In this document: positions 1-64,000 of the stretch, in pieces
Layout of the letters: every line of letters begins with the position of its first letter
Numbering within the stretch: position 1 is the stretch's first letter
Translations under genes and position numbers: made by a program
The notes under the pieces: generated by a model
Databases searched by the model: none
What the model was told of the DNA's origin: nothing
Seen by the model: the letters and a program-made list of their open reading frames with translations, nothing else
NCBI GenBank assembly: GCA_001247695.2
Contig: LGRX02034574.1
Span: forward strand, 1 to 64,000
Source of the DNA: Cymbomonas tetramitiformis
Taxonomy: Eukaryota > Chlorophyta > Pyramimonadophyceae > Pyramimonadales > Pyramimonadaceae
Direction of reading: 5' to 3'
Length of the DNA stretch: 64,000 nt

Positions 1-460
1 GGGCTTCGCCCCTACTACTACTTGCCACCCAACCCCCAAATTCCATGCGTGTGCCAAATCACACCCCGAGCGAGCCCTTGCCAGAATTTCTGCAGGGCTT
101 CGCTTCTCCTACTTGCCACCCCACCCCCAATTTCCATGCGTGTGCCACATCACACCTCGAGCGACCCCTTGCCAGAATTTGTGCAGGGCTTCGCCCCTAC
201 TACTACTTGCCACCCAACCCCCAAATTCCATGCGTGTGCCAAATCACACCCCGAGCGAGCCCTTGCCAGAATTTCTGCAGGGCTTCGCTTCTCCTACTTG
301 CCACCCCACCCCCAATTTCCATGCGTGTGCCACATCACACCTCGAGCGCCAGAATTTGTGCAGGGCTTCGCCCCTACTACTTGCCACCCCACTTCCAAAT
401 TCTATGCGTTTGTATACCACCCCTCCCCCAATTCCCATCAGTTATCACAACAATTCTTAA
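1..460. repeat. Dimeric satellite array, about 185-bp unit
   Basis: A unit of about 185 bp, made of two related half-units of about 90-95 bp, is repeated roughly 2.5 times and runs off the left edge of the window. Each half contains GGGCTTCGC, CTTGCCACCC and CCATGCGTGTGCCA. The half-units alternate between CCCCTACTACTAC and TTCTCCTAC variants, which is what defines the dimer. The last copy has lost a few bases and decays after about 460. Open frames across this stretch are by-products of the repeat and have no protein-like features. Confidence 0.85.
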
Positions 461-644
461 CAATCTCTCTAAACTTTCTGCAAAGTTCTGCCTCTCCTAC
501 TTGCCACACCTCCGCCATTTCCCATACGTCTACCACATAACATCGCGTTTTTGTGCTGGGGAAACCTGAGTTTCTATTTCAACAAAACCGCCCATGTACG
601 TTCTTAAACTAACTTACTTGGGCACTTCAGAACAACTATTTTCT

Positions 645-1690
645 TAGTTTTAATGATATGGTATCATAGGGGAGTAGGCTAGCAGCCCATTCAACGATTT
701 GGTGAGTATTCCATGAGGAATTCACACCGCCTCGTTGTCCCTCAACCGTTTATATTGGTTGGTGGGTTTTTGTGGCAAATTTTGAGCACACTCTAAGGAC
801 CCCCCCACACTTGGATACACGAGGTCCATGCAATCACCTTTGTGGATTGTTCTCGTGCTTTTGTCGAACTTGTGTTAGTACCTGCCAACTAAGGATATGT
901 GTGTTAGAAAACGTCTCCACAAAAGTTTAAGCAATAAGAAGAAGTAAACAAGTTGGGGAAGAAAAGAACAAGCCTTTTTTATTTGGTTTTAACGATATTG
1001 GTATCATAGAGGAGTAGGCTAGCAGCCCATTCAACGACTTGGTGAGTACAGTAATCACTCACCAATAAGAAATAGTAGCAATAAGAAACCAGCCAGCGTT
1101 TGGGGGGGGGGTCACAACTTGACGAAATTTGCTGGCTAGCTTTAATTTCTTAAGAAATTGGCCAAAATAAGAAATCAAGGGGCTGGCTGGCTTGAATCAT
1201 AGTGAAAACTAGTTAAGAAATTTTGACTGGATTATTTGGTGGGTTTACTTGATTTAACAAGGATTTTGATGCTTATACACAATTTATCTCAATAAAAATA
1301 TCATACAGACTGTTGAATTTTCCTTCTTCAGCTCTCCTATCTGCTCACGGCTTTCAGGATCCATACTAAAATTTTACTACTGTGGCCGTCGCTGAGTGTC
1401 AATTTCAAGATAGCTGGCTGCCTCCTCCTTAAGTAATCAGAATAAGAAATTGGCTGGCTGAGCTACGAAATCGGGATTTCTTATTCTTAGCAATTTCATA
1501 GGTCGCTGGCGCTGGCGGGGGGGTCACAACTTGACGAAATTCGCTGGCTGACCCCATATTTAGGACTTTCTTATTGGTGAGTGATTACTGTATTCCATGA
1601 GGAATTCACACCGCCTCGTTGTCCCTCGACCTTTATAGTGATGGTTTTTGTTGTCAAGGATTGAGCGCTGGAATTTTAGTTGAGTACAAG
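645..1690. repeat. Duplicated ~110-bp segment, second copy split by a MITE
   Basis: The stretch at about 645-740 recurs at about 983-1048 and continues at 1591-1650. Shared landmarks are TATCATAG.GGAGTAGGCT, AGCAGCCCATTCAACGA and CCATGAGGAATTCACACC. The first copy is uninterrupted and acts as the empty-site reference for the MITE at 1049-1590. The GGTATCAtag stretch faintly resembles a primer-binding site complementary to initiator tRNA, so the pair may be retroelement leader remnants, but no LTR boundaries are visible. Confidence 0.7.
1049..1590. mobile_element. Tc1/mariner-type MITE with TA target duplication
   Basis: A 542-bp insertion begins CAGTAATCACTCACCAATAA and ends with its reverse complement, giving terminal inverted repeats of about 24 bp. 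It is flanked by TA at 1047-1048 and 1591-1592. The uninterrupted paralogous copy at about 705-725 reads straight through one TA, which proves the insertion and its target duplication. It has no transposase-sized frame. The interior carries a G-tract followed by TCACAACTTGACGAAATT twice and several AATAAGAAA motifs, so it is probably built from rearranged termini. TA duplication suggests mobilisation by a Tc1/mariner transposase. Confidence 0.88.
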
Positions 1691-1699
1691 TTCGCACCT

Positions 1700-3010
1700 T
1701 TGAACCCTCGAAGCTCCTTCAAGCTTTCGTGCTCGATTGAAGCTCCTACCTTCGTGAATCCTGCGCCAAGTTCATCGCACAAGTTCAGGTATCGTGAGCG
1801 ACTCTCCACGCGAGCATTTTTTCAGCGCTTCTCACTCTCTGTCAGAGAGAGTCAAGAGTGTGCAAGATGTTCCAATGTTCTCGCATAACGTGCAACGCAG
1901 GTATGTGCACAACAAGTTTTGCCGGCCAGGATGATCAAGGGAAAATGAAACGAAACCAAAGCCGGAAACCCTCCAAAATTCGTGGTCCGCGCCAAAAACA
2001 AGGGATCGCGCGCACAGAGGCTGCCAGGTTATCAAATAAATCGGAGCAAAGATGAAGGCAAACCCACATACACCGAGTTGCGCGATGCCCGCCGCTCGTC
2101 AGCACAACCATCGCTCAAAAGAAACTCCTGGCACCTACGAAAATAGCGAGAGCTTACCAGAAGACATGTACTTCTTCGGGAATTGCAACTCGTCGTGATG
2201 CAGACGGCTTCACATCGGCCAATAGCGCACTCAACGACTCCGACTTAGTGCCGAGGATGTGCCAGCAGAACTTGTCCCTCCCTCCGTTGCATTCCTGCGC
2301 GAGGGGGATCCAATTCTGCGAGGATCAGCGCTTCTTCGGTCTAGTTGGCGCACATCAGACTCATAAGAAGACGGTCTTCGCGCGAAGGGAGGGATGCGAC
2401 GCTGGTGAGCATACCAAGTCGAAGAAACCGAAGATAATGAACTTAGTAATCCTCTTGCGAAACGATCAACGGACTGTACTATGTAGGTTTGTTCCGTTCC
2501 ACAACTGACAAATGTAGCGAGCAACGGATCGAATAGGATGGTCCTAACGCGAAGTTGCAGACGATAAAAAATGCGTGGGTATAGCAATGGGTTCTGGATG
2601 TTAGAGTTAACACCTAGCAGTGCACTTAGCAGACAGTGAGTGTATAGACAGCCGCCATCGTCGAAATATTTGATATTGCAACGGTAAAATCCGATTGAAG
2701 CGCATCGATACAATATATGCGCGGTTGCTCTTGAGGCAATCGTTAATCGGAATTGTGATTATCAATCGTTAATCGGAATTGTGATTATCAATCGTTAATC
2801 GGAATTGTGAAAATCAATTTCTCACTAAATTAACTTTAAGTTGCATATGAAACGGCATATATTACCATGGTTCTTAATAATTGTGCTTTACATTTCACAT
2901 TACACATTAAACCAGGCTAAACAAAAAAAAACAAAAATTTCTACACACATACAATTATATAAAATAGCTGTCAATTAATACAGTGTGCACATAGTAAGGT
3001 CGGCTAGCAT
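1700..3010. other. Interval without a recognisable gene
   Basis: Short open frames exist on both strands here (the longest about 160 codons on the minus strand, 2231-2713), but none has recognisable motifs, clear splice context or low-complexity-free protein character. The only structured feature is the 26-bp triplication near 2737. The right end, from about 2830, is AT-rich. Confidence 0.5.
2737..2815. repeat. 26-bp tandem triplication
   Basis: Three head-to-tail copies of a 26-bp unit containing CGTTAATCGGAATTGTGA start at about 2737, 2763 and 2789. The third decays into AAAATCAATTT. The copies are identical over their core, so this is a young small minisatellite. Confidence 0.85.
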
Positions 3011-3011
3011 C

Positions 3012-4533
3012 CTACTTTGGCACAGGTGCCTTGCGCGCGGGCTTCTGCTTTACTGCATTTTCCTTCAGTTGCACAGCCGCGACCACAATGTGGTTAGGTT
3101 CTTGCGGAAGGATCGGTTCTGCAGGGGCCACAACACTAGGCCCTGCGCTAGCTGCGCCATGTGCGGGCGATCCCAGATCCACTGCGTATGTGGCGCGACG
3201 AGTTGCGAAAAGTTCAATCGGTGTACCCGTGGGAGTAGACGCGGCGGACTTTGTCTTCTTGAATGGCGGAGGAGTGTACTCCTCCGCCACATCGGTGTCG
3301 TCTTCGCCAAACACCTTGTAGTTGGCACGCCATGTCGTTGGCGCACCAAACTCCAAGGTGAAGTCTGCAGGGAGCCTCTGCACCATCGGCTGTAGAAATG
3401 CAGGCGCCATGATCCTGAGAGAAACTTGCGCAATATTGCGATTTCTTTCATATTCTGGCGCCTGCTTGACGAACACTGTCTCAGGGCTTATCAAAAGGCG
3501 ATATGCACCTGAGGCAGAGTGGTACCCCATCTGCAAATTTGAAACAGCGAACATTTTCAGCCAAAATTCCATTCATCACTTTACAGAATTCCAAATGAAA
3601 TAAAATGAAATAATAAAAAAGGGTAAGCTTACCAATGAGGTAAAAAGGTCCATATCCCATGCTACAGCGCCAATGGGGACACCGTCATACGAGCTTAGGA
3701 AAATCGTGACCTGTGTTGCATTATACGCCCCCCCTCCGGGCGTAAATTACGCGTAAATTACGCATTTCGGGCCTTGTGAGTTTTACGCGTAACACGTAAC
3801 ACGCCATAGGAATCTCACCCACGCGCGGAGCATTGAACCACATGCCCAGCACGAAGCAAAGGCAAAATAGGCAATCGTGCTTCGATCGATGACGTAATAA
3901 CCACTTTTATGGTTGAATTATAGCAACCATCCACCCTTTGACCCTTACTCGTATAGACATAAACCAAACAAGAATTGCAGATGTGAAAATTGCAGAGGGC
4001 CAGAGGCTAGCGGGCTACATCAGCAGATCAGCTCATCAAGTGAAAGCTACAGGAGTACATATGGTGGGATCTGCGGATCTCTAGTTTGTAGCTTTGTACG
4101 TTGTGGCATATTACAATTCAAGTAAAAATACATTAGGAATATGCTCACGATGACCTTTGGCTCCCGCGCGATTGGCGTAAAATCGCCCGGAACTTAAGCT
4201 GACGTAAATTACGCGTAAATTACGTATTTCGGGCCTTGTGAGTTTTACGGGTAACACGTATAATGCAACATAGATCGTGACCATTGGCTTGGGGGTAATA
4301 CCCCTCGACATCCCCTCGGTGGCATTGGTGATAATGGTTACTAACATCTCAGATTTCCCTAAGGAGGCAGCGGTTGCCCCATTCGCGACCTTCTCCATTA
4401 GGTCCATGCCCGAAATTTGTGTGAAAAGTGATTGAGACATAACGTGTAATGTGTCGAGTACTAGCGGTTTTAGTGTGGAGGTTGTGAAGGTCGAAAATGA
4501 ATTATTGTAGAAACTTAACACTTGTGACGACAT
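3012..4533 (-). CDS. Unrecognised spliced gene, 3' exons
   Basis: I do not recognise this protein. On the minus strand, coding sequence runs from about 4533 (ATG after a TA microsatellite) to 4264, is broken by an insertion (3721-4263), resumes at 3720-3633, is split by a 102-nt intron (donor GTAAGC at 3632, acceptor TTTGCAG at 3531) and ends in the exon 3530-3012. Removing the insertion and the intron keeps one frame: ...TIYVA joins TQVTIFLSS, and ...LFTSL joins MGYHSASG. The C-terminal third is Ala/Pro/Lys-rich with a basic KPARKAPVPK end. The first part has NATEGMSRGITP. Whether it is a host or transposon gene is unknown; upstream exons may be missing. Confidence 0.5.
3721..4263. mobile_element. 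543-bp insertion with TGCA duplication and terminal direct repeats
   Basis: This sequence splits the minus-strand coding region exactly, and TGCA flanks it on both sides (3717-3720 and 4264-4267). Its ends are TTATACG and CGTATAA, a 7-bp inverted repeat. In addition, a stretch of about 60 bp near each end (GTAAATTACGCGTAAATTAC, then TTTCGGGCCTTGTGAGTTTT) is repeated in the same orientation. Joining the flanks through one TGCA restores the host frame, so the borders are secure. The superfamily is uncertain: a 4-bp duplication with both inverted and direct terminal repeats fits no class cleanly. Confidence 0.75.
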
Positions 4534-4550
4534 ATATATATATATATATA
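4532..4550. repeat. (TA)n microsatellite
   Basis: About nine TA dinucleotides lie directly upstream of the first in-frame ATG of the minus-strand gene that ends at 3012. Confidence 0.9.
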
Positions 4551-4592
4551 GGCAATGGCGATACTGGGTAGTTGAATGCGTTCGAATCGTCA

Positions 4593-6223
4593 TGGGAGTG
4601 CCAACTTTGGAGTGCCAACTTTCTCCCCCCATAAGGGGGGAACAATGGTGCCCCCTGTGTCACCCCTCGCCTGGTAGGATGTCACTTGCGGTGCCTGCCT
4701 GTTTGCTCCGCGAGTGTGTCACGGTCCTGCCAGCTTAAGTCCGACCACCATTATTGTATTATCCGACTTTAGCCGAGAACCGAACCGAAACCCTACCGCG
4801 CTGCATTTCATTTTCAGTGACAAGCATATATATCAACAATATCTGCTTTCACATCAGGTCAGGACCCACCTACGTTCAGTGGTGTTGTTTCTTTCATTCT
4901 CCGTCCGCTTCGCGCCCGGCGATTCTATCCGACATCTTTTTAGTCCGACATCTTCTTAGTACCGACATCTTTCTAGTACCGACATCTTCCGACAATTAAC
5001 TGCCGACATCGACCGCCTTGCCTTCGCACCGGTCACCCCCGACATCCCGACATCTTTAGTACCGACATCTACCGACATCTAGCGCACTTTTACGTGCGTA
5101 ACCGACAATTACCGACACTCTGGCCAGCAGCGCCTCTGCTGCCGGAAGATTGGCTTATCGTACGACGGTTTTGACATTACCACCGTGTTCCTCGTCGAAA
5201 TCTACCCCAATTTGACTTTTTCATTGTTGGAAATTGTTAAATTTGCGAAAAGTTACGTTTTCCCTGGAAACCCAAACTCCTTATCTTGCAGATTTTACAG
5301 CCGCAGCTGCATGGCTTCTTTGCGGCAGCGTGCGCGCATGGGCGCGCTGAGATCGGCGCTTGAACTCCTTCGAAGGCAACAATTTACCGCTGGTTGCAGT
5401 CTGGTGGTGCTTGGTGGTGCTTGTGCACCAAGCACCAACATCGACACCAGCGTTTGCAACAACATCGACAACGAGAGCTCTGACTGTGACGACTCCGACT
5501 CTCCGCGTTTTTCACCGTTTACACCTACATCTTGTGCGCCCCCTGGTTGCCATCTGGTGGTGGCTGGTGGTGCCGCCGCACCCCCCCCACCTTGCCCTAA
5601 CGTTGGTTTTGCCTTGGGGTTGGAGAATTGCGCGCTGTCTCGCCGCATTTTTCACACTCGCCCCCCTTGCAACGGCACACTTGCTCTGGTGGTGCCCGGC
5701 CGTTTTTGGCTTTGGCATCGCACAGGCATTGGTTGAACGTTGACTACTTGGCGCTCGACACCTTTCACCATCGGGAATGACGCCGCCACCGCCTAAAACC
5801 TGCCCGAACCCTAACTGGCACATCGTGATTAGAAATGTAGAGTGTTAATGTCCTTCGCTGCTCCTAGCTGGGTTGCTGTAGCCCCTAGACTAACTCTGAC
5901 ATTTCTTCCTAGCCGCCTGCCCGGATGTACCGGCTGGCCCTGCAGTGCACCTCCCTCCTTCGGGGTGAGGTGGTGTCATGGGAGTGCCAACTTTCTCCCC
6001 CCATAAGGGGGGAACAGTGGTGCCCCCTGTGTCACCCCTCGCCTGGTAGGATGTCACTTGCAGTTCCTGTCTGTTTGCTCCGCGAGTGTGTCACGGTCCT
6101 GCCAGCTTAAGTCCGACCACCATCATTGTTTTATCTGACTTTAGCCGAGAACCGAAACCCTACCGCGCTGTTTTTCATTTTCCAGTGCAAGCATATATAT
6201 CAATAATATCTGCTTTCACATCA
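4593..6223 (+). mobile_element. TRIM-like short LTR element
   Basis: Direct repeats of about 264 bp (4593-4856) and 245 bp (5979-6223) start TGGGAGTGCCAACTTT and end TTTCACATCA, giving TG...CA termini. They are about 90% alike and enclose only about 1.1 kb. The left repeat has a 15-bp internal duplication of AGTGCCAACTTT. TGTCATGGG directly before the right copy suggests the true LTR may start 5 bp earlier. No clear target duplication was found. The interior has no pol; a frame of up to 183 codons (5185-5736) is Cys/Ala/Pro-rich and unrecognised. The leader at about 5150-5215 resembles that of element T near 31550-31610. Confidence 0.75.
4925..5132. repeat. Cluster of CCGACATC motifs
   Basis: CCGACATC occurs about eight times, with several CCGACA half-copies, within roughly 200 bp just after the left LTR of the TRIM-like element. 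Spacing is irregular (8-20 bp), often with TTTAGTA or TTCTTAGTA between. The core RCCGAC equals the plant DRE/CRT core bound by DREB/CBF factors, but whether any such factor binds here is only a guess. Confidence 0.75.
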
Positions 6224-7521
6224 CGCCGCATTAATATTGATTTTTTAAATCAATTTCATTGGGGTAAAGTTTCGGTTGATATCCGAACCAATAATGATTT
6301 TAGAAGTAGATTTGGTAATGCATTTCCCACAATTTAAGCAATTTTTGATAGGACCATTGATGATTCGCCCAATTGCATGCAATTTAAGGAAATTTTGATA
6401 GGCCCATTGATTATTGTTATCCAACTTACAATGTCTGTCGAACAGAGTAGATCTCACATCAAGGTTTGTTATTAGTTCTTTAGGGGTCGTTTACGCCGTA
6501 GGGGTTGCGTAGGTACACAGGGTGTTCACGCCCCCCAACGTCATGGAGAGTTGCGAACCCCAAACCCCCAGACCCCCAAGTAACTGGTGTCCATATCTGG
6601 TTCACTATCACATTTTTGATCTTAATCTCAGTGGTGTAGTATAAAATTATACTGATCCATTTTATAAAACCAATATGTACACAAATTGTATTACATTAAT
6701 TTTGTCAAATGGGACAGGGTACGGGCGCTGGGAACTTGTCCAACTTTTCCGATGACACATGATGACTGCATGTCACGACTGCGTCTATCGCGTGAGACAC
6801 AGCGACACAGTGACCGCAATGAACGTCGCCGGCAGCAGACGGTGAACACATGTCACATCGACATCGCGGACACCATTGCCGCTGCCGATGCCGTTGCGTG
6901 ACTGCTTACTCGTTACTGTTAGCTCTACTCGTTCTTCGTTGACCCATCCCAATCCGCAATTGCATCGTAAAATTCGTCAGCTAGAGTACGCAATTTCTTC
7001 AACGTTCCTCCGCCTCATGGGGCGAACGGTGCTGTGACTGCTGTGATACACGCAGGGATTTCCAAAGTGCTCGGCTACTTTTATTTTTCAGTTCGCTTAT
7101 CATAATGTGTAAACTTACGATACTACGTGTGCGCAGGTCTTGTCGCAGGTATCCGATGGCGAGGAGGGACGCGCGCTCTTGAGATGTGGAAGTCGAGGTT
7201 GGCGAATGCCAACCTTGCTTGGGATGAAACCCAACCATATCGAACTTATCGTATATATTTCACGTTTGCATCCTTGGCATCTATGCAAAGTATGAGGAGC
7301 ATTGAGTGGACATAAGTCTTAGGCTGTTTTGGTTTTGGGTTCATGGCGCATTCGTGACCTCTTGGGGTGTGGAAGTCGAGGTTGGTCTAAACCAACCTTG
7401 CTTGGGATGAAACCCAACCACATCGAACTTATCTCATCGGTACATTTTTCTCAATGAACCTGTAAGGTTTGAGCCTCAAACGGTTAGGACAAGTTCATAG
7501 GCTGATTTTGTTCTCCGTCCA
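6224..7521. other. Non-coding interval with small repeats
   Basis: No gene is visible. There is a degenerate duplication near 6330-6415 (CAATTTAAG.AA...TTTGATAGG.CCATTGAT twice) in AT-rich DNA. A second, better conserved duplication with internal hairpins is described at 7183-7437. Confidence 0.6.
7183..7437. repeat. Two ~70-bp direct repeats with covarying hairpins
   Basis: Copies at about 7183-7251 and 7368-7436 share GTGGAAGTCGAGGTTGG, then CCAACCTTGCTTGGGATGAA and ACCCAACCA.ATCGAACTTATC. Each contains a 7-bp stem: GGTTGGC...GCCAACC (7197-7214) in the first and GGTTGGT...ACCAACC (7380-7397) in the second. The single change in the stem is compensated on the other arm. Confidence 0.75.
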
Positions 7522-7842
7522 TGATATATTACGACCCCAAAAAACAAAATGTGAAAACAAACACACAGTGAAGCACTACAAGTCAGGTGCTACGCTCGCA
7601 TATGTCAACCGTGAAACTGTGAAGCTATACACAAGATAATACGATGTGTTATAGCTTCCGCCGAAAGAATGTGATGACAGCCCCTAAGGTGTCAGGTGTG
7701 GAAATGACAGATGCTATGAACTGTCTGACTACCGAAGTCGATATCGGAGATGGCGCTGATGACAGTGAAGAAGTCATAGTAGTCGAACCATATCGGTGAT
7801 GACACAGATGACGATGACACTGTCGGCGTGCCAAATCCAGCA
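7522..7842 (-). repeat. 3' LTR of copia-1
   Basis: This segment aligns with the 332-bp LTR of copia-2: it shares GAAGCACT.CAA, then a GTGAAG.AGTCA block, TATCGGTGATGACA, and the end TCCAGCA followed by CACCACCTCGAGTGAGGTGG. The outer (left) boundary near 7522 is placed by alignment and by a TG start, and is less certain than the right one. Confidence 0.65.
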
Positions 7843-7924
7843 CACCACCTCGAGTGAGGTGGGCAGACCAGAATGAATACACTCATACCAATCTCCAGTC
7901 CAGACCAGAAAGAACCACAATCAT

Positions 7925-7982
7925 GCCTGCCAGGGCTGAAAACCCCAAAAAGCTGGACAAAGTCCACACGGTCCTGGCAGGC
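7925..7982 (-). other. Structured RNA element in copia-1 3' UTR
   Basis: A 10-bp perfect stem (7925-7934 with 7973-7982) encloses a 38-nt interior with a second hairpin (GGAC, loop AAA, GTCC; 7955-7965). The equivalent place in copia-2 (38858-38915) has the same geometry, but several stem pairs differ with both partners changed. Between the stems lies the conserved GGCTGAAAACCCC.AAAAGCT. Confidence 0.7.
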
Positions 7983-8457
7983 CTATCAGCTCCCTGTCTC
8001 TAGTGCCACTCCTCCACCGGGGGAATAGTATGCTGCTGTGCCCTGAGGGTCCGCACACCGCGGTGCCATGCAGCCGGATGCTTCGTCAGGGATATGACAA
8101 GGAGTACCCGAAGGCAGGTCCAAGTCACCCCGTCACCGTCAGACTTACAGACAAGGGAAGATGTAGGGAGGGTCACAGCGGGTGGAGGCAGAGGCTCTCA
8201 CGTACGAGACAGGTGCCGGTCACGGGTCCCCGAAGGGTACATAAGGTCGTAGGAGTCAAGGTACGGCATGCAACATTCACATAACAGGTCTTGTGCATGC
8301 TTGCTAAACCTCTAGGCTAACTGTCATTCTATCGGTTGGTTGTATTCTGCATATATTTTCAAAACCAAATCATAAAGTACCTGCAACAAAGTACCTGCAA
8401 AGCACAGTCAGATACAAAACCCAAAACAGGACAAAACAGAGGGTACTCACAGTCAGA

Positions 8458-10412
8458 TCATGCTGCTGCTTTCTGAGTAGGCCTCCATGTCGAAAATCCA
8501 AAAGATCTGGCAGCCTGAATCACTGCCTTTTGCATATCCATGTAGCTGTCAAAGAGCATGTTGAAGTAGGGCACGGTGTTCTTGGTGGGAGGAACCGGCT
8601 TGGTGTAGGGGTCAGCCAAGTTCTTCTCCGAAGGTACCCTCCAGCATATGATCCAGCCCAGTCTGACAAAGTCTCTGAGCATATGGAATCTGACCAGAAC
8701 ATGCTTGATCTTCTGGGATAGCGGGATATTCTCAGCAATAGATCTGCATGCATCATTATCCAGGAGAAGAGGAACTGGAAGCTCCAATCTGGGGCAGGTT
8801 GCTGAGGCTGGTAGGTATTCTGTGCTTCTCATATTCTGATAGTCCACTGGCCTGCGGTCTGATTCTGAATAAATCTCGAGCTCATCTGTCACTGACTTGC
8901 CATCAGGCCTGACACCACCGACTCCTGTACCCGTAGGTGTAGTGTAGTCCAGGAGTTTAGTCAGGAGAGTGCCCGGCTGTAACCCAGGGTAGCTGAATGC
9001 AATGCCAGTGGCGACCCTCTCTGCTTCAGTGATCTCAGAATCAAGTCCAGTAGTAGAGGGTGGCTGTCCCTGAATAGGGTGTTGGATATAGCCGAATATT
9101 TCTGTCAGCATAAACATGAGAGATACCACCCGCTGAGCTGCAGTAGATGCTGCAACATATTCTGAACCCGTAGAAGATGTCTCTGTGATAGTCTGTCTGA
9201 CTGTACCATACTGTAGAATCATGCCACAGAAGAATATCACCATGCCAGAGTATGATCTAGCTGAGTTTTCCAGGTCTCTGGCCAGGTCAGCATCGGAGTA
9301 CACAAACAGTGTGAGCACACGTGCTGGCCTCTCAGGGTAATAGAAGGCCATTCTGTAGTGTGCCGTGCAGTCCAGATACTGTGCAATTCTGATAAGAGCC
9401 TTCATTGAGTCCTCTGAGGGACAGGCCACAAACTGTGATAGGTAGATAACTGCATAGTAGATATCTGGCCGTGAAGTCCTGCTGTGCCAGAGCAGAGACC
9501 CAAGGATAGACCGATAGGGCTTTACCAGAGTGAGGTCAGGGTCTGCTGGTCTCGGTATCACAAGCTTAGAGTCCATAGGTGTGCGGAAGGGTCTCTCGGG
9601 TATGTTGTTAGCTGTCATAAGGTCCTTAATCTGCCGAGACTGATTGAGGTACACCCCCTGGTCATCATGCTGTACTGTCATCTGAAGGATAGAGGATATA
9701 GGACCCAAGTGTTTGGCCTTAAAGGTTGCTTTGAAAGCAGTCCAGAAGGCCCTCTCAAGGGCCGTGGAACAGGCCATACCAAAGTCATCCACATATACCA
9801 CACACATAGCCTTAACCGTAGGCGTGTAGATGAAATAGATACAGGCATCATGTGTAGACTGCCTGAATGATTGTCCCATGTATTTGAAACTGAGCATAAA
9901 CTGTTTAACCATCCTCTGCCATGATGCACCGGCAATCTTGAGGCCGTACAGCGCATATGAGAGTAATGCATAGCTGTAGCCCTTAAAAGTATAGCCAGAG
10001 GGAAACTGAATCCACACGGGGAACTCAAGCTTAGCATGCATAAAGGCCTGAGACACGTCCAGATGTGACACCACCAGCTGGAATAGAGCTGCAAATATGA
10101 ATAGCAGTCTGAAAGCTGATATCTCTGGGGTAGCTGAAGAGGTCTCCCACGGAAGGTAGCCTGTAGTTCTGCTGCCGTCACCAGCCATACGGGCTTTAAA
10201 TATCTGATAGGGCTTGCCTGCCCCAGTAGGGTCAGGTTTGAATGGCATAGACAGTACAAATAGTGTAGTAAGGTACCATTTGTGCACTAGCCGGAGGTGT
10301 TCCCAGCTTGAGCTTCTCCTGATTAACCATATCACCAACCTCCTGATCCATAGCTTTTAGCCAGTCTTCAGACTGTGGTGAGGATAGTGCCTGTTTGACA
10401 CCGTGAGGTAGC
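8458..10412 (-). pseudogene. pol: copia-1 reverse transcriptase and RNase H
   Basis: The frame shows the RT core (FDVSQAF-type LDVSQAFMHAKL, then YVDDFG), and RNase H motifs (YSDADLARDLEN, SSTGSEYVAAS, LLLDNDACRSI) followed by the ADPYTKPVPP end typical of copia pol. It starts GVKQALSSPQ just after the insertion. A frameshift near 10270 separates LKLGTPPAS from KWYLTTLFV; copia-2 reads through the same place in one frame. The 8458-10338 part is otherwise uninterrupted, so decay is recent. Confidence 0.88.
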
Positions 10413-11464
10413 TTAATGGCTACTGCCCCGCGCTCCAGTACTGTCACAAGTACTTTAGTAAAACCATTATGGGGCCTTTTCAACAGGTTCCACGGGTCAA
10501 GTTACAGCTCAGAAAAATCATTTCGGACCCTTTTGAATTATTTTGAATGATAGTGCACGCTACAAGCAACTTTAGGTGTGAGTAAATCGCGTGTGCTTTC
10601 ATGCTATAAAACACCAGAAAATTAATTAATTTCGAAAGTACTATCACAAGTACTTTGACTACGAAGGTGTTTTCGCTCGGTAGATGGCCATATATATTCG
10701 TATAGGGTGATAGGACTCTTCATTGGGATGTACTCGAACTGTGCAACATGCATTACCCCATGAGAATGCCGGTATCCTGCCATAACCATGGCAACTATCG
10801 CCGCATGTGAGAAAAACTGATTTTTTGGATGTTTTTCACTTATAAAATTTCGAGTTCCATCGTACCGCATCCCTGATTGTGATCCCATGGAGCGAAGGTC
10901 CGAGCACATTAAGGTCTCAAAAAATCAATATTGATATCTACTTTGATGTTTTGCACACCCTAGTGCTACCTCCATCACACATCGAGCTCGCCGTGCCGTT
11001 TTCTTCTCGTGGGTATGCGCAGGCTGGAGCAAAGAAATAGCCCCCAAAATCAGGGTTTCCTTGTCGAAACCCAAAACGTCATAACCTCTTCGTTACTTAG
11101 AGTTATGTGAGTTATGACATGATATTTCATGCACATACACTCCACTTGACTAGGAAACCTTCACACATATGGATATATCATGCATCCACGACTCAAAATT
11201 GATGACTTTGATCATTACCCACTACTTTTGCAGGGTCGCCATACTAGAAAAATCCCCAAAAAATCATTTATCATCAAAAGTCGTGAATGATGGGAAATTT
11301 TCATCCTTAAGACCCTATAAGTGCACGAAAATCATTATAAGTTCATGAAATATATCAGATACTCGACTAATTGCGGCGCAATGTAGGGTTGCCCTCTGCT
11401 GCATAAACGTATATAATCATATATATTGCACATTTTGCTATGATACTTCGATTAAAGTCCAAAA

Positions 11465-12480
11465 AAGGGCCTCGTAGTCCACAACATCGTTACAAATCAT
11501 CTCCGAGCGATACTCGGTACAAGGGTGACCATCGGGAGAATCCATGGCATGCTACTTGTGTATGCGTACTAGTACACTGTCTGCTAGGCCCTGGCATCTC
11601 TTCATAACTCGAATATGCACCTTAGACATCGACCGGGGTCCCCGAAAATGGGCCTCGTAGTCCACAACATCGTTATACATCATCACCGAGCGATACTCGG
11701 TACAAGGGTGCCCGTTGGGAGAATCCATGGTATGCTACTTGTGTATGCGTACTAGTACGTTGTCCGCTAGGCTCTGGCATCTCTTCAAAGCTCCAATATG
11801 CACCTTAGACATCGACCGGGGTCCCCAAAATGGGTCTCGTAGTCCACAACATCGTTGTACATCATCACCGAGCGATACTCGGTACAAGGGTGACCATTGG
11901 GAGAATCCATGGCATGCTACTTGTGTATGCGTACTAGTACGCTGTCTGCTAGGCACTGGTATCTCTTCATAACTCGAATATGCACCTTAGACATCGACCG
12001 GGGTCCCCGAAAATGGGCCTCGTAGTCCACAACATCGTTACAAATCATCTCCGAGCGATACTCGGTACAAGGGTGCCCGTTGGGAGAATCCATGGTATGC
12101 TACTTGTGTATGCGTACTAGTACGCTGTCCGCTAGGCCCTGGCATCTCTTCAAAGCTCCAATATGCACCTTAGACATCGACCGGGGTCCCCGAAAATGGG
12201 TCTCGTAGTCCACAACATCGTTGTACATCATCTCCGAGCGATACTCGGTACAAGGGTGACTATTGGGAAAATCCATGGTATGCTACTTGTGCATGCGTAC
12301 TAGTACGATGTCCGCTAGGCTCTGGCATCTCTTCATAACTCGAATATGCACCTTAGACATCGACCCGGGTCCCCCAAAATGGGTCTCGTAGTCCGCAACA
12401 TCGTTATGCATCATCACCGAGCGATACTCGGTACAAGGGTGCCCGTTGGGAGAATCCATGCCATGCTTCTTGTGTACCCC
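11465..12480. repeat. 183-bp satellite inside the TTAA element, about 5.5 copies
   Basis: Copies begin at about 11468, 11651, 11835, 12017, 12199 and 12383. Each contains CTCGTAGTCCACAACATCGT, CCGAGCGATACTCGGTACAA and GTACTAGTAC. The unit carries two short palindromes, CCGAGCGATACTCGG and GTACTAGTAC. Copies differ at a few per cent of positions. Confidence 0.9.
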
Positions 12481-12881
12481 AACCTACCATGAGATTGATT
12501 TGTGTAAACACACTTGTAGGGTTGGGTTTAACCCGCAACTTATTACCACAAATGGCATCACGCCAACAGGCTCACACCCACAAACATCATTGGCCAACAT
12601 ACACCCCTTGGATATGTGTGGTCGCCCGGGCAATCTCACGCCAAGAGCTACTCCAAAAAAATTCGTAAAGATGGCCAACTGTTTGAACACCCAGTGCGGA
12701 AACCGCAATGTAACAAAAAATGCTACCCCTCGGCAATATGCATCCAGTGGGAAGGCGACAAGTGGTTTAGAGGCCAATGGCACAAAAGACAATCATGTTT
12801 GGGTCACAAAGTCAACATAATATGAAGGGCAGTATGACCGTAGCCTTAAAAGACACCGAAAAAAATTATGGCGTGAAAGTA

Positions 12882-12921
12882 CTTGTCATAGTACTTTCGA
12901 GCTCGAAAGTACTATGACAAG
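12882..12921. repeat. 40-bp perfect palindrome near the right end of the TTAA element
   Basis: The sequence from 12882 to 12921 equals its own reverse complement, centred on TCGAGCTCGA. It contains GTCATAGTACTTTC and its complement. Related half-copies occur at the other end of the element (10437-10456 and 10632-10657), so it is probably a transposase-binding or hairpin-forming subterminal site. Confidence 0.9.
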
Positions 12922-12937
12922 CAGGCGTAGCCATTAA

Positions 12938-14822
12938 TCTCTGGTGCCGAGACCTCAAGCATATGGGTAATAGTAGAGGTAGGAGCATCAGAGAGAAACT
13001 GCTTCATGCTGCTGAAACTGCCAAACATGTACTCTGCTCTGAGGTCACTGCTGAGGGTGTCAGAGAAGGGCAGGTAAGCTGCTGAATGGGTGGATGGAAA
13101 GATAATTAGGTTGGCCGGGAGATCAATGTGCCAGCCAGCCGGCTCGTCGGGGCAGGGCTCCAGGATAACACCGTAGGGTCTCCTGTTGCCTCTGTGGGTG
13201 GAGATGAGAAGTGCACTGTAGATAGGTGCTCTGATTGTTTGACGAGCCTTCACAATAGTCCAGATAGGGTAGTGTTCATTAATGCCATTTAGCTTTCTGT
13301 AGCAGTCCAGATAGTGCAGTAGGTCCCGATAGTGCTGACCATCTGATGTCTGTGATACATATCTGACTGCCATAGTCCAGGTAATTGTGCCATCTGTCTG
13401 AATAAGCTGAACACATGCGTGTGACTCCTCTCCGTCAAAGAAAGAACCAATACCATGAATCCTCGAGCCTGCTGTGTCAAAGCTGTCACTGAACGGCTGC
13501 GGTCTGTCATAGGATGCATCAAACTCCCGCTCTGCCTGATGTGGGTCTGGAAAGGAGCCCAATATCTCTCCCATGTCCTGATGATTATGAATCCAGTGAG
13601 GCTTGCCAACATAGTGCACCATATTAGTCTCAGTATCCAAGATCTTATATGCCAGAGAGCTGACTGATACACCGACAAGACGGCCTGACCAGGCCGCCCG
13701 CTGGGACTTCCTAGACATGCCAGGCTGTCTGGAGTTCCTCTGCTGCTGAGACATAATGACATAGCAGTTTTGGCCGAAGGCCTTCAGTTTTGCATAGCCA
13801 TAGTGGTAGCCTCTGATCTGATGAAATGGTGTTGTAGAGATGTTCTTGTGAGTAGAGAGATTCCATATGAAGCCAGCATGGGTGGCAGCCAGAGGCCAGT
13901 AGTCTTCGGGCATGCCAGCTGCCAGAAGTAATGCCTTAGCCATGTCGGATATCTTGCCAATGGCATTCTCTGCATGAGGATTGTCTGTATGTACTGTAGG
14001 TGATGACTTTTGGTGTAATATACGATGCTTCTGATAGAAAGCCACACACTGGGGGTCACCCATCTCTGGAGCACAGTCTGTACGGAGTGTAATGGACTGT
14101 GGTGCATACCCCATTGCATGTAAGCTGCCGTAGAAATGAACCAGACAGGTGTAGTATTCTGATTTCTGAACGAAGGTGTATACAAATATGAACCTGCTGA
14201 CATAGTCAATGAACTGACATCGGTACAGGTGGCCGTTGTAGCCAGCTGGGGTAATAGGTCCTGTCATGTCAGCAGCCCACTTCTGGCCGGGCTGTATGGC
14301 CACTGATCTCAGCTGGTCATGGTGTCCACAGGGCTTCTGCTTCAGCTTACTTGTACAGCATACTGCACAGAACTGAGAGCAGGTCGGCATAGCTGCTATA
14401 GCTCGCCTAGACAGCAGAGGCCGACCGAGCTGGATGCCAGGCAGGTCGTAGAGCTTAAGCAGACTGGCCGTAGAGCCGCGACCCATGACTGCATGGAACT
14501 CCACAAAGGGACTGACCCGAACAGGTGTGTTTCTGTTCCTGAACAGGATACAGATCTCAAAGGGAGTGCCATCAATGAATACTCTGTCAGGTCCGCCATC
14601 TGAGCCAGCCGGTGTCAGTGGGTGACTGGAAGCATATGTGTGCTTCCGAGAGAAACTGAATATCCTCTTACTGCCTTTAGGATAGATGTGTAGTACCTCC
14701 ATAGTACATGTCTTGTGCCATATCTGGTGTTGTGGCATATACGGGACAATCCAGAAGTAGGTGGTATTATGCGGGTGAAGGAGAAAGTCATGGTTGCCCT
14801 TAGTCAACATTCTGTCAATCAT
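12938..14822 (-). pseudogene. pol: copia-1 integrase
   Basis: About 630 codons. The integrase zinc-binding part is replaced or altered (EFHAVMGRGS in place of the His pair), followed by CSQFCAVCC. The catalytic core shows WAADMTGPI, RTDCAPEMG and DNPHAENAIG, a D,D(35)E arrangement. It is aligned throughout with copia-2 residues about 920-1560. Its start is produced by a frameshift near 14930 relative to the upstream protease frame. It ends SAPEIN at the TTAA insertion. Confidence 0.85.
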
Positions 14823-16849
14823 ACTGATACTGAAGGGAATGTTACCATAGAAGAACTGACCCGTCCACTGCTTGGTGTGACAATCATCTGATATGGACCA
14901 GTGCTCAAGAGCCGGATGATTGTTACCCTCGCAACAGGCAGGGAGTCCTCATACATAGATACATCAAAAGCCGGAGTACCAAGTTTAGCTGTAGCTGTAG
15001 GAGAGCCGTGAGTAGTAGCCCATTTAGTATACTCGCTATTACTCCACTGCCAGTCTGATGAGTCTCCTGTGCGGGTTCTGACAGCTGCTGAGCCAAAGTG
15101 GTGAGTATGCAGGTGTTGTGGCTCATCCCAAAGGTAATCCACCTGATTGTCTGTGATACGGTATGTTCTGCCTGAGTCCAAGTGAGTATAAGTCATGCTG
15201 ATGAAGTCTGGAGAACTGAAGCCGTGTCGGAGCATAACCCGGGTAGATAGAAGGGTCCTGGCGCCTTCTTTGAAGTGGCAGCCAGGGATAGAGTACTCGT
15301 CTATCTCCCCTGATAGTACCTCGCGACCGTATAGGTGTAGTGTGCAGGTCCCGTCAGTTCGGGATACAGGACCTGTTATCACCGTGGAGAAACCAATAGT
15401 GGAGGAGGTATCCAAGGCCGAGATCCTGGACCTGGTGCCTGTGATATTTCCAGTGGCACCAGAGTCCACTACAATGCCATCGCCGTCCCGTGATAGTGCA
15501 TAGGCCGAGACAACAGGGCTACAGGTGAATACTAGCCCAGGTGGTGGTGTGCCGTGTGCTGTCCAAGTGAAGCCGAGCCACCATGACGTGTGCACCACGG
15601 CACCACCGACGGTGATCATGAGATCTGCCAGGTGTGAGGTGGTCTCGAGGACACTGCCAGTCTGATGCCAAGCCACTGAGCCAACACCACCGACACCTCT
15701 GTCCACTGTACTGTCGCCTGATATTGACTGGAAGTCCATGAAGAATAGAAACAGACACTGAATAATAACTGCCAGAATGGTTGCCAGGGTTAGAGCCGTG
15801 AGGTGTCGGGACCGCCTGCGGCGGCCCTCACTGTCTGCTGTCATAGCTGACCGGAATAGCTGTATTTGTGAAGCGGCATCGGGCGGCATACCCGAGCTGG
15901 TGAACTGGCCGTGGTCACTGTGAGGGTCTTCTGGGCCAGGTCCAGAGGAAGAGTGTCCAGCCCCAGAATCTGACCAATCCCAGTCACAAGAACCACTGTA
16001 CCCATTGTTACCAGCCCAAGTGCCACCATCAGAGCCCCAATCATACAGTATCCCCGTCCCCGTCCCCTGGGCCCCTCCCCGTGGGCCCCCAGGTGACAGC
16101 AGTCTCAGTCCGTCCGAGGCATCCTCCTGTCCCTCAAGCATGCTCACATCTGCCATGGCACAGCCCAGGAAGCCGAGGACAACAAGTGTGGAGACGAGGG
16201 CATGTCTGTAGAAGGGTACACCACCCCTACCTACACCCCTACGCAGGGCAGGTCCAGTGACGGGCGGTGGAGGGTCATAGTACTGTCCTTCCCCTGAGCC
16301 ACGGGGCTCAGGGCTGTCAGGCTCGTCCGAGGCCCCGACTACGGACCCCGCAGACACCCCGTGTCCGCTGGCAGGGAGGTCCATAGCCGTGGCATATAGT
16401 CCAGCTCCTGCGGTGACAGAGCACGGGCCAGAGCTGGGAGGGAAGGGCACTACCAGAGGCGGTGCTCGTGGTACCCTCGATGTCGTTGCGGCCGAAGCCG
16501 GCAGGGTGTCGTACCACTGGGTGGTCTGGGTGTGATCCTCACACCACAGCCTGTCCCAGTGGTCCTGCTCCCTGTCGGTGAGGCCGGGAGGAGTAACAAC
16601 CTTTGAAACCTTTTCAGGAAGGGACCGCCGAAGCTCCACGGAAGGGCCGGGCTCCGGTCCAGCCACAGACTCCAGCTGTGAGCTCCAAGACCTCGGCCCC
16701 CAAGCCCTTCCTTCCTCCCGGGTCTCACTGAGATGTTGTTCGGTCATTGACTGAAACCGAAGATCACCTGCCAACACCATGTCAGCGAACAACCCGGAGC
16801 CAGGCTCCAGGGGTGTCTCGTGTGCGAAGAGCGCTGACACGGGGTGCAT
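14819..16849 (-). pseudogene. pol: copia-1 hydrophobic region and protease
   Basis: The frame of 676 codons has an acidic, Pro/Ser/Gly-rich first half, a hydrophobic segment (HALVSTLVVLGFLGC), a Gly/Ser/Asp-rich spacer, a second strong hydrophobic segment (ALTLATILAVIIQCLFLFF) and the aspartic protease motif VVDSGATGNITG. The order matches copia-2. The frame derails near 14930 (DSLPVARVTII against DSLPVGEGNNHP in copia-2), a one-base deletion. The ATG used here lies inside the polyprotein, so it is not a true start. Confidence 0.8.
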
Positions 16850-16860
16850 ACAGGTGTCTC

Positions 16861-17330
16861 CAACCCAAATAACAAATCAGTCGAGCGCTTCCCGTCGGCG
16901 TGGGGTATCCAACGCTTGAATGTTGAATATTCATTATAATATGAGTCAGCATACGAGGTTGCAAAGGCATCGGGGCAGAATCTACGAAACTGTCCTATGC
17001 CTTTGCCTTTGGGTTTGGGTTCGAACGTACCCAAACCCAAAGATGGCAAACAGCCGAGGGCTTCCCGTGCTTCCTAGCGCACGAAACTTGGCACAAATAC
17101 TGCCAAGATACATATCTTTAAATTACCTGAAGCTCAAGGCTTCAAGTTACTTGTGCGCGAAACGCGCAATTTATTTCTAAGGCAGATGTTTTGGGTTTGG
17201 GTTCGAACGTGACACCCAAACCCAAAGATGGCAAACAGCCGAGGGCTTCCCGTGCGTCCTAGAGCACGGAACTTGGCAAAAATACTACCAAGATACATAT
17301 GTATCCCCAAAATACAAAACGCATCTTTGA
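16861..17330. repeat. Tandem ~190-bp repeats with a 14-bp stem palindrome
   Basis: Two copies (about 17013-17110 and 17195-17300) share GGTTTGGGTTCGAACGT, ACCCAAACCCAAAGATGGCA, AACAGCCGAGGGCTTCCCGT and CAAGATACATAT. Each starts with an inverted repeat CTTTGGGTTTGGGT / ACCCAAACCCAAAG around a short loop. No coding sequence is supported. Confidence 0.75.
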
Positions 17331-17375
17331 AACTCGGAAGTTTCAAAGATGCTTGCCGGTCGCGTGCAGCAGTAA

Positions 17376-17512
17376 AAGGCAAGGCAAAAGATTTAGGATA
17401 TAGAAGAAGTAGGAATAGTTTTCAGAAGCACTAGAGCTCTAGAATACTTTTCATATGCTTCTGAAAACTATTCCTACTGCCGCTAAATCTTAAAGCCTTT
17501 CCCTTTGCCTTT
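17376..17512. repeat. Long inverted repeat / foldback
   Basis: AAGATTTAG...GTAGGAATAGTTTTCAGAAG on the left pairs with CTTCTGAAAACTATTCCTAC...CTAAATCTT on the right, with a 23-bp perfect central stem and a loop of about 30 bp. The flanks AAGGCAAGGCAAA and TTTCCCTTTGCCTT extend it. It looks like a small foldback element; no target duplication was identified. Confidence 0.7.
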
Positions 17513-17739
17513 GACCTTCCGTTCGCAGTTTTACCATGTGCACCTCGGACCTGTCTCAGGTCTGATGACATCTCGATCGCGCGGAATCAGTTCCCACTTC
17601 GTGCCCAATATCGATCCTGGCGGATGATGGCGGAATGTGATCGTGTCATTCGATGGTGTCACTTAGAAAGTTAATCCAAATCTAACCGGAAGAAAAAGTT
17701 AATCCAAAAATGTCAAAGATTTAATCCGGAATAAACCCC

Positions 17740-18038
17740 GAGCCCTCAACCGCATGAGGAACCTCGGTCGGAGGTTACCGAGGCTGCCCAGCCGGTTAGG
17801 GGAATCACCGTGGATGAGCTAACGGCGGTGTTATTGATTGAGGCAGGAGGAGGCGAGTCAGAAAATGCTCAAGCGGCAGGAGGAACACTTCACGCAGCAG
17901 CTGAAGCTGTCAGAGGAACGACAGCTGCGGGTCTTGGAGCGCCAAGTGGCTGACTTTATGGCAAGCCCAGGGGAAGATGCGGCCAGCGCGCCGACAGCGG
18001 AGGCACCACCTACCCTCCCCCCACACACTGAGAAATAA
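17740..18038 (+). pseudogene. Coiled-coil fragment, possibly gag-derived
   Basis: The frame ending at 18038 has a Gln/Glu/Arg-rich helical stretch (KMLKRQEEHFTQQLKLSEER then QLRVLERQVADFM) ending in a Pro/Ala-rich tail. An out-of-frame VDELTAVLLIE precedes it. Such N-terminal coiled coils are frequent in gypsy gag proteins, but no capsid or zinc knuckle follows, so the origin is a guess. Confidence 0.35.
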
Positions 18039-18390
18039 ACGTGGTAAAATGGTGGTAAAATGTGGTAAACTGGTGGTAAATTGTGGTAAATCGGTGTTTT
18101 ACCACCATTACACTAATAGTGGCGATATAAATCCCGTGGGTAATTTCCTATTGGTAACGTGGAAGAATTTTACCACGATTTTACCACATTTACTTATAGA
18201 GCGGTAATTATATATTATTGTTTACCATTGCTGTATATAATTTACCATGGTACCCCCCTATGACCGGTAAATTGACCCCCAATGGTAAAATTGCCACATA
18301 TGACCGGTAAATTGACCCCCAATGGTAAAATTACCACATATGACCGGTAAATTTACCACGGTATGACCACGGTTGGACACGTGGCATGCA
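18039..18390. repeat. GGTAAA/TTTACC-rich repeat block
   Basis: GTGGTAAA and its complement TTTACCAC occur more than a dozen times, followed by 2.5 tandem copies of a 40-bp unit (TATGACCGGTAAATTGACCC with CCAATGGTAAAATT). The density, the mixed orientation and the position at the edge of a transposase-bearing block suggest subterminal repeats of a DNA transposon. I could not find the matching end. Confidence 0.6.
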
Positions 18391-18602
18391 GGATGCACTG
18401 TGATACGGACACGTGTGCAAGATTAGTGCACGTGGCAAGCAGGCATGGTATGTTACATAACTGTTACCAGATATGCTAGGCAGGTAAGTATGTGGCTTGG
18501 CAAGTCCCGGCCCCGTCCTGGGCTTTGCAAGTAAGGTCACACTAGAAGCAATAAGGAGAGAGGAAGGAAGGACGCATGCTGCTGGTTTCTAGCTTGCCGT
18601 TG
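18391..18602. other. Short spacer with ACACGTG motifs
   Basis: No coding feature; GACACGTG and GCACGTGGC motifs (ACGTG core) occur three times. It separates the GGTAAA block from the minus-strand transposase fragment. Confidence 0.4.
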
Positions 18603-20300
18603 CTAATAAGGTCTTGAGCATCGTGCAGATTTCATTCCTGGCCAAAGGTAGATGGCGTGGAGGGGGATTTTACATCCCGGAGGACGGTGGCAGATACACT
18701 TGGTCTCAAGGCGTGACGCCGGCATCAGCAGGGTATGTTTAGCATCCTCGTTCAAGACAAAGACGGCACGGCTGTTCATGCGCGCGTTTTTGATAGTCGG
18801 GTATGCCGTCACCATGGCTAGACGGCACACAGCGCAATGTGTGGCCGGGTCCCAGATCAGATAGTAAGCTTCCACGCGGCCGTATTCAAATGCATCGGCT
18901 TCAGAGGATGCTAAGGCTACGTTGTAGGAGATTCTGGTTACTGCCCTGGTGTACATCGTGGACGTGAAGTCCTCGTCGCCGTGCCGCATTCGTGGGAAAC
19001 ATAGGACGTCCAAGGCGTCCCGTTCTAGCTCGTATCGCTCACCGTGCATGGCACGCAAGGAAGCCGCCAGGCCCGGCAGCAGCCCTTCCTTCCGCATCGG
19101 CGCTTAGCGCGGATACAGCCACGCCACCGCGGATGATGTGATGACCGACATCCATGAAGTGACACGCGAGCCCCGGGTCATCGCGGAAACCTGGGCCGTC
19201 CTCTTTCACCGAGTGCGCGACATAGTCTGGAAGGAACCGGATCCCGGGGTACAAGTGGGCCATGTCATCTACACGGTCTTTCAGCAAGTAGGCGTTACCG
19301 ATGCATGAATCGATGGCCTTCCCCCCCACCGGCTCCGGCACCACCCCCTTCGCCTCCCCCAACAGGCGCTCCACCCATAGCTCGATGTTGGAGCTGACAA
19401 CGCCTACCTTCTCCTCTTGCTTGCACAAGTGTACCACGGCTAGGCGTAGATTCAGCGTCAGCATGTTCATAGGGCACTCGTTCTCAATAATGACAGCGAT
19501 CTCCCTCATACGCAGCTCCGCTTGTGCGCGAGCCTCTGCGCGGTCTTCGATTGTGCCGGCGCACACCTGCCGGATGAAATATACCACAGCCTCCCTCAGC
19601 TTCCACCAAGCCCTGTCCAACTCTCGGTTGAGACTCTCCAGGACGTCCATGAATACCAGCGGGCTGAATATCAAAATGAAGTTGAGCCAGTCCTCCATAG
19701 TGTAGTTCCTTGCAAACAAACCAAGCGTTCCGGGCGACATCAGCATGCATGCACCGTTCATTCAATCAATGGTAGACCCATACAACGGGCGGGCCCATGC
19801 ACACAATGCACCTAGATCTCGCATGCATGGGAAGAACAGCTTTCCTGCAATCATGCCTGCCAGCACACCTACCTGCATATTGCACCACGTCCTGGTACTC
19901 ACGGTGCATGTCGTGCGGGGCACACAGCCCTTTGCCGTTCTTCTGTAGCTGCTTTAGCTGCGCGGCGTTGAAGTAGCACGTGTCATCGCAGTTGGGCACC
20001 TTGTGACGGAACATCTTCACAGTACTCTTCACGACACCGAAGGTCATACAGTGCATGAAAGGCAGCACGTATGCCGACATGGCGGTGAAATATTCCAGGG
20101 CCTCCAGGGGACCCTTACCGTAGCGCCCGGTCCGCATGGGATCAGCGCCCTCCTGGGTTAGCTTGACTAGTTCCTCGTGGTCCTCCTGGGTTAATAGCAC
20201 CGACGGGTCCCAGGCATAAACCGTCTCCCCGTCCGGTAAATAGCTTTGTGCGATAGGCTTGGCATAGCCTAGGCAATACATCCCACCACTGGTAAGCAGG
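18603..20300 (-). pseudogene. tnp2-like transposase, middle and C-terminal part
   Basis: From right to left: an exon with MYCLGYAKPIAQSY, then VLPFMHCMTFGVVKSTVK, which resembles the D/MH motif of CACTA tnp2 transposases. A donor GTAGGTGTG (19872) follows. The next exon (to about 19050) has CPMNMLTLNLRLAVVHLCKQ and IELWVERLLGEAKG, the HL...W.ER pattern of DUF4218-type regions. A frameshift near 19070 leads to a last part (DALDVLCFPRMRH...FEYGRVEAYYLIWD) that recalls DUF4216. The N-terminus is missing here. A candidate for the missing part faces the other way at 23345-25005. The family assignment rests on motif pattern only. Confidence 0.55.
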
Positions 20301-20335
20301 GGCCCCCGGGGGCATTACCCACACCGGAGGAGGCA

Positions 20336-20554
20336 GTGAGCCCATTACCTACAATCATGACAGAGGCGGCGTTCAGGTCCTCCGTAGACGAGCAGTCCGA
20401 GGAGGAGGAGGAGGTGGTGGCTCCCCAGCAGGCTCAGGAGGTCAGGAGGAGTCCGAGGAAGAAGACCATTATTGTAACGTCGCCGCCATCCCTGGAAAAA
20501 CGACGAGCCAGGAACATAGCCAGGAATATGGCCCAGATGAAGGATGATTTGTGA
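20336..20554 (+). CDS. Small acidic/basic protein, stop overlaps next start
   Basis: Seventy-two codons: an acidic run (EQSEEEEEVV), then RRSPRKK and EKRRARNIARNMAQMKDDL. Unrecognised. Its stop TGA shares a base with the ATG of the next frame (TGATG at 20552-20556), so it may be the N-terminal part of one gene broken by a shift, or a coupled upstream frame. Chromatin-type acidic and basic patches are the only hint of role. Confidence 0.4.
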   Translation: MSPLPTIMTEAAFRSSVDEQSEEEEEVVAPQQAQEVRRSPRKKTIIVTSPPSLEKRRARNIARNMAQMKDDL

Positions 20555-21531
20555 TGGATGCTAAGGGCGCCCTGTTCCCCGTTGGTGACACAACACCGGA
20601 GGCAGCGTTGGCCTTGCTGCAAACCGTCACGGACGAGCGCCTTAAGGACCACATCACCGCGCTGCAGGGGACAGCCAAGAAAGTGAGTCTGACGATGAGA
20701 GGGAGCGTGTTTACCCTTCAGCAACCAGCAACATTTGCGGGTTACGCAGCGCTTAGCAAGAAGTCCTTGGACGCGCTCAACACGCCACTAACAAATGAAC
20801 TCAAGCGGCGTGTGCACAACAACCCGGAGCTGCGAGCTCTCCTGCCAGTCGCCGCGCCAAAAAGCACTGCAGCTGAACCCCGGAAATCCAAACGTAACGA
20901 GGGACCGCCGGCTGCCGGCAGCAACAAGCGCAAGAAGCAGGCCTGCCCGGCTGATGCTCGGCAGGTTACTGTGTCAGGAGCAACAATGACCGAGCTCCTG
21001 CCGATTTCGCGGAAGGGCGCGTTTGATCGCGCCGTCAGTGGCGGTGTAGAGTGGTTGGTGGCTGCTGGCAAAGCGGAGAAGCTCACGCAGTCCGCTGTCA
21101 AAATACTGTCGGGCCGTATGAAGACACAGCTCTGGGAGACGACCACGTACGGCGAGGAGTACTCAGTGGAGCATGCCTCCGGGACCTGGAGTGGAGCAAT
21201 CGGCAAGACTGTCCATCGCATCACGGTGGAGGAGTGGTCTGAGGTGCACGACTACTACTGCACGGCGGTGGCCCATGACAATGGCGCCAACCTGCAAGTC
21301 AAGTTGCCTGCGGTGCTCCTCGACTTCGCCATTTTTCATGCGGAGTTCGACGCGCACGCTTTCAACTCGGCGATCATCCCGAAATTCTGCGAGTGCCGGG
21401 TGCCCGATGTGCACATCTGCGAGAAGGGGCTGCTTTGGAGGACATCGACCGGGGAAGAAATGTCCATGTCCGACCTGCCGAAGTTGCTCAGCATGCGCGA
21501 CACGGTCCCGCCGGGTTTACAAGTGGACTGA
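20554..21531 (+). CDS. Unrecognised protein in transposase block
   Basis: About 325 codons without a family I know. Residues 1-85 are helical and Leu/Thr-rich; a Lys/Arg/Pro-rich linker with SKRNEG and SNKRKKQ (a likely nuclear signal) follows; the C-terminal half contains GGVEWLVAAGKAEKLTQSAV, two Cys (FCECRVPDVHICEKG) and ends MRDTVPPGLQVD. It is followed by about 650 bp without a clear gene. It is plus-strand like the 22164 and 23345 frames, so it may be an accessory protein of the same DNA transposon. Confidence 0.5.
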   Translation: MDAKGALFPVGDTTPEAALALLQTVTDERLKDHITALQGTAKKVSLTMRGSVFTLQQPATFAGYAALSKKSLDALNTPLTNELKRRVHNNPELRALLPVAAPKSTAAEPRKSKRNEGPPAAGSNKRKKQACPADARQVTVSGATMTELLPISRKGAFDRAVSGGVEWLVAAGKAEKLTQSAVKILSGRMKTQLWETTTYGEEYSVEHASGTWSGAIGKTVHRITVEEWSEVHDYYCTAVAHDNGANLQVKLPAVLLDFAIFHAEFDAHAFNSAIIPKFCECRVPDVHICEKGLLWRTSTGEEMSMSDLPKLLSMRDTVPPGLQVD

Positions 21532-22163
21532 AATGCGGAGCCACGACCAGCCGGTGAGTGGGGCACACCTCCCACAGCCAGCTGCCTTGGATGGGTTGTG
21601 ACATGCCGATGCCTGCAATGAGCAACATGAGGATGAATGTCGAATCTTGCGCCCTGTGCACGCAGGTATATCTGGTGACGCGTAGCTTGGATTGCAACGC
21701 TGGCGATACCCCAAGCTGCTGGCTGACCAGTGTTCCCTAACCAGAAGCTTCAAAGCAGGCGCATACGACTTGTACCGCAGAGGAAACGCGCAAGCGTGCA
21801 AGCCTCTGGCATGAAAGCTTAGGATGTCAACCACGAACACCAGCTTCCGATTAATGCAGATTGTAGGCTATGCGAAGTGAAAGAGCGTATGTAGCTAGAA
21901 CAGACAATTTTGAACTGTATTGTATCTTCGGAATAAATCAGTTTGTGTTCTCCGACGGAAACACGCGGTCACGAAGCACGCGTCACGCTGCACACGCCAT
22001 GCACCGAGCGACCGCCGCGTATCGATCGGGCGCTCACGCGAGGAGCAACGATGCATCTAACGAGGTGTCTGCCTTCATGATGCAGGTGCTGTCGGTGTCC
22101 CCCCCCCACTCCCCCTCAACGGATGTGCTGCGTGCAGGTCGGTGACACGCCGGAAGGGGTAGT
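21532..22163. other. Interval without a recognisable gene
   Basis: No supported coding sequence. Several TGCATG/CATGCA steps are present, as in the rest of this block. Possible 5' flank or intron of the 22164-23330 frame. Confidence 0.4.
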
Positions 22164-23330
22164 TTGCGGCAGGTACAATGCGCGGTGATGGATGAACTGG
22201 ATGACGTCGTCATCCTGCGCAAACTGCAAAGCCTGGAAATTGGGGGCAAGTCACCCACAGTGTCACGGTTTGGTGTGGACATCGGATGGATCCCAAGCAA
22301 GGTCGGCGACTGCTGCACTAGGACGCAGAAGAACGCAAAGATCCGTCAGTTGGCTGACAGGTTGGTAACTCTCGGGTGCACGATCGACAAGAGGATGCGA
22401 ATTACCTACGCACCGCCGCCTGTGGGCCCCAGAGAGCTAGCAGATGGGGGGGCGAGCCCGGTGGATGGCGCGCGGGGGAAACGGCGAGCCGGGGGGGAAG
22501 CCGTCACGTGCCAAACGGCGCAGCTCCCAACCGCGTGTGATAACCGGCACGTGACCGACGCCCGCCTACTGGAGTTGGTGCAATGCGCTTACCGTGACAT
22601 CAAGCGCCCAAGCATTCGCTCCCTCTTCACCCCCGACGACTTGTGCACGCTGGGCATACCTGATCAGGTAGGGCGCGCCGGAAAGGATCACAAGGGAAGG
22701 ATTGACGTGCTCATAGGCCGCATGCAATCTCTGGGAGTTCATTTTGATCAAAGGCACCGGGTCATTGCCATCTCCGCTGGCCACCAGAAGGAGGCGGCCC
22801 CAGTGTATGCGGAAACAGCGGATGATGATTCTCAGCCGACGAGGATACCCGACAAGAGAATGCGGTATACCCTGGTGGGAGGAGCCGGCGCAGATGGGAA
22901 TGATACGAACCACGACCTGGCGGACGCACGGGCCGTGGGATATAGGGGAATGAGCCATAGCGAGGAAGGGGGGTCGTCAGATGCCCCCACCCCAGCCGAA
23001 AATGCATACTGGGAGGAGGTGGCGGATTTGCCGGACATCCCGGAAGAAGACATCGTAGAGGAGACGGACGAAGGTGGTGCTGTGGAGGCGGACCTCCTCT
23101 CCATCCCGGACTTTCTTTACGATGTACGCCCTGCCGCACCTTGCACACTGGCGGAACGCTCACTGCCCTTCTTGGACAGGACGTGGAACCGACTGTGCGT
23201 CTTTCTGATGCATCATGCATGTAGTGCGTATTGTAATATGTACGTCATGCGGCATGCGCAGGGGCAGGCAGCGCACGCAGAATATGCACAGAAACTAAGC
23301 CAGGAGGGGACGGCCACGCGCAGGAACTAG
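22164..23330 (+). CDS. Protein with an internally duplicated ~65-residue domain
   Basis: A 388-codon frame. Residues about 12-78 and 128-200 look like two copies of one domain: both have a Leu-rich start, a Gly-containing middle, then R..L..LGC..DKR.RI (first) and R...LIGRMQSLGVHFDQRHRV (second). Between them lies a basic, Gly-rich linker (GARGKRRAGG). The C-terminal third is acidic (LPDIPEEDIVEETDEGG) and Cys/His-containing at the end. No known family recognised. It lies directly upstream of a tnp2 N-terminal region and may belong to the same transposon, perhaps as its DNA-binding protein. Confidence 0.5.
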   Translation: MRQVQCAVMDELDDVVILRKLQSLEIGGKSPTVSRFGVDIGWIPSKVGDCCTRTQKNAKIRQLADRLVTLGCTIDKRMRITYAPPPVGPRELADGGASPVDGARGKRRAGGEAVTCQTAQLPTACDNRHVTDARLLELVQCAYRDIKRPSIRSLFTPDDLCTLGIPDQVGRAGKDHKGRIDVLIGRMQSLGVHFDQRHRVIAISAGHQKEAAPVYAETADDDSQPTRIPDKRMRYTLVGGAGADGNDTNHDLADARAVGYRGMSHSEEGGSSDAPTPAENAYWEEVADLPDIPEEDIVEETDEGGAVEADLLSIPDFLYDVRPAAPCTLAERSLPFLDRTWNRLCVFLMHHACSAYCNMYVMRHAQGQAAHAEYAQKLSQEGTATRRN

Positions 23331-23344
23331 CTGCAAAGGCAGGC

Positions 23345-25002
23345 ATGGAAATCGAGGTGGAAGAGGCGGCCGCCTTGCTGCTGGCTCATCACGCAGAGGT
23401 GACGGTGTACGCGCCGGTGCCGGCGAAAGAGGTGACGGTGGACCCTCCGGTGGCAGGGAAAGCGGTGACGGTGGACGCGCCGGAGCCAGCGAAAGTGGAG
23501 ACATTAGACGCGCTAGAGTCGGCCGAACTCAGTCCCAAAAAGATGGATCCGCTTCTAACGCATGGGCAGGCGAGCCCCCACGGAGTGACGCTGCAGGAAG
23601 CTGTGTGGTATTTGCTGGACATGAAACGGCGGCAGCAGTGGACAGACGCGCACTTCAACACGTTCATGAAAATCTTGAAGGAGCAAACACCAATTTACCG
23701 GGGTCGCTCTGGCACATGCTACGCCTGATTGGTGCCGAGACCGTGTGGGACTACGCAGTGCATGTGTGTCCGAAGTATCACAGAACGTTTCCAGCAGAGA
23801 CCAAGAAACCAGCGCAGGAGAAATGCGGGGTTCCCATCGCGTGGGATGCGGCGGGAGTGCCGGTCGGGTGGTGCGAGGAGGAGAGATACAGTGTGACACG
23901 TACGGCGCGGGGTGAGGTGTACCGCCCGCAGGAGTACTATTTCTACTTCCCGGTGAAACGGCTAGTCAGACGCTGGATGCGCAATGCGAAGTTTGCAAAG
24001 ATGCGTGCTGATACGCAGGCGAGAGCGCCTACAAACGCATGCGTCATGACCAGCCCGCACGTGGCGCGAATCAACGAGCACAGCACGGTTGGGGGCCGGC
24101 TGCTGCAGGAAACAGAAAGCACGGATCCCATGAAACCTGGAATGGTTCGGGCTGGAATGGCTGTGGAATACGGTGAGGATGACGCACGGGCGAAGAAGCA
24201 CGACAAACAGTGAGTCCAGCCGACACCCAGCACTCCTACTACAACCAAGCCCCCCCCCTCCCCTTGATGTATGTTGAATGAAATGGCTGACCTGAACAGC
24301 GCTATGGTGCAAACGATGCGTTGCACGTGAGGGTGGGGACACACCACCGGGCGTAATGGTGGGAATGTGGCGCGCACGGTGCAGGGGATGGTCCACGAGG
24401 TTCGGAGCGATGCGGAGCGCGGACCTGCACCCTCGGGTACACGCCGCCACAATCTGCAACTCGAACCGTTGCGATGTGCCTTGTTACTAGAATAAGGCTA
24501 ACCAGTGTAACGCATGCAGGTGGTCCCCTGCTGCGATGCTGGTCTGCTTCTGCAGTGTAGGCGTATGCAAGGTGCACTGCGTCCCGCCTTGCGTGCCGTA
24601 GGTTGTACACCTGCTAGCGTGTCTGGCTGTGAAGGCTTCCCGGTGATTGAGGAAGGGAGGACTGACGGTGCATCCATGCATGCGGGTGTTCGCAGGATCG
24701 GGTTAGGATGGAATTTACCGGGCTCGTAATTGTGGTTCCGGGCCCTAGGCAGCACTGGAAGAACAATGACGTGATCCAAGAGCGCCTCGTGAAGGAGCTC
24801 AAGGAGTTACGCGATGGGCACGCTGACGACAAAGGCACGCCGTTCCGAGTATACGATGGTTACTTTGGCAAGTGGCATGATAAGTTCAGTGTGTTTCTGG
24901 TGCTGTGTTACTGTGACACCGTTGCGCGGAACGATCTGGGAAGGTTCGCTCCGGTGGCTGCCAGACGCAACGATTACCTGAGCCTGTGGGAGGGCACCCC
25001 CG
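23345..25002 (+). pseudogene. tnp2-like transposase, N-terminal part
   Basis: Starts with Val/Ala/Pro repeats (VTVDAPEPAK type), then LLDMKRRQQWTDAHFNTFMK, NLPGSLWHMLRLIGAE, VHVCPKYH and YFYFPVKRLVRRWMRNAKFA, in the order of plant CACTA tnp2 N-termini (Leu/Lys helix, Cys pattern, YFPL-R-L). A one-base shift near 23690 separates the first two blocks. An intron (donor GTGAGT at about 24209, acceptor TTAG at 24706) leads to an exon with LVIVVPGPRQHWKNNDVIQE, matching the tnp2 LIPGP..PG.DIDVYL motif. The frame is cut at about 25002 by the start of gypsy G1 sequence. Confidence 0.6.
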
Positions 25003-26615
25003 GACCAACTGGTGGCGACCGTGCTGGACGAGCTTCAGCCTTTGGGCAAGACGACTGTGACCAAGGACGAGGCAGCGTGGTTAGACACAGAGCTCAATGC
25101 CACGTTTGGAGGCCATCCTGACTTCAAGGAGGAGCATTGGGAGGAAATGCGAGCTGTTCTTCGCAGATGCAAGGGCACCTTCGCCAACACCCCTCACGAC
25201 TTGACTGGCTACAAGGGCAAGGCAGAGCACAACACGTTCTCCATCCCGTTCAAGGACGAGTCCAAGGCCGTTCGTTTACCAGAGGCCGAGGAAGTACGGC
25301 CCGGGCGAGCAGGAGATCATTGACATTCACTGCAAGGAATTGCTGGAGTATGGCTTCATAGAGCCCGCAGCCAAACATTGCAGGCATGCGAGCAATGTCG
25401 TTGTGGCTGGTAAGAATGATCACGAGACTGGTTTGTGGACCCAGACACGCTTCTGCGTAGATCTAAGGGGCGTCAACCGACATTCTCTCAAGGACAACAC
25501 CTTGCCGCATCGACCAGAGGAGCTTTACCAGAAGGTTGCGAAGGCGAGGTTCAAGACGACGCTGGATGCCACCAAAGCCTTCCACCAGATTCCTATGGCC
25601 ACAGAAGAGGACAGGAGCAAGACGGCGTTTTGGTGGGAGAACCAGTTGTACCAGTACACCTCGATGCCTTTTGGGGCTGCTGGAGCAACGTCTGCGTTTG
25701 TGAGGATCATGGACTACGAGCTACGTCACCTGCAACATTGCACGGTGGCCTACGTCGATGACGTGGTGGTCTACACGGATTCTACGCCCGAGCAACATCT
25801 GAAGGACGTCGAGGAGGTGCTGCGTACGTTGGGGGACGCTGGCATAAGGCTGCACGCAGGCAAGAGTACCTTTGGGGCAGCCACTGTGGACTTTCTGGGC
25901 TACCGCATTGGGCACAACTCTATTGGTACGCAGGAGGCAAAGTGCAAGGCCATCCAGGACCTTCCGAGACCCCAGGATAAGACTGGGCTCCGTTCTATTC
26001 TGGGCATGACGAACTACTATAAGGGCTTGGTGGGTGAGCCCGGGGGACCAAATTATTCTGAGATGGCCCGCCCTCTCAACGATTTGCTCAAGAAAGAGAT
26101 CACCGAGACATCAAGGGAGCTTGGGGGAAGGAGCAGGATCAGGCACTCCAGGACCTCAAGGACTCGCTCTGCGCTGGGAGATGCCTGAGGCCAATCGATT
26201 ATGACAGACCCCTCATATTGTACACCGACTGGAGCACCTATGGCATTGGTGCAGTGCTGGGCCAGAAGGATGACGATGGAAAGGAGTACATCTGCGTGGC
26301 GATCAGTCGTTCTTTGAGCAAGACGGAGAGGCAGTACGCCAGCTTCAAAGGTGAGATGCTTGCGGTGGTGTGGGCAGTGCGCACGCTGAGGCAATACCTG
26401 CATGGCGTCCACTTCACGCTGGTGACTGACCACTCGCCACTGACCACCTTGATGGAGAAAGCGGACCTTCAGGGACAGCATCTACGGTGGGCAATCAGCC
26501 TACATGAGTTTGACTTCACGGTGCAGTACCGCCCGGGAGCCAAGAACAGCAACGCCGACGTGCCGTCTCGCTACCCGTTACCGTCCACGACAGACGAGAC
26601 TGGAGCAAGATAGAC
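25003..26615 (+). pseudogene. pol: G1 reverse transcriptase and RNase H
   Basis: The RT core has TRFCVDLRGVNRHS, TTLDATKAFHQIPM, MPFGAAGATSAFVRIMD and the catalytic YVDD (VAYVDDVVVYTD). RNase H follows with LYTDWSTYGIGAVLGQ, SKTERQYASFKGEMLAV and VTDHSPLTTL. These are Ty3/gypsy motifs. A 4-bp insertion near 25290 and a 2-bp insertion near 26115, relative to G2, break the frame. The part before RT (DQLVATVLDELQPLGK...) is the linker usually found after the protease. No protease or gag is visible upstream. Confidence 0.88.
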
Positions 26616-28413
26616 ATGATAGAGAGAAGGCAACTGCGCTTGACGCAGGCGTGGGGGAAGTTTACACGACGGATTTCTGCGACAGCTTGTGCTTTATGCT
26701 GGCTGGGGACACTTCCCCAGGGGAAGAGGTGACACCAGAGGTGCAGGTCGCCAACTACTGCAAGGTGGCCGCCATAGAGCAGCTGGGCACGGGACCGGTG
26801 CATCGCTTGTTCGATTTGCACCATCAAGATGAATTGGAGTGCAACCACGCAGCCCTGTTCGACACGGACCAGCCTGAGCTGGTGGTCGACTCTGGGAGAT
26901 TAGCGAGAGCGGCTTGGAAGGCGCTGAGCTTGGTGAGACCCACGCGAGGCACGCATGGCGAAGGAAGTCCTGCTGTGTACAGCAATGAGTACTTTGAAGG
27001 CGAACGCATCTTGAAGCCGGAGAAGGTGGACACCAGAGTGCTGGACAAGCGATTCTTCTCGCAAGCTCGAGAGGAAGGTGTGGTGTGCTATGAGCCGTGT
27101 GGAGGCCTCTGTGCTGGCCTAGAGATGCTACTCCGTAATGGAATAAAGGTGGATCGATACTTGTATCAAGATATATCATCAAGCAGTCAGACAGTGGCCA
27201 GAGCCAGGTGCATGGCGTTACTGAGACGATATCCAGACCTTATCTCGCCCGATGCCATAGAGTTCGGGGCCCTACCTCACGATCTACACGACACGACGAG
27301 CGCCGATTTCATACGAGCAGGGGCTCTTCAAGGTCGTCAGTGGGTCATGGTGTGCGGGTTTCCATGCCAGGATCTCTCTCCTGCTGGAACACTCACGGGC
27401 TTGGATGGTAGGCACAGCAAATTATTTTATGAAGTGGTTCGGCTTCTGTCCACGCTGCAGCAGCTACAAAAGCAGAGGCCCCCAGGCTATGTCCTGGAGA
27501 ACGTTTCTCCGCTGTCGCACAGACCCGGAACCAAGATCAGGGACGAAGTGTTCCCGTACATTGCCAGCGTCATTGGTCGACCAGTGTCCTTTGATGCAGC
27601 ACAAGCAGGCGCCTACGCTCACCGATTGAGGGCGTACTGGAGCAACCTGTTCCAGAACCACCAGTTTCGCTCTGTGATGGGCAAGGTGGCGATGCCAGAA
27701 GGGCGAGTCGTATCGTCAATCTTATGTAAGGGCTGGCAGCCCCGGCCGGTGGTGAGGACGGACCGCGCACCCCACTATGTGGTGAACGTGGTGGGAGAAC
27801 CGTTGAGGGCTCTTCCCACCATCATGGCAACGCAAGGGTCCAGAGCATTCAGATTAGCGAGAATGGGCACCGTGGTGCGCACCGTTGACGAGGACACTGA
27901 GGAGGAATCCCGAGAAGGGAACATATCAAACTTTTATGTCGTACGGCCAACACCCAAAATTTCCATCGGCCAAGTTTCGGCCATCCCGGCCAAAATCTAA
28001 AATTGCCCGCGGCAGGCGCAAAATTTTAATTTTAAGTATGACAATATCATAAATACCGCAAATTTTCGGGTTAATTTTCAAAATCTTACATACAGTAATT
28101 CGTTTCGGCCAACAAGCAAAAGCACACTCGGCCAAACCTCGGCCACAACCCTCATCGTACGGCCACAGACCGGCCATAGGGGGTTGATATGTTCCCTGAT
28201 CCCGAGAGGTGAACCTCGACGAGAAGTCGCGAGCCATGGGCTACAGCGCAAGTGAACTACGCATGGCAGATGGCCTGAACGACGTAGAATTGGCAAGCAT
28301 TCTGGGTCTGGCCATGGATCGCAGGACTATGGAACTGTTGGTGGCAGTCGCAGAAGCAAGCGGGAAGGGACTTCCTCACAGCGAGGAGTCCCCAGTGGCG
28401 GAGAATTCCCCAT
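26616..28413 (+). pseudogene. G1 cytosine-5 DNA methyltransferase domain (DNMT3/DRM-like)
   Basis: After a linker, the C5-methyltransferase motifs run in standard order: motif I VVCYEPCGGLCAGLEMLL (27079 on), motif IV GFPCQDLSPAG with the catalytic Cys (27357), GLDGRHSKLFYEVVRLL, motif VI LENVSPL (27496) and motif VIII FDAAQAGAYAHRLRAYWSNL (27588). The last, with an AHR.R.YW.NL ending, and the GR-S-LF-E--RLL segment resemble DNMT3/DRM rather than DNMT1. The C-terminal part (MGYSASELRMADGLNDVELA) lies beyond a 285-bp MITE. Without the MITE, one frame runs through the entire domain, so its catalytic residues are intact in this copy. Confidence 0.85.
27914..28198. mobile_element. 285-bp hAT-like MITE with 8-bp target duplication
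   Basis: ATCCCGAG flanks the insertion at 27906-27913 and 28199-28206. Terminal inverted repeats are (A/C)AGGGAACATATCAA; the right end reads CAGGG, usual for hAT elements. G2 has the empty site (GAATCTCGAGAAGTGAAC) at the matching position, so the borders are exact. Inside, GGCCATA/GGCCAA motifs occur in both orientations. It has no coding capacity. Confidence 0.9.
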
Positions 28414-30180
28414 GACAGCCTATCGCTATAGACAACAACTGGGCAGACCACGCGAGGTCGGACCTTCAGCAGAGGCAAGCTTTGCTGGCGGAATGGGTTG
28501 GAAATTCAAACGCATACACTCAGCAGGTGGCAAAGACTATGAGTCACCGTGACTGGGAAGAGAAGTTGCAGACTATGTGCTCGCAAGGGCAGAAAGGTGC
28601 AGAAGGAATTGGTGCCCAGCGGCAGAAGGCGGGGACCAAGAAGAAGAAGAAGGAGTGGCAGCTTTACGCCATTGAACAGTACCGTCAGAGGCACAAGAGT
28701 CACTTCGTGAAGGAGGGCGCAACTCCACCAGCACGCGCTGAGGTGCCTGCTTGGAGTCCGTCTGGTAAAGACAAGGAGATGAGAGTTCCGAGGCTGGCAT
28801 GTACCACCAGATTTGTGGACTTGATGGCCAGCATTGCAGAGCAGCAGATTGGCCGTGACAAGCATCGAGACATACATGATGATGCGTGGTGCCTCAGATG
28901 GTTGAAGTCCGATGGCAGCGTGAAATTGCCAGAGGATGAAGTTCGTCGAGTAAGGATGCGCGCAGCACGGCACCGATGGGACGAGGCCACGGATGAGATC
29001 TACATGGTCACTCTGTCGGGCAAGGAGGTGAGGATACCGAAGCCTGCTGACCGTCTAACATTGGTCAAGGAGTATCACTCCAGGACCGGCCATTGGGGAA
29101 TAAGGCGCACACAGCATCTTTTGTGGCAGCGACATTGGTGGGCCGACCTGAAGAAGGACGTGGAGGCAGTGGTCACTCAGTGCGAGACCTGCCAGCGAGT
29201 GAAGACTCATTACGCCAGGGAAGAGGCGTGCTTGTCCCCGCTTGAGATCGTGTCATTCATGTATCGTTGGTCCTTGGACTTGGCGTGGCCTTCAAGGAGG
29301 GTGACGAGGTTTGGTAACAGCAGGGTGCTCATCATGACCGAGCACTACACCAGGTTCGTTGTCTGTGTGCCTATCCCCAATAAGGAGGCAAGCACCATTA
29401 TTGCCGGCAGCATTTCGCAGTCATGTGCTGGCTGTCTTCGGGGCGCCAGCCGAGTGCTTGGTGGATGGAGGCAAGGAGTTCGAGGGTGAGTTCGAGCAGC
29501 TATGCAGAGACTGTCTGATAGACAGGAGGGTCACCTCACCAGACTCGCCAGAAGGCAATGGTCTCACTGAGAGCGTAGTGCGTACGATGAAGTTCTGTTT
29601 CAAGAAGATCGCCTTGGAGAAGGGCCTCGACTACGAGTGGGATGAGCAACTCTGGCCACTGGTGCTTAGCTACAATGCAGCACGCCAGGAGTCCACAGGA
29701 GTGGCGCCGTTCACCTTATTGTTTGCCCAAGAGGCAGTGGTGCCGCCAGATCTGAAGCGGGCGCCTAGTATGGACTTCGGTCCGGAGGTCAGCGATGACA
29801 AGGACGCCCGAGTCAAGGACCTCCTCCTGAGAGCACAGGTGGTGAGGCGATTGATGGTGCATGCTGGCTGCAGTCTGGAGATTGCACAGCATCGTGATAC
29901 TTTACGTTATGAGGGAAGAAGGGGTGGTGGCTACGAGCCTAAGCCACATCAGTTTAAGGTGGGAGACTTCGTCTACATCAGACAGAAGCCGCGCAGCGGC
30001 ATGGAGGTCGCCACCAAGTCCGCCATTCTCAAGCTGGTCAAGATACGGCGGGATGGTGTTGTAGTGCTCGAGGACGCCACCAAGTTAAGAGAGAAGAGCA
30101 CTGTGCAGAGCATCGCGCCCTGTCACCTACAGGTGAAGGACCAGTATGATTGCAGTGCAGCCGTGCCCAGTAGACATCTT
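28414..30180 (+). pseudogene. pol: G1 linker and integrase
   Basis: After a Lys-rich linker (GTKKKKKEWQLY), the integrase zinc domain shows H..(HSRTGHWGIRRTQ) and CETCQRVKTH. The core begins YRWSLDLAWPSR (first Asp), and the second Asp (ECLVDGGKEFEG) and Glu (GNGLTESVVRTMK) are in a shifted frame after about 29405, where G1 has extra bases compared with G2 (ASTIIAGSIS against ASTITAAFRS). A GPY/F-like module (VGDFVYIRQKPRSGMEV) follows. This is a Ty3/gypsy integrase with a longer than usual C-terminal extension. Confidence 0.85.
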
Positions 30181-31047
30181 GCATGCGAGGTGTGTTCAGG
30201 AAGTCTGATGGAGAGGCAGAGATGTTGTTGTGCGACGCGTGCAACAAGGGGTACCATTTGTGGTGTCTTACCCCAGCACTGGATGAAGTACTTGAAGGCG
30301 AATGGCTGTGTCCTAGGTGCTCAGGCACGAGGATGCAAGCTGCTAACGCTGAGGTACAGACCCAGGAGACCAAGGGTTCTTGTGTCTTGGAAGACATATT
30401 GGGGATGAAGGAGCAGCAATTGAACGAGAACGAAGCTGTCCCCAGACATGCGCCTGCTGCCAGCAGACGTGGGTCCCCGTCGTGTGGTGAAGGGAGATAA
30501 GTTGCAGCCATGGCAGGCCATCTCATCCAGGGAGATGATGTTGGAAGAGAAGGCATTGTTATTCTATATGCCAGATCAGGTAGACTGGGGCAGACAGGAC
30601 AAGCTCTCAGAGGCTGTGAAGATCTTCATGCCTGGGCACTGGAATGAGGGACATCGCACCGTGCTGAGCAAGAAGTACCGAGAACAGAAAGCAAGGGCAA
30701 GGTAACTGAGGGATGCACCTCTGGTGCCTGCCTTGGCTGAAGAAGAGGTTGAAAAACGAGGAGAATTAAGACACGTGACCAGAGCCCAGGTGCGTGAGGC
30801 CAGCGCGCTGCAGTGGGGGCTCGAGCTGATTATTACGATGCCTTCCGAGGTGAGGCGCCTGGCGACAGAGGTGGACTGGAAGTCCATCGATGGCGTGTGG
30901 GACCCATGGGCGGGGACTGGGTTCATCAGTGAGGTGATGGTGGAGCAATGGCCACAGTTGAGATTTATGAACAATGACTGGAACCCTCAGCTGGGTTGGT
31001 CTGAGGCGCGTGATGCACTTCAGCCAGGTAACTATCGCATATGGCAG
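30181..31047 (+). pseudogene. G1 PHD finger and first half of SAM-methyltransferase-like domain
   Basis: A 2-bp insertion after CEVC breaks the PHD finger (the second half, [20 protein letters not shown], is readable in another frame). A stop at 30704 comes before a stretch with VDWKSIDGVWDPWAGTGFIS, the glycine-rich SAM-binding motif I, and RFMNNDWNPQLGW. The domain is cut at about 31047 by element T and resumes at 35083. See G2 (49169-51365) for the unbroken form. Confidence 0.8.
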
Positions 31048-31049
31048 TA

Positions 31050-32140
31050 GTTCCGGCAGTTGGTGGGAGACTTACGATGAAAAGTTCAGGGGGCAGAGGC
31101 AGTGTGCAGAAATTATACAACCATCACAAGATTTTCTCTTGAAAATATATAAATTAACTTTATAGTGGAGCGCCCCCTGAATTTTCGAAACACTTCGGAC
31201 TTGACCGCGCTTCAAGTAAGCGGTGAAATAACCCCTTTGGGGCATTTTAAAGCAGCTCTAGCGCAGTATTTTATTTTATTTGGTAACAATATTTTGTTTC
31301 AGAATGTCCACGCCTTGTTGTGGGCCACTCTAGAAGAGTTTTACGCTAGCGCTTGGAACGCTCTTTGGCTTTGGGAAGTTTCGACGAGATGGTGCACTAC
31401 GATCTTCTAACAGTTGATTTGTATTTTATTTCCGTTATATTGTATGGTAACATGACAATTTTCTAGCTACGCTTAATCACACGCGTTTGCACTCGAAGTT
31501 TCTCTTGTTCACAAATTCACAGATCGGCAGACCCTTCGATAGCGGTAAAACTGCTATTCTGACGGCGGTTTGGACTTTACCGGCGTCTTCCTCGCGGAAA
31601 TCTACCCCATTTAAGTATTTTCATCACTTCATTTGGTTAACTTTCGAGGAGATGGGTGATCTCTTCGCAACCCTATCTTTTTGACGACAGTTTTTTCAGT
31701 TTGCATTGCGAACGTGGCATTAGCTCAAACAGAGCGCCAAACTGCGGTTTGGAGGTCTCGGTTAAAACCCGGGATGCACAACAATAGAAGAGTGTTCAAC
31801 GACACTCGTTTTGCTGTTGCCATGTTCGGCTAAGTAGGACGTAGGAGGGGTTGAGCGCCCACTTGGGCGGTGGTGTAGCGTTCTCACGGTATGGCCTTTT
31901 GACATGGCAGTGATGGCGGCACGCGTTGTGCTCGCCTTCGCTGCGCAGGAGATCAGTTTGTGACGGATTGTTTTTATTTTACAGCAGTATCGTCGCAGCG
32001 AGAGTTGATCTGCATCGTGCGCCACTGGCCCTGGCGAGGACGCTCCACACGTTGTGAATTTTGGCCGCTCTCTATCTTCCGCTTACGACCTATAATTTTC
32101 AATCTGTTCTGCTGAGACTTCTACGGAGTATCTGGCCGCT
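31050..32140 (+). other. Leader of element T, non-coding
   Basis: No supported gene. Features are a short inverted repeat (TTCAGGGGGC at 31085 and its complement at 31172), AT-rich stretches, and the block ACGGCGGTTTGGACTTTACC...AAATCTACCCCATTT shared with the TRIM-like element. Likely U5/5' UTR of the retroelement. Confidence 0.5.
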
Positions 32141-32197
32141 GTGACAGTTCTTACACCATCGCCCTGCTTAGCTCGACCTTTCCCCTGTCTCTCTATC

Positions 32198-34086
32198 ATG
32201 GTTACCACAGCAAATAGAATGACGCGGTCTCGCGTCCGTAGATTAGAGACGATTTTTGATGATGTGGGTGCGCAGCACACTGCGACACCACACACCCCGC
32301 AGCTGCCAGCTCCGACCACCGCAGCTGCGAGGGAGATTCTCGACAAGTGTCAACAGCTTGCTCGCGACAATTTTGACAGAAAGGTTGCGAAAATCGTTGC
32401 CACGAAAATTCTCGGGGGCAAATCAAGGTATGGCTTACGCGAGGTCGACTTTACACAAAACTTCCGATTTTCTAGATCGTGAGATAAATGCGATTGAAGT
32501 GTGCTCTTAAGTATGGTTAAGTATGGGAGGTAACCGAGCGGTATCGGCCATAACTTTTCAATGCCTGGGTCAATTGTATACCCAGAGCGCGCAATATGTT
32601 TAGATTGGTTTAAGCGACATGTTTATCGAATAAAAATATTTTCCGAAGTTTTGTGTAAAGTCGACCTCGCGTAAGCCATACCTTGAAATCGGACCGCTTC
32701 GCTGGTACAGAGTCCGACGCAGTCGACATTTTTTCACAGATCATGCATGAGCTTCGAGCACAGTTTCTTCTCCAGTCGCAGGCATTTGCTCCCCTCTTTG
32801 ACCTGACTGACATGACTGTTGCGGCTAGGCATGAGGGCAACGAGTTGCTGCTTTCGGCTCTGACGTTTCTGGCTCGCCCTGGCTCGCCTGCTCGTGACTG
32901 GCTTGAGGCCTCTGGGTCTGACGTTCCTGGAGATGGCAAGCGTGCTGCCCTTGAGGTGGTACGCATGCTCCAGGAACGCTCAGAGCCCTTTGACTCTTTT
33001 GAGTCGCTGCTGGCGGTTCGCATCCCCAGCAGCGAAGATCCTGACCGTGGCATCCGTGAGTTCAATGGCCTGTTGCGGGACGTTCAGCGTTCCCACAACT
33101 TGCCAGAGGACGCGGTGAAGCGGCAGTTTCTCAAGGCTCTCGGCAATTCGGCTCTATACCGTGACTTGGCTAATTCCTTGGCTCGAGCTGACCAGCGGCA
33201 GGGCGTGTCTCTTTTGACTATTCAGGCTCGTGTGCGGGAGCAGTTCCGCCACGGCCTGAAGGTCTCTGCCACCCCTATTTCTGCTCTGTCATTCGGCGAT
33301 GGCGCGTCTGACCTAGCTGCGGCGTTGTCCAGTCTGCAGAAGCAACTGGAGCGCATGCAGCAGGACATTCGTGACCTAAAGCGGCAGAAGCGGGAAGGGG
33401 CACCGCCTGCGGGCAAGCACCTTACCCGCTCTGCCGCTAAGCATCATCGTACTGGTGTTAAGCCACTTGGCACCGCTCCTCCTGTCTCATTTGACAAGAA
33501 GAGCGGTGCCTTCGTGCCCCACTGCAGAAATGCGGAGTGTGCACAAAGTGGTTTGAAGCACTGGCATGCTGAATGCCCCAACGGCGGTCCTCACTCTGCC
33601 CACTATTGTGGTGCAGTTGAGGACTATGAGACTGACTGCCTGGCTGTTCGTTTCCAGCGTTTCTATGACGCTGGGGATGAACATGCCTTCGAGTCGCTCT
33701 GCACGATGGAGGGTCGCCCAGAGGTGTGCGAGCTGTCGGCATATTCTTTTGTGACGGCTGAGCCCACATCTCTGCGGCACTTTCAGGATGCGGCGGCTTC
33801 CGCTCAGGATGCGGCAGCTGACGAGGACGGCATGGCTCAGTTTGGTCTGGCCACATTCCACTCGGGTGCACAGGGCTCGATTCCGCCACCGCCTGCGGTT
33901 CGGCATCCCTCTGCACTCGTGGCTGGTGGTGTGCCTGCGGCTCATGACCCGCCAGTGGTTGTCCCTGGCTCTCTCGGCTTGCCTGGCTCTGTCCCGTCAC
34001 TCCAGCTTGGCGACTCTGCACCGGCTCCGCTGTTTGCTGGCATGAGGATTGAGGCTTCTGACATTGGCTCTGAGGTCTCTGACTGA
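32198..34086 (+). pseudogene. gag: Element T gag-like protein, split by a MITE
   Basis: Starts MVTTANRMTRSRVRRLETIF and continues after the MITE (LGGKS then DRFAGTES) in the same frame. The capsid-like region (IMHELRAQFLLQSQAFAPLF...VPGDGKRAALEVVRML) matches the copia-2 gag (ILVEQLDSRL...FPGDGKIALVHLVRHV). Then come a coiled-coil (LSSLQKQLERMQQDIRDLKR), basic stretches and a Cys/His cluster (CRNAECAQSGLKHWHAECP), possibly a nucleocapsid zinc ribbon. A Ser/Pro/Gly/Asp-rich tail ends at 34086. Apart from the MITE the frame is intact. Confidence 0.75.
32424..32685. mobile_element. 262-bp MITE with 4-bp AAAT target duplication
   Basis: Terminal inverted repeats of about 40 bp begin CAAGGTATGGCTTACGCGAG and end in the exact complement. 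AAAT flanks the element at 32420-32423 and 32686-32689. Removing it with one AAAT restores the gag frame (ILGGK then SDRFAG). The long perfect repeats mark it as young. A 4-bp duplication does not identify the superfamily. Confidence 0.88.
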
Positions 34087-34663
34087 CAATGACCAAGGCT
34101 CTGGCAATGACTCTGACGGCGGGCAACAAGTGGCTTTTGGCTCCTTCGGCACTCTTGGGCATGGCTCTGACTCTGACCTTGCTGACGGGGGAGCATCGAC
34201 AGTGGGCAGTCTGACTCCGGTGTGCCGTCCGCGGACTCCGCCGAGCTTTCTCCGATGTGCGTTGATGTCTTCGGTGCTTTGTTGTTCTCTGCTGGCCGGC
34301 GCTACGGCATCTCTGGTTGCCGTGGGCGGTGGTGACAGGGGCCTGGTTGAGCCCGGAGCCACCGTCCGTCGGTTTGCTGGAGACTTCTCTGCTTCGATTC
34401 CACCACTTGGTGCTGCAGGCATCCGTGATTGGCCGCCAGATGATGGGGTTCTTTTGTCTCCTTCTTCAATGCTCAAACCGCCGTGGGGTCCTGCTCGTCT
34501 CAGTTCTTCTGTTGCTTTACTTTCTGCTGTGGGTCCACCTTGCCCACTTGGGCCTGGTGGTGCTCAATTTGACACGGACAACTTACAATTCACTTCGGGA
34601 TTCTTCTGTGCTTGCATCCCGACCGCTGAACTCAGCCCTGCTGACCAGCCTCAAAGTGGCTGA
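34049..34663 (+). CDS. Element T hydrophobic pre-protease region
   Basis: In the frame one base ahead of gag and overlapping its end. After a Gly/Ser/Asp-rich start comes RPRTPPSFLRCALMSS followed by VLCCSLLAGATAS, a membrane-type segment placed after a basic/Pro stretch just as in copia-2 (GRGGVSIFRCAFMSF, ALFTCFLASASAEA). It stops at 34663 before any protease motif. The overlap with gag suggests it is reached by frameshifting. Confidence 0.5.
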   Translation: MRLLTLALRSLTDNDQGSGNDSDGGQQVAFGSFGTLGHGSDSDLADGGASTVGSLTPVCRPRTPPSFLRCALMSSVLCCSLLAGATASLVAVGGGDRGLVEPGATVRRFAGDFSASIPPLGAAGIRDWPPDDGVLLSPSSMLKPPWGPARLSSSVALLSAVGPPCPLGPGGAQFDTDNLQFTSGFFCACIPTAELSPADQPQSG

Positions 34664-35078
34664 GTTTACTTCAGTTATCCTGGCAGCTTGATTAGCTTTA
34701 GCCCAGTAGTGGGATGACCGGGTCAAGACCCCGGCACCCAGCTAGAAGTGATCGGTTTCCACCGAAGTGAATGTTAGGTGTTTGTTTGTTATCTCGTGGC
34801 TGTATATCCTGTACCTGCTTTGCTAGGCAGTCACACCCACGGGTGGTGTGCTGGACTTCGGGTTTAGGCTTAGTTATTATGGGCTCTGACTAGCCCCTAG
34901 CCTGACCCTGCTTCCGTATCGTGTCCGTGACATCCTAGCACTGTACTGTACAGTAGTACAGTCTTGCTTCACTGTCTGGGGTTCCGAGAGCATAAAGCCT
35001 CGGCCAGACACTGTTTATGTGATTATCAGTTTGATGCTCAGCGAGCTTAGCCGGACAGCGGATCTGTCTTTCTCGCAA
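34664..35078 (+). other. 3' non-coding part of element T
   Basis: No gene. Contains several inverted repeats: ACCGGGTCAAGACCCCGGC, and TGTCTGG...CCAGACA enclosing CCGAG...CTCGG (34973-35010). These could be structured 3' UTR or LTR sequence, but nothing identical exists at the 5' side of the element. Confidence 0.45.
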
Positions 35079-35082
35079 GTAT

Positions 35083-35454
35083 GGTGTTTGTGATGCCGTG
35101 GTGACCTCTCCTTGGTTTGCAGCATTGGATATCGCGTTTCCATTGGCAGTTATGGCCAGCCGCGTGGTAGCGTGCGTGCACGTTCCCTCTTATTATTTGA
35201 CAGATATGACTGAGAGCAGAGCCGCGTACTTCAGACGATTAAGCCATTCTGGACGCCTGCATGTGATTGGACATCTGGAACATGGACCTATTGGCCGCAG
35301 GTGTATGTGGGTCTTGGTGTTCAAAAACCCTTTGGTCAGAGCCAGAATGTTACAAGGCGGAGAAGGCATTGGCATTGGCATGTTTACTTTCAGCTTGGGC
35401 AAGTTCATGGCAGATGGAGATACGACCCAGTATGCTGAACAAGCCCATATTTGA
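35083..35454 (+). pseudogene. G1 SAM-methyltransferase-like domain, second half
   Basis: Resumes KYGVCDAVVTSPWFAALDIA; TSPWF sits where DNA amino-methyltransferases carry (D/N/S)PP(Y/W/F). Further motifs are VVACVHVPSYYLTDM and GRRCMWVLVFKNPLV. It ends QYAEQAHI at 35454, 38 bp before the LTR. Confidence 0.8.
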
Positions 35455-35482
35455 GTCTGTGCTACTGCAGGCAGCAGCTACA

Positions 35483-36106
35483 GATGGGGGATGTTGGAAA
35501 TTTGGGCTTGTGTATAAGAGCTTAGTGTGTGATCTCAGAATATCAGAATTTCAAAAATTTTGTAGTTCTACGATCGTGTGCTGTGTCAAGATCTGCCTGG
35601 ATAATTGCCGACACATGTGAATGTTAAGGACGAGTTTGATACCTATCCGCGAGCGTTGAGATTGCTTGGGTCTGGCAGTATTCGTCCCATCATATGCACG
35701 CGTTTGCGACAGCTGTAACAAACGCCGGCCTCCCATGGTACCGTGCCGGGTTTGTCCAGCTGGTGACAGGCGTGACAGATATGACAAGTATGACAGGTCT
35801 CGCGTAAGATGACTGCTCGAGAAGAATAGACTTGCGAAAGAAGATATGGTCATTATCGGGTGACCATGAAGTGATAAGATGATATGGCAGTTACAACTTT
35901 GCCACTGACGTGTCAGTCAGAATATGGTAAACGGTAACATTGTTAAAGCTGGCATGGAATAATGACTTTCCATTGGCTAGATGAAGATTTCAGGGCGGAA
36001 GCCTGTTACAGTTTTGGAGATGTGACACGGACTTGAGATATAAGTAAGCTCTGACCGCAGGTCAGGACTAGTGGACTCATTATTGTTTTGCCTTCGCGAG
36101 TGCTAG
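35483..36106 (+). repeat. Polypurine tract and 3' LTR of G1
   Basis: GATGGGGGA (35483-35491) is followed by TGTTGGAAAT, and the sequence aligns with the G2 LTR (48388-49131, complement) for at least 615 bp. Shared blocks include GCGACAGCTGTAACAAACGC, GGTACCG.GCCGGGTTTGT and GGAATAATGACTTTCCATTG. GAGATATAAGTA at about 36033 is a plausible TATA box, preceded by a CA-poor U3. Alignment ends near 36106 (GTGCTAGG), so the LTR end is missing or diverged. Confidence 0.8.
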
Positions 36107-38403
36107 GCGCCTTGAGTTTGCCAAGTTCTCCCCCTCAAGGATTGTTCTACGAGACAAGGCTCACACCGATACGCACAAACGCATGGACGTGCTCAACACT
36201 TCCACGTTTCCTTCGGCGGAGAATTGCGCTTGCGTGTCCTCACTGCCGTATTATACGAACACGGCCGCGTTTCTTGAGCGGCTTATGTTTTGTCAGTGGT
36301 CGGTGCCAAGCTCGTGATCGCGAAGCTATTCGATTCATACAAGCGGGCGGCTAATAGTGACAACAGGCTAGCTTTAGAAGCAAACCTTGGTATTCGGATT
36401 TCTTTGGGTCCAGCACGTTATCCACCGTATGAAAGTAGCTTCGATCAGCCTGAATCTTGGTTCATTTACGCCCCCCAACTTCATTAGAAAGTGACGTCTA
36501 CAAAGCATTCTACCATTGATGCGACGACTTTCACTCCACATGCAGGCACGTAGACGCATGTGAGCCAAGTGAACGTGGGCATTTCTTTTTGCCGAGTGTT
36601 GAAAAAGACTTGAGCGTGTTTGTACATTCGTATCATTGGCAACACTTGCTTACTTGGGATACGTGAGCGTCGTATTATTCAACACAAGTAATTTTTTTTG
36701 CAGGGTGGCCAGGCAGTTAAACGAGTGCATCTGAGTTCTTATTCACGGTGGAGGATAGTGCGTGCACTCGGTGGAGGGATGCCTCGACGGCGAAATGCAC
36801 CTGGAGGTGGCAACGAAGCACCGGGCGGACACTGAATGCTCTTGGAGCTGGCTTCGGCATGTTTGACACCCCGCATAATTTCCTTAGAGGCAAGGGAGTC
36901 TGCATGACGCCGGTCCACGAAAGCAAAGACATCCGGTCATGGCTGTTGCAGGTGTACACTATGTTGCACCCGGTCATGCAAATCATATAGACCCGGAGTT
37001 TGCGGAGGGCGGACATTACGTTGTTTGTAAGTGGCACGAAGTGAAGATCCACGATCACACGTCGTGAGGAGACACAAGGAACCACATGATATCTCACACC
37101 AATATCTGTGTGCCCTAGGAAACTTCTCTGGTGCCACCCTTCGGCAACATAGTGAGTGTGGCACGAAGCATTTCGACATGAACACTCACTTCCGTTTCGT
37201 TCGTATGGATGGTCGTGTCGATCACGAGGTGATTTTCAATGACTTCAAGGGTGTGCGGTTCGGCCTAGTTTTCTACATAAGCTTTGATCCTAAGATCCAC
37301 AAGCCAACACCAAAGCTGCATAGGCCGAAGTATGTGTGGCCTGTGGAACAAGACGCAGGTATTCCGAGGAGGAGTGTGGATAGCTGTCGGCATGCCAACC
37401 GTAACAGGACTGTAAATAAATAAAGGGCCTACTACAAATGCCAACTGTAAATAAACTCCCCTAGCACTTTGCCATGCACCTTACTTTCTTGAAACCTTGA
37501 AGCTCGCTTGCTTGATAGAAACACAAAGTTAGGTCACACGTCTATGTATCCTAGTTTAGTATTTGTGTTATATCCGAAATCGAATAATAAGGCATTTACG
37601 CTGAAGATAGTGACAAAGTCACGAGTCCGCTGTAATCCTGCAAGCAGGCAACTGAAAGACAGATGGAGCTGGAGTCATCCTCATAGCGCGCCCCGAAGGG
37701 CTCATTTAGGCCAGAGCAACCTAGGAAACCGCGGCATGGCAAAACTACGCTGAGCGCTAAAAGAACATGCCGGCGGAGAAGCAGCAAAGGAAATAGAGGT
37801 GGAGCGAGGCTGCATCTGTGGTGGGAGAAAGAGGTGGAAGCGGGGCGGAGGAAGGGCATATCAAGAAACACATATCTACACGACTAGAAGTATCTTATTC
37901 ACTCTACAAACTGTAGGGACGACCGCACAGCTGCTTGGTCCTTCATACATGCAAAAAGTCGACACCTTCGGTGCGCCACTGAACTGTACCGTCAGGTTCC
38001 GTGTTTTCCCATACACGACACCTCTTGTATCCTGGGTTGTCGGTGCCAACGATATGAGTGGCACAACGCGAACATACGTAGCAATATGGAACACCTTTTA
38101 AAGCAATATGCACGCCGGCACCTCGTTGGCAAAAGGGCATAGCTTTGTTCCTTTGCACCAACCACCAAGACCTTGCTTAGGCAATATGTAGCACGAACGA
38201 GTGTCGGAATATCGGTATATGATCCACGAAGCGCACACCCGCCCACCAGCTGGAGGAAGAGAGTCTGAAACAAAGGTAAGTCCTGTGGTGCTATCACGTT
38301 CAAATATGCATAGTCAGGCTCGTAGCCAGCTAGGTAGTGTCGTTGGCACCGAAGTTGTTTAAACATGCCAACAATAGGGGAAACACCGCCTGCCTTGCCG
38401 GTA
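36107..38403 (+). other. Interval with possible exons but no recognised gene
   Basis: Two stretches look protein-like. First, 36290-36487 (VVGAKLVIAKLFDSYKRAA and a Tyr/Pro/Trp-rich end). Second, sequence after an acceptor TTTTTTTTGCAG (36702) and 37100-37423 with FRFVRMDGRVDHEVIFND and VWPVEQDAGIPRRSV, broken by stops. Neither resembles a family I know. 37450-38400 shows nothing I can support. Confidence 0.35.
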
Positions 38404-38408
38404 TATTC

Positions 38409-38740
38409 TGCGAGAAGACCCAGTCAGAAAACAGACAGGTCAAACAGGAAGCACTGCAACGCTCAGGGTTTCGCACTCAGAATCTCTCTCAACATACAGA
38501 AGATATAATATATATAGTTCTAGTATGCTGAGTGTGATGCGAAATGAGCTAGTGTGCTCTGTCTCATGTGACAACCGAACTCGATCAGAGGAGATGACAA
38601 TCAGGTCAGTGAAGTAGTCAGAGGTGTCGAGCCGTATCGGTGATGACAGCGGTCAGGTCGAGTCGGTGATGACTGCGGTCATGACGGGTCGGTGATGACA
38701 ACTCTGATGACTGAGCTCGGACTGAATGTCAACTCCAGCA
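38409..38740 (-). repeat. 3' LTR of copia-2
   Basis: Identical to 47669-48000. Read in the element's direction it starts TGCTGGAGTT. Three copies of TCGGTGATGAC (plus strand; 38637, 38663, 38689) are spaced exactly 26 bp in the U3 part, and an AT-only run (TATATATTATA in sense) at 38506-38518 is the likely TATA box, about 225 nt into the LTR. Confidence 0.95.
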
Positions 38741-38764
38741 CACCACCTCGAGTGAGGTGGTCAG
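38741..38764 (-). promoter_or_regulatory. Polypurine-tract position with hairpin
   Basis: Directly before the 3' LTR the sense strand reads CCACCTCACTCGAGGTGGTG. GAGGTGGTG abuts the LTR and is the best polypurine tract candidate; CCACCTC and GAGGTGG can pair. The same 20 bases adjoin the copia-1 LTR (7843-7862), so it is conserved. Confidence 0.6.
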
Positions 38765-38857
38765 ACCAATAACCAATCAAACCAAGATACATGCCACTAA
38801 TCCAGTGCCAGAACCAAAATCCAGAAAGATGATGGAAATGGTGGAACTGCAGTCACA

Positions 38858-38915
38858 CCGTGTCAGGGCTGAAAACCCCGAAAAGCTGGTCCGTAGACCC
38901 AACGTCCTGACACGG
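38858..38915 (-). other. Structured RNA element in copia-2 3' UTR
   Basis: CCGTGTCAGG (38858-38867) pairs over 10 bp with CCTGACACGG (38906-38915). An inner hairpin GGTC, loop CGTA, GACC lies at 38888-38899. Both stems differ in sequence from copia-1 (7925-7982) yet stay paired, and distances are the same. Confidence 0.7.
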
Positions 38916-39449
38916 GCAGTAATCTGTCCCTGGTGCCACCCTGCTGTCGGGGGAATAGTGATGTGTCATGTCTCTGGAGGTCCACACACCGTGGCTGCAT
39001 GCTATCCGGGGTGCTTCGTCAGGGGTAGGATAAGAAGTGCCGAAGCAGGTCCAGATCCGCCCGTCACCGGAAAGACTTACTGCAGAGGGAGAATGAAGGA
39101 AGAGATCATGACTGACAGCAGCGGTGGCTCTCACGGTCGGAACAGACAGTGTGGTGATCTGTGACCAATGCAGTGCAGCTAATACCTAAATACCATAGAG
39201 TGAGCTCGGTGTAACAATGTATCCATATACACATATGCATTTATGAGTGCCATATCATTTTCTATCTATTACAGTGATTCAGATTCTAAGGAAACAGTAA
39301 CTAACATAAAGTAACCAGCCATAAGTAATTTTGAATATAGGCCAGTACCTGCAAAGCACAGTCAGCTACACAAACAACCCAAAACAGGAAAACAGGAAAA
39401 CAAAGTACTCACAGTCAGGTCATGCTGCTGCTTTCTGAGTACCAGTGAA

Positions 39450-42400
39450 TCATTTCTGAATAACTGCAGCCTGAGCCTTGCCCATGGCCATATATTGCTG
39501 GAACATCTGAATGAAGTAGGGCTGCATGTCCTTGACTGGAGGAACTGGTTTGGTGTAAGGGTCTGCCAGGTTCCGAGCTGATGGGACTCTGGCACACCGA
39601 ATCCAGTTCAATCTGACAAAGTCTCGGAGAACATGAAATCTGATAATCACATGCTTCACCTTCTCGGAGAGGAGGTGATGCTCGACAATAGATCTGCATG
39701 CATCATTATCCAGCAGCAGGGGAATAGGTAACTCCAGGCGGGGCTGAGCTGAAGCTGTACTGATATATTCTCTGTTTCGGTTGTTCTGGAATCTGAGGGG
39801 AGTGATTTCATCTGTACTGAGTTCATCAGGAATTGTAGGAGAGTTTGGGCGAACTGAGGTCAGACCGTCTGCTGGCTTGTTTTGTTTCTCAAGCAGACGC
39901 CTGAGCACTGAGGATGTCTGGAGGGAGGGCATGTCAAAGTGAATATCTGTAGCTGCTCTGTCAAGGTACTGAATAGCATGGTCAAGATCGGAATCAAGGG
40001 GCTGCTGGGTATCAATACGGTGAGTAATAGAACCAAATATCTCAGTGAGCATGAACATCAGTGATACCAACCGCTGGGCTGCCGTACTGGCTGCAACATA
40101 CTCTGACCCTGTGGAGGAGACCTCAGTGATGGTCTGCCTCCCTGAATGCCACTGCAAGATCATACCAGCCAGAAATATCACGGAGCCAGAATAGGACCGG
40201 GCATCATTCTCTAAGTCCCTGGCCAGGTCAGCATCTGAATAACAGAACATGGTGATGACCTTGACCGGAGTCTCGGGATAGTAGAATGCCAGAGAGTAAT
40301 GAGCCGTGCTGTCCATATACTGCGCAATTCTGATAAGAGCCTTCATGGACTCCTCAGAAGGGCATGATACAAACTGAGCCAGATAGATTACAGGATAGTA
40401 GCAGTCAGGTCGTGAGCCACGGGCCAGCCATAGCAGTGAGCTGAGGATGGATCTGTAACTGGGGACAAGGGACAGGTCTGGATCTGCTGGTTTCTTGATG
40501 ATGAGCTTCGGGTCCATAGGAGTTCTGTAGGAATGAGCTGTGATGTTGTTGTTGGCCACCAGGTCCTTGATCTGTCTGTACTGGCAAAGGTAGATACCAA
40601 TCTGATCCTGCCTGACCCGCATCTGGAGAACCGAGGTGACCTCTCCGAGATGCTTAGCCAGAAACCTGGCTCTGAATGCTGCCCAGAAGGCATCCTCAAG
40701 CTCTGTACTGGCGACCAGAATGAAGTCATCCACATAGACTACACACATGGCCTTAACCAAATCAGTGTAGATGAAATATATGCAGTCATCATGAGAGGAC
40801 TGCCTGAATGTCACCTCGCCGAACATAAAGCTGAGCATGAATATCTTAACCAGTCTCTGCCAGGAAGCACCGGCCACCTTAAGGCCATACAGTGCATAGT
40901 GCAGTAAAGCACCACCGAACCCCTGATAGGTGTAACCACCCGGAAATGATACCCATACTGGGACATCCAGCTTAGCATTCATAAAGGCCTGGGAGACATC
41001 GAAGTGGCTCATCTTCAGACTGAAGATGCTGCCGAAGATGAAGGCCAGTCTGAAGGCATAAAGCTGAGGTGTGGTACAGGTGGTCTCCCACGGAAGGTAG
41101 CCGTATGTCTGCTTACCATTGGCACACAGTCTGGTTTTGAAGATCTGCCGTGTGCCAGATGGTGCTGAGGGGTCTGGTTTGAAGGGTCTGGAAAACACAA
41201 AGAGAGTGGTCAGGCCTTTGGTACCCGAGGGAAGGTGTCCCGGGACCATTTTGTTGTCGGCGGCCAGACCAGCCACTTCGGCATCCATAGCCTCCTGCCA
41301 CTGAACTGCTTCTGGGGTGGAAAGTGCCTGCTTGACACCATGGACTGGTTTGAGCTGGGGTGCAGAAATATTGAACATGTGCACCACCAACTCTCTGGGT
41401 CCTGATCTGATGAAGCTGTCAGCTGAGGTGTACTGCTGTGGAATGTACTCGGGGCGGACATCTCTGCTGGGATCATCGGAGAAGGGAAGGAAGGCGGCGG
41501 CATGGGTGGACGGAAAGCTGACGAGGGTAGCAGGAAGGTCCATATGCCAACCATAGGTAGACTCGGGAGTAGGCTCAAATATTACACCATAAGGTGTGCT
41601 GCTGCCTCTGTCGGTGGAGATGATGACAGCGCCATATGATGGGTGCCTGCGGCTCTCTCGGGCTCTGACAACTGTCCAGATCGGATAGTGCTCATTGACC
41701 GAGACGGTCTTCCTATAGTGTGCGACATACACCAGCAGGTGTCTGTAGTGTGTACCGTCGGGTGTGGACTTGACATAATGAACCACGTCAGTCCAGGTAT
41801 TGTCCCTCGACGGAACAGAGAGAAGCACACAGCCGTAAGACTGTCGGTCGGAAGTGCAGTAGTATGAGCTGATCCCGATGATCTGGGCATAGGTACAGTC
41901 GAGTGTCTCTAAGAAGGGAGATGGCCTGATAAAGGTAGCATCAACCTCTCTGTCAGCTGCCATGGTGTCTGGGAATGCTGACATAGATCTGCCCAGGTGC
42001 TCATAAGTAGGTATCCAGTGTGGCTTGCCCACAAGATGTACTGTGCTGTCGGAGGTATCTAGGATTTTGTAGGCATTAGAGCCCATGGAGATACCAACCA
42101 TACGGCCTGCCCATGATCTGTTCTGAAGTTTTGATGAGATGCCTGGCTGTCTGCTGTTCCTCTGCTGACTGTCCATAACCACATAGCAGTGTGCACCAAA
42201 TGCACGGAGACGACGGTACTGAAAGTGATGTCCTGTCATAGTGTGGATAGGAGTAGTCACCACTTCCTTGTGTGGTGTAATAGACCACAACAAGGCACCG
42301 TGCTTAGCCGCAAGCGGCCAGTAGCTGAGGTCGAGTCCAGAAGCTGTAAGGATGGACCGGATCATACGGGACAGGATGCCAGTGACATTCTCCGCATAGG

Positions 42401-45400
42401 GATTGTCCGTATGGACTGTGGGAGAAGAGGTCTGGTGGATAATGCCATGCTGCTGATAGGCTGCTCGGCATTTGGCATCTGCCATCTCAGGTGCACAATC
42501 AGTCCTCAGCACCATCTCGGAGTCTGAGACTGTAGAGGTGGACATGAATAGCTCATCAATGCCGTAGGAGAGGGATCTGGTATAGCCAATGAATCTCAGG
42601 AGACATACATAGTAGTCTGCCTTAGAGGCAACGGTGAACACAAATAGGTATCTGGTGGAGATGTCAATGAAGTGGATACGGTATCTGTGCCCATTGTAGC
42701 CAATGGGTGAGATGGGGCCTGTCATGTCTGAGGCCCATTTCCGGGCTGGCTGTTGCTGACTGGTACGGAGGCGGTCTCTGCTCGGGGCTGGTTTCTGTTT
42801 GAGGCCCGTCGTAGCACAGACTGCACACCACTGAGAGCAGGTGGTAAGTGAAGCAAGAGCTGCTCTGGAACACTGTGGTCTGCCCAAGTCTACCCCTGGC
42901 ATGTCATAGAGACGGAGGATACGGGTCATCGAAGCATGCCCGAGAGCATCATGCAGCTCAAGAGGAGGACTGACCCTGATCGGGGTATGGCGGTCTCGGT
43001 AGAAGATGCAGATGGGAAAGGGTGTGCCATCGATGAAGACCCGACCAGGTCCACCGTCAGAACCAGCTGGGGTGAGAGGGTGTGTAGAGGTGTATGTGTG
43101 TCGCTCAAGGTAGCTGAATAATCCCGTAGTACCAGTAGGCCAGATATGTAATACCTCCATAGTACAGGTCTTATGCCAGACTCGGTGGGATGGCATATAG
43201 GGAACTATCCAGAAATATACAGTATTATGAGGGTCCAGAGGAAAGTCAGCATTGCCTTTAGTGAAAAGGCGGTCCAGAATAGATATAGTGAATGGCGGAT
43301 TAGCATAGAAGTAATAACCAGTCAACTGGACGGAGAATATACTGTTCTGACTGTGATAGTGCTGCAGAGCAGGGTGATTATTGCCCTCTCCGACCGGGAG
43401 AGAGTCGCCGAACATAGATACATCAAAGGCTGGTTCCCCCAGCTCGGCCGTAGCCGTAGGAGACCCATGAGTAGTAGCCCAGGCACTGTACTGACTGTTG
43501 GACCACATCCAGTCGGATGGGTCCCCTGATCTGTGCTTCTTCTTATTGCCCTGAAAGGCCTGAAAGCTGACATCTGCTGACTCTGGCTCTGCCCAAAGAT
43601 AGTCTGTGCCATCATCAATGATAGAGTATGTCCGGCCAGAGTCAAGATGGGTATATGTCATACTGATGAAGTCAGGTGATGAGAAACCCTCCCGGAGCAT
43701 AACTCGGGTTGACAGGAGAGTTTTGGCGCCGTGTTTGAAATGGCAGCCAGGAATGCTGTACTCATCAATGTCACCAGTCAATATGTCTCTGCCGATCAGT
43801 CTCAGTGTGCCGGTGCCATCAGTCCGTGAAGCGGGTCCAGTCATGACTGTACTGAAGGATATGGTCCTGCTGGTATCAAGGTCAGTGATCCTGTGTCTGG
43901 ACCCGGTGATATTGCCGGTTGCACCGGAGTCACAGACAATGCCATCAGTGTCAGAACTGGTGATAGAGTACAGATGTATCATGGGGTCCTGGGAGAAGAT
44001 GACTGAAGGGGGTGCACAGAATAGTCCAAACCAGGTACACATCTCCAGAGCTGTGTCGCCTACATACTGCATGGCGCCGTAGAGCGGAGTCTGAGTCACA
44101 GGGCTGCAGACAGCGGAGATCGGTGACAGGTGGTGACCAGCCTCAAAGTGAGCCTCGACGAGGAACTCCTCATAGACACTCTGGTAGAGACATGTCAAGA
44201 CCAGGCCAAGGAAGGCTGTCAGGAGCAGGGCTGACACTGCTCTGTACCTCTGGCGCCGCTTCTCAAGCGCCTGAAGGAGACAGATCTGGGCGGAGCTGTC
44301 TGGTGGGGAACCGTCGGAGCCACGAGGAGAACCATAGTGGCGGTGCTGACCAGAGTCATACTGCCAATGCCAGTCGGAACCAGAGGAATACCCAGAACCA
44401 TCACCAGAGGAACACTGCCGGGTGGCAGACCAGTCAAAAGTGACACCAGTGCCACCATCAGGTAAGCCACCATCGGATAAACCACCATCACCAGACCAAA
44501 CTGACTGGACTGACTGGACTGATTGACTGTACTGACTGACTGCAGTACTGCTTTGCCCACCTCCCATCTCCCCCCCCGGTTGACACAATGTCAATCCGTA
44601 CCACACTCCCTGAACAGGTGCTGCGGCTGAGAGAGCCTCCGCCGAAGCACTTGCCAGGAAGCAAGTGAACAGGGCGAAGGACATGAATGCACACCGGAAG
44701 ATAGAGACACCACCTCTACCGACACGCCGTGGCGGTGGAGGTGGTGCCTGTGTGTCAGACATGTGCGTGTCACTAGCCAGGTCAAGCGACTCATGGACCG
44801 GAGCGGGGACAGGAGGACACTGCTGAAGGAAAGAGCGGGAGAGACTCCCTTCTGTAGGGCGACCTCCGAGATTGAATGAGTTAAAGTTTGTGGCCGTGTC
44901 AGTGCCCCCAGTGTGCACCCGGTGCTCACTGGCTGGTGGGGACACTGACACGGCAGAGCCTGCATCAGACAGCAACAAGTCAGGAGGGCCAGGTGGCGGG
45001 GGCGTCACCAGAGGGGCTACACCCCTAGCTCCTAGTGAACTCTTTGATGGCAAAAGGTTACCGTGGCAAACGGTAGGGGACCTGTAGTCCTCCTCCCACA
45101 CCCGCTCCCAGTGAACCTGCTCCAGGGATTTCCCTGGAGCTGACAGGGGGGAAGCAGGCGGGGGTACCGCACTGCTCCGTGACCCCTCCCTCAACAAAGA
45201 TGCACTGTGAGTGTAGTGTGGGGAAGAGTGCTCGGTGGGTGCCGGTGCCGGGCACATGTCACTGTCCTCACCGTCGTCCTGCACCACCGTCATTCCTGCA
45301 AACAGAGAGCAAGTCTCTGTAAGTGCAGGGACGGTGTGTGTGTGGTGGACGGGTGGGGACAGTGAGTCACACTGTGCTGCAAACAGTCCAGCAGACACCA

Positions 45401-46244
45401 CCGACGAGTCTGCTCGGTCCTGCGGAGCATGATCCACAAGAGCCGACCCGTGCGGTGCCTGCTGTGTCCGGCTGGAGTGGTATTGCCTGCAGCATGCGAG
45501 CACCACCGTAGCCGTGGACTGTGCAGAGTGCTGTGACACATCGAGGGATGCATCGTGCTGTGCAGAGGCAGGTGCAGAAGCAGGGATGTCAGGCAGCAAG
45601 TAGGGGGGAGTGGGAAAGGGGTCACAAGCCTTCTGTTCTGTGCCGGTCGGGAACATCCCGAAGTGCACTCTTCCGAGTGACAACGAGACATTTTCGGACT
45701 GTGCACAGAACTTTTGGAATTTGGCTTCCGCATGTTGTTGTAGGCGGTCCCACTCCTGTTGTTGAGCCTCGGAGAGGCCGTCCCAGTCCCCATCGTCGTC
45801 AGACTCATCGGAGTCCCCGTGCTCCTGACTGGCGGAGTGAGAACTCTCCTCACCCTCACTGTCAGAGCACGAGTCCTCCTGGTACCCGACAACTGCTGGG
45901 GTGCCGTGCAACAGACAGAAGGACTCTAGTGCCTGTTCAGACTCCTCGTAGGCAGTCTGAAACTGGGCAGCTAGAATCTCCGTCCGAGCATGCTCCGCAA
46001 GCAGCTTCGGGTCAAGATGGAAAGCATGAGCCGACATCAGCTTCGGGCAGTCGGCAGCCCTGTGCCCCTTTGACCCACAGGTCCAGCATTCCCCTCGGAA
46101 CTGCTGGGTCTGTCGATCAAAGACGACACGGGACTTCCCCTTGCCCTTGCCTTTGCCGGTCTTCTGCTTTCCTTTACCGCCTGTCTTACCACCCTTGCGG
46201 GGAAAGACTCCTGCACGGTAACCAGAGCCAATCCCTTTACAGGG
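39450..46244 (-). CDS. pol: copia-2 pol polyprotein with nucleocapsid knuckle and membrane region
   Basis: The frame is open from 46244 (after TAA at 46245-46247) to 39450. Before the first ATG (46037) it already encodes a Lys/Gly-rich stretch and a CCHC knuckle (CWTCGSKGHRAADC), so entry is by frameshift from gag, not by that ATG. Numbering from it: acidic/Pro-rich region to 440, hydrophobic segment about 446-466, second about 599-622, protease VCDSGATGNITG at 701, integrase His/Cys H1029, H1034, C1071, C1074 and D1104, D1180, E1216 (35 residues between the last two), RT D1680 and YVDD 1768-1771, RNase H D1935, E1979, D2110-2112. No stop interrupts 2,195 codons. Confidence 0.95.
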   Translation of the reverse strand, partial: PCKGIGSGYRAGVFPRKGGKTGGKGKQKTGKGKGKGKSRVVFDRQTQQFRGECWTCGSKGHRAADCPKLMSAHAFHLDPKLLAEHARTEILAAQFQTAYEESEQALESFCLLHGTPAVVGYQEDSCSDSEGEESSHSASQEHGDSDESDDDGDWDGLSEAQQQEWDRLQQHAEAKFQKFCAQSENVSLSLGRVHFGMFPTGTEQKACDPFPTPPYLLPDIPASAPASAQHDASLDVSQHSAQSTATVVLACCRQYHSSRTQQAPHGSALVDHAPQDRADSSVVSAGLFAAQCDSLSPPVHHTHTVPALTETCSLFAGMTVVQDDGEDSDMCPAPAPTEHSSPHYTHSASLLREGSRSSAVPPPASPLSAPGKSLEQVHWERVWEEDYRSPTVCHGNLLPSKSSLGARGVAPLVTPPPPGPPDLLLSDAGSAVSVSPPASEHRVHTGGTDTATNFNSFNLGGRPTEGSLSRSFLQQCPPVPAPVHESLDLASDTHMSDTQAPPPPPRRVGRGGVSIFRCAFMSFALFTCFLASASAEALSAAAPVQGVWYGLTLCQPGGEMGGGQSSTAVSQYSQSVQSVQSVWSGDGGLSDGGLPDGGTGVTFDWSATRQCSSGDGSGYSSGSDWHWQYDSGQHRHYGSPRGSDGSPPDSSAQICLLQALEKRRQRYRAVSALLLTAFLGLVLTCLYQSVYEEFLVEAHFEAGHHLSPISAVCSPVTQTPLYGAMQYVGDTALEMCTWFGLFCAPPSVIFSQDPMIHLYSITSSDTDGIVCDSGATGNITGSRHRITDLDTSRTISFSTVMTGPASRTDGTGTLRLIGRDILTGDIDEYSIPGCHFKHGAKTLLSTRVMLREGFSSPDFISMTYTHLDSGRTYSIIDDGTDYLWAEPESADVSFQAFQGNKKKHRSGDPSDWMWSNSQYSAWATTHGSPTATAELGEPAFDVSMFGDSLPVGEGNNHPALQHYHSQNSIFSVQLTGYYFYANPPFTISILDRLFTKGNADFPLDPHNTVYFWIVPYMPSHRVWHKTCTMEVLHIWPTGTTGLFSYLERHTYTSTHPLTPAGSDGGPGRVFIDGTPFPICIFYRDRHTPIRVSPPLELHDALGHASMTRILRLYDMPGVDLGRPQCSRAALASLTTCSQWCAVCATTGLKQKPAPSRDRLRTSQQQPARKWASDMTGPISPIGYNGHRYRIHFIDISTRYLFVFTVASKADYYVCLLRFIGYTRSLSYGIDELFMSTSTVSDSEMVLRTDCAPEMADAKCRAAYQQHGIIHQTSSPTVHTDNPYAENVTGILSRMIRSILTASGLDLSYWPLAAKHGALLWSITPHKEVVTTPIHTMTGHHFQYRRLRAFGAHCYVVMDSQQRNSRQPGISSKLQNRSWAGRMVGISMGSNAYKILDTSDSTVHLVGKPHWIPTYEHLGRSMSAFPDTMAADREVDATFIRPSPFLETLDCTYAQIIGISSYYCTSDRQSYGCVLLSVPSRDNTWTDVVHYVKSTPDGTHYRHLLVYVAHYRKTVSVNEHYPIWTVVRARESRRHPSYGAVIISTDRGSSTPYGVIFEPTPESTYGWHMDLPATLVSFPSTHAAAFLPFSDDPSRDVRPEYIPQQYTSADSFIRSGPRELVVHMFNISAPQLKPVHGVKQALSTPEAVQWQEAMDAEVAGLAADNKMVPGHLPSGTKGLTTLFVFSRPFKPDPSAPSGTRQIFKTRLCANGKQTYGYLPWETTCTTPQLYAFRLAFIFGSIFSLKMSHFDVSQAFMNAKLDVPVWVSFPGGYTYQGFGGALLHYALYGLKVAGASWQRLVKIFMLSFMFGEVTFRQSSHDDCIYFIYTDLVKAMCVVYVDDFILVASTELEDAFWAAFRARFLAKHLGEVTSVLQMRVRQDQIGIYLCQYRQIKDLVANNNITAHSYRTPMDPKLIIKKPADPDLSLVPSYRSILSSLLWLARGSRPDCYYPVIYLAQFVSCPSEESMKALIRIAQYMDSTAHYSLAFYYPETPVKVITMFCYSDADLARDLENDARSYSGSVIFLAGMILQWHSGRQTITEVSSTGSEYVAASTAAQRLVSLMFMLTEIFGSITHRIDTQQPLDSDLDHAIQYLDRAATDIHFDMPSLQTSSVLRRLLEKQNKPADGLTSVRPNSPTIPDELSTDEITPLRFQNNRNREYISTASAQPRLELPIPLLLDNDACRSIVEHHLLSEKVKHVIIRFHVLRDFVRLNWIRCARVPSARNLADPYTKPVPPVKDMQPYFIQMFQQYMAMGKAQAAVIQK

Positions 46245-47230
46245 TTAGTGCGACGAGGCGGAATGTACTGACGGGAAGAGGTGCGGTCAGGGACTCCCCT
46301 ACGGCCATGTGCACCACGGCTTCCGCCGTGATGCGAACCTGCATCATTGTAGAAAGCAGCCGTTAGTGGGGACTTGAGTTTCGTCCCCGCGTTCCTGTGC
46401 ACTGCCCGTGTCTCACGGAAACAGGTCAGCAAGGAAAGCGAGGAGTCAGCATCGAGCTTCTCCTCTGTGTAGGCATCATGCACCGCCTTATAAAAGACGG
46501 GACAGATCCTACGGAGAAACAGTGCAATCCGTGCTTTCTCGGAGATAGCAACGGTGCACCCAGGACCCAAGTCAGACTCAATGGTGTCCAGAGATGTCTG
46601 GAACACGTCAATGTAGTCCGCTGGATCCTGGCCAGCCCTCAAGTCTACTCTGTCACCAGCGAATAGGAAGTCCGCAGCGCTGAACTCCTCGTGATCGGGC
46701 ACAACGTGCCTCACGAGATGAACAAGTGCGATCTTCCCATCCCCTGGAAAGAGTCTGTCAGCCTTGCGCAGGATACGCAAGGCGTCTCCTGCGCAGAGCG
46801 ACTGGAGCAATTCCAACAGCAGGAGGTTCGCTTTCTGCGGAACCTCCAGACTGTGGTTTTGCAAGTCAAACATCAACGCCATCTTGGGGTGAACGAGTCT
46901 GAGCCTGGAATCGAGTTGCTCAACCAGGATGTCCAAAAGCAAACGAGCATTCTTCTCGTTGCTAGTGAACTTCCAGGTCTTTGCAGACTCTCCAGGCTCG
47001 ACGCATTTCCCTTTGATGACGCTGAGTAATGCATCGAACTCCGCCGGCTTGCGCAATAGCTCCCATGCTAAGTTGTTGCAAACGGATAATTCTGACGTGT
47101 CCGGAGCATCCGCTGGCGTAGGCGTGCCATTTAAAGCACCGAATTTCAGCTGACGTTTCCTCGCCCCTGGGGGGTGTGTCAGCAAACGTCTCGGCAGTAC
47201 CGGCGGTGTGGCGTACGGCGTAGAGGACAT
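46037..47230 (-). CDS. gag: copia-2 gag
   Basis: Frame of 397 codons from ATG 47230, 439 bp inside the 5' LTR. The capsid-like part has ARLLLDILVEQLDSRLRLVH, LLLLELLQSLC and LFPGDGKIALVHLV, homologous to element T gag. The true nucleocapsid (basic stretch and CCHC knuckle) is not in this frame but in the pol frame, overlapping the last 208 nt of gag. The gag frame after about 46205 (PARVVRQAVKES...) is therefore probably the product made when no shift occurs. Confidence 0.85.
   Translation of the reverse strand: MSSTPYATPPVLPRRLLTHPPGARKRQLKFGALNGTPTPADAPDTSELSVCNNLAWELLRKPAEFDALLSVIKGKCVEPGESAKTWKFTSNEKNARLLLDILVEQLDSRLRLVHPKMALMFDLQNHSLEVPQKANLLLLELLQSLCAGDALRILRKADRLFPGDGKIALVHLVRHVVPDHEEFSAADFLFAGDRVDLRAGQDPADYIDVFQTSLDTIESDLGPGCTVAISEKARIALFLRRICPVFYKAVHDAYTEEKLDADSSLSLLTCFRETRAVHRNAGTKLKSPLTAAFYNDAGSHHGGSRGAHGRRGVPDRTSSRQYIPPRRTNPVKGLALVTVQESFPARVVRQAVKESRRPAKARARGSPVSSLIDRPSSSEGNAGPVGQRGTGLPTARS
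46199..46205 (-). promoter_or_regulatory. Candidate -1 ribosomal frameshift site TTTCCCC
   Basis: Read in sense, the gag codons are T TTC CCC, fitting the X XXY YYZ pattern for -1 slippage, and pol is in exactly the -1 frame. The two frames overlap from 46244 to 46037. Downstream is GC-rich (GCAAGGGTGGTAAGACAGG), but I see no obvious pseudoknot. The alternative is loss of one C from a run of five in this copy, or a sequencing error in the run. Confidence 0.5.
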
Positions 47231-47668
47231 GCTAAATCAAGAAGAAAATAACTACAAGCAAGGCAAACACTAGCAATCCCTAACAGGGAATAACAAGTAA
47301 TCAAGCAATCAAAATTCACAACAGGAGCACCAAGAGGGTGCCAAAAAGGGAAGGGGGAAGAAAGCCTGTGATGCAAAAACAACACAGTTAGCAGTCAGTG
47401 GCGATGGCGTGGAGGAGCTTGTCGTTCAGTCCCGCGTTTTTGAAGAGTACTCGCGCGAGATTGCCAGGGTCCCTACGGTTGATCAGGCCGTCCCAGGATT
47501 TTCCTAGCTAATTTAAACGCTGAAACGGAACGTACGATTCCTCTCACTCACCACTACTTGCCTACTTTACTTCCATGATCCCTACTTGGCGCGCCCCCTT
47601 GGCGCTTCCCTAAGCGTTTAGCCGACCATAATCGGCTCCTAGCCTTAGGTCGGTGGTGGGGCCAAACC

Positions 47669-48000
47669 TGCGAGAAGACCCAGTCAGAAAACAGACAGGT
47701 CAAACAGGAAGCACTGCAACGCTCAGGGTTTCGCACTCAGAATCTCTCTCAACATACAGAAGATATAATATATATAGTTCTAGTATGCTGAGTGTGATGC
47801 GAAATGAGCTAGTGTGCTCTGTCTCATGTGACAACCGAACTCGATCAGAGGAGATGACAATCAGGTCAGTGAAGTAGTCAGAGGTGTCGAGCCGTATCGG
47901 TGATGACAGCGGTCAGGTCGAGTCGGTGATGACTGCGGTCATGACGGGTCGGTGATGACAACTCTGATGACTGAGCTCGGACTGAATGTCAACTCCAGCA
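47669..48000 (-). repeat. 5' LTR of copia-2
   Basis: Identical to 38409-38740. The sequence following it in sense (GGTTTGGCCCCACCACCGAC) holds the primer-binding region; TGGCCCCACC could pair with a tRNA 3' end, but I cannot name the tRNA. Confidence 0.95.
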
Positions 48001-48005
48001 TATTC

Positions 48006-48163
48006 GTCCCCAGGAGTATACGTAGTCGATGAACACATATTCTTCAGGAAAGTTTGTTATGGGACCACCGGTATCAGTATTATCAATATTAACCTCGGCA
48101 CTCGTGTTAGTTAGGTGTCGAGATGCAAGTTTCTACCAGCGGTGTAAGTGAAATATATTAAGT
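48006..48163. other. Unassigned sequence flanking copia-2
   Basis: Right flank of the copia-2 insertion site; continues leftward at 38403. No feature recognised. Confidence 0.4.
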
Positions 48164-48387
48164 CTGTCGCAACCGCGTGCATATGATGGTACAAACATTC
48201 TCGGAATCGAACAAACTTAACACTCGGGACTGGTCATAAGCGTCATTAATATTCACTGGTGCCGGTAACTGTTCGAGCAATTCTCATCAACACAGCATAA
48301 GATCGTAGAGCTACAATTTTTTTTTTAAAATTTTGATATCCTGAGATCGAACGCTGAACTCTTACATGCAAGCCCAGATTTCCAACA
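48164..48387 (-). repeat. Partial gypsy LTR abutting the G2 3' LTR
   Basis: It repeats the first about 220 bp of the G2 LTR (TGTTGGAAATCTGGGC...CGCGGTTGCGACAG in sense), about 97% alike, in the same direction, and begins at the base after the G2 LTR end (TTTTTCA then TGTTGG). Confidence 0.85.
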
Positions 48388-49131
48388 TGAAAAAGTATGA
48401 AAACAGCAGTAAAATATATCCGTCAAAATTGATATTATAACCACAAAACACGAATTATTGTGTACAAAAGCTGTGAGCAGAACTGTCTTAGCACTCTAGC
48501 ACTGGCACGCGAACAGCCACCTAGTACTTGCGAAGCAAAACAATAATGAGTCCACTAGCCTGACCTCCGGTCAGAGTCTACTTATATCTCAATGCTCTGT
48601 CACATTTCCCAAAACTGTAACGGGTTCTAGCCCTTAAATCTTCATCTGGCCAATGGAAAGTCATTATTCCATGCCAGCTCTAACAATGTTACCGTTTACC
48701 GCATTCTGGCTGACACGTCAGCGGCAAAGGAGTCACTGCCATCTTCATCTTATCATTCCCTGGTCATTCGATAGTGACCATATCTTCTCTGACAAGTCTG
48801 CATCTCACAGATGGTCATCTTCGCAAAGCCTGTCATGCTGTCACCACTGTCATGCGTGTCACCAGCTGAACAAACCCGGCGCGGTACCATGAGAAGCCGG
48901 CGTTTGTTACAGCTGTCGCAACCGCGTGCATATGATGGTACAAACATTCTCGGAATCGAACAAACTTAACACTCGCGACTGGTTATAAGCGTCATTAATA
49001 TTCACTGGTGCCGGTAACTGTTCGAGCAATTCTCAACACAGCATAAGATCGTAGAGCTACAAATTTTTTTAAAATTTTGATATCCTGAGATCGAACGCTG
49101 AACTCTTACATGCAAGCCCAGATTTCCAACA
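48388..49131 (-). repeat. 3' LTR of G2
   Basis: In sense: polypurine tract GATGGGGGA (49140-49132), then TGTTGGAAATCTGGG... to ...CTTTTTCA, 744 bp with TG...CA ends. A GAGATATAAGTAGA motif (TATA-like) is shared with the G1 LTR. The 3' end is taken from the CA that precedes a second LTR start. Confidence 0.8.
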
Positions 49132-49168
49132 TCCCCCATCTGTAGCTGCTGCGTGCAGTAGCACAGAC

Positions 49169-51365
49169 TCAAATATGGGCTTGTTCAGCATACTGGGTCG
49201 TATCACCATCTGCCATGAACTTGCCCAAACTGAAAGTGAACATACCAATGCCTTCACCTTCTCCACCCTGTAACATTCTGGCTCTGACCAGCGGATTCTT
49301 GAACACCAAGACCCACATACACCTGCGGCCAATAGGTCCATGTTCCAGATGCCCAATCACATGCAAGCGTCCTGTCTGACTCAATCGTCTGAAGTACGCA
49401 GCCCTGCTCTCGGTCATGTCTGTCAAGTAATAAGATGGAACGTGGACACATGCCACCACACGACTGGCCATTACTGCCAACGGAAACGCGATATCCAGCG
49501 CTGCGAACCAAGGTGAAGTCACCACTGCGTCACAGACGCCATACTTCTCCTTCCATATGCGATAGTTACCTGGCTGAAGTGCGTCATGCGCCTCAGACCA
49601 ACCCAACTGAGAGTTCCAGTCATTATTCATGAATCTCAACTGCGGCCATTGCTCCACCATCACCTCACTGATGACCCCAGTGCCTGCCCATGGGTCCCAC
49701 ACGCCATCGACGGACTTCCAGTCCACCTCTGTCGCCAAACGCCTCACCTCAGAGGGCACTGTGATAACCAGTTCAAGCCCCCACTGCAGCGCGCTAGCTT
49801 CTCTCACCTGAGCCTTAGTCATGTGTCTCAACTCCCCTCGTCTTTCAACTTCTTCTTCAGCCAACGCAGGCACAAGAGGTGCATCCCTCAGCTGCCTTGC
49901 CATGGCCTTCTGTTCCCGATATTTCTTGCTCAGCACCGTGCGATGCCCCTCATTCCAATGCCCTGGCATGAAGATCTGCACAGCCTCAGAGAGCTTGTCC
50001 TGTCTTCCCCAATCAATCTGATCTGGCATGCCCAAGAACATGTCCTTCTCTTTCAACAGCATCTCCCTTGATGAGATGGCATGCCAAGGCTGAAACTTGT
50101 CTCCCTTCACCACCCGACGGGGACCCACGTCTGCTGGCAACAGGCGCATCTCCGCAGACAGCTTCTCATTCAATTGCTGCTCCTTCATGCCCAGTCTGTC
50201 CTCTAGGGCACCAGAACTCTCGTCTTTCTGGGTCTGCACCTCAGCGTTGGCGGCTTGCATCCCCGTGCCTGAGCACCTGGGACATAGCCACTCGCCTTCT
50301 GGTACTCCATCCAGTGCTGGGGTCAGACACCACAAGTGGTACCCCCTGTTGCATGCGTCGCACAACAGCATCTCTGCTTCCCCATCAGTCTTCCTGCACA
50401 CTTCACATGCTAGGTGCTTGCTGGGAACGGCTGCACTGCAGTCATGCTGGTCCTTCACCTGTAGGTGACATGGCGCGATGCTCTGCACGGTACTCTTCTC
50501 TCTTAACTTGGTGGCGTCCTCAAGCACCACCACGCCATCTCGCTGTATCTTGACCAGCTTCAGAATGGCAGATTTGGTCGCGACTTCCATGCCGCTGCGA
50601 GGCTTCTGCCTGATGTAGACGAAATCGCCCACCTTAAACTGGTGTGGACTAGGCTCATAGCCCCCACCTCTTCTCCCTTCATAATGTAGTGTATCACGAT
50701 GCTGTGCGACCTCCAGGCTGCAACCAGCGTGTACCATCAGTCGCCTCACCACCTGTGCTCTCCGGTGGAGGTCCTTGACTCTGGCATCCTTCTCATCTTC
50801 GACCTCAGCACCAAAATCTATGTTGGGTGCCTGTTTCAAATCAGGCGGCACTACCGCCTCTTGGGCAAACAACATGGTGAACGGCGCCACCCCCGTGGAC
50901 TCCTGGCGTGCTGCATTATAGCTCAGCACTAGTGGCCAGAGCTGCTCAACCCACTCATAATCGAGACCCTTCTCCAAGGCAAGCTTCTTAAAGCAGAACT
51001 TCATAGTGCGTACCACTCGCTCGGTCAGCCCATTGCCTTCTGGTGAGTCTGGCGAGGTGACTCGCCGGTCAATCAGGCAATCTCTGCACAACTGCTTGAA
51101 CTCGCCTTCGAACTCCTTACCTCCATCCACCAAGCATTCTGCTGGCGCACCAAACACAGCCAGGACATGACTGCGAAATGCCGCTGTGATGGTGCTCGCC
51201 TCCTTGTCGGGAATGGGCACGCAGACTATGAACCTGGTGTAGTGCTCGGTCATGATGAGCACTCGGTTGTTGCCAGACTTGGTTTCTCTCCTCGAAGGCC
51301 ATGCCAAATCCAGCGACCAGCGATACATGAACGACACGATCTCGAGGGGGGATAAACATGCCTCC
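49169..51365 (-). CDS. pol: G2 integrase core, PHD finger and SAM-methyltransferase-like domain
   Basis: Residues count from 51337. Integrase: SLDLAWPSR (first Asp, about 8), ECLVDGGKEFEG (about 72), GNGLTERVVRTMK (Glu about 107). GPY/F-like module VGDFVYIRQKPRSGMEV about 239. PHD finger about 310-355: CEVC, then CDACNRGYHLWC, then WLCPRC, a complete C4HC3 set resembling the first PHD of KDM5 demethylases. Then a charged linker, and about 520-690 a Rossmann-type domain: DGVWDPWAGTG (motif I), RFMNNDW, DAVVTSPWF (motif IV-like), CVHVPSYYL. Catalytic PP is replaced by PW, so activity is uncertain. Frame intact to the stop, 38 bp before the LTR. Confidence 0.88.
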
Positions 51366-51386
51366 TCTCCCTACAAATTATTGGCC

Positions 51387-52480
51387 CATTCATCCGTGTG
51401 GATTTGCATATGGACAGCGTATGGATATCGTAAGGACCCATATGGACAACCGTATGGACGGTCTGAGCAGATTTCTGGCGAAACCTTGATGAATATGTAA
51501 GAACCATACGGACGACGCGTAATTGTGGTGTCCATATGAAAATGTCCCATGGACATCGTAAGGATTTCATATGGACACCGTATGGACCACCATATGGACA
51601 CCGTATGGACAGAAAACATGTCCACATGGTGTCCATACGCGTGGACAGAGGCACTAATCACCCGCACGACAGCGCAGGGACACCGTATGGAAACCCGTGT
51701 GGATAGCGTATGGACACCGTAACCGGACGTGCGGACAACGTATGGACAACCGTAAGGACATCGTATGGACAGCGCATGAAAATCGTAATCGCACGTGCGG
51801 ACACCGTATATAATCCCGCAAGGACGGCGTATGGACGGCGTATGGACATCGTAAACGTGCGCGCGGACGGCATATGGACTCCCATAAGGACAACGTATGT
51901 ACGTCGCATGGACATCATAACCAGACGTGCGGACAACGTATGGATAGCCGTAAGGACAGCGTATGGACATCATAATCGCACATGCGGACACCGTATGTAA
52001 TACCGTAAGGACAGCATATGGACGACGCATGGACATCGTAAACGCGCGTGCGGAGGGCATATGGACGCCCATAAAGAAAGCGTATGGACGACGCATGGAC
52101 ATCGTAACCGCACGTGCGGATACCGCAAGGACACCAAGTGGACAGTCGAATATAGATAGTCCAGACGTATGGACACGTGCGTCCGTACGTGTGGACGACG
52201 TCCTTATCCGGATGAACGTCGCTGTCCGTGCGGATGGAAACTTATTTACTTAGTATATTTTACATATCCACGCGTATGGACATCGGTGTCCGTACGTGTG
52301 GATAGCTTGTGATAATACTTATCCATGCGTATGGACGATCCCATCCACACGTATGAACAAGACGTCCGTACGTGTGAACACCGTATGGAAAGACGTAAGA
52401 TTTGTCAGCACGACAGAGCAGGACACTGCAGGACATTCACGAATGGTACACGTATATACAAAATGTTTACAAAATATTGT
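51387..52480. repeat. Left subterminal array of CGTATGGAC motifs
   Basis: More than 30 copies of CGTATGGAC and transition variants (CGTGCGGAC, CGCATGGAC, CGTAAGGAC) occur, mostly in plus orientation at 51.4-52.1 kb. Full palindromes appear toward 52.2-52.4 kb: 52182-52195, 52267-52280, 52289-52302. Long open frames on either strand here are by-products of the repeats. Confidence 0.9.
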
Positions 52481-52491
52481 GCTATTCTAGC

Positions 52492-54767
52492 CTAGCTTCT
52501 CGGCTTCTTTCCTGGCCTCTGGTCTTCTTTGGCAGGTGCAAGTGCATTCTTTTTCTTTTTAAATCTAAGAGGTGACTTTTTGGCAGCCTCGTTCTTGGAA
52601 CCGCCCCCCTCCTTCTTCTCCTCCTCCTCCTCCTCCTCCTTCTTCTCCTCCTCGGACGCCTCCTCATCGTCCACAGCCTCTCCTTCCTCTTCTTCATTAG
52701 CAGCGACAGCCTCATCCTCGACAGCCTCAACAACCGTCCCATCATCATCATCCTCATCATCGTCCGCGTTACCCTTTTCCTCCTCAACATCCGCATCGTG
52801 CATCTCTTCCTTCTGACACCCCCGCACGTCCTGAAACCAGTGACGGCTCGTTCCTCTCGTATGACACTGCAAGTGAATGCAACCTAAGTAAGTGCATTAA
52901 GAGCAAAGACAACAAATGACAAGCTAAATGCAACTAGAACAATACAAGCAAACACACCGTGACGGGGGGATATCCACGGTCCCGTTCCGATACCTCAGCA
53001 GGCTCCAACTTCAGGCCGGCCAGTTTTCTCCCTGTCATCCTCTCGGGATACAGCTTGTCCGTGTTGGCGTGCCTCAAGTAGGCCTTGTGTATCCTGCGTA
53101 CATAAACCACTTGTTAGACGGCGTCCTTACATATGTACACCGCCTTCCACCCGTATGGACGGCACAATAAATGGTGTCCACGCGTATGGACAGCGAAACA
53201 ACACCACGCACACATGTACACATGGACGTTCGCGTAAGTGCAAAAGGTAAAAATGTGAACGTTGCAGGGGAAGGCAGGGAGGGAGGGAGGACTTGCCAGA
53301 TAACATTTTTTCTTACTATAACTGACTGGAGGTTGTGCTCCAGCATCTCCATCGTTTTATTAGCCGTCCCGGTGCGGAGTTGCTCGGCACTCACGAGCTC
53401 ATCCACCATGGACATGTGGTGGGATAACATCCTCTCCACGGGGTAAACGTCCCCCTTCTCTGGGAGGTGCACCACAAACTCCACGTACAGCTCGTAGGTA
53501 TCCCTGGGCAAAAGCATCGGCTTCTCGTTTAAGGATTTCCCCGGCCCGATGGCGGCGACGGTTGCCCGACCGATGACGAGGTTGGAAAGGCCAGTTTTGG
53601 TGGCCTTGCCGGTGTCGTAACCGTCACCGATACGACCCACGTCCGCCTGGGGGGTGGCAAACACGTCAACCTGGTCCCCGACAGCCAAAGGGCCCTCCAG
53701 GTTGGGGGAGTGCTCGTCTGCCTGCGGCGCCGACCCTTCGGAGACCGTCTGTTGGGGCGCTTCCACCTGGACACCGTGGGGACGACGTATGGACTAAGTC
53801 GTTCGTACGGGCGACACACGCGTGGAAACATATAAGAAAAACAGTTAAGAACTGGCGCTCACTAGCCAAAACGTACACCCCTGTGGACAACGTGCAAACT
53901 ACGTGGTTCATAAGCGTGGAAACAATCAAGCGGCACAAGTTGAAAAAGGGTTCACATAACCACGCGCCTGGACACCGTTGGACAGCGAGTGGACACCGCA
54001 GTTTACAGGCGGAAGAGCACAAAAGTTACCTTCGGTTTCTTTTCAGGGGCTTCAGGGGCTTGGGCACCAAGCGCTTTGAAGATCTCAAAGTGCTTGCCTT
54101 CGGTGAGTGGGTTCCCAGCAGCCACTGCCAGAGCCACCTGCAGGCACGCATCTGTCTCCTCCGGGGTCGGCATATCCCTGTGCCCGTACACCTTGTACCC
54201 GGCCGCTGGACCCTTGTACCGGATGTGAAACCCGTCGGGGAAGTCCTGGGTGACCTTAAATTTCCAGCGACCGGGCCCATCCGAGTTATTTTTTAAATAA
54301 CTCAACCGGTTGGTGACGTATGTTTTGACCATGCGCAGGGGCACCTGCGGGTGTCGGGACTGGATATGCTTGGATATCTTGTTGTGCACGGCCACCCCGA
54401 TGACGGCGACCGTCCCAGGGGGCAGCTTGCCTGTTCCATGCCAGTCGTCGGTTATCTCCCGGGCGTCTTCCTTCATGTCGTTTAAAACTTGGGCGCCCGG
54501 GTCCAACACCAACCGCTCTGTATTTGCGGCCTGCGCAGCCTCTGCAGGTTTGGCTGCACCCCCTGCCCCGGCAGCCCCTGCAAACATCAGCATTTGCTGC
54601 TGCATGCTCTGCATTTGCTGCATCATTTGCTGCATCGCGGAGTTTGACCCGGTCGCCTCGACCAAGTTGGTTTGGCGACGGGTCGGTGTCGTGGAAGTGG
54701 GGGCGGGGGGTGGTGATTTTGGTTTCTGTGTGCGTTGTCTTCCGGGCTGAACTCGCAATCTGGTCAT
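52492..54767 (-). CDS. Four-exon accessory protein of the CACTA element (tnpA-like position)
   Basis: Exons 54767-54030, 53766-53297, 53093-52958 and 52866-52492 join in frame to about 572 residues. Donors are GTAACT, GCAAGT (a GC-AG intron) and GTGTGT; acceptors end GTCCAG, TACGCAG and TTGCAG. Exon 1 has a Met/Gln run (MQQMMQQMQSMQQQM), then a conserved-looking domain (VAVHNKISKHIQSRHPQVPL...DGFHIRYKGPAAGYKVYGHR). Exons 2-3 are mixed (YELYVEFVVHLPEKGDVYPV; IHKAYLRHANTDKLYPERM). Exon 4 ends with long Glu/Asp and Lys runs (KKSPLRFKKKK). I recognise no family; by location it could be the repeat-binding partner of the transposase. Confidence 0.65.
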
Positions 54768-56120
54768 GTTGGGAACTTACGAAACAAAAAAGCGAGGAGG
54801 TTCGTTTGCTGGAGGACTGTGGGCGTTTGTATTTGGCTTACTTTTGGCGGCGATGGCATGAAAACGGTCTTCACGGGCGTGGACAGCGCTGCCTTCGTGG
54901 CGTTCATCCGTACAGTACGGGCGTCCGAACGTATGACCGTTGAGCTGGTGTATGAGACAGCGTCGTCCATGGGCGATTTTGAACATGCATGTCTCAATTT
55001 CTTTTTTCTTTTTCAAATTGGTATCAGAGTTGAAAAAGGGTTCACATAACCACGCGCCTGGACACCGTTGGACAGCGAGTGGACACCGCAGTTTACAGGC
55101 GGAAGAGCACAAAAGTTACCTTCGGTTTCTTTTCAGGGGCTTCAGGGGCTTGGGCACCAAGCGCTTTGAAGATCTCAAAGTGCTTGCCTTCGGTGAGTGG
55201 GTTCCCAGCAGCCACTGCCAGAGCCACCCGCAGGCACGCATCTGTCTCCTCCGGGGTCGGCATATCCCTGTGCCCGTACACCTTGTACCCGGCCGCTGGA
55301 CCCTTGTACCGGATGTGAAACCCGTCGGGGAAGTCCTGGGTGACCTTAAATTTCCAGCGACCGGGCCCATCCGAGTTATTTTTTAAATAACTCAACCGGT
55401 TGGTGACGTATGTTTTGACCATGCGCAGGGGCACCTGCGGGTGTCGGGACTGGATATGCTTGGATATCTTGTTGTGCACGGCCACCCCGATGACGGCGAC
55501 CGTCCCAGGGGGCAGCTTGCCTGTTCCATGCCAGTCGTCGATTATCTCCCGGGCGTCTTCCTTCATGTCGTTTAAAACTTGGGCGCCCGGGTCCAACACC
55601 AACCGCTCTGTATTTGCGGCCTGCGCAGCCTCTGCAGGTTTGGCTGCACCCCCCGCCCCGGCAGCCCCTGCAAACATCAGCATTTGCTGCTGCTTGCTCT
55701 GCATTTGCTGCATCATTTGCTGCATCGCGGAGTTTGACCCGGTCGCCTCGACCAAGTTGGTTTGGCGACGGGTCGGTGTCGTGGAAGTGGGGGCGGGGGG
55801 TGGTGATTTTGGTTTCTGTGTGCGTTGTCTTCCGGGCTGAACTCGCAATCTGGTCATGTTGGGAACTTACGAAACAAAAAAGCGAGGAGGTTCGTTTGCT
55901 GGAGGACTGTGGGCGTTTGTATTTGGCTTACTTTTGGCGGCGATGGCATGAAAACGGTCTTCACGGGCGTGGACAGCGCTGCCTTCGTGGCGTTCATCCG
56001 TACAGTACGGGCGTCCGAACGTATGACCGTTGAGCTGGTGTATGAGACAGCGTCGTCCATGGGCGATTTTGAACATGCATGTCTCAATTTCTTTTTTCTT
56101 TTTCAAATTGGTATCAGAGT
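53938..56120. repeat. 1,090-bp tandem duplication containing exon 1
   Basis: 53938-55027 and 55028-56117 differ at about four positions (over 99% identity). The unit runs from inside intron 1, through exon 1, to upstream sequence ending TTGGTATCAGAGT. The second exon 1 copy (55857-55120) keeps an open frame; three of the four differences change an amino acid (Q/R, T/I, M/K). Confidence 0.95.
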
Positions 56121-56186
56121 CCTCTCTGTAGGGAAACGCGGTTTTATGAATATAAGTTTTGCCGTGCAGCGGGTTTCCATCATCGT

Positions 56187-56268
56187 GGGTGCTTGGCCGA
56201 GTGGTCAAATGTTGGTAAGCCGAACGCGTTACGCGCGAGGGTGAGGGGTTCGAATCCCCTTGGAGGTC
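56187..56268 (+). tRNA. tRNA-like sequence (Leu/Ser class), probably a pseudo-tRNA
   Basis: A-box TGGCCGAGTGG (56194-56204) and B-box GGTTCGAATCC (56247-56257) are perfect, with a T stem AGGGG/CCCCT and a long variable region as in tRNA-Leu or -Ser. The 5' GGGTGCT does not pair with the 3' TGGAGGT, and the anticodon stem is poor, so a working tRNA is unlikely. It could serve as an internal RNA polymerase III promoter. Confidence 0.55.
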
Positions 56269-56474
56269 CTTCTTCGGCTGTACGTGTGCCCACCGTGTGG
56301 ACACCCCACGGACAGCTCGTGGATTTTTAGCTTACATTATGTGTTAAAGAACACCCTGTTCGGGCTAGTGGATACCGGCGTCCATACGCGTGGACGACGG
56401 AACCATATGTCATCCGTACGCGTGATTCACCGTCTAAGCGTGTTGTGTTGATTTTCTCCGCCGGCATTGAGCAG

Positions 56475-59095
56475 GTGAATCAATTCCTCTTCGCACCAAC
56501 AGCGAAGTCCGCGAAACCCAACAGCTCCACGCCAAGATGATCAGAGAGGGACGAGTGCCTAAATCAATCATCGAGGAATTCATGAAGCAGAGCGGGGTCA
56601 AGGAACCATGCCCGATGTCAATCATTCCTGATTTTGACGTTGTAAAAGACTACCTTCTCGACTTGATGCACATCTTGTACAACCTGATTCACGGCGTCCA
56701 CTGCGTGATTTTTGGTGATGGTTGGGGACCGAACACACGCAACTATGCGCGAAAGATGAAGGTCCATCGATCGTGGGTTATCGCACCCCCACCCAGAAAT
56801 GTAAACGATCGAAGATCTGCTGCGAAGCGACTGGCAGGTAAGCTGGTAGGTCGTTTGCGAGTTTCTGCTGTTCCATACGGGTGGACACCTTGTTCCGTCC
56901 GGACGGACGTCCTATGCCACCGTTCGGACGACGTATGGACCCTCCACTGTATGCCTAACAATGTAAATTCTTCGCAGACAAACCATCACCGTGGGGACTG
57001 TCACCGATCGCAAAGACCGGTGCAATCAAGTGGGTACGAAGTTTGAAGCTCCCGACAAATATGGGACCTCTACCTAAGAAACTTTTGCAGGAGAAGTACA
57101 AAAGCCCGAATAAGGTGCGGAAGATGAAGGCCGCGGAGCTGGTGGTATCCCTCACTTCTGGGATACTGGGCGTTATTGCATCCTGGCAAAATGCTGACGG
57201 GCAAGTTCTCCGTCCACAATACGCGAAGTTCGTCGGCGAATTTGCGGTGGTGGTTCGAGAATTAACCGCCCCCTCAATTGATCCAGAGGTACGTTAATTA
57301 GCCTAATCCACGTGTGCTTCGGTGTGGACACCGTACGGACGCCGCACGGACGACGTATGAAGTCGTTGTCCATCCGGGTGTTCCTCCAGTATTCACACCT
57401 GTCATGTCCCGGTTCGAGATTAAGGTTGCCTCTCATTTTGCCTTTCAGGAAATGAACAAGCTGCAGAGCCGAGTCATGAAGTTGAGAGATGAGATGGAGC
57501 GGAACAACTCCCCTGAGGCGTTGGTGATTATGTCGCATCTTCTCGTGCACATTGTCGACCAGCTGAAGGACAACGGCCCTGCACGGGAAATCTGGATGTA
57601 TGTCTTCGAAGACTATTTCGGGTTGTTGAAGCTGTCCATCAAGACCCGCTCACAACCAGTCGCCAGCATGATGAAAGGATTGGAGTTGCGGCGAACGGTT
57701 TCCATGGTTGCGGGCATCAAGCAGATGCATCGAATTGGTCGAGCTCCGCATTATCGACCTCCTGCAAAGCAGAACATCTTTACAACAAAATCAAGCACTG
57801 TGCGGCCATCCGCTGGTGAGCACATCCATAAGTATTATGTGTACCATGCATGTCAGTCTGTCCATGCGTGTGGATGCTTTGTAAGTACGTTTGCACGTAG
57901 TTGTTCACACGCGTGGACAACGATCCATACGCACGGACAGTACTTTACTATTGTCCGTTTGATCAATAGCACTTGTCCAAGCGCGTGGACGAAGGGCCTT
58001 CCGTGCGGACGACGCCGCCCACACGTGTGGAATACCTGTCCGTACGCACGGATAGGTTTTCACTATTGTCCGTTTTTTCTCTCTTCAGTCTTCTTGTGAG
58101 ACAACTAATTCACTTGCGCGGCGTCAATCGCAACAGATGACAGGGAAAAGATTCAAGTTTATCTTCGTACCGAGTTCCCCGAGTACGACATTCTGTGCAA
58201 AAATTTCGACGACAGACTCGCCTTATTCAACAGGTACCAACTCATATGCGTGTCTGTAAATTGTGCAAATGCCATGTGGATGGCGTATGGACGGCGTACG
58301 GCCACCGTATGACAACGTACGGAACACTGAGTCCACCCGTGTGTACCTTGTGAATGCAGGAACGCTCTGCAACGGAATCGTCGCAACCGACGGGCGGGTC
58401 GTCGAAGGCCGATGACGAATGACGTGGTTCCGGTGTTTCTACAACCAGACACGTGGCGGAGGTGCCCAACAACTTTGCAGATTCAGCCTTTCACCGAGGA
58501 GGAGCAGGCCTTCGCCTTAGCCGGCATCGCCCCGTGGACGGAGTATCCTAGCATCAAGATCGGGCGTGAAGATTTCCGAGTGCACGACAGCGACATTGGT
58601 TTGAAGAGCTGTCAACGGTATTTCAAGAGCATCTTTCGAACTCCGGGAGTGCCAACTCAAGCCCAACTTCTTACAGGCGAGATACCGGACGATGACGTTG
58701 AAGATAGGTATGGGGAAATCATGAAGATTGTCAAGCTTGACCTTCCCGGTCACGAGATCTTTCTGTTGAAGGCCCGTTGGTACCCAAAGGCGGCTGCGCT
58801 TGCGGACGACATCAGCAAGAACATTTACCTGCGCAAAGACATGCCATGGGACGTGTCTCAGCCATTCGTTCGCGCAAACAGCATTGAGAATCAAGTGGTA
58901 ATTCAGGATGTTCCTTTCATGCCGGCTTGGCTTGCCCGGTTCAAAGGAAATGCTGTCCCTTTGGCCATTCGACGACGAACTGATTGCTTGCAAGTTGTGT
59001 TGGATCGCAAGGCGGATTTCTTCCGTGAACTCGATGGTAACAGTAGTAGCGAGGATGACAGTAGTAGCTCATCTGATTCAGATGATTGCGGATGA
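56475..59095 (+). CDS. CACTA tnp2-type transposase, central and C-terminal exons
   Basis: Exons 56475-56837, 56978-57288, 57449-57815, 58137-58233 and 58360-59095 join with matching phases at every junction to about 623 residues (donors GTAAGC, GTACGT, GTGAGC, GTACCA; acceptors CGCAG, TTCAG, AACAG, TGCAG). Exon 1 has DYLLDLMHILYNLIHGVHCV, matching the tnp2 L D.MH..KN motif. Exon 3 has LVIMSHLLVHIVDQLKDNGP and WMYVFEDYFGLLKLSIKTRS, the DUF4218 signature. Exon 5 has YGEIMKIVKLDLPG...LKARWY, DUF4216-like, and a Ser/Asp tail. Usual tnp2 proteins are 300-400 residues longer at the N-terminus, which is not found upstream. Confidence 0.82.
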
Positions 59096-59099
59096 TACA

Positions 59100-60216
59100 C
59101 GATGTAATATATATGTAAATAAACCGTATGTAGGCGGATACCTGTATTCACACGCATGATTCCGCTAATCCATGCGGGTAAACTCTTATCCACACGCGCG
59201 GATGTATGTGTCCACACGCGTGTTTCAACAAACTCCAATTTCGACGTCCATACGTATGGATTGGCGAATTCCGATCGTCCATACGTCTGTCCACACGGCG
59301 TCCGTACGCATGGGTTCGATCGGTGACACGCCTCCATGGTGCCCACATGGCTGATGAAGGGGCAGGAAATGCTCGGGCACACCCAGGCCCGGGTGCAATG
59401 GCTGTCCACACGTGCGGACAAGCGCAAACGAGTGGCGCAGCACGGGTCTCACACTGTCCATACGTCCGTCCACACGTCGTCCGTACGCGTCCGTACGGTC
59501 CAGGGACACGTCCCCATGGTGCCCATGTGGCTGATGAAGGGGCAGGAAATGCTCGGGTACACCCAGGCCCGGGTGCAATGGCTGTCCACACGTGCGGACA
59601 AGCACAAAAGAGTGGCACGGCACGGGCCTCACACTGTCCATACGCCCGTCCACACGTCGTCCGTACGCATGGGTTCGTCCAGGGACACGTCCACATGGTG
59701 TCCATATGGCTGAGGAAGGGGCAAGCAGTGCTCGGGTACACCCAGGCCCGGGTGCAATGGCTGTCCACACGTGCGGACAAGCGCAAAAGACTGGCACGGC
59801 ACGGGCCTCACACTGTCCATACGCCCGTCCACACGTCGTCCGTACGCGTCGGTACCGTCCAGGGACACGTCCCCATGGTGTCCATATGGCTGAGGAGGGG
59901 TAGAAGCGGCATTCCTCGCTGTCCGCACGTGTGGACAGCAATTTCCAACGGTTCATGCGTATGGACGGCACCTATCCATACGGTCGGGCAGTGTACGGAG
60001 CGTCCACACGCGTAATAAAATCAGGTAAACTAGCATACGTCGTCCACACGGGAGCACACGTATGGACGACGTGTGGATTTATCGTATGGACACCGTATGA
60101 ACATCACTTTTGCAAATTAGACATTTTCACACGTGTGGATTTTGCAAAAAAGGCGTCCATACGGCGTCCATCTGCGATCCACGCGTCGTTCATCTGAATT
60201 TCCACGCGTGTGGACA
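59100..60216. repeat. Right subterminal array with 180-bp tandem units
   Basis: TCCRYRCGYRYGGA palindromes recur, e.g. 59247-59260 and 60201-60214 (the latter 2 bp from the inverted repeat). From about 59300 to 59900 a unit of about 180 bp (GTGCCCA.ATGGCTGATGAAGG, GGGTGCAATGGCTGTCCACA, CACGGGCCTCACACTGTCCA) repeats 3.3 times. Long open frames here come from this periodicity. Confidence 0.9.
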
Positions 60217-60234
60217 GGCCAATAATTTGTAGGG

Positions 60235-61730
60235 TCTCTCGCATAATGAGTCTTCACACGCTGACAGGTCTCACACTGAGTGACCACAGCCTCCACGTCT
60301 TTCTTCAAATCGGCCCACCAATGGCGCTGCCACAAAAGATGCTGCGTCCGTCTTATGCCCCAATGTCCAGTTCTGGAGTGGTATTCCTTAACCAACGCGA
60401 GACGGTCAGCAGGCTTAGGTATTCTCACCTCCTTGCCCGACATAGTGACCATGTAGATCTCGTCCGTAGCCTCATCCCATCGATGTCGTGCTGCTCGTCT
60501 CCTTACTCGACGAACTTCCTCTTCTGGCAACCTCACTCTACCATTGGACTTCAACCATCTGAGGCACCATGCATCATCGTGTACATCTCGATGCTTGTCA
60601 CGGTCTACCTGCTGCTCAGCCACGCTGGCCATCAGGTCCTCGAATCTGGTGGTGCACGCCAACCTGGGGAGTCTCATCTCTGAATCTTTGGCAGGCGGAC
60701 TCCAGGCAGGCACATCCACGCGCGCTGCTGGGGTTGCGCCCTCCTTCACGAAGTGGTTCTCATGCCTCTGACGATACTGCGCCATGGTGTAGAGCTGCCA
60801 CTCTTTCTTCTTCTTCTTCTTGGTTCCAGCCTTCTGTCGCTGGGCTCCAATTCCTTCTGCGCCTTTCTGCCCTTGCGAGCACATTACCCGCAGCTTCTCC
60901 TCCCAGTCACGATGGGTCATAGTCTTCGCCACCTGCTGGGTATATGCATTCGAATTCTCAACCCATTCCGCCAGCAAAGCTTGCCTCTGCTGAAGGTCCG
61001 ACCTCTCGTGGTCTGCCCAGTTGTTGTCTACAGCGATGGGCTGTCCTGGGGAATTCTCTGCCTCTGGGGATTCCTCGCTGTGAGGGAGCCCCTTCCTGCT
61101 CGCTTCTGCGACCGCCATCAGCAGCTCCATTGCCCTGCGATCCATGGCCAGGCCCAGAATGCTTGCCAATTCTACGTCGTTCAGGCCATCGGCCATGCGT
61201 AGCTCACTTGCGCTGTAGCCCATGGCTCGCGCCTTCTCGTCGAGGTTCACTTCTCGAGATTCTTCCTCGGCGTCTTCATCGTCCTGGTTGCGCACCACGG
61301 TGCCCATTCTCGCTCTCTTGAACGCTCTTGACCCTTGCGTCGCCATGATGGTGGGAAGTGCCCTCAATGGTTCTCCCACCACGTTCACCACGTAGTGAGG
61401 CGCGCGGTCTGTCCTTATCACTGGCCTGGGATGCCAGCCCTTGCATATGATTGACGATACGATTCGTCCTTCTGGTCTCACCACCTTGCTCATGACGGAG
61501 CGAAACTGGTGGCTCTGGAACAAGTTGCTCCAATACGCTCGCAATCGGTGTGCGTAAGCGCCTGCTTGTGCTGCATCAAAGGACACTGGTCGGCCAATGA
61601 CGCTGGCAATGTACGGGAACACCTCGTCCCTGATCTTGGTTCCAGGTCTGTGTGACAACGGAGAAACGTTTTCCAGGATATAGCCTGGAGGCCTCTGCTG
61701 CTGCAGCTGCTGGAGTGTGGACAGAAGCCT
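60235..61730 (-). pseudogene. pol: G2 DNMT C-terminal half, linker and integrase zinc domain
   Basis: Continues the DNMT after the frameshift: LENVSPLSHRPGTKIRDEVF, FDAAQAGAYAHRLRAYWSNL, then MGYSASELRMADGLNDVELA and GLAMDRRAMELLMAVAEA. A Lys-rich linker leads to the zinc domain (YHSRTGHWGIRRTQHL, CETCQRVKTHYAR), cut by the CACTA element. It lacks the hAT MITE found in G1 and gives its empty site. Confidence 0.85.
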
Positions 61731-64000
61731 GAGAGACCACTTCATAAAATAATTTGCTGTGCCTGCCATCCAGGCCTGTGAGTGTTCCAGCAGGGGAGAG
61801 ATCCTGGCATGGGAACCCACATACCATGACCCACTGGCGTCCTTGAAGAGCTCCTGCTCGTATAAAGTCGGCACTGGTGGTGTCGCGCAGATCTTGGGGT
61901 AGAGCCCCAAACTCTATTGCACGGGGCGAAATGAGGTCAGGATATCGTCTTAGCAACGCCGTGCACCTGGCCCTGGCAACTGTTCGACTGCTCGGGGATA
62001 TGTCCTGATACAGGTAGCGATCCACCTTCATCCCACTGCGGAGCAACATCTCTAGCCCAGCACAGAGGCCTCCACATGGCTCGTAGCACACCACGCCTTC
62101 TTCCCGAGCTTGCGAGAAGAACCGCCTGCCCAGCACCCTGGTGTCCACCTTCTCAGGCTTCGAGATGCGCTCGCCTTCAAAGTACTCATTGCTGTACACA
62201 GCAGGGCTTCCCTCGCCGTGCGTGCCTCGCGTAGGCCTGACCAGGCTCAACGCCTTCCAAGCTGCTCTGGCTAGCCTTCCAGAGTCGGTCACCAGCTCAG
62301 GTAAGTCAGTGTCAAACATGTCCCCATGATTGCATTCTAATTCCTCGCGGTAGTGCAAGTCGAACAAACGATGCACTGGTCCCGTGCTCAGCTGCTCCAT
62401 GGCAGCCATCCTGCAGTAGTTGGCAACCTGCACCTCTGGCGTGGCCTCTTCCCCTGGGAAAGCATCCCCAGCCAACATAAAGCACAAGTGGTCACAGAAG
62501 TCCTTCGTGTGAACTTCCCCCACGCCTGCGTGTAACGCAGTCACCTTCTCCCTCTCATGCCTCGCTCCAGTCTCATCTGTCGTGGACGGCAGTGGGTAGC
62601 GAGACGGCACGTCAGCGTTGCTGTTCTTGGCACCTGGACGATACTTCACAGTGAAGTCGAACTCCTGCAAACTGATTGCCCAGCGTAGGTGTTGCCCTTG
62701 GAGATCGGCCTTCTCCATCAGGGTGGTGAGCGGTGAGTGGTCGGTCACCAAAGTGAAGTGAACTCCATGCAAGTACTGCCTCAGTGTGCGCACTGCCCAT
62801 ACCACTGCGAGCATCTCCCCCTTGAAGCTGGCGTACTGTCTCTCCGTTTTACTCAGGGATCGGCTGATTGCCATACAAATGTACTTCTTCCCATCATCGT
62901 CCTTCTGGCCCAGCACTGCGCCAATGCCATAGGTGCTCCAATCGGTGTACAATATGAGGGGTCTGTCATAATCGATAGGCCTCAGGCACCTCCCAGAACA
63001 GAGAGCATCCTTCAGTTCTTGAAGTGCTCGATCTTGCTCCTTCCCCCAGGCTCCCTTGATGTCAGTGACCTCCTTTTTGAGCAGGTCATTGAGAGGGCGG
63101 GCCATCTCAGAGTAGTTTGGCCCCCCTGGCTCACCCACCAAGCCCTTGTAGTAGTTCATCATGCCCAAGATCGAGCGGAGCCCAGTCTTGTCCTGTGGGC
63201 TTGGAAGCTCCTGGATGGCCTTGCATTTAGCTTCTTGCGCGCCAATGGAGTTGTGACCAATGCGATAGCCCAGAAAGTCCACCGTGGCTGCACCAAAGGT
63301 ACTCTTGCCTGCATGCAAACGGATGCCAGCGTCCCCCAAGGTGCGAAGCACGTCCTCAACGTCCTTCAAATGCTGCTCAGGCGTGGAATCCGTGTAGACC
63401 ACTACGTCGTCGACGTATGCCACCGTGCAATGCTGCAAGTGACGTAACTCGTAGTCCATGATTCTTACGAACGCAGAAGTAGCTCCAGCTGCACCAAAAG
63501 GCATCGAGGTGTACTGGTACAGCTGATTCTTCCACCAAAACGCCGTCTTGCTCCTGTCCTCTTCCGTGGCCATGGGAATCTGGTGGAAGGCTTTGGTGGC
63601 ATCCAGCGTGGTCTTGAACTTAGCCTTCGCCACCTTCTGGTAGAGCTCCTCTGGTCGGTGCGGCAGCGTATTGTCTTTGAGGGAGTGCCGGTTGACACCC
63701 CTGAGGTCCACGCAGAACCTCGTCTGGGTCCACAGGCCAGTCTCGTGATCTTTCTTGCCAGCTACGACCACGTTGCTCGCATGCCTGCAATGTTTGGCTG
63801 CTGGCTCTATGAAGCCATACTCCAAAAGTTCCTTGCAATGAATATATCGATGATTTCCTGCTCGCCCGGACTGTACTTCCTGGGTCTCTGGTAGGCGGCC
63901 TTGGATTCGTCTACAAAAGGAATGGAGAACGTGTTGTGCTCCGCCTTGCCCTTGTAGCCTGTCAGATCGTGAGGACTGCTGGCAAAGGTGGTCTTGCACC
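61731..64000 (-). pseudogene. pol: G2 reverse transcriptase, RNase H and DNMT N-terminal half
   Basis: RT motifs (TRFCVDLRGVNRHS, AYVDDVVVYTD), RNase H (LYTDWSTYGIG, VTDHSPLTTL), linker, then DNMT motif I (VVCYEPCGGLCAGLEMLLRS) and motif IV (GFPCQDLSPAGTLTG). Four extra bases near 61731 after KLFYEVV, relative to G1, shift the frame; two extra near 63842 shift the frame before RT. The first bases of the element lie outside the window. Confidence 0.88.

Follow-up and report, generated by a model that had tools for sequence, protein, structure and literature searches.

Retrotransposons repeatedly capture DNA methyltransferases, the marks of which usually silence them. The window analyzed here, a stretch of 64,000 nucleotides from the alga Cymbomonas tetramitiformis (contig LGRX02034574.1), poses this puzzle, as a sequence-only reading had described a Gypsy polyprotein containing a cytosine methyltransferase (DNMT), a PHD finger, and a second methyltransferase-like domain (MT2). 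What is this element, and what might it do with these domains?

The window carries two copies of one Gypsy-type retrotransposon, G1 and G2, about 85% identical, with reverse transcriptase (RT), RNase H, and then an H2C2/DDE integrase (IN), the Pol order of the Gypsy (Ty3) type. The Pfam order in the window copies is RVT_1, RNase H, DNA_methylase, Integrase_H2C2, rve, and PHD. The profile search proposed by the sequence-only reading thereby recovered DNA_methylase and PHD, with rve slightly under the cut-off. The features are as follows.

63259..63687, minus strand: G2 reverse transcriptase (RVT_1, Pfam E 6.6e-23; YVDD at 63406-63417)
62659..63048, minus strand: G2 RNase H (Pfam RT_RNaseH 2.8e-33, RT_RNaseH_2 1.7e-30)
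61086..62153, minus strand: G2 predicted Dnmt3-type cytosine methyltransferase (Pfam DNA_methylase; borders approximate, mapped from the intact copy L013)
62068-62082 (EPCGG), 61795-61818 (GFPCQDLS), 61665-61676 (LENV), 61530-61553 (AHRLRAYW), minus strand: G2 DNMT motifs (motif search)
60264..60380, minus strand: G2 integrase HHCC zinc finger (Integrase_H2C2 1e-16; motif)
51370..60234, no strand assigned: nested insertion inside G2, foreign to the element, with terminal inverted repeats CCTACAAATTATTGGCC
51041..51322, minus strand: G2 integrase DDE core (rve 1.4e-7, slightly below the Pfam cut-off; LVDGGKEF 51110-51133, GNGLTERV 51014-51037)
50273..50407, minus strand: G2 PHD finger (C4HC3; Pfam PHD 2e-12)
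49172..49798, minus strand: G2 MT2 (motif I DPWAGTG 49676-49696, motif IV TSPWF 49505-49519; stop at 49169)
48914..49132, minus strand: G2 repeat B1, preceded by polypurine AGATGGGGGA
48388..48911, minus strand: G2 repeat A2, 524 nt (96% identical to A1 of copy C3466)
48164..48387, minus strand: G2 repeat B2, right end of the element (...GCGACA; copy comparison)
25018..31050, plus strand: G1 5' part, with RT, RNase H, DNMT, IN, PHD (frameshifted), and the start of MT2 (Pfam, motifs)
35077..36107, plus strand: G1 3' part, with the remaining MT2 (TSPWF 35104-35118), B1, and part of A2 (copy comparison, motif)

Both window copies are broken, and the window holds nested insertions. G2 extends past the window end, and its right end lies at 48164, beyond position 49169, which had been given as the start of the element. 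The same domain order had been proposed for both copies; Pfam and motifs bear out the order, but G2 is not one reading frame in the window (DNMT frameshifted near 61730, IN interrupted by the insertion at 51370-60234) and G1 is truncated (inserts at 31051-35076 and about 27923-28198), with its PHD out of frame and two stops in its MT2 part (motif I at 30901-30921). The 5' part of G1 is 85% identical to L013, and G1, which is older, belongs to a sister subfamily.

Ten genomic loci, picked for their long frames, each contain one open frame of 2170-2445 codons spanning RT-RNase H-DNMT-IN-PHD-MT2, confirming that the DNMT, the PHD finger, and MT2 belong to one Gypsy polyprotein. The IN-PHD-MT2 part is complete in all 62 scored places, the best-scoring of 8014 candidates with the window's own places included; 16 of the 62 lie in frames of at least 2000 codons and 46 in shorter frames. 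In fifteen predicted proteins, taken from Cymbomonas and from metagenomes, RT, DNMT, IN, PHD, and MT2 follow one another in order, some partial or degenerate, and MT2 also lies downstream of PHD in Volvox and Tetrabaena. The same order in distant relatives argues against accident. The architecture probably arose once, long ago, and matching predicted proteins of other green algae show that evolution keeps much of the domain combination. In the published work searched, no report of DNMT, PHD, and MT2 together was found, in agreement with the earlier impression that the combination was undescribed.

Purifying selection acts on every module, G1 included, with dN/dS of 0.02-0.13, the outcome of a per-domain check that the sequence-only reading had called for. 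Among copies (leaving out L005, a duplicate of L016, and L006, with one stop), dN/dS is 0.025 for RT, 0.066 for RNase H, 0.13 for DNMT, 0.05 for IN, 0.06 for PHD, and 0.03 for MT2, the IN-PHD-MT2 values being biased low because the copies were picked by similarity and open frame; the stretch before RT reaches 0.41. G1 was not picked by similarity and is free of that bias, and its comparison with L013 yields 0.02-0.08 at dS 0.6-1.25 (MT2, 0.07). The domain combination could also have arisen by chance or as an assembly chimera of nested elements, given that nested insertions do occur in the window. This reading is refuted by the single frame in ten loci, the order shared with proteins from metagenomes and other algae, and the selection on all modules, and we consider it almost certainly wrong.

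The DNMT is located between RNase H and IN. Pfam DNA_methylase matches at 1.7e-5 in G2 and 1.1e-9 in G1, and in the PDB the DNMT of an intact copy reaches DNMT3A at 1.5e-6, with DNMT3A/3B/3C accounting for 27 of 43 PDB matches, including all the best ones. These best matches to the DNMT3 catalytic domain, together with motifs I, IV, VI, and VIII, place the predicted enzyme in the Dnmt3 family. The motif IV Cys and the EN of motif VI are kept in 20 aligned relatives, and ECQ replaces PCQ in some relatives.

Klebsormidium is already known to have Gypsy elements that combine a Dnmt3-type DNMT with repeats laid out as in DIRS (de Mendoza et al. 2018, PMC5890265), making the earlier comparison with charophytes apt. 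As described in the available passages of that paper, KnitGypsy-Dnmt3 of Klebsormidium nitens shares with the present element the Gypsy domains, a Dnmt3-type DNMT inside Pol, and DIRS-like repeats, whereas those passages leave PHD unmentioned and report no MT2, a comparison made by description. The same paper reports de novo CG methylation by a retrotransposon-borne Dnmt3 in a test system and discusses adenine methyltransferases for DIRS elements. As to an ancestral acquisition shared with KnitGypsy-Dnmt3, the DNMT here is Dnmt3-type, but the 58 matches listed, up to the candidate cap, include none labeled as a K. nitens protein. The K. nitens protein P0073 (RT-RNase H-integrase-PHD) has a Gypsy Pol with PHD after the integrase and shares 29% identity with the window protein across half of its length, but DNMT and MT2 were not found in it.

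A DNMT footprint was considered and rejected: CpG transitions reach 0.058 per site, compared with 0.034-0.038 for the remaining C/G sites, but transversions at CpG are also elevated (0.012 vs 0.008). CpG depletion is alike inside and around the element and thus gives no hint of 5mC specific to the element. This bears on whether the element restrains itself by methylating its own inserted copies, which the host would then silence, lessening harm so that the family is tolerated. Its very high copy number, hundreds or more in Cymbomonas, fits such restraint, as do two observations reported by Burns 2015: a cytosine methyltransferase on a scaffold covered >10,000x, and a normal median level of the transcripts that match repeated scaffolds. 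Element CpG depletion no stronger than that of its surroundings speaks against it, as do the nearly identical A1 and A2 repeats, which indicate that the family was recently active; we regard self-restraint as decidedly unlikely. The family is most likely large and recently amplified.

MT2 adopts a predicted Rossmann methyltransferase fold (pLDDT 84), the best fold matches of which are adenine-N6 methyltransferases (M.TaqI, METTL5), with type I DNA methyltransferases matching equally well. The fold and the motif order (I before IV) fit the gamma order of N6-adenine methyltransferases, and the model points to MT2 as, most likely, an amino-methyltransferase of the adenine-N6 fold group at the polyprotein C terminus. 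A profile scan detects MT2, whole or partial, in 67 of 158 proteins. The window-copy MT2 has no Pfam match, and MT2 reached no curated family; the NCBIfam and PHROGs searches gave weak methyltransferase matches only, and PDB searches gave nothing for the window sequence and weak matches for the MT2 profile (best E 0.09). MethyltransfD12, suggested earlier as a check, matches 11 of 22 MT2 members weakly (best 2.9e-5), the window member being outside those 11. Viral and prokaryotic origins of MT2 were each rejected after scans with two peptide patterns, which could miss distant relatives: 18 pattern matches in IMG/VR and 33 in GTDB contigs, with no tblastn relative in either.

Motif IV of MT2 in Cymbomonas reads SPWF, departing from the (N/D/S)PP(Y/F/W) pattern by a Trp in place of the second Pro. 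MT2 also lacks a target-recognition domain, and several metagenome lineages, such as P0144, P0149, P0153, and P0158, retain the domain without motif IV. These features would suit an ex-enzyme, a module binding DNA or RNA or sensing SAM that steers the integrase together with PHD, leaving DNMT the sole writer. However, motif I and SPWF/SPYF/SPPF persist in many members that share 30-45% identity with the window copy, P0142, among the matches listed, has the canonical TSPPF, and MT2 is under strong constraint, with the values given above for similarity-picked copies and for G1; the ex-enzyme reading is tenable though doubtful. Alternatively, one or both methyltransferases could act on RNA, with MT2 modifying element or host RNA, as METTL5 and KsgA do, and affecting stability, packaging, or priming. 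The equally good M.TaqI and type I DNA methyltransferase matches, the position of MT2 after integrase and PHD, which suggests action on DNA or chromatin, and the Dnmt3 type of the DNMT make an RNA substrate unlikely. Both predicted enzymes probably add methyl marks to nucleic acid.

The PHD finger has the C4HC3 zinc ligands of its class and matches solved PHDs, including CHD4, WSTF, KDM5, BAZ2, and UHRF1, making it a probable histone reader; relatives of the element additionally carry a Tudor-like domain. Arabidopsis EDM2, set beside the element by description only, differs in being a host gene and not a retrotransposon (PMC7529245). In the passages available from PMC12477816, Ectocarpus provides algal transposons with a chromatin reader (Gypsy-10_Ec32, Tudor) or an amino-methyltransferase gene (Sola1-1_Ec32, ParB and N4C/N6A methyltransferase), but reader and writer occupy separate elements, and no DNMT-PHD-MT2 polyprotein is mentioned there.

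The element ends are composed of split repeats in a DIRS-like layout, A1...B1-GC-A2-B2 (five copies examined), the split direct repeats of DIRS, PAT, and Ngaro elements. Target duplications, read by eye from the flanks, are 4 bp and perfect in 5/5 copies; with these and a DDE integrase, the element departs from the tyrosine recombinase and missing target duplication of those groups. Identical full LTRs do not occur at both ends, and because the repeats are split, we file the element by its Pol as Gypsy-type with non-canonical ends. In the partial descriptions available, SymbioDIRS-Dnmt3 and DIRS-type elements with a Dam-like methyltransferase likewise are retrotransposons carrying a DNA methyltransferase, and PAT/Ngaro-type members share the A1...B1-A2-B2 repeats; the SymbioDIRS-Dnmt3 and DIRS-type elements differ in having a tyrosine recombinase for the DDE integrase, one methyltransferase, and no PHD mentioned.

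Exact junctions number 557 for A|B and 1206 for B-GC-A, with 0 in reversed-pattern controls. An exact A|B border lies 524 nt on from 44 of 100 B-GC-A sites and is missing from 56. Only one permutation was seen, the alternative occurring in 0/49. This count took exact matches from the first-listed contigs, which hold 49 of the 557 A|B sites and 100 of the 1206 B-GC-A sites; in 5/49 the exact junction expected upstream was lacking, which puts the share of missed junctions at about a tenth. A simple 2-LTR circle with random cutting is symmetric and predicts two permutations, so this simplest circle model fails. C2012, which lies outside the first-listed contigs, carries four A|B borders spaced about 747 bp from one another. 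In this tandem array A|B should be followed by B-GC-A, so the genome does not lack that order. B1 and B2 differ by 0.013 within a copy against 0.039-0.050 for B repeats between copies, so both seem to be renewed each cycle. The B-repeat comparison started from 17 distinct copies, of which L007 and L008 were left out. In the tree, 7 of the remaining 15 group as exact sister pairs, the majority of the rest falling in unresolved small groups; the own B1 is nearest or tied nearest for 13/15 B2 (exceptions L003 and L018), and B2 as a separately inherited lineage was not supported. Within five copies, B1/B2 show 12 substitutions in about 1080 nt and A1/A2 8 differences in about 2470. This greater divergence of B1/B2 counts against the best explanation, set out below; so do the 56 B-GC-A sites lacking an exact A|B border, the failure of the simplest circle model, the unusual or lost motif IV of MT2 and its missing target-recognition domain, ECQ in the DNMT of some relatives, and the like CpG depletion inside and around the element.

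In self-priming retrotransposons of the Tf1 type, the RNA can pair through its 5' end with the primer site. Here, CATTATTGTTTTG in A is complementary over 13 nt to CAAAACAATAATG spanning the A/body border, TATAAG starts 38 nt upstream of CATTATTGTTTTG, and copy C774 retains 10-12 nt of the extension expected from self-priming. These are signs, at the nucleotide level, that reverse transcription may be self-primed. tRNA priming was rejected, as inspection by eye found no TGG-type site beside A1.

The architecture, its conservation, the selection on every module, the repeat layout, and the target duplications are established on sequence grounds. We infer self-priming, a circular or joined intermediate, and also the putative catalytic activity, substrate, and benefit of DNMT and MT2, including methylation of the element's own cDNA. 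The putative benefit might be the marking of its own copies or escape from silencing that the sequence-only reading had suggested. The explanation to which we give about an even chance is a Gypsy-type family whose Pol carries DNMT, PHD, and MT2, self-primed, passing through a joined intermediate and methylating its cDNA or target chromatin. A promoter in repeat A would make RNA, the 5' end of which would fold onto the site at the A/body border and prime its own reverse transcription. The cDNA would be made with B-GC-A as its LTR and then joined end to end, the integrase acting at the GC-centered inverted repeat B-GC-A and integration yielding A1-body-B1-GC-A2-B2 copies flanked by 4-bp target duplications. 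Within the same particle or nucleus, DNMT and MT2 could methylate the new cDNA (5mC, probably 6mA) or target chromatin, with PHD tethering the integrase complex to histone H3.

A further proposal, put forward tentatively and itself unlikely, is that a DDE element has come by convergence to live as DIRS elements do, with a circular or joined intermediate, an internal GC-centered site, 5mC (Dnmt3) and 6mA (MT2) on its own DNA, and PHD, plus the relatives' Tudor-like domain, reading host chromatin. If true, split repeats and DNA methyltransferases, recurrently paired in DIRS and Gypsy elements, would be functionally linked, methylation protecting or marking a joined or gapped intermediate. The repeat layout links the present element to Klebsormidium and DIRS elements, some of which carry methyltransferases, and the occurrence of split-repeat ends in an element with a DDE integrase is relevant to the question of whether linear cDNA is required for integration. 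With an element of two predicted writers and one probable reader, numbering hundreds of copies or more in a genome-sequenced alga, the question of why retrotransposons capture DNA methyltransferases becomes testable.

The element family represented in the window is real, abundant, conserved and under selection. The assembly searched measures 851.7 Mb (25,745 contigs, the window being C24463). A 722-aa query spanning the integrase (IN), the PHD finger and MT2, the second methyltransferase-like domain, matched at full length in 62/62 scored places, the best 62 of 8014 candidates and including the window's own copy; identity in the other places was 98–99%. Among these best 62, the match is stop-free in 58 and surrounded by a frame of at least 2000 codons in 16. 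Ten fetched loci, all picked from such long-frame places, each contain a single open frame of 2170–2445 codons with motifs of RT, the Dnmt3-type cytosine methyltransferase (DNMT), IN, PHD and MT2 (109/110 motif checks passed, the sole failure being one integrase motif in L014). In these loci (L009–L018), the first ~480 codons, preceding RT, are weakly constrained (dN/dS 0.41), and hydrophobic, membrane-like stretches were seen there by eye in L009.

The window holds two copies, G1 and G2, and a Copia-type element:

about 25018–36107, plus strand: G1, truncated, with inserts and PHD out of frame
48164 to beyond the window end, minus strand: G2, with a nested insertion and a DNMT frameshift
39450–46037, minus strand: Copia-type Pol frame, 2195 aa, within the 38408–47967 element
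46037–47230, minus strand: Copia-type second frame, 397 aa, within the same element

G1 and G2 align over 14 stretches at 81–90% identity, with Pfam domains in the order RT, RNase H, DNA_methylase, H2C2, rve and PHD. In protein searches the top matches (CYMTET_ proteins) come from the prasinophyte green alga Cymbomonas tetramitiformis, which identifies the host as this species or one very close to it. The domain set and order proposed by the sequence-only reading are borne out by the Pfam hits and by the five modules' motifs in 10/10 long-frame loci. Its placement of all domains in one polyprotein agrees with the single frames of the ten chosen loci but not with G1 and G2 themselves: G2 is split at 51370–60234 and separately frameshifted inside DNMT, and G1 is truncated with PHD out of frame, so both are broken. 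The G2 insertion ends in inverted repeats of 17 bp and contains tandem repeats of ~180 nt and ~66 nt as well as a direct repeat, at least 300 bp long, whose units are spaced 1,090 bp apart (53938/55028). The Copia-type element is young and flanked by direct repeats, 300 listed bases of which are 100% identical.

Purifying selection was found on each domain, with dN/dS of 0.025–0.133 among copies, where picking by similarity and open frame biases the IN-PHD-MT2 values low, and 0.02–0.08 between G1, not picked by similarity, and the intact copy L013 (dS 0.62–1.25). Every module has been constrained since the G1 and L013 subfamilies separated.

dN/dS by module (among copies: 10 copies before IN, 16 from IN onward)
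Among copies: stretch preceding RT, 0.405; RT, 0.025; RNase H, 0.066; DNMT, 0.133; IN, 0.049; PHD, 0.063; MT2, 0.032
G1 versus L013: RT-RH, 0.02; DNMT, 0.08; IN, 0.02; PHD, 0.05 (43/56 codons usable); MT2, 5' part only, 0.07 (two stops in G1 there)

The MT2-region search returned 37 proteins, counting the query and Cymbomonas entries, with matches in Tetrabaena socialis, Volvox reticuliferus, many metagenome proteins and a protein labelled Chrzof1, presumably Chromochloris zofingiensis; the DNMT-region search returned at least 58. Our own profiles were run over 155 homologues, whose architecture shares are not frequencies because of domain-query sampling and many truncated gene models.

Architectures among 155 homologues
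RT-DNMT-IN-PHD-MT2: 15
RT-DNMT-IN-PHD: 13
DNMT-IN-PHD-MT2: 7
DNMT-IN-PHD: 17
IN-PHD-MT2: 18
IN-PHD: 22
PHD-MT2: 15
Fewer or other domain subsets: 48

Four of the 15 RT-DNMT-IN-PHD-MT2 proteins are from Cymbomonas, and several have a partial MT2 or a lost motif. Domain order is constant, the single exception being P0029, a short gene model. P0073, a Gypsy protein of K. nitens, carries PHD and lacks DNMT and MT2, which suggests that PHD may have come before the methyltransferases. Some relatives carry, between PHD and MT2, a stretch resembling a Tudor domain (P0099, PTM_DIR17_Tudor, 1.7e-4, below cut-off; P0142 similar by eye). ECQ replaces PCQ at the DNMT active site, with the catalytic Cys retained, in one Haematococcus protein and metagenome proteins, ten in all (P0106, P0125, P0133, P0134, P0137, P0145, P0148, P0149, P0152, P0153).

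Five copies share the layout A1-body-B1-GC-A2-B2, with A of about 524 nt, B of about 212–225 nt, termini TGTAAC...GCGACA, a DDE-type integrase and perfect 4-bp target duplications in 5/5 (flanks read by eye). A1 and A2 are 99.4–99.8% identical (in the C774 copy over 376 nt only), so these insertions are young. In the five copies compared, B1/B2 divergence within a copy exceeds that of A1/A2, and in L018 B1 and B2 come from different subfamilies. A polypurine tract adjoins B1. Within A, CATTATTGTTTTG, 38 nt downstream of the start of TATAAG, is the exact complement of CAAAACAATAATG, which spans the A1/body border. In the C774 copy (L025/L012), which also has a gag-region deletion, A1 is broken precisely after CATTATTGTTTTG, followed by AAAAAGTATGAA and then internal sequence. 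AAAAAGTATGAA is the sequence predicted from self-primed minus-strand synthesis, 10–12 nt long since its last two bases may come from the adjoining internal sequence, and we read this break as a putative fossil of self-priming in a single copy. Primer-site complementarity, polypurine tract and C774 marks together argue for a reverse-transcribed LTR of the form B-GC-A; a genomic copy would then be a circular permutation of the reverse-transcribed form, opened at the B-GC-A inverted repeat.

Genome-wide, exact junctions number 557 for A/B and 1206 for B-GC-A, with 0 matches to reversed-pattern controls of either. B-GC-A lies 524 nt upstream at 44/49 A/B sites compared and about 222 nt downstream at 0/49. 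One permutation dominates, which a symmetric circle cut at random would not give; the cycle would have to include an asymmetric step or follow a linear path. At 100 B-GC-A sites compared, an exact A/B border lies 524 nt on in 44 and is absent in 56. Contig C2012 (2692–4951) carries a tandemly repeated B-GC-A unit, with four A/B junctions at ~747-bp intervals, so the opposite junction order can occur.

Earlier work describes a long-read Cymbomonas assembly (914 Mb, 35,945 scaffolds, 68% interspersed repeats) and a Cymbomonas scaffold at >10,000x coverage with a cytosine methyltransferase, architecture not given (Burns 2015). Green-algal MMETSP transcriptomes are reported to have yielded no DNMT3 (Hoguin 2023). 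A Ginger1 transposase with PHD has been described, as have, in Ectocarpus, a Tudor-bearing Gypsy, termed the first such TE, and a Sola with a ParB-methyltransferase gene (PMC12477816). Dnmt3 has been placed in Gypsy elements of Klebsormidium and in DIRS elements of Symbiodinium (de Mendoza 2018, PMC5890265), and a figure legend there gives the Klebsormidium Gypsy-Dnmt3 a DIRS-type repeat structure. A retrotransposon combining DNMT, PHD and a second methyltransferase was not found in searches of openly available papers, in line with the sequence-only reading, which singled out this combination as one not seen described. The functions of the predicted methyltransferases and reader are those we infer from sequence. 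The element sits with the DNMT-bearing, DIRS-ended Gypsy elements, and what is new is its second, family-less methyltransferase together with a reader.
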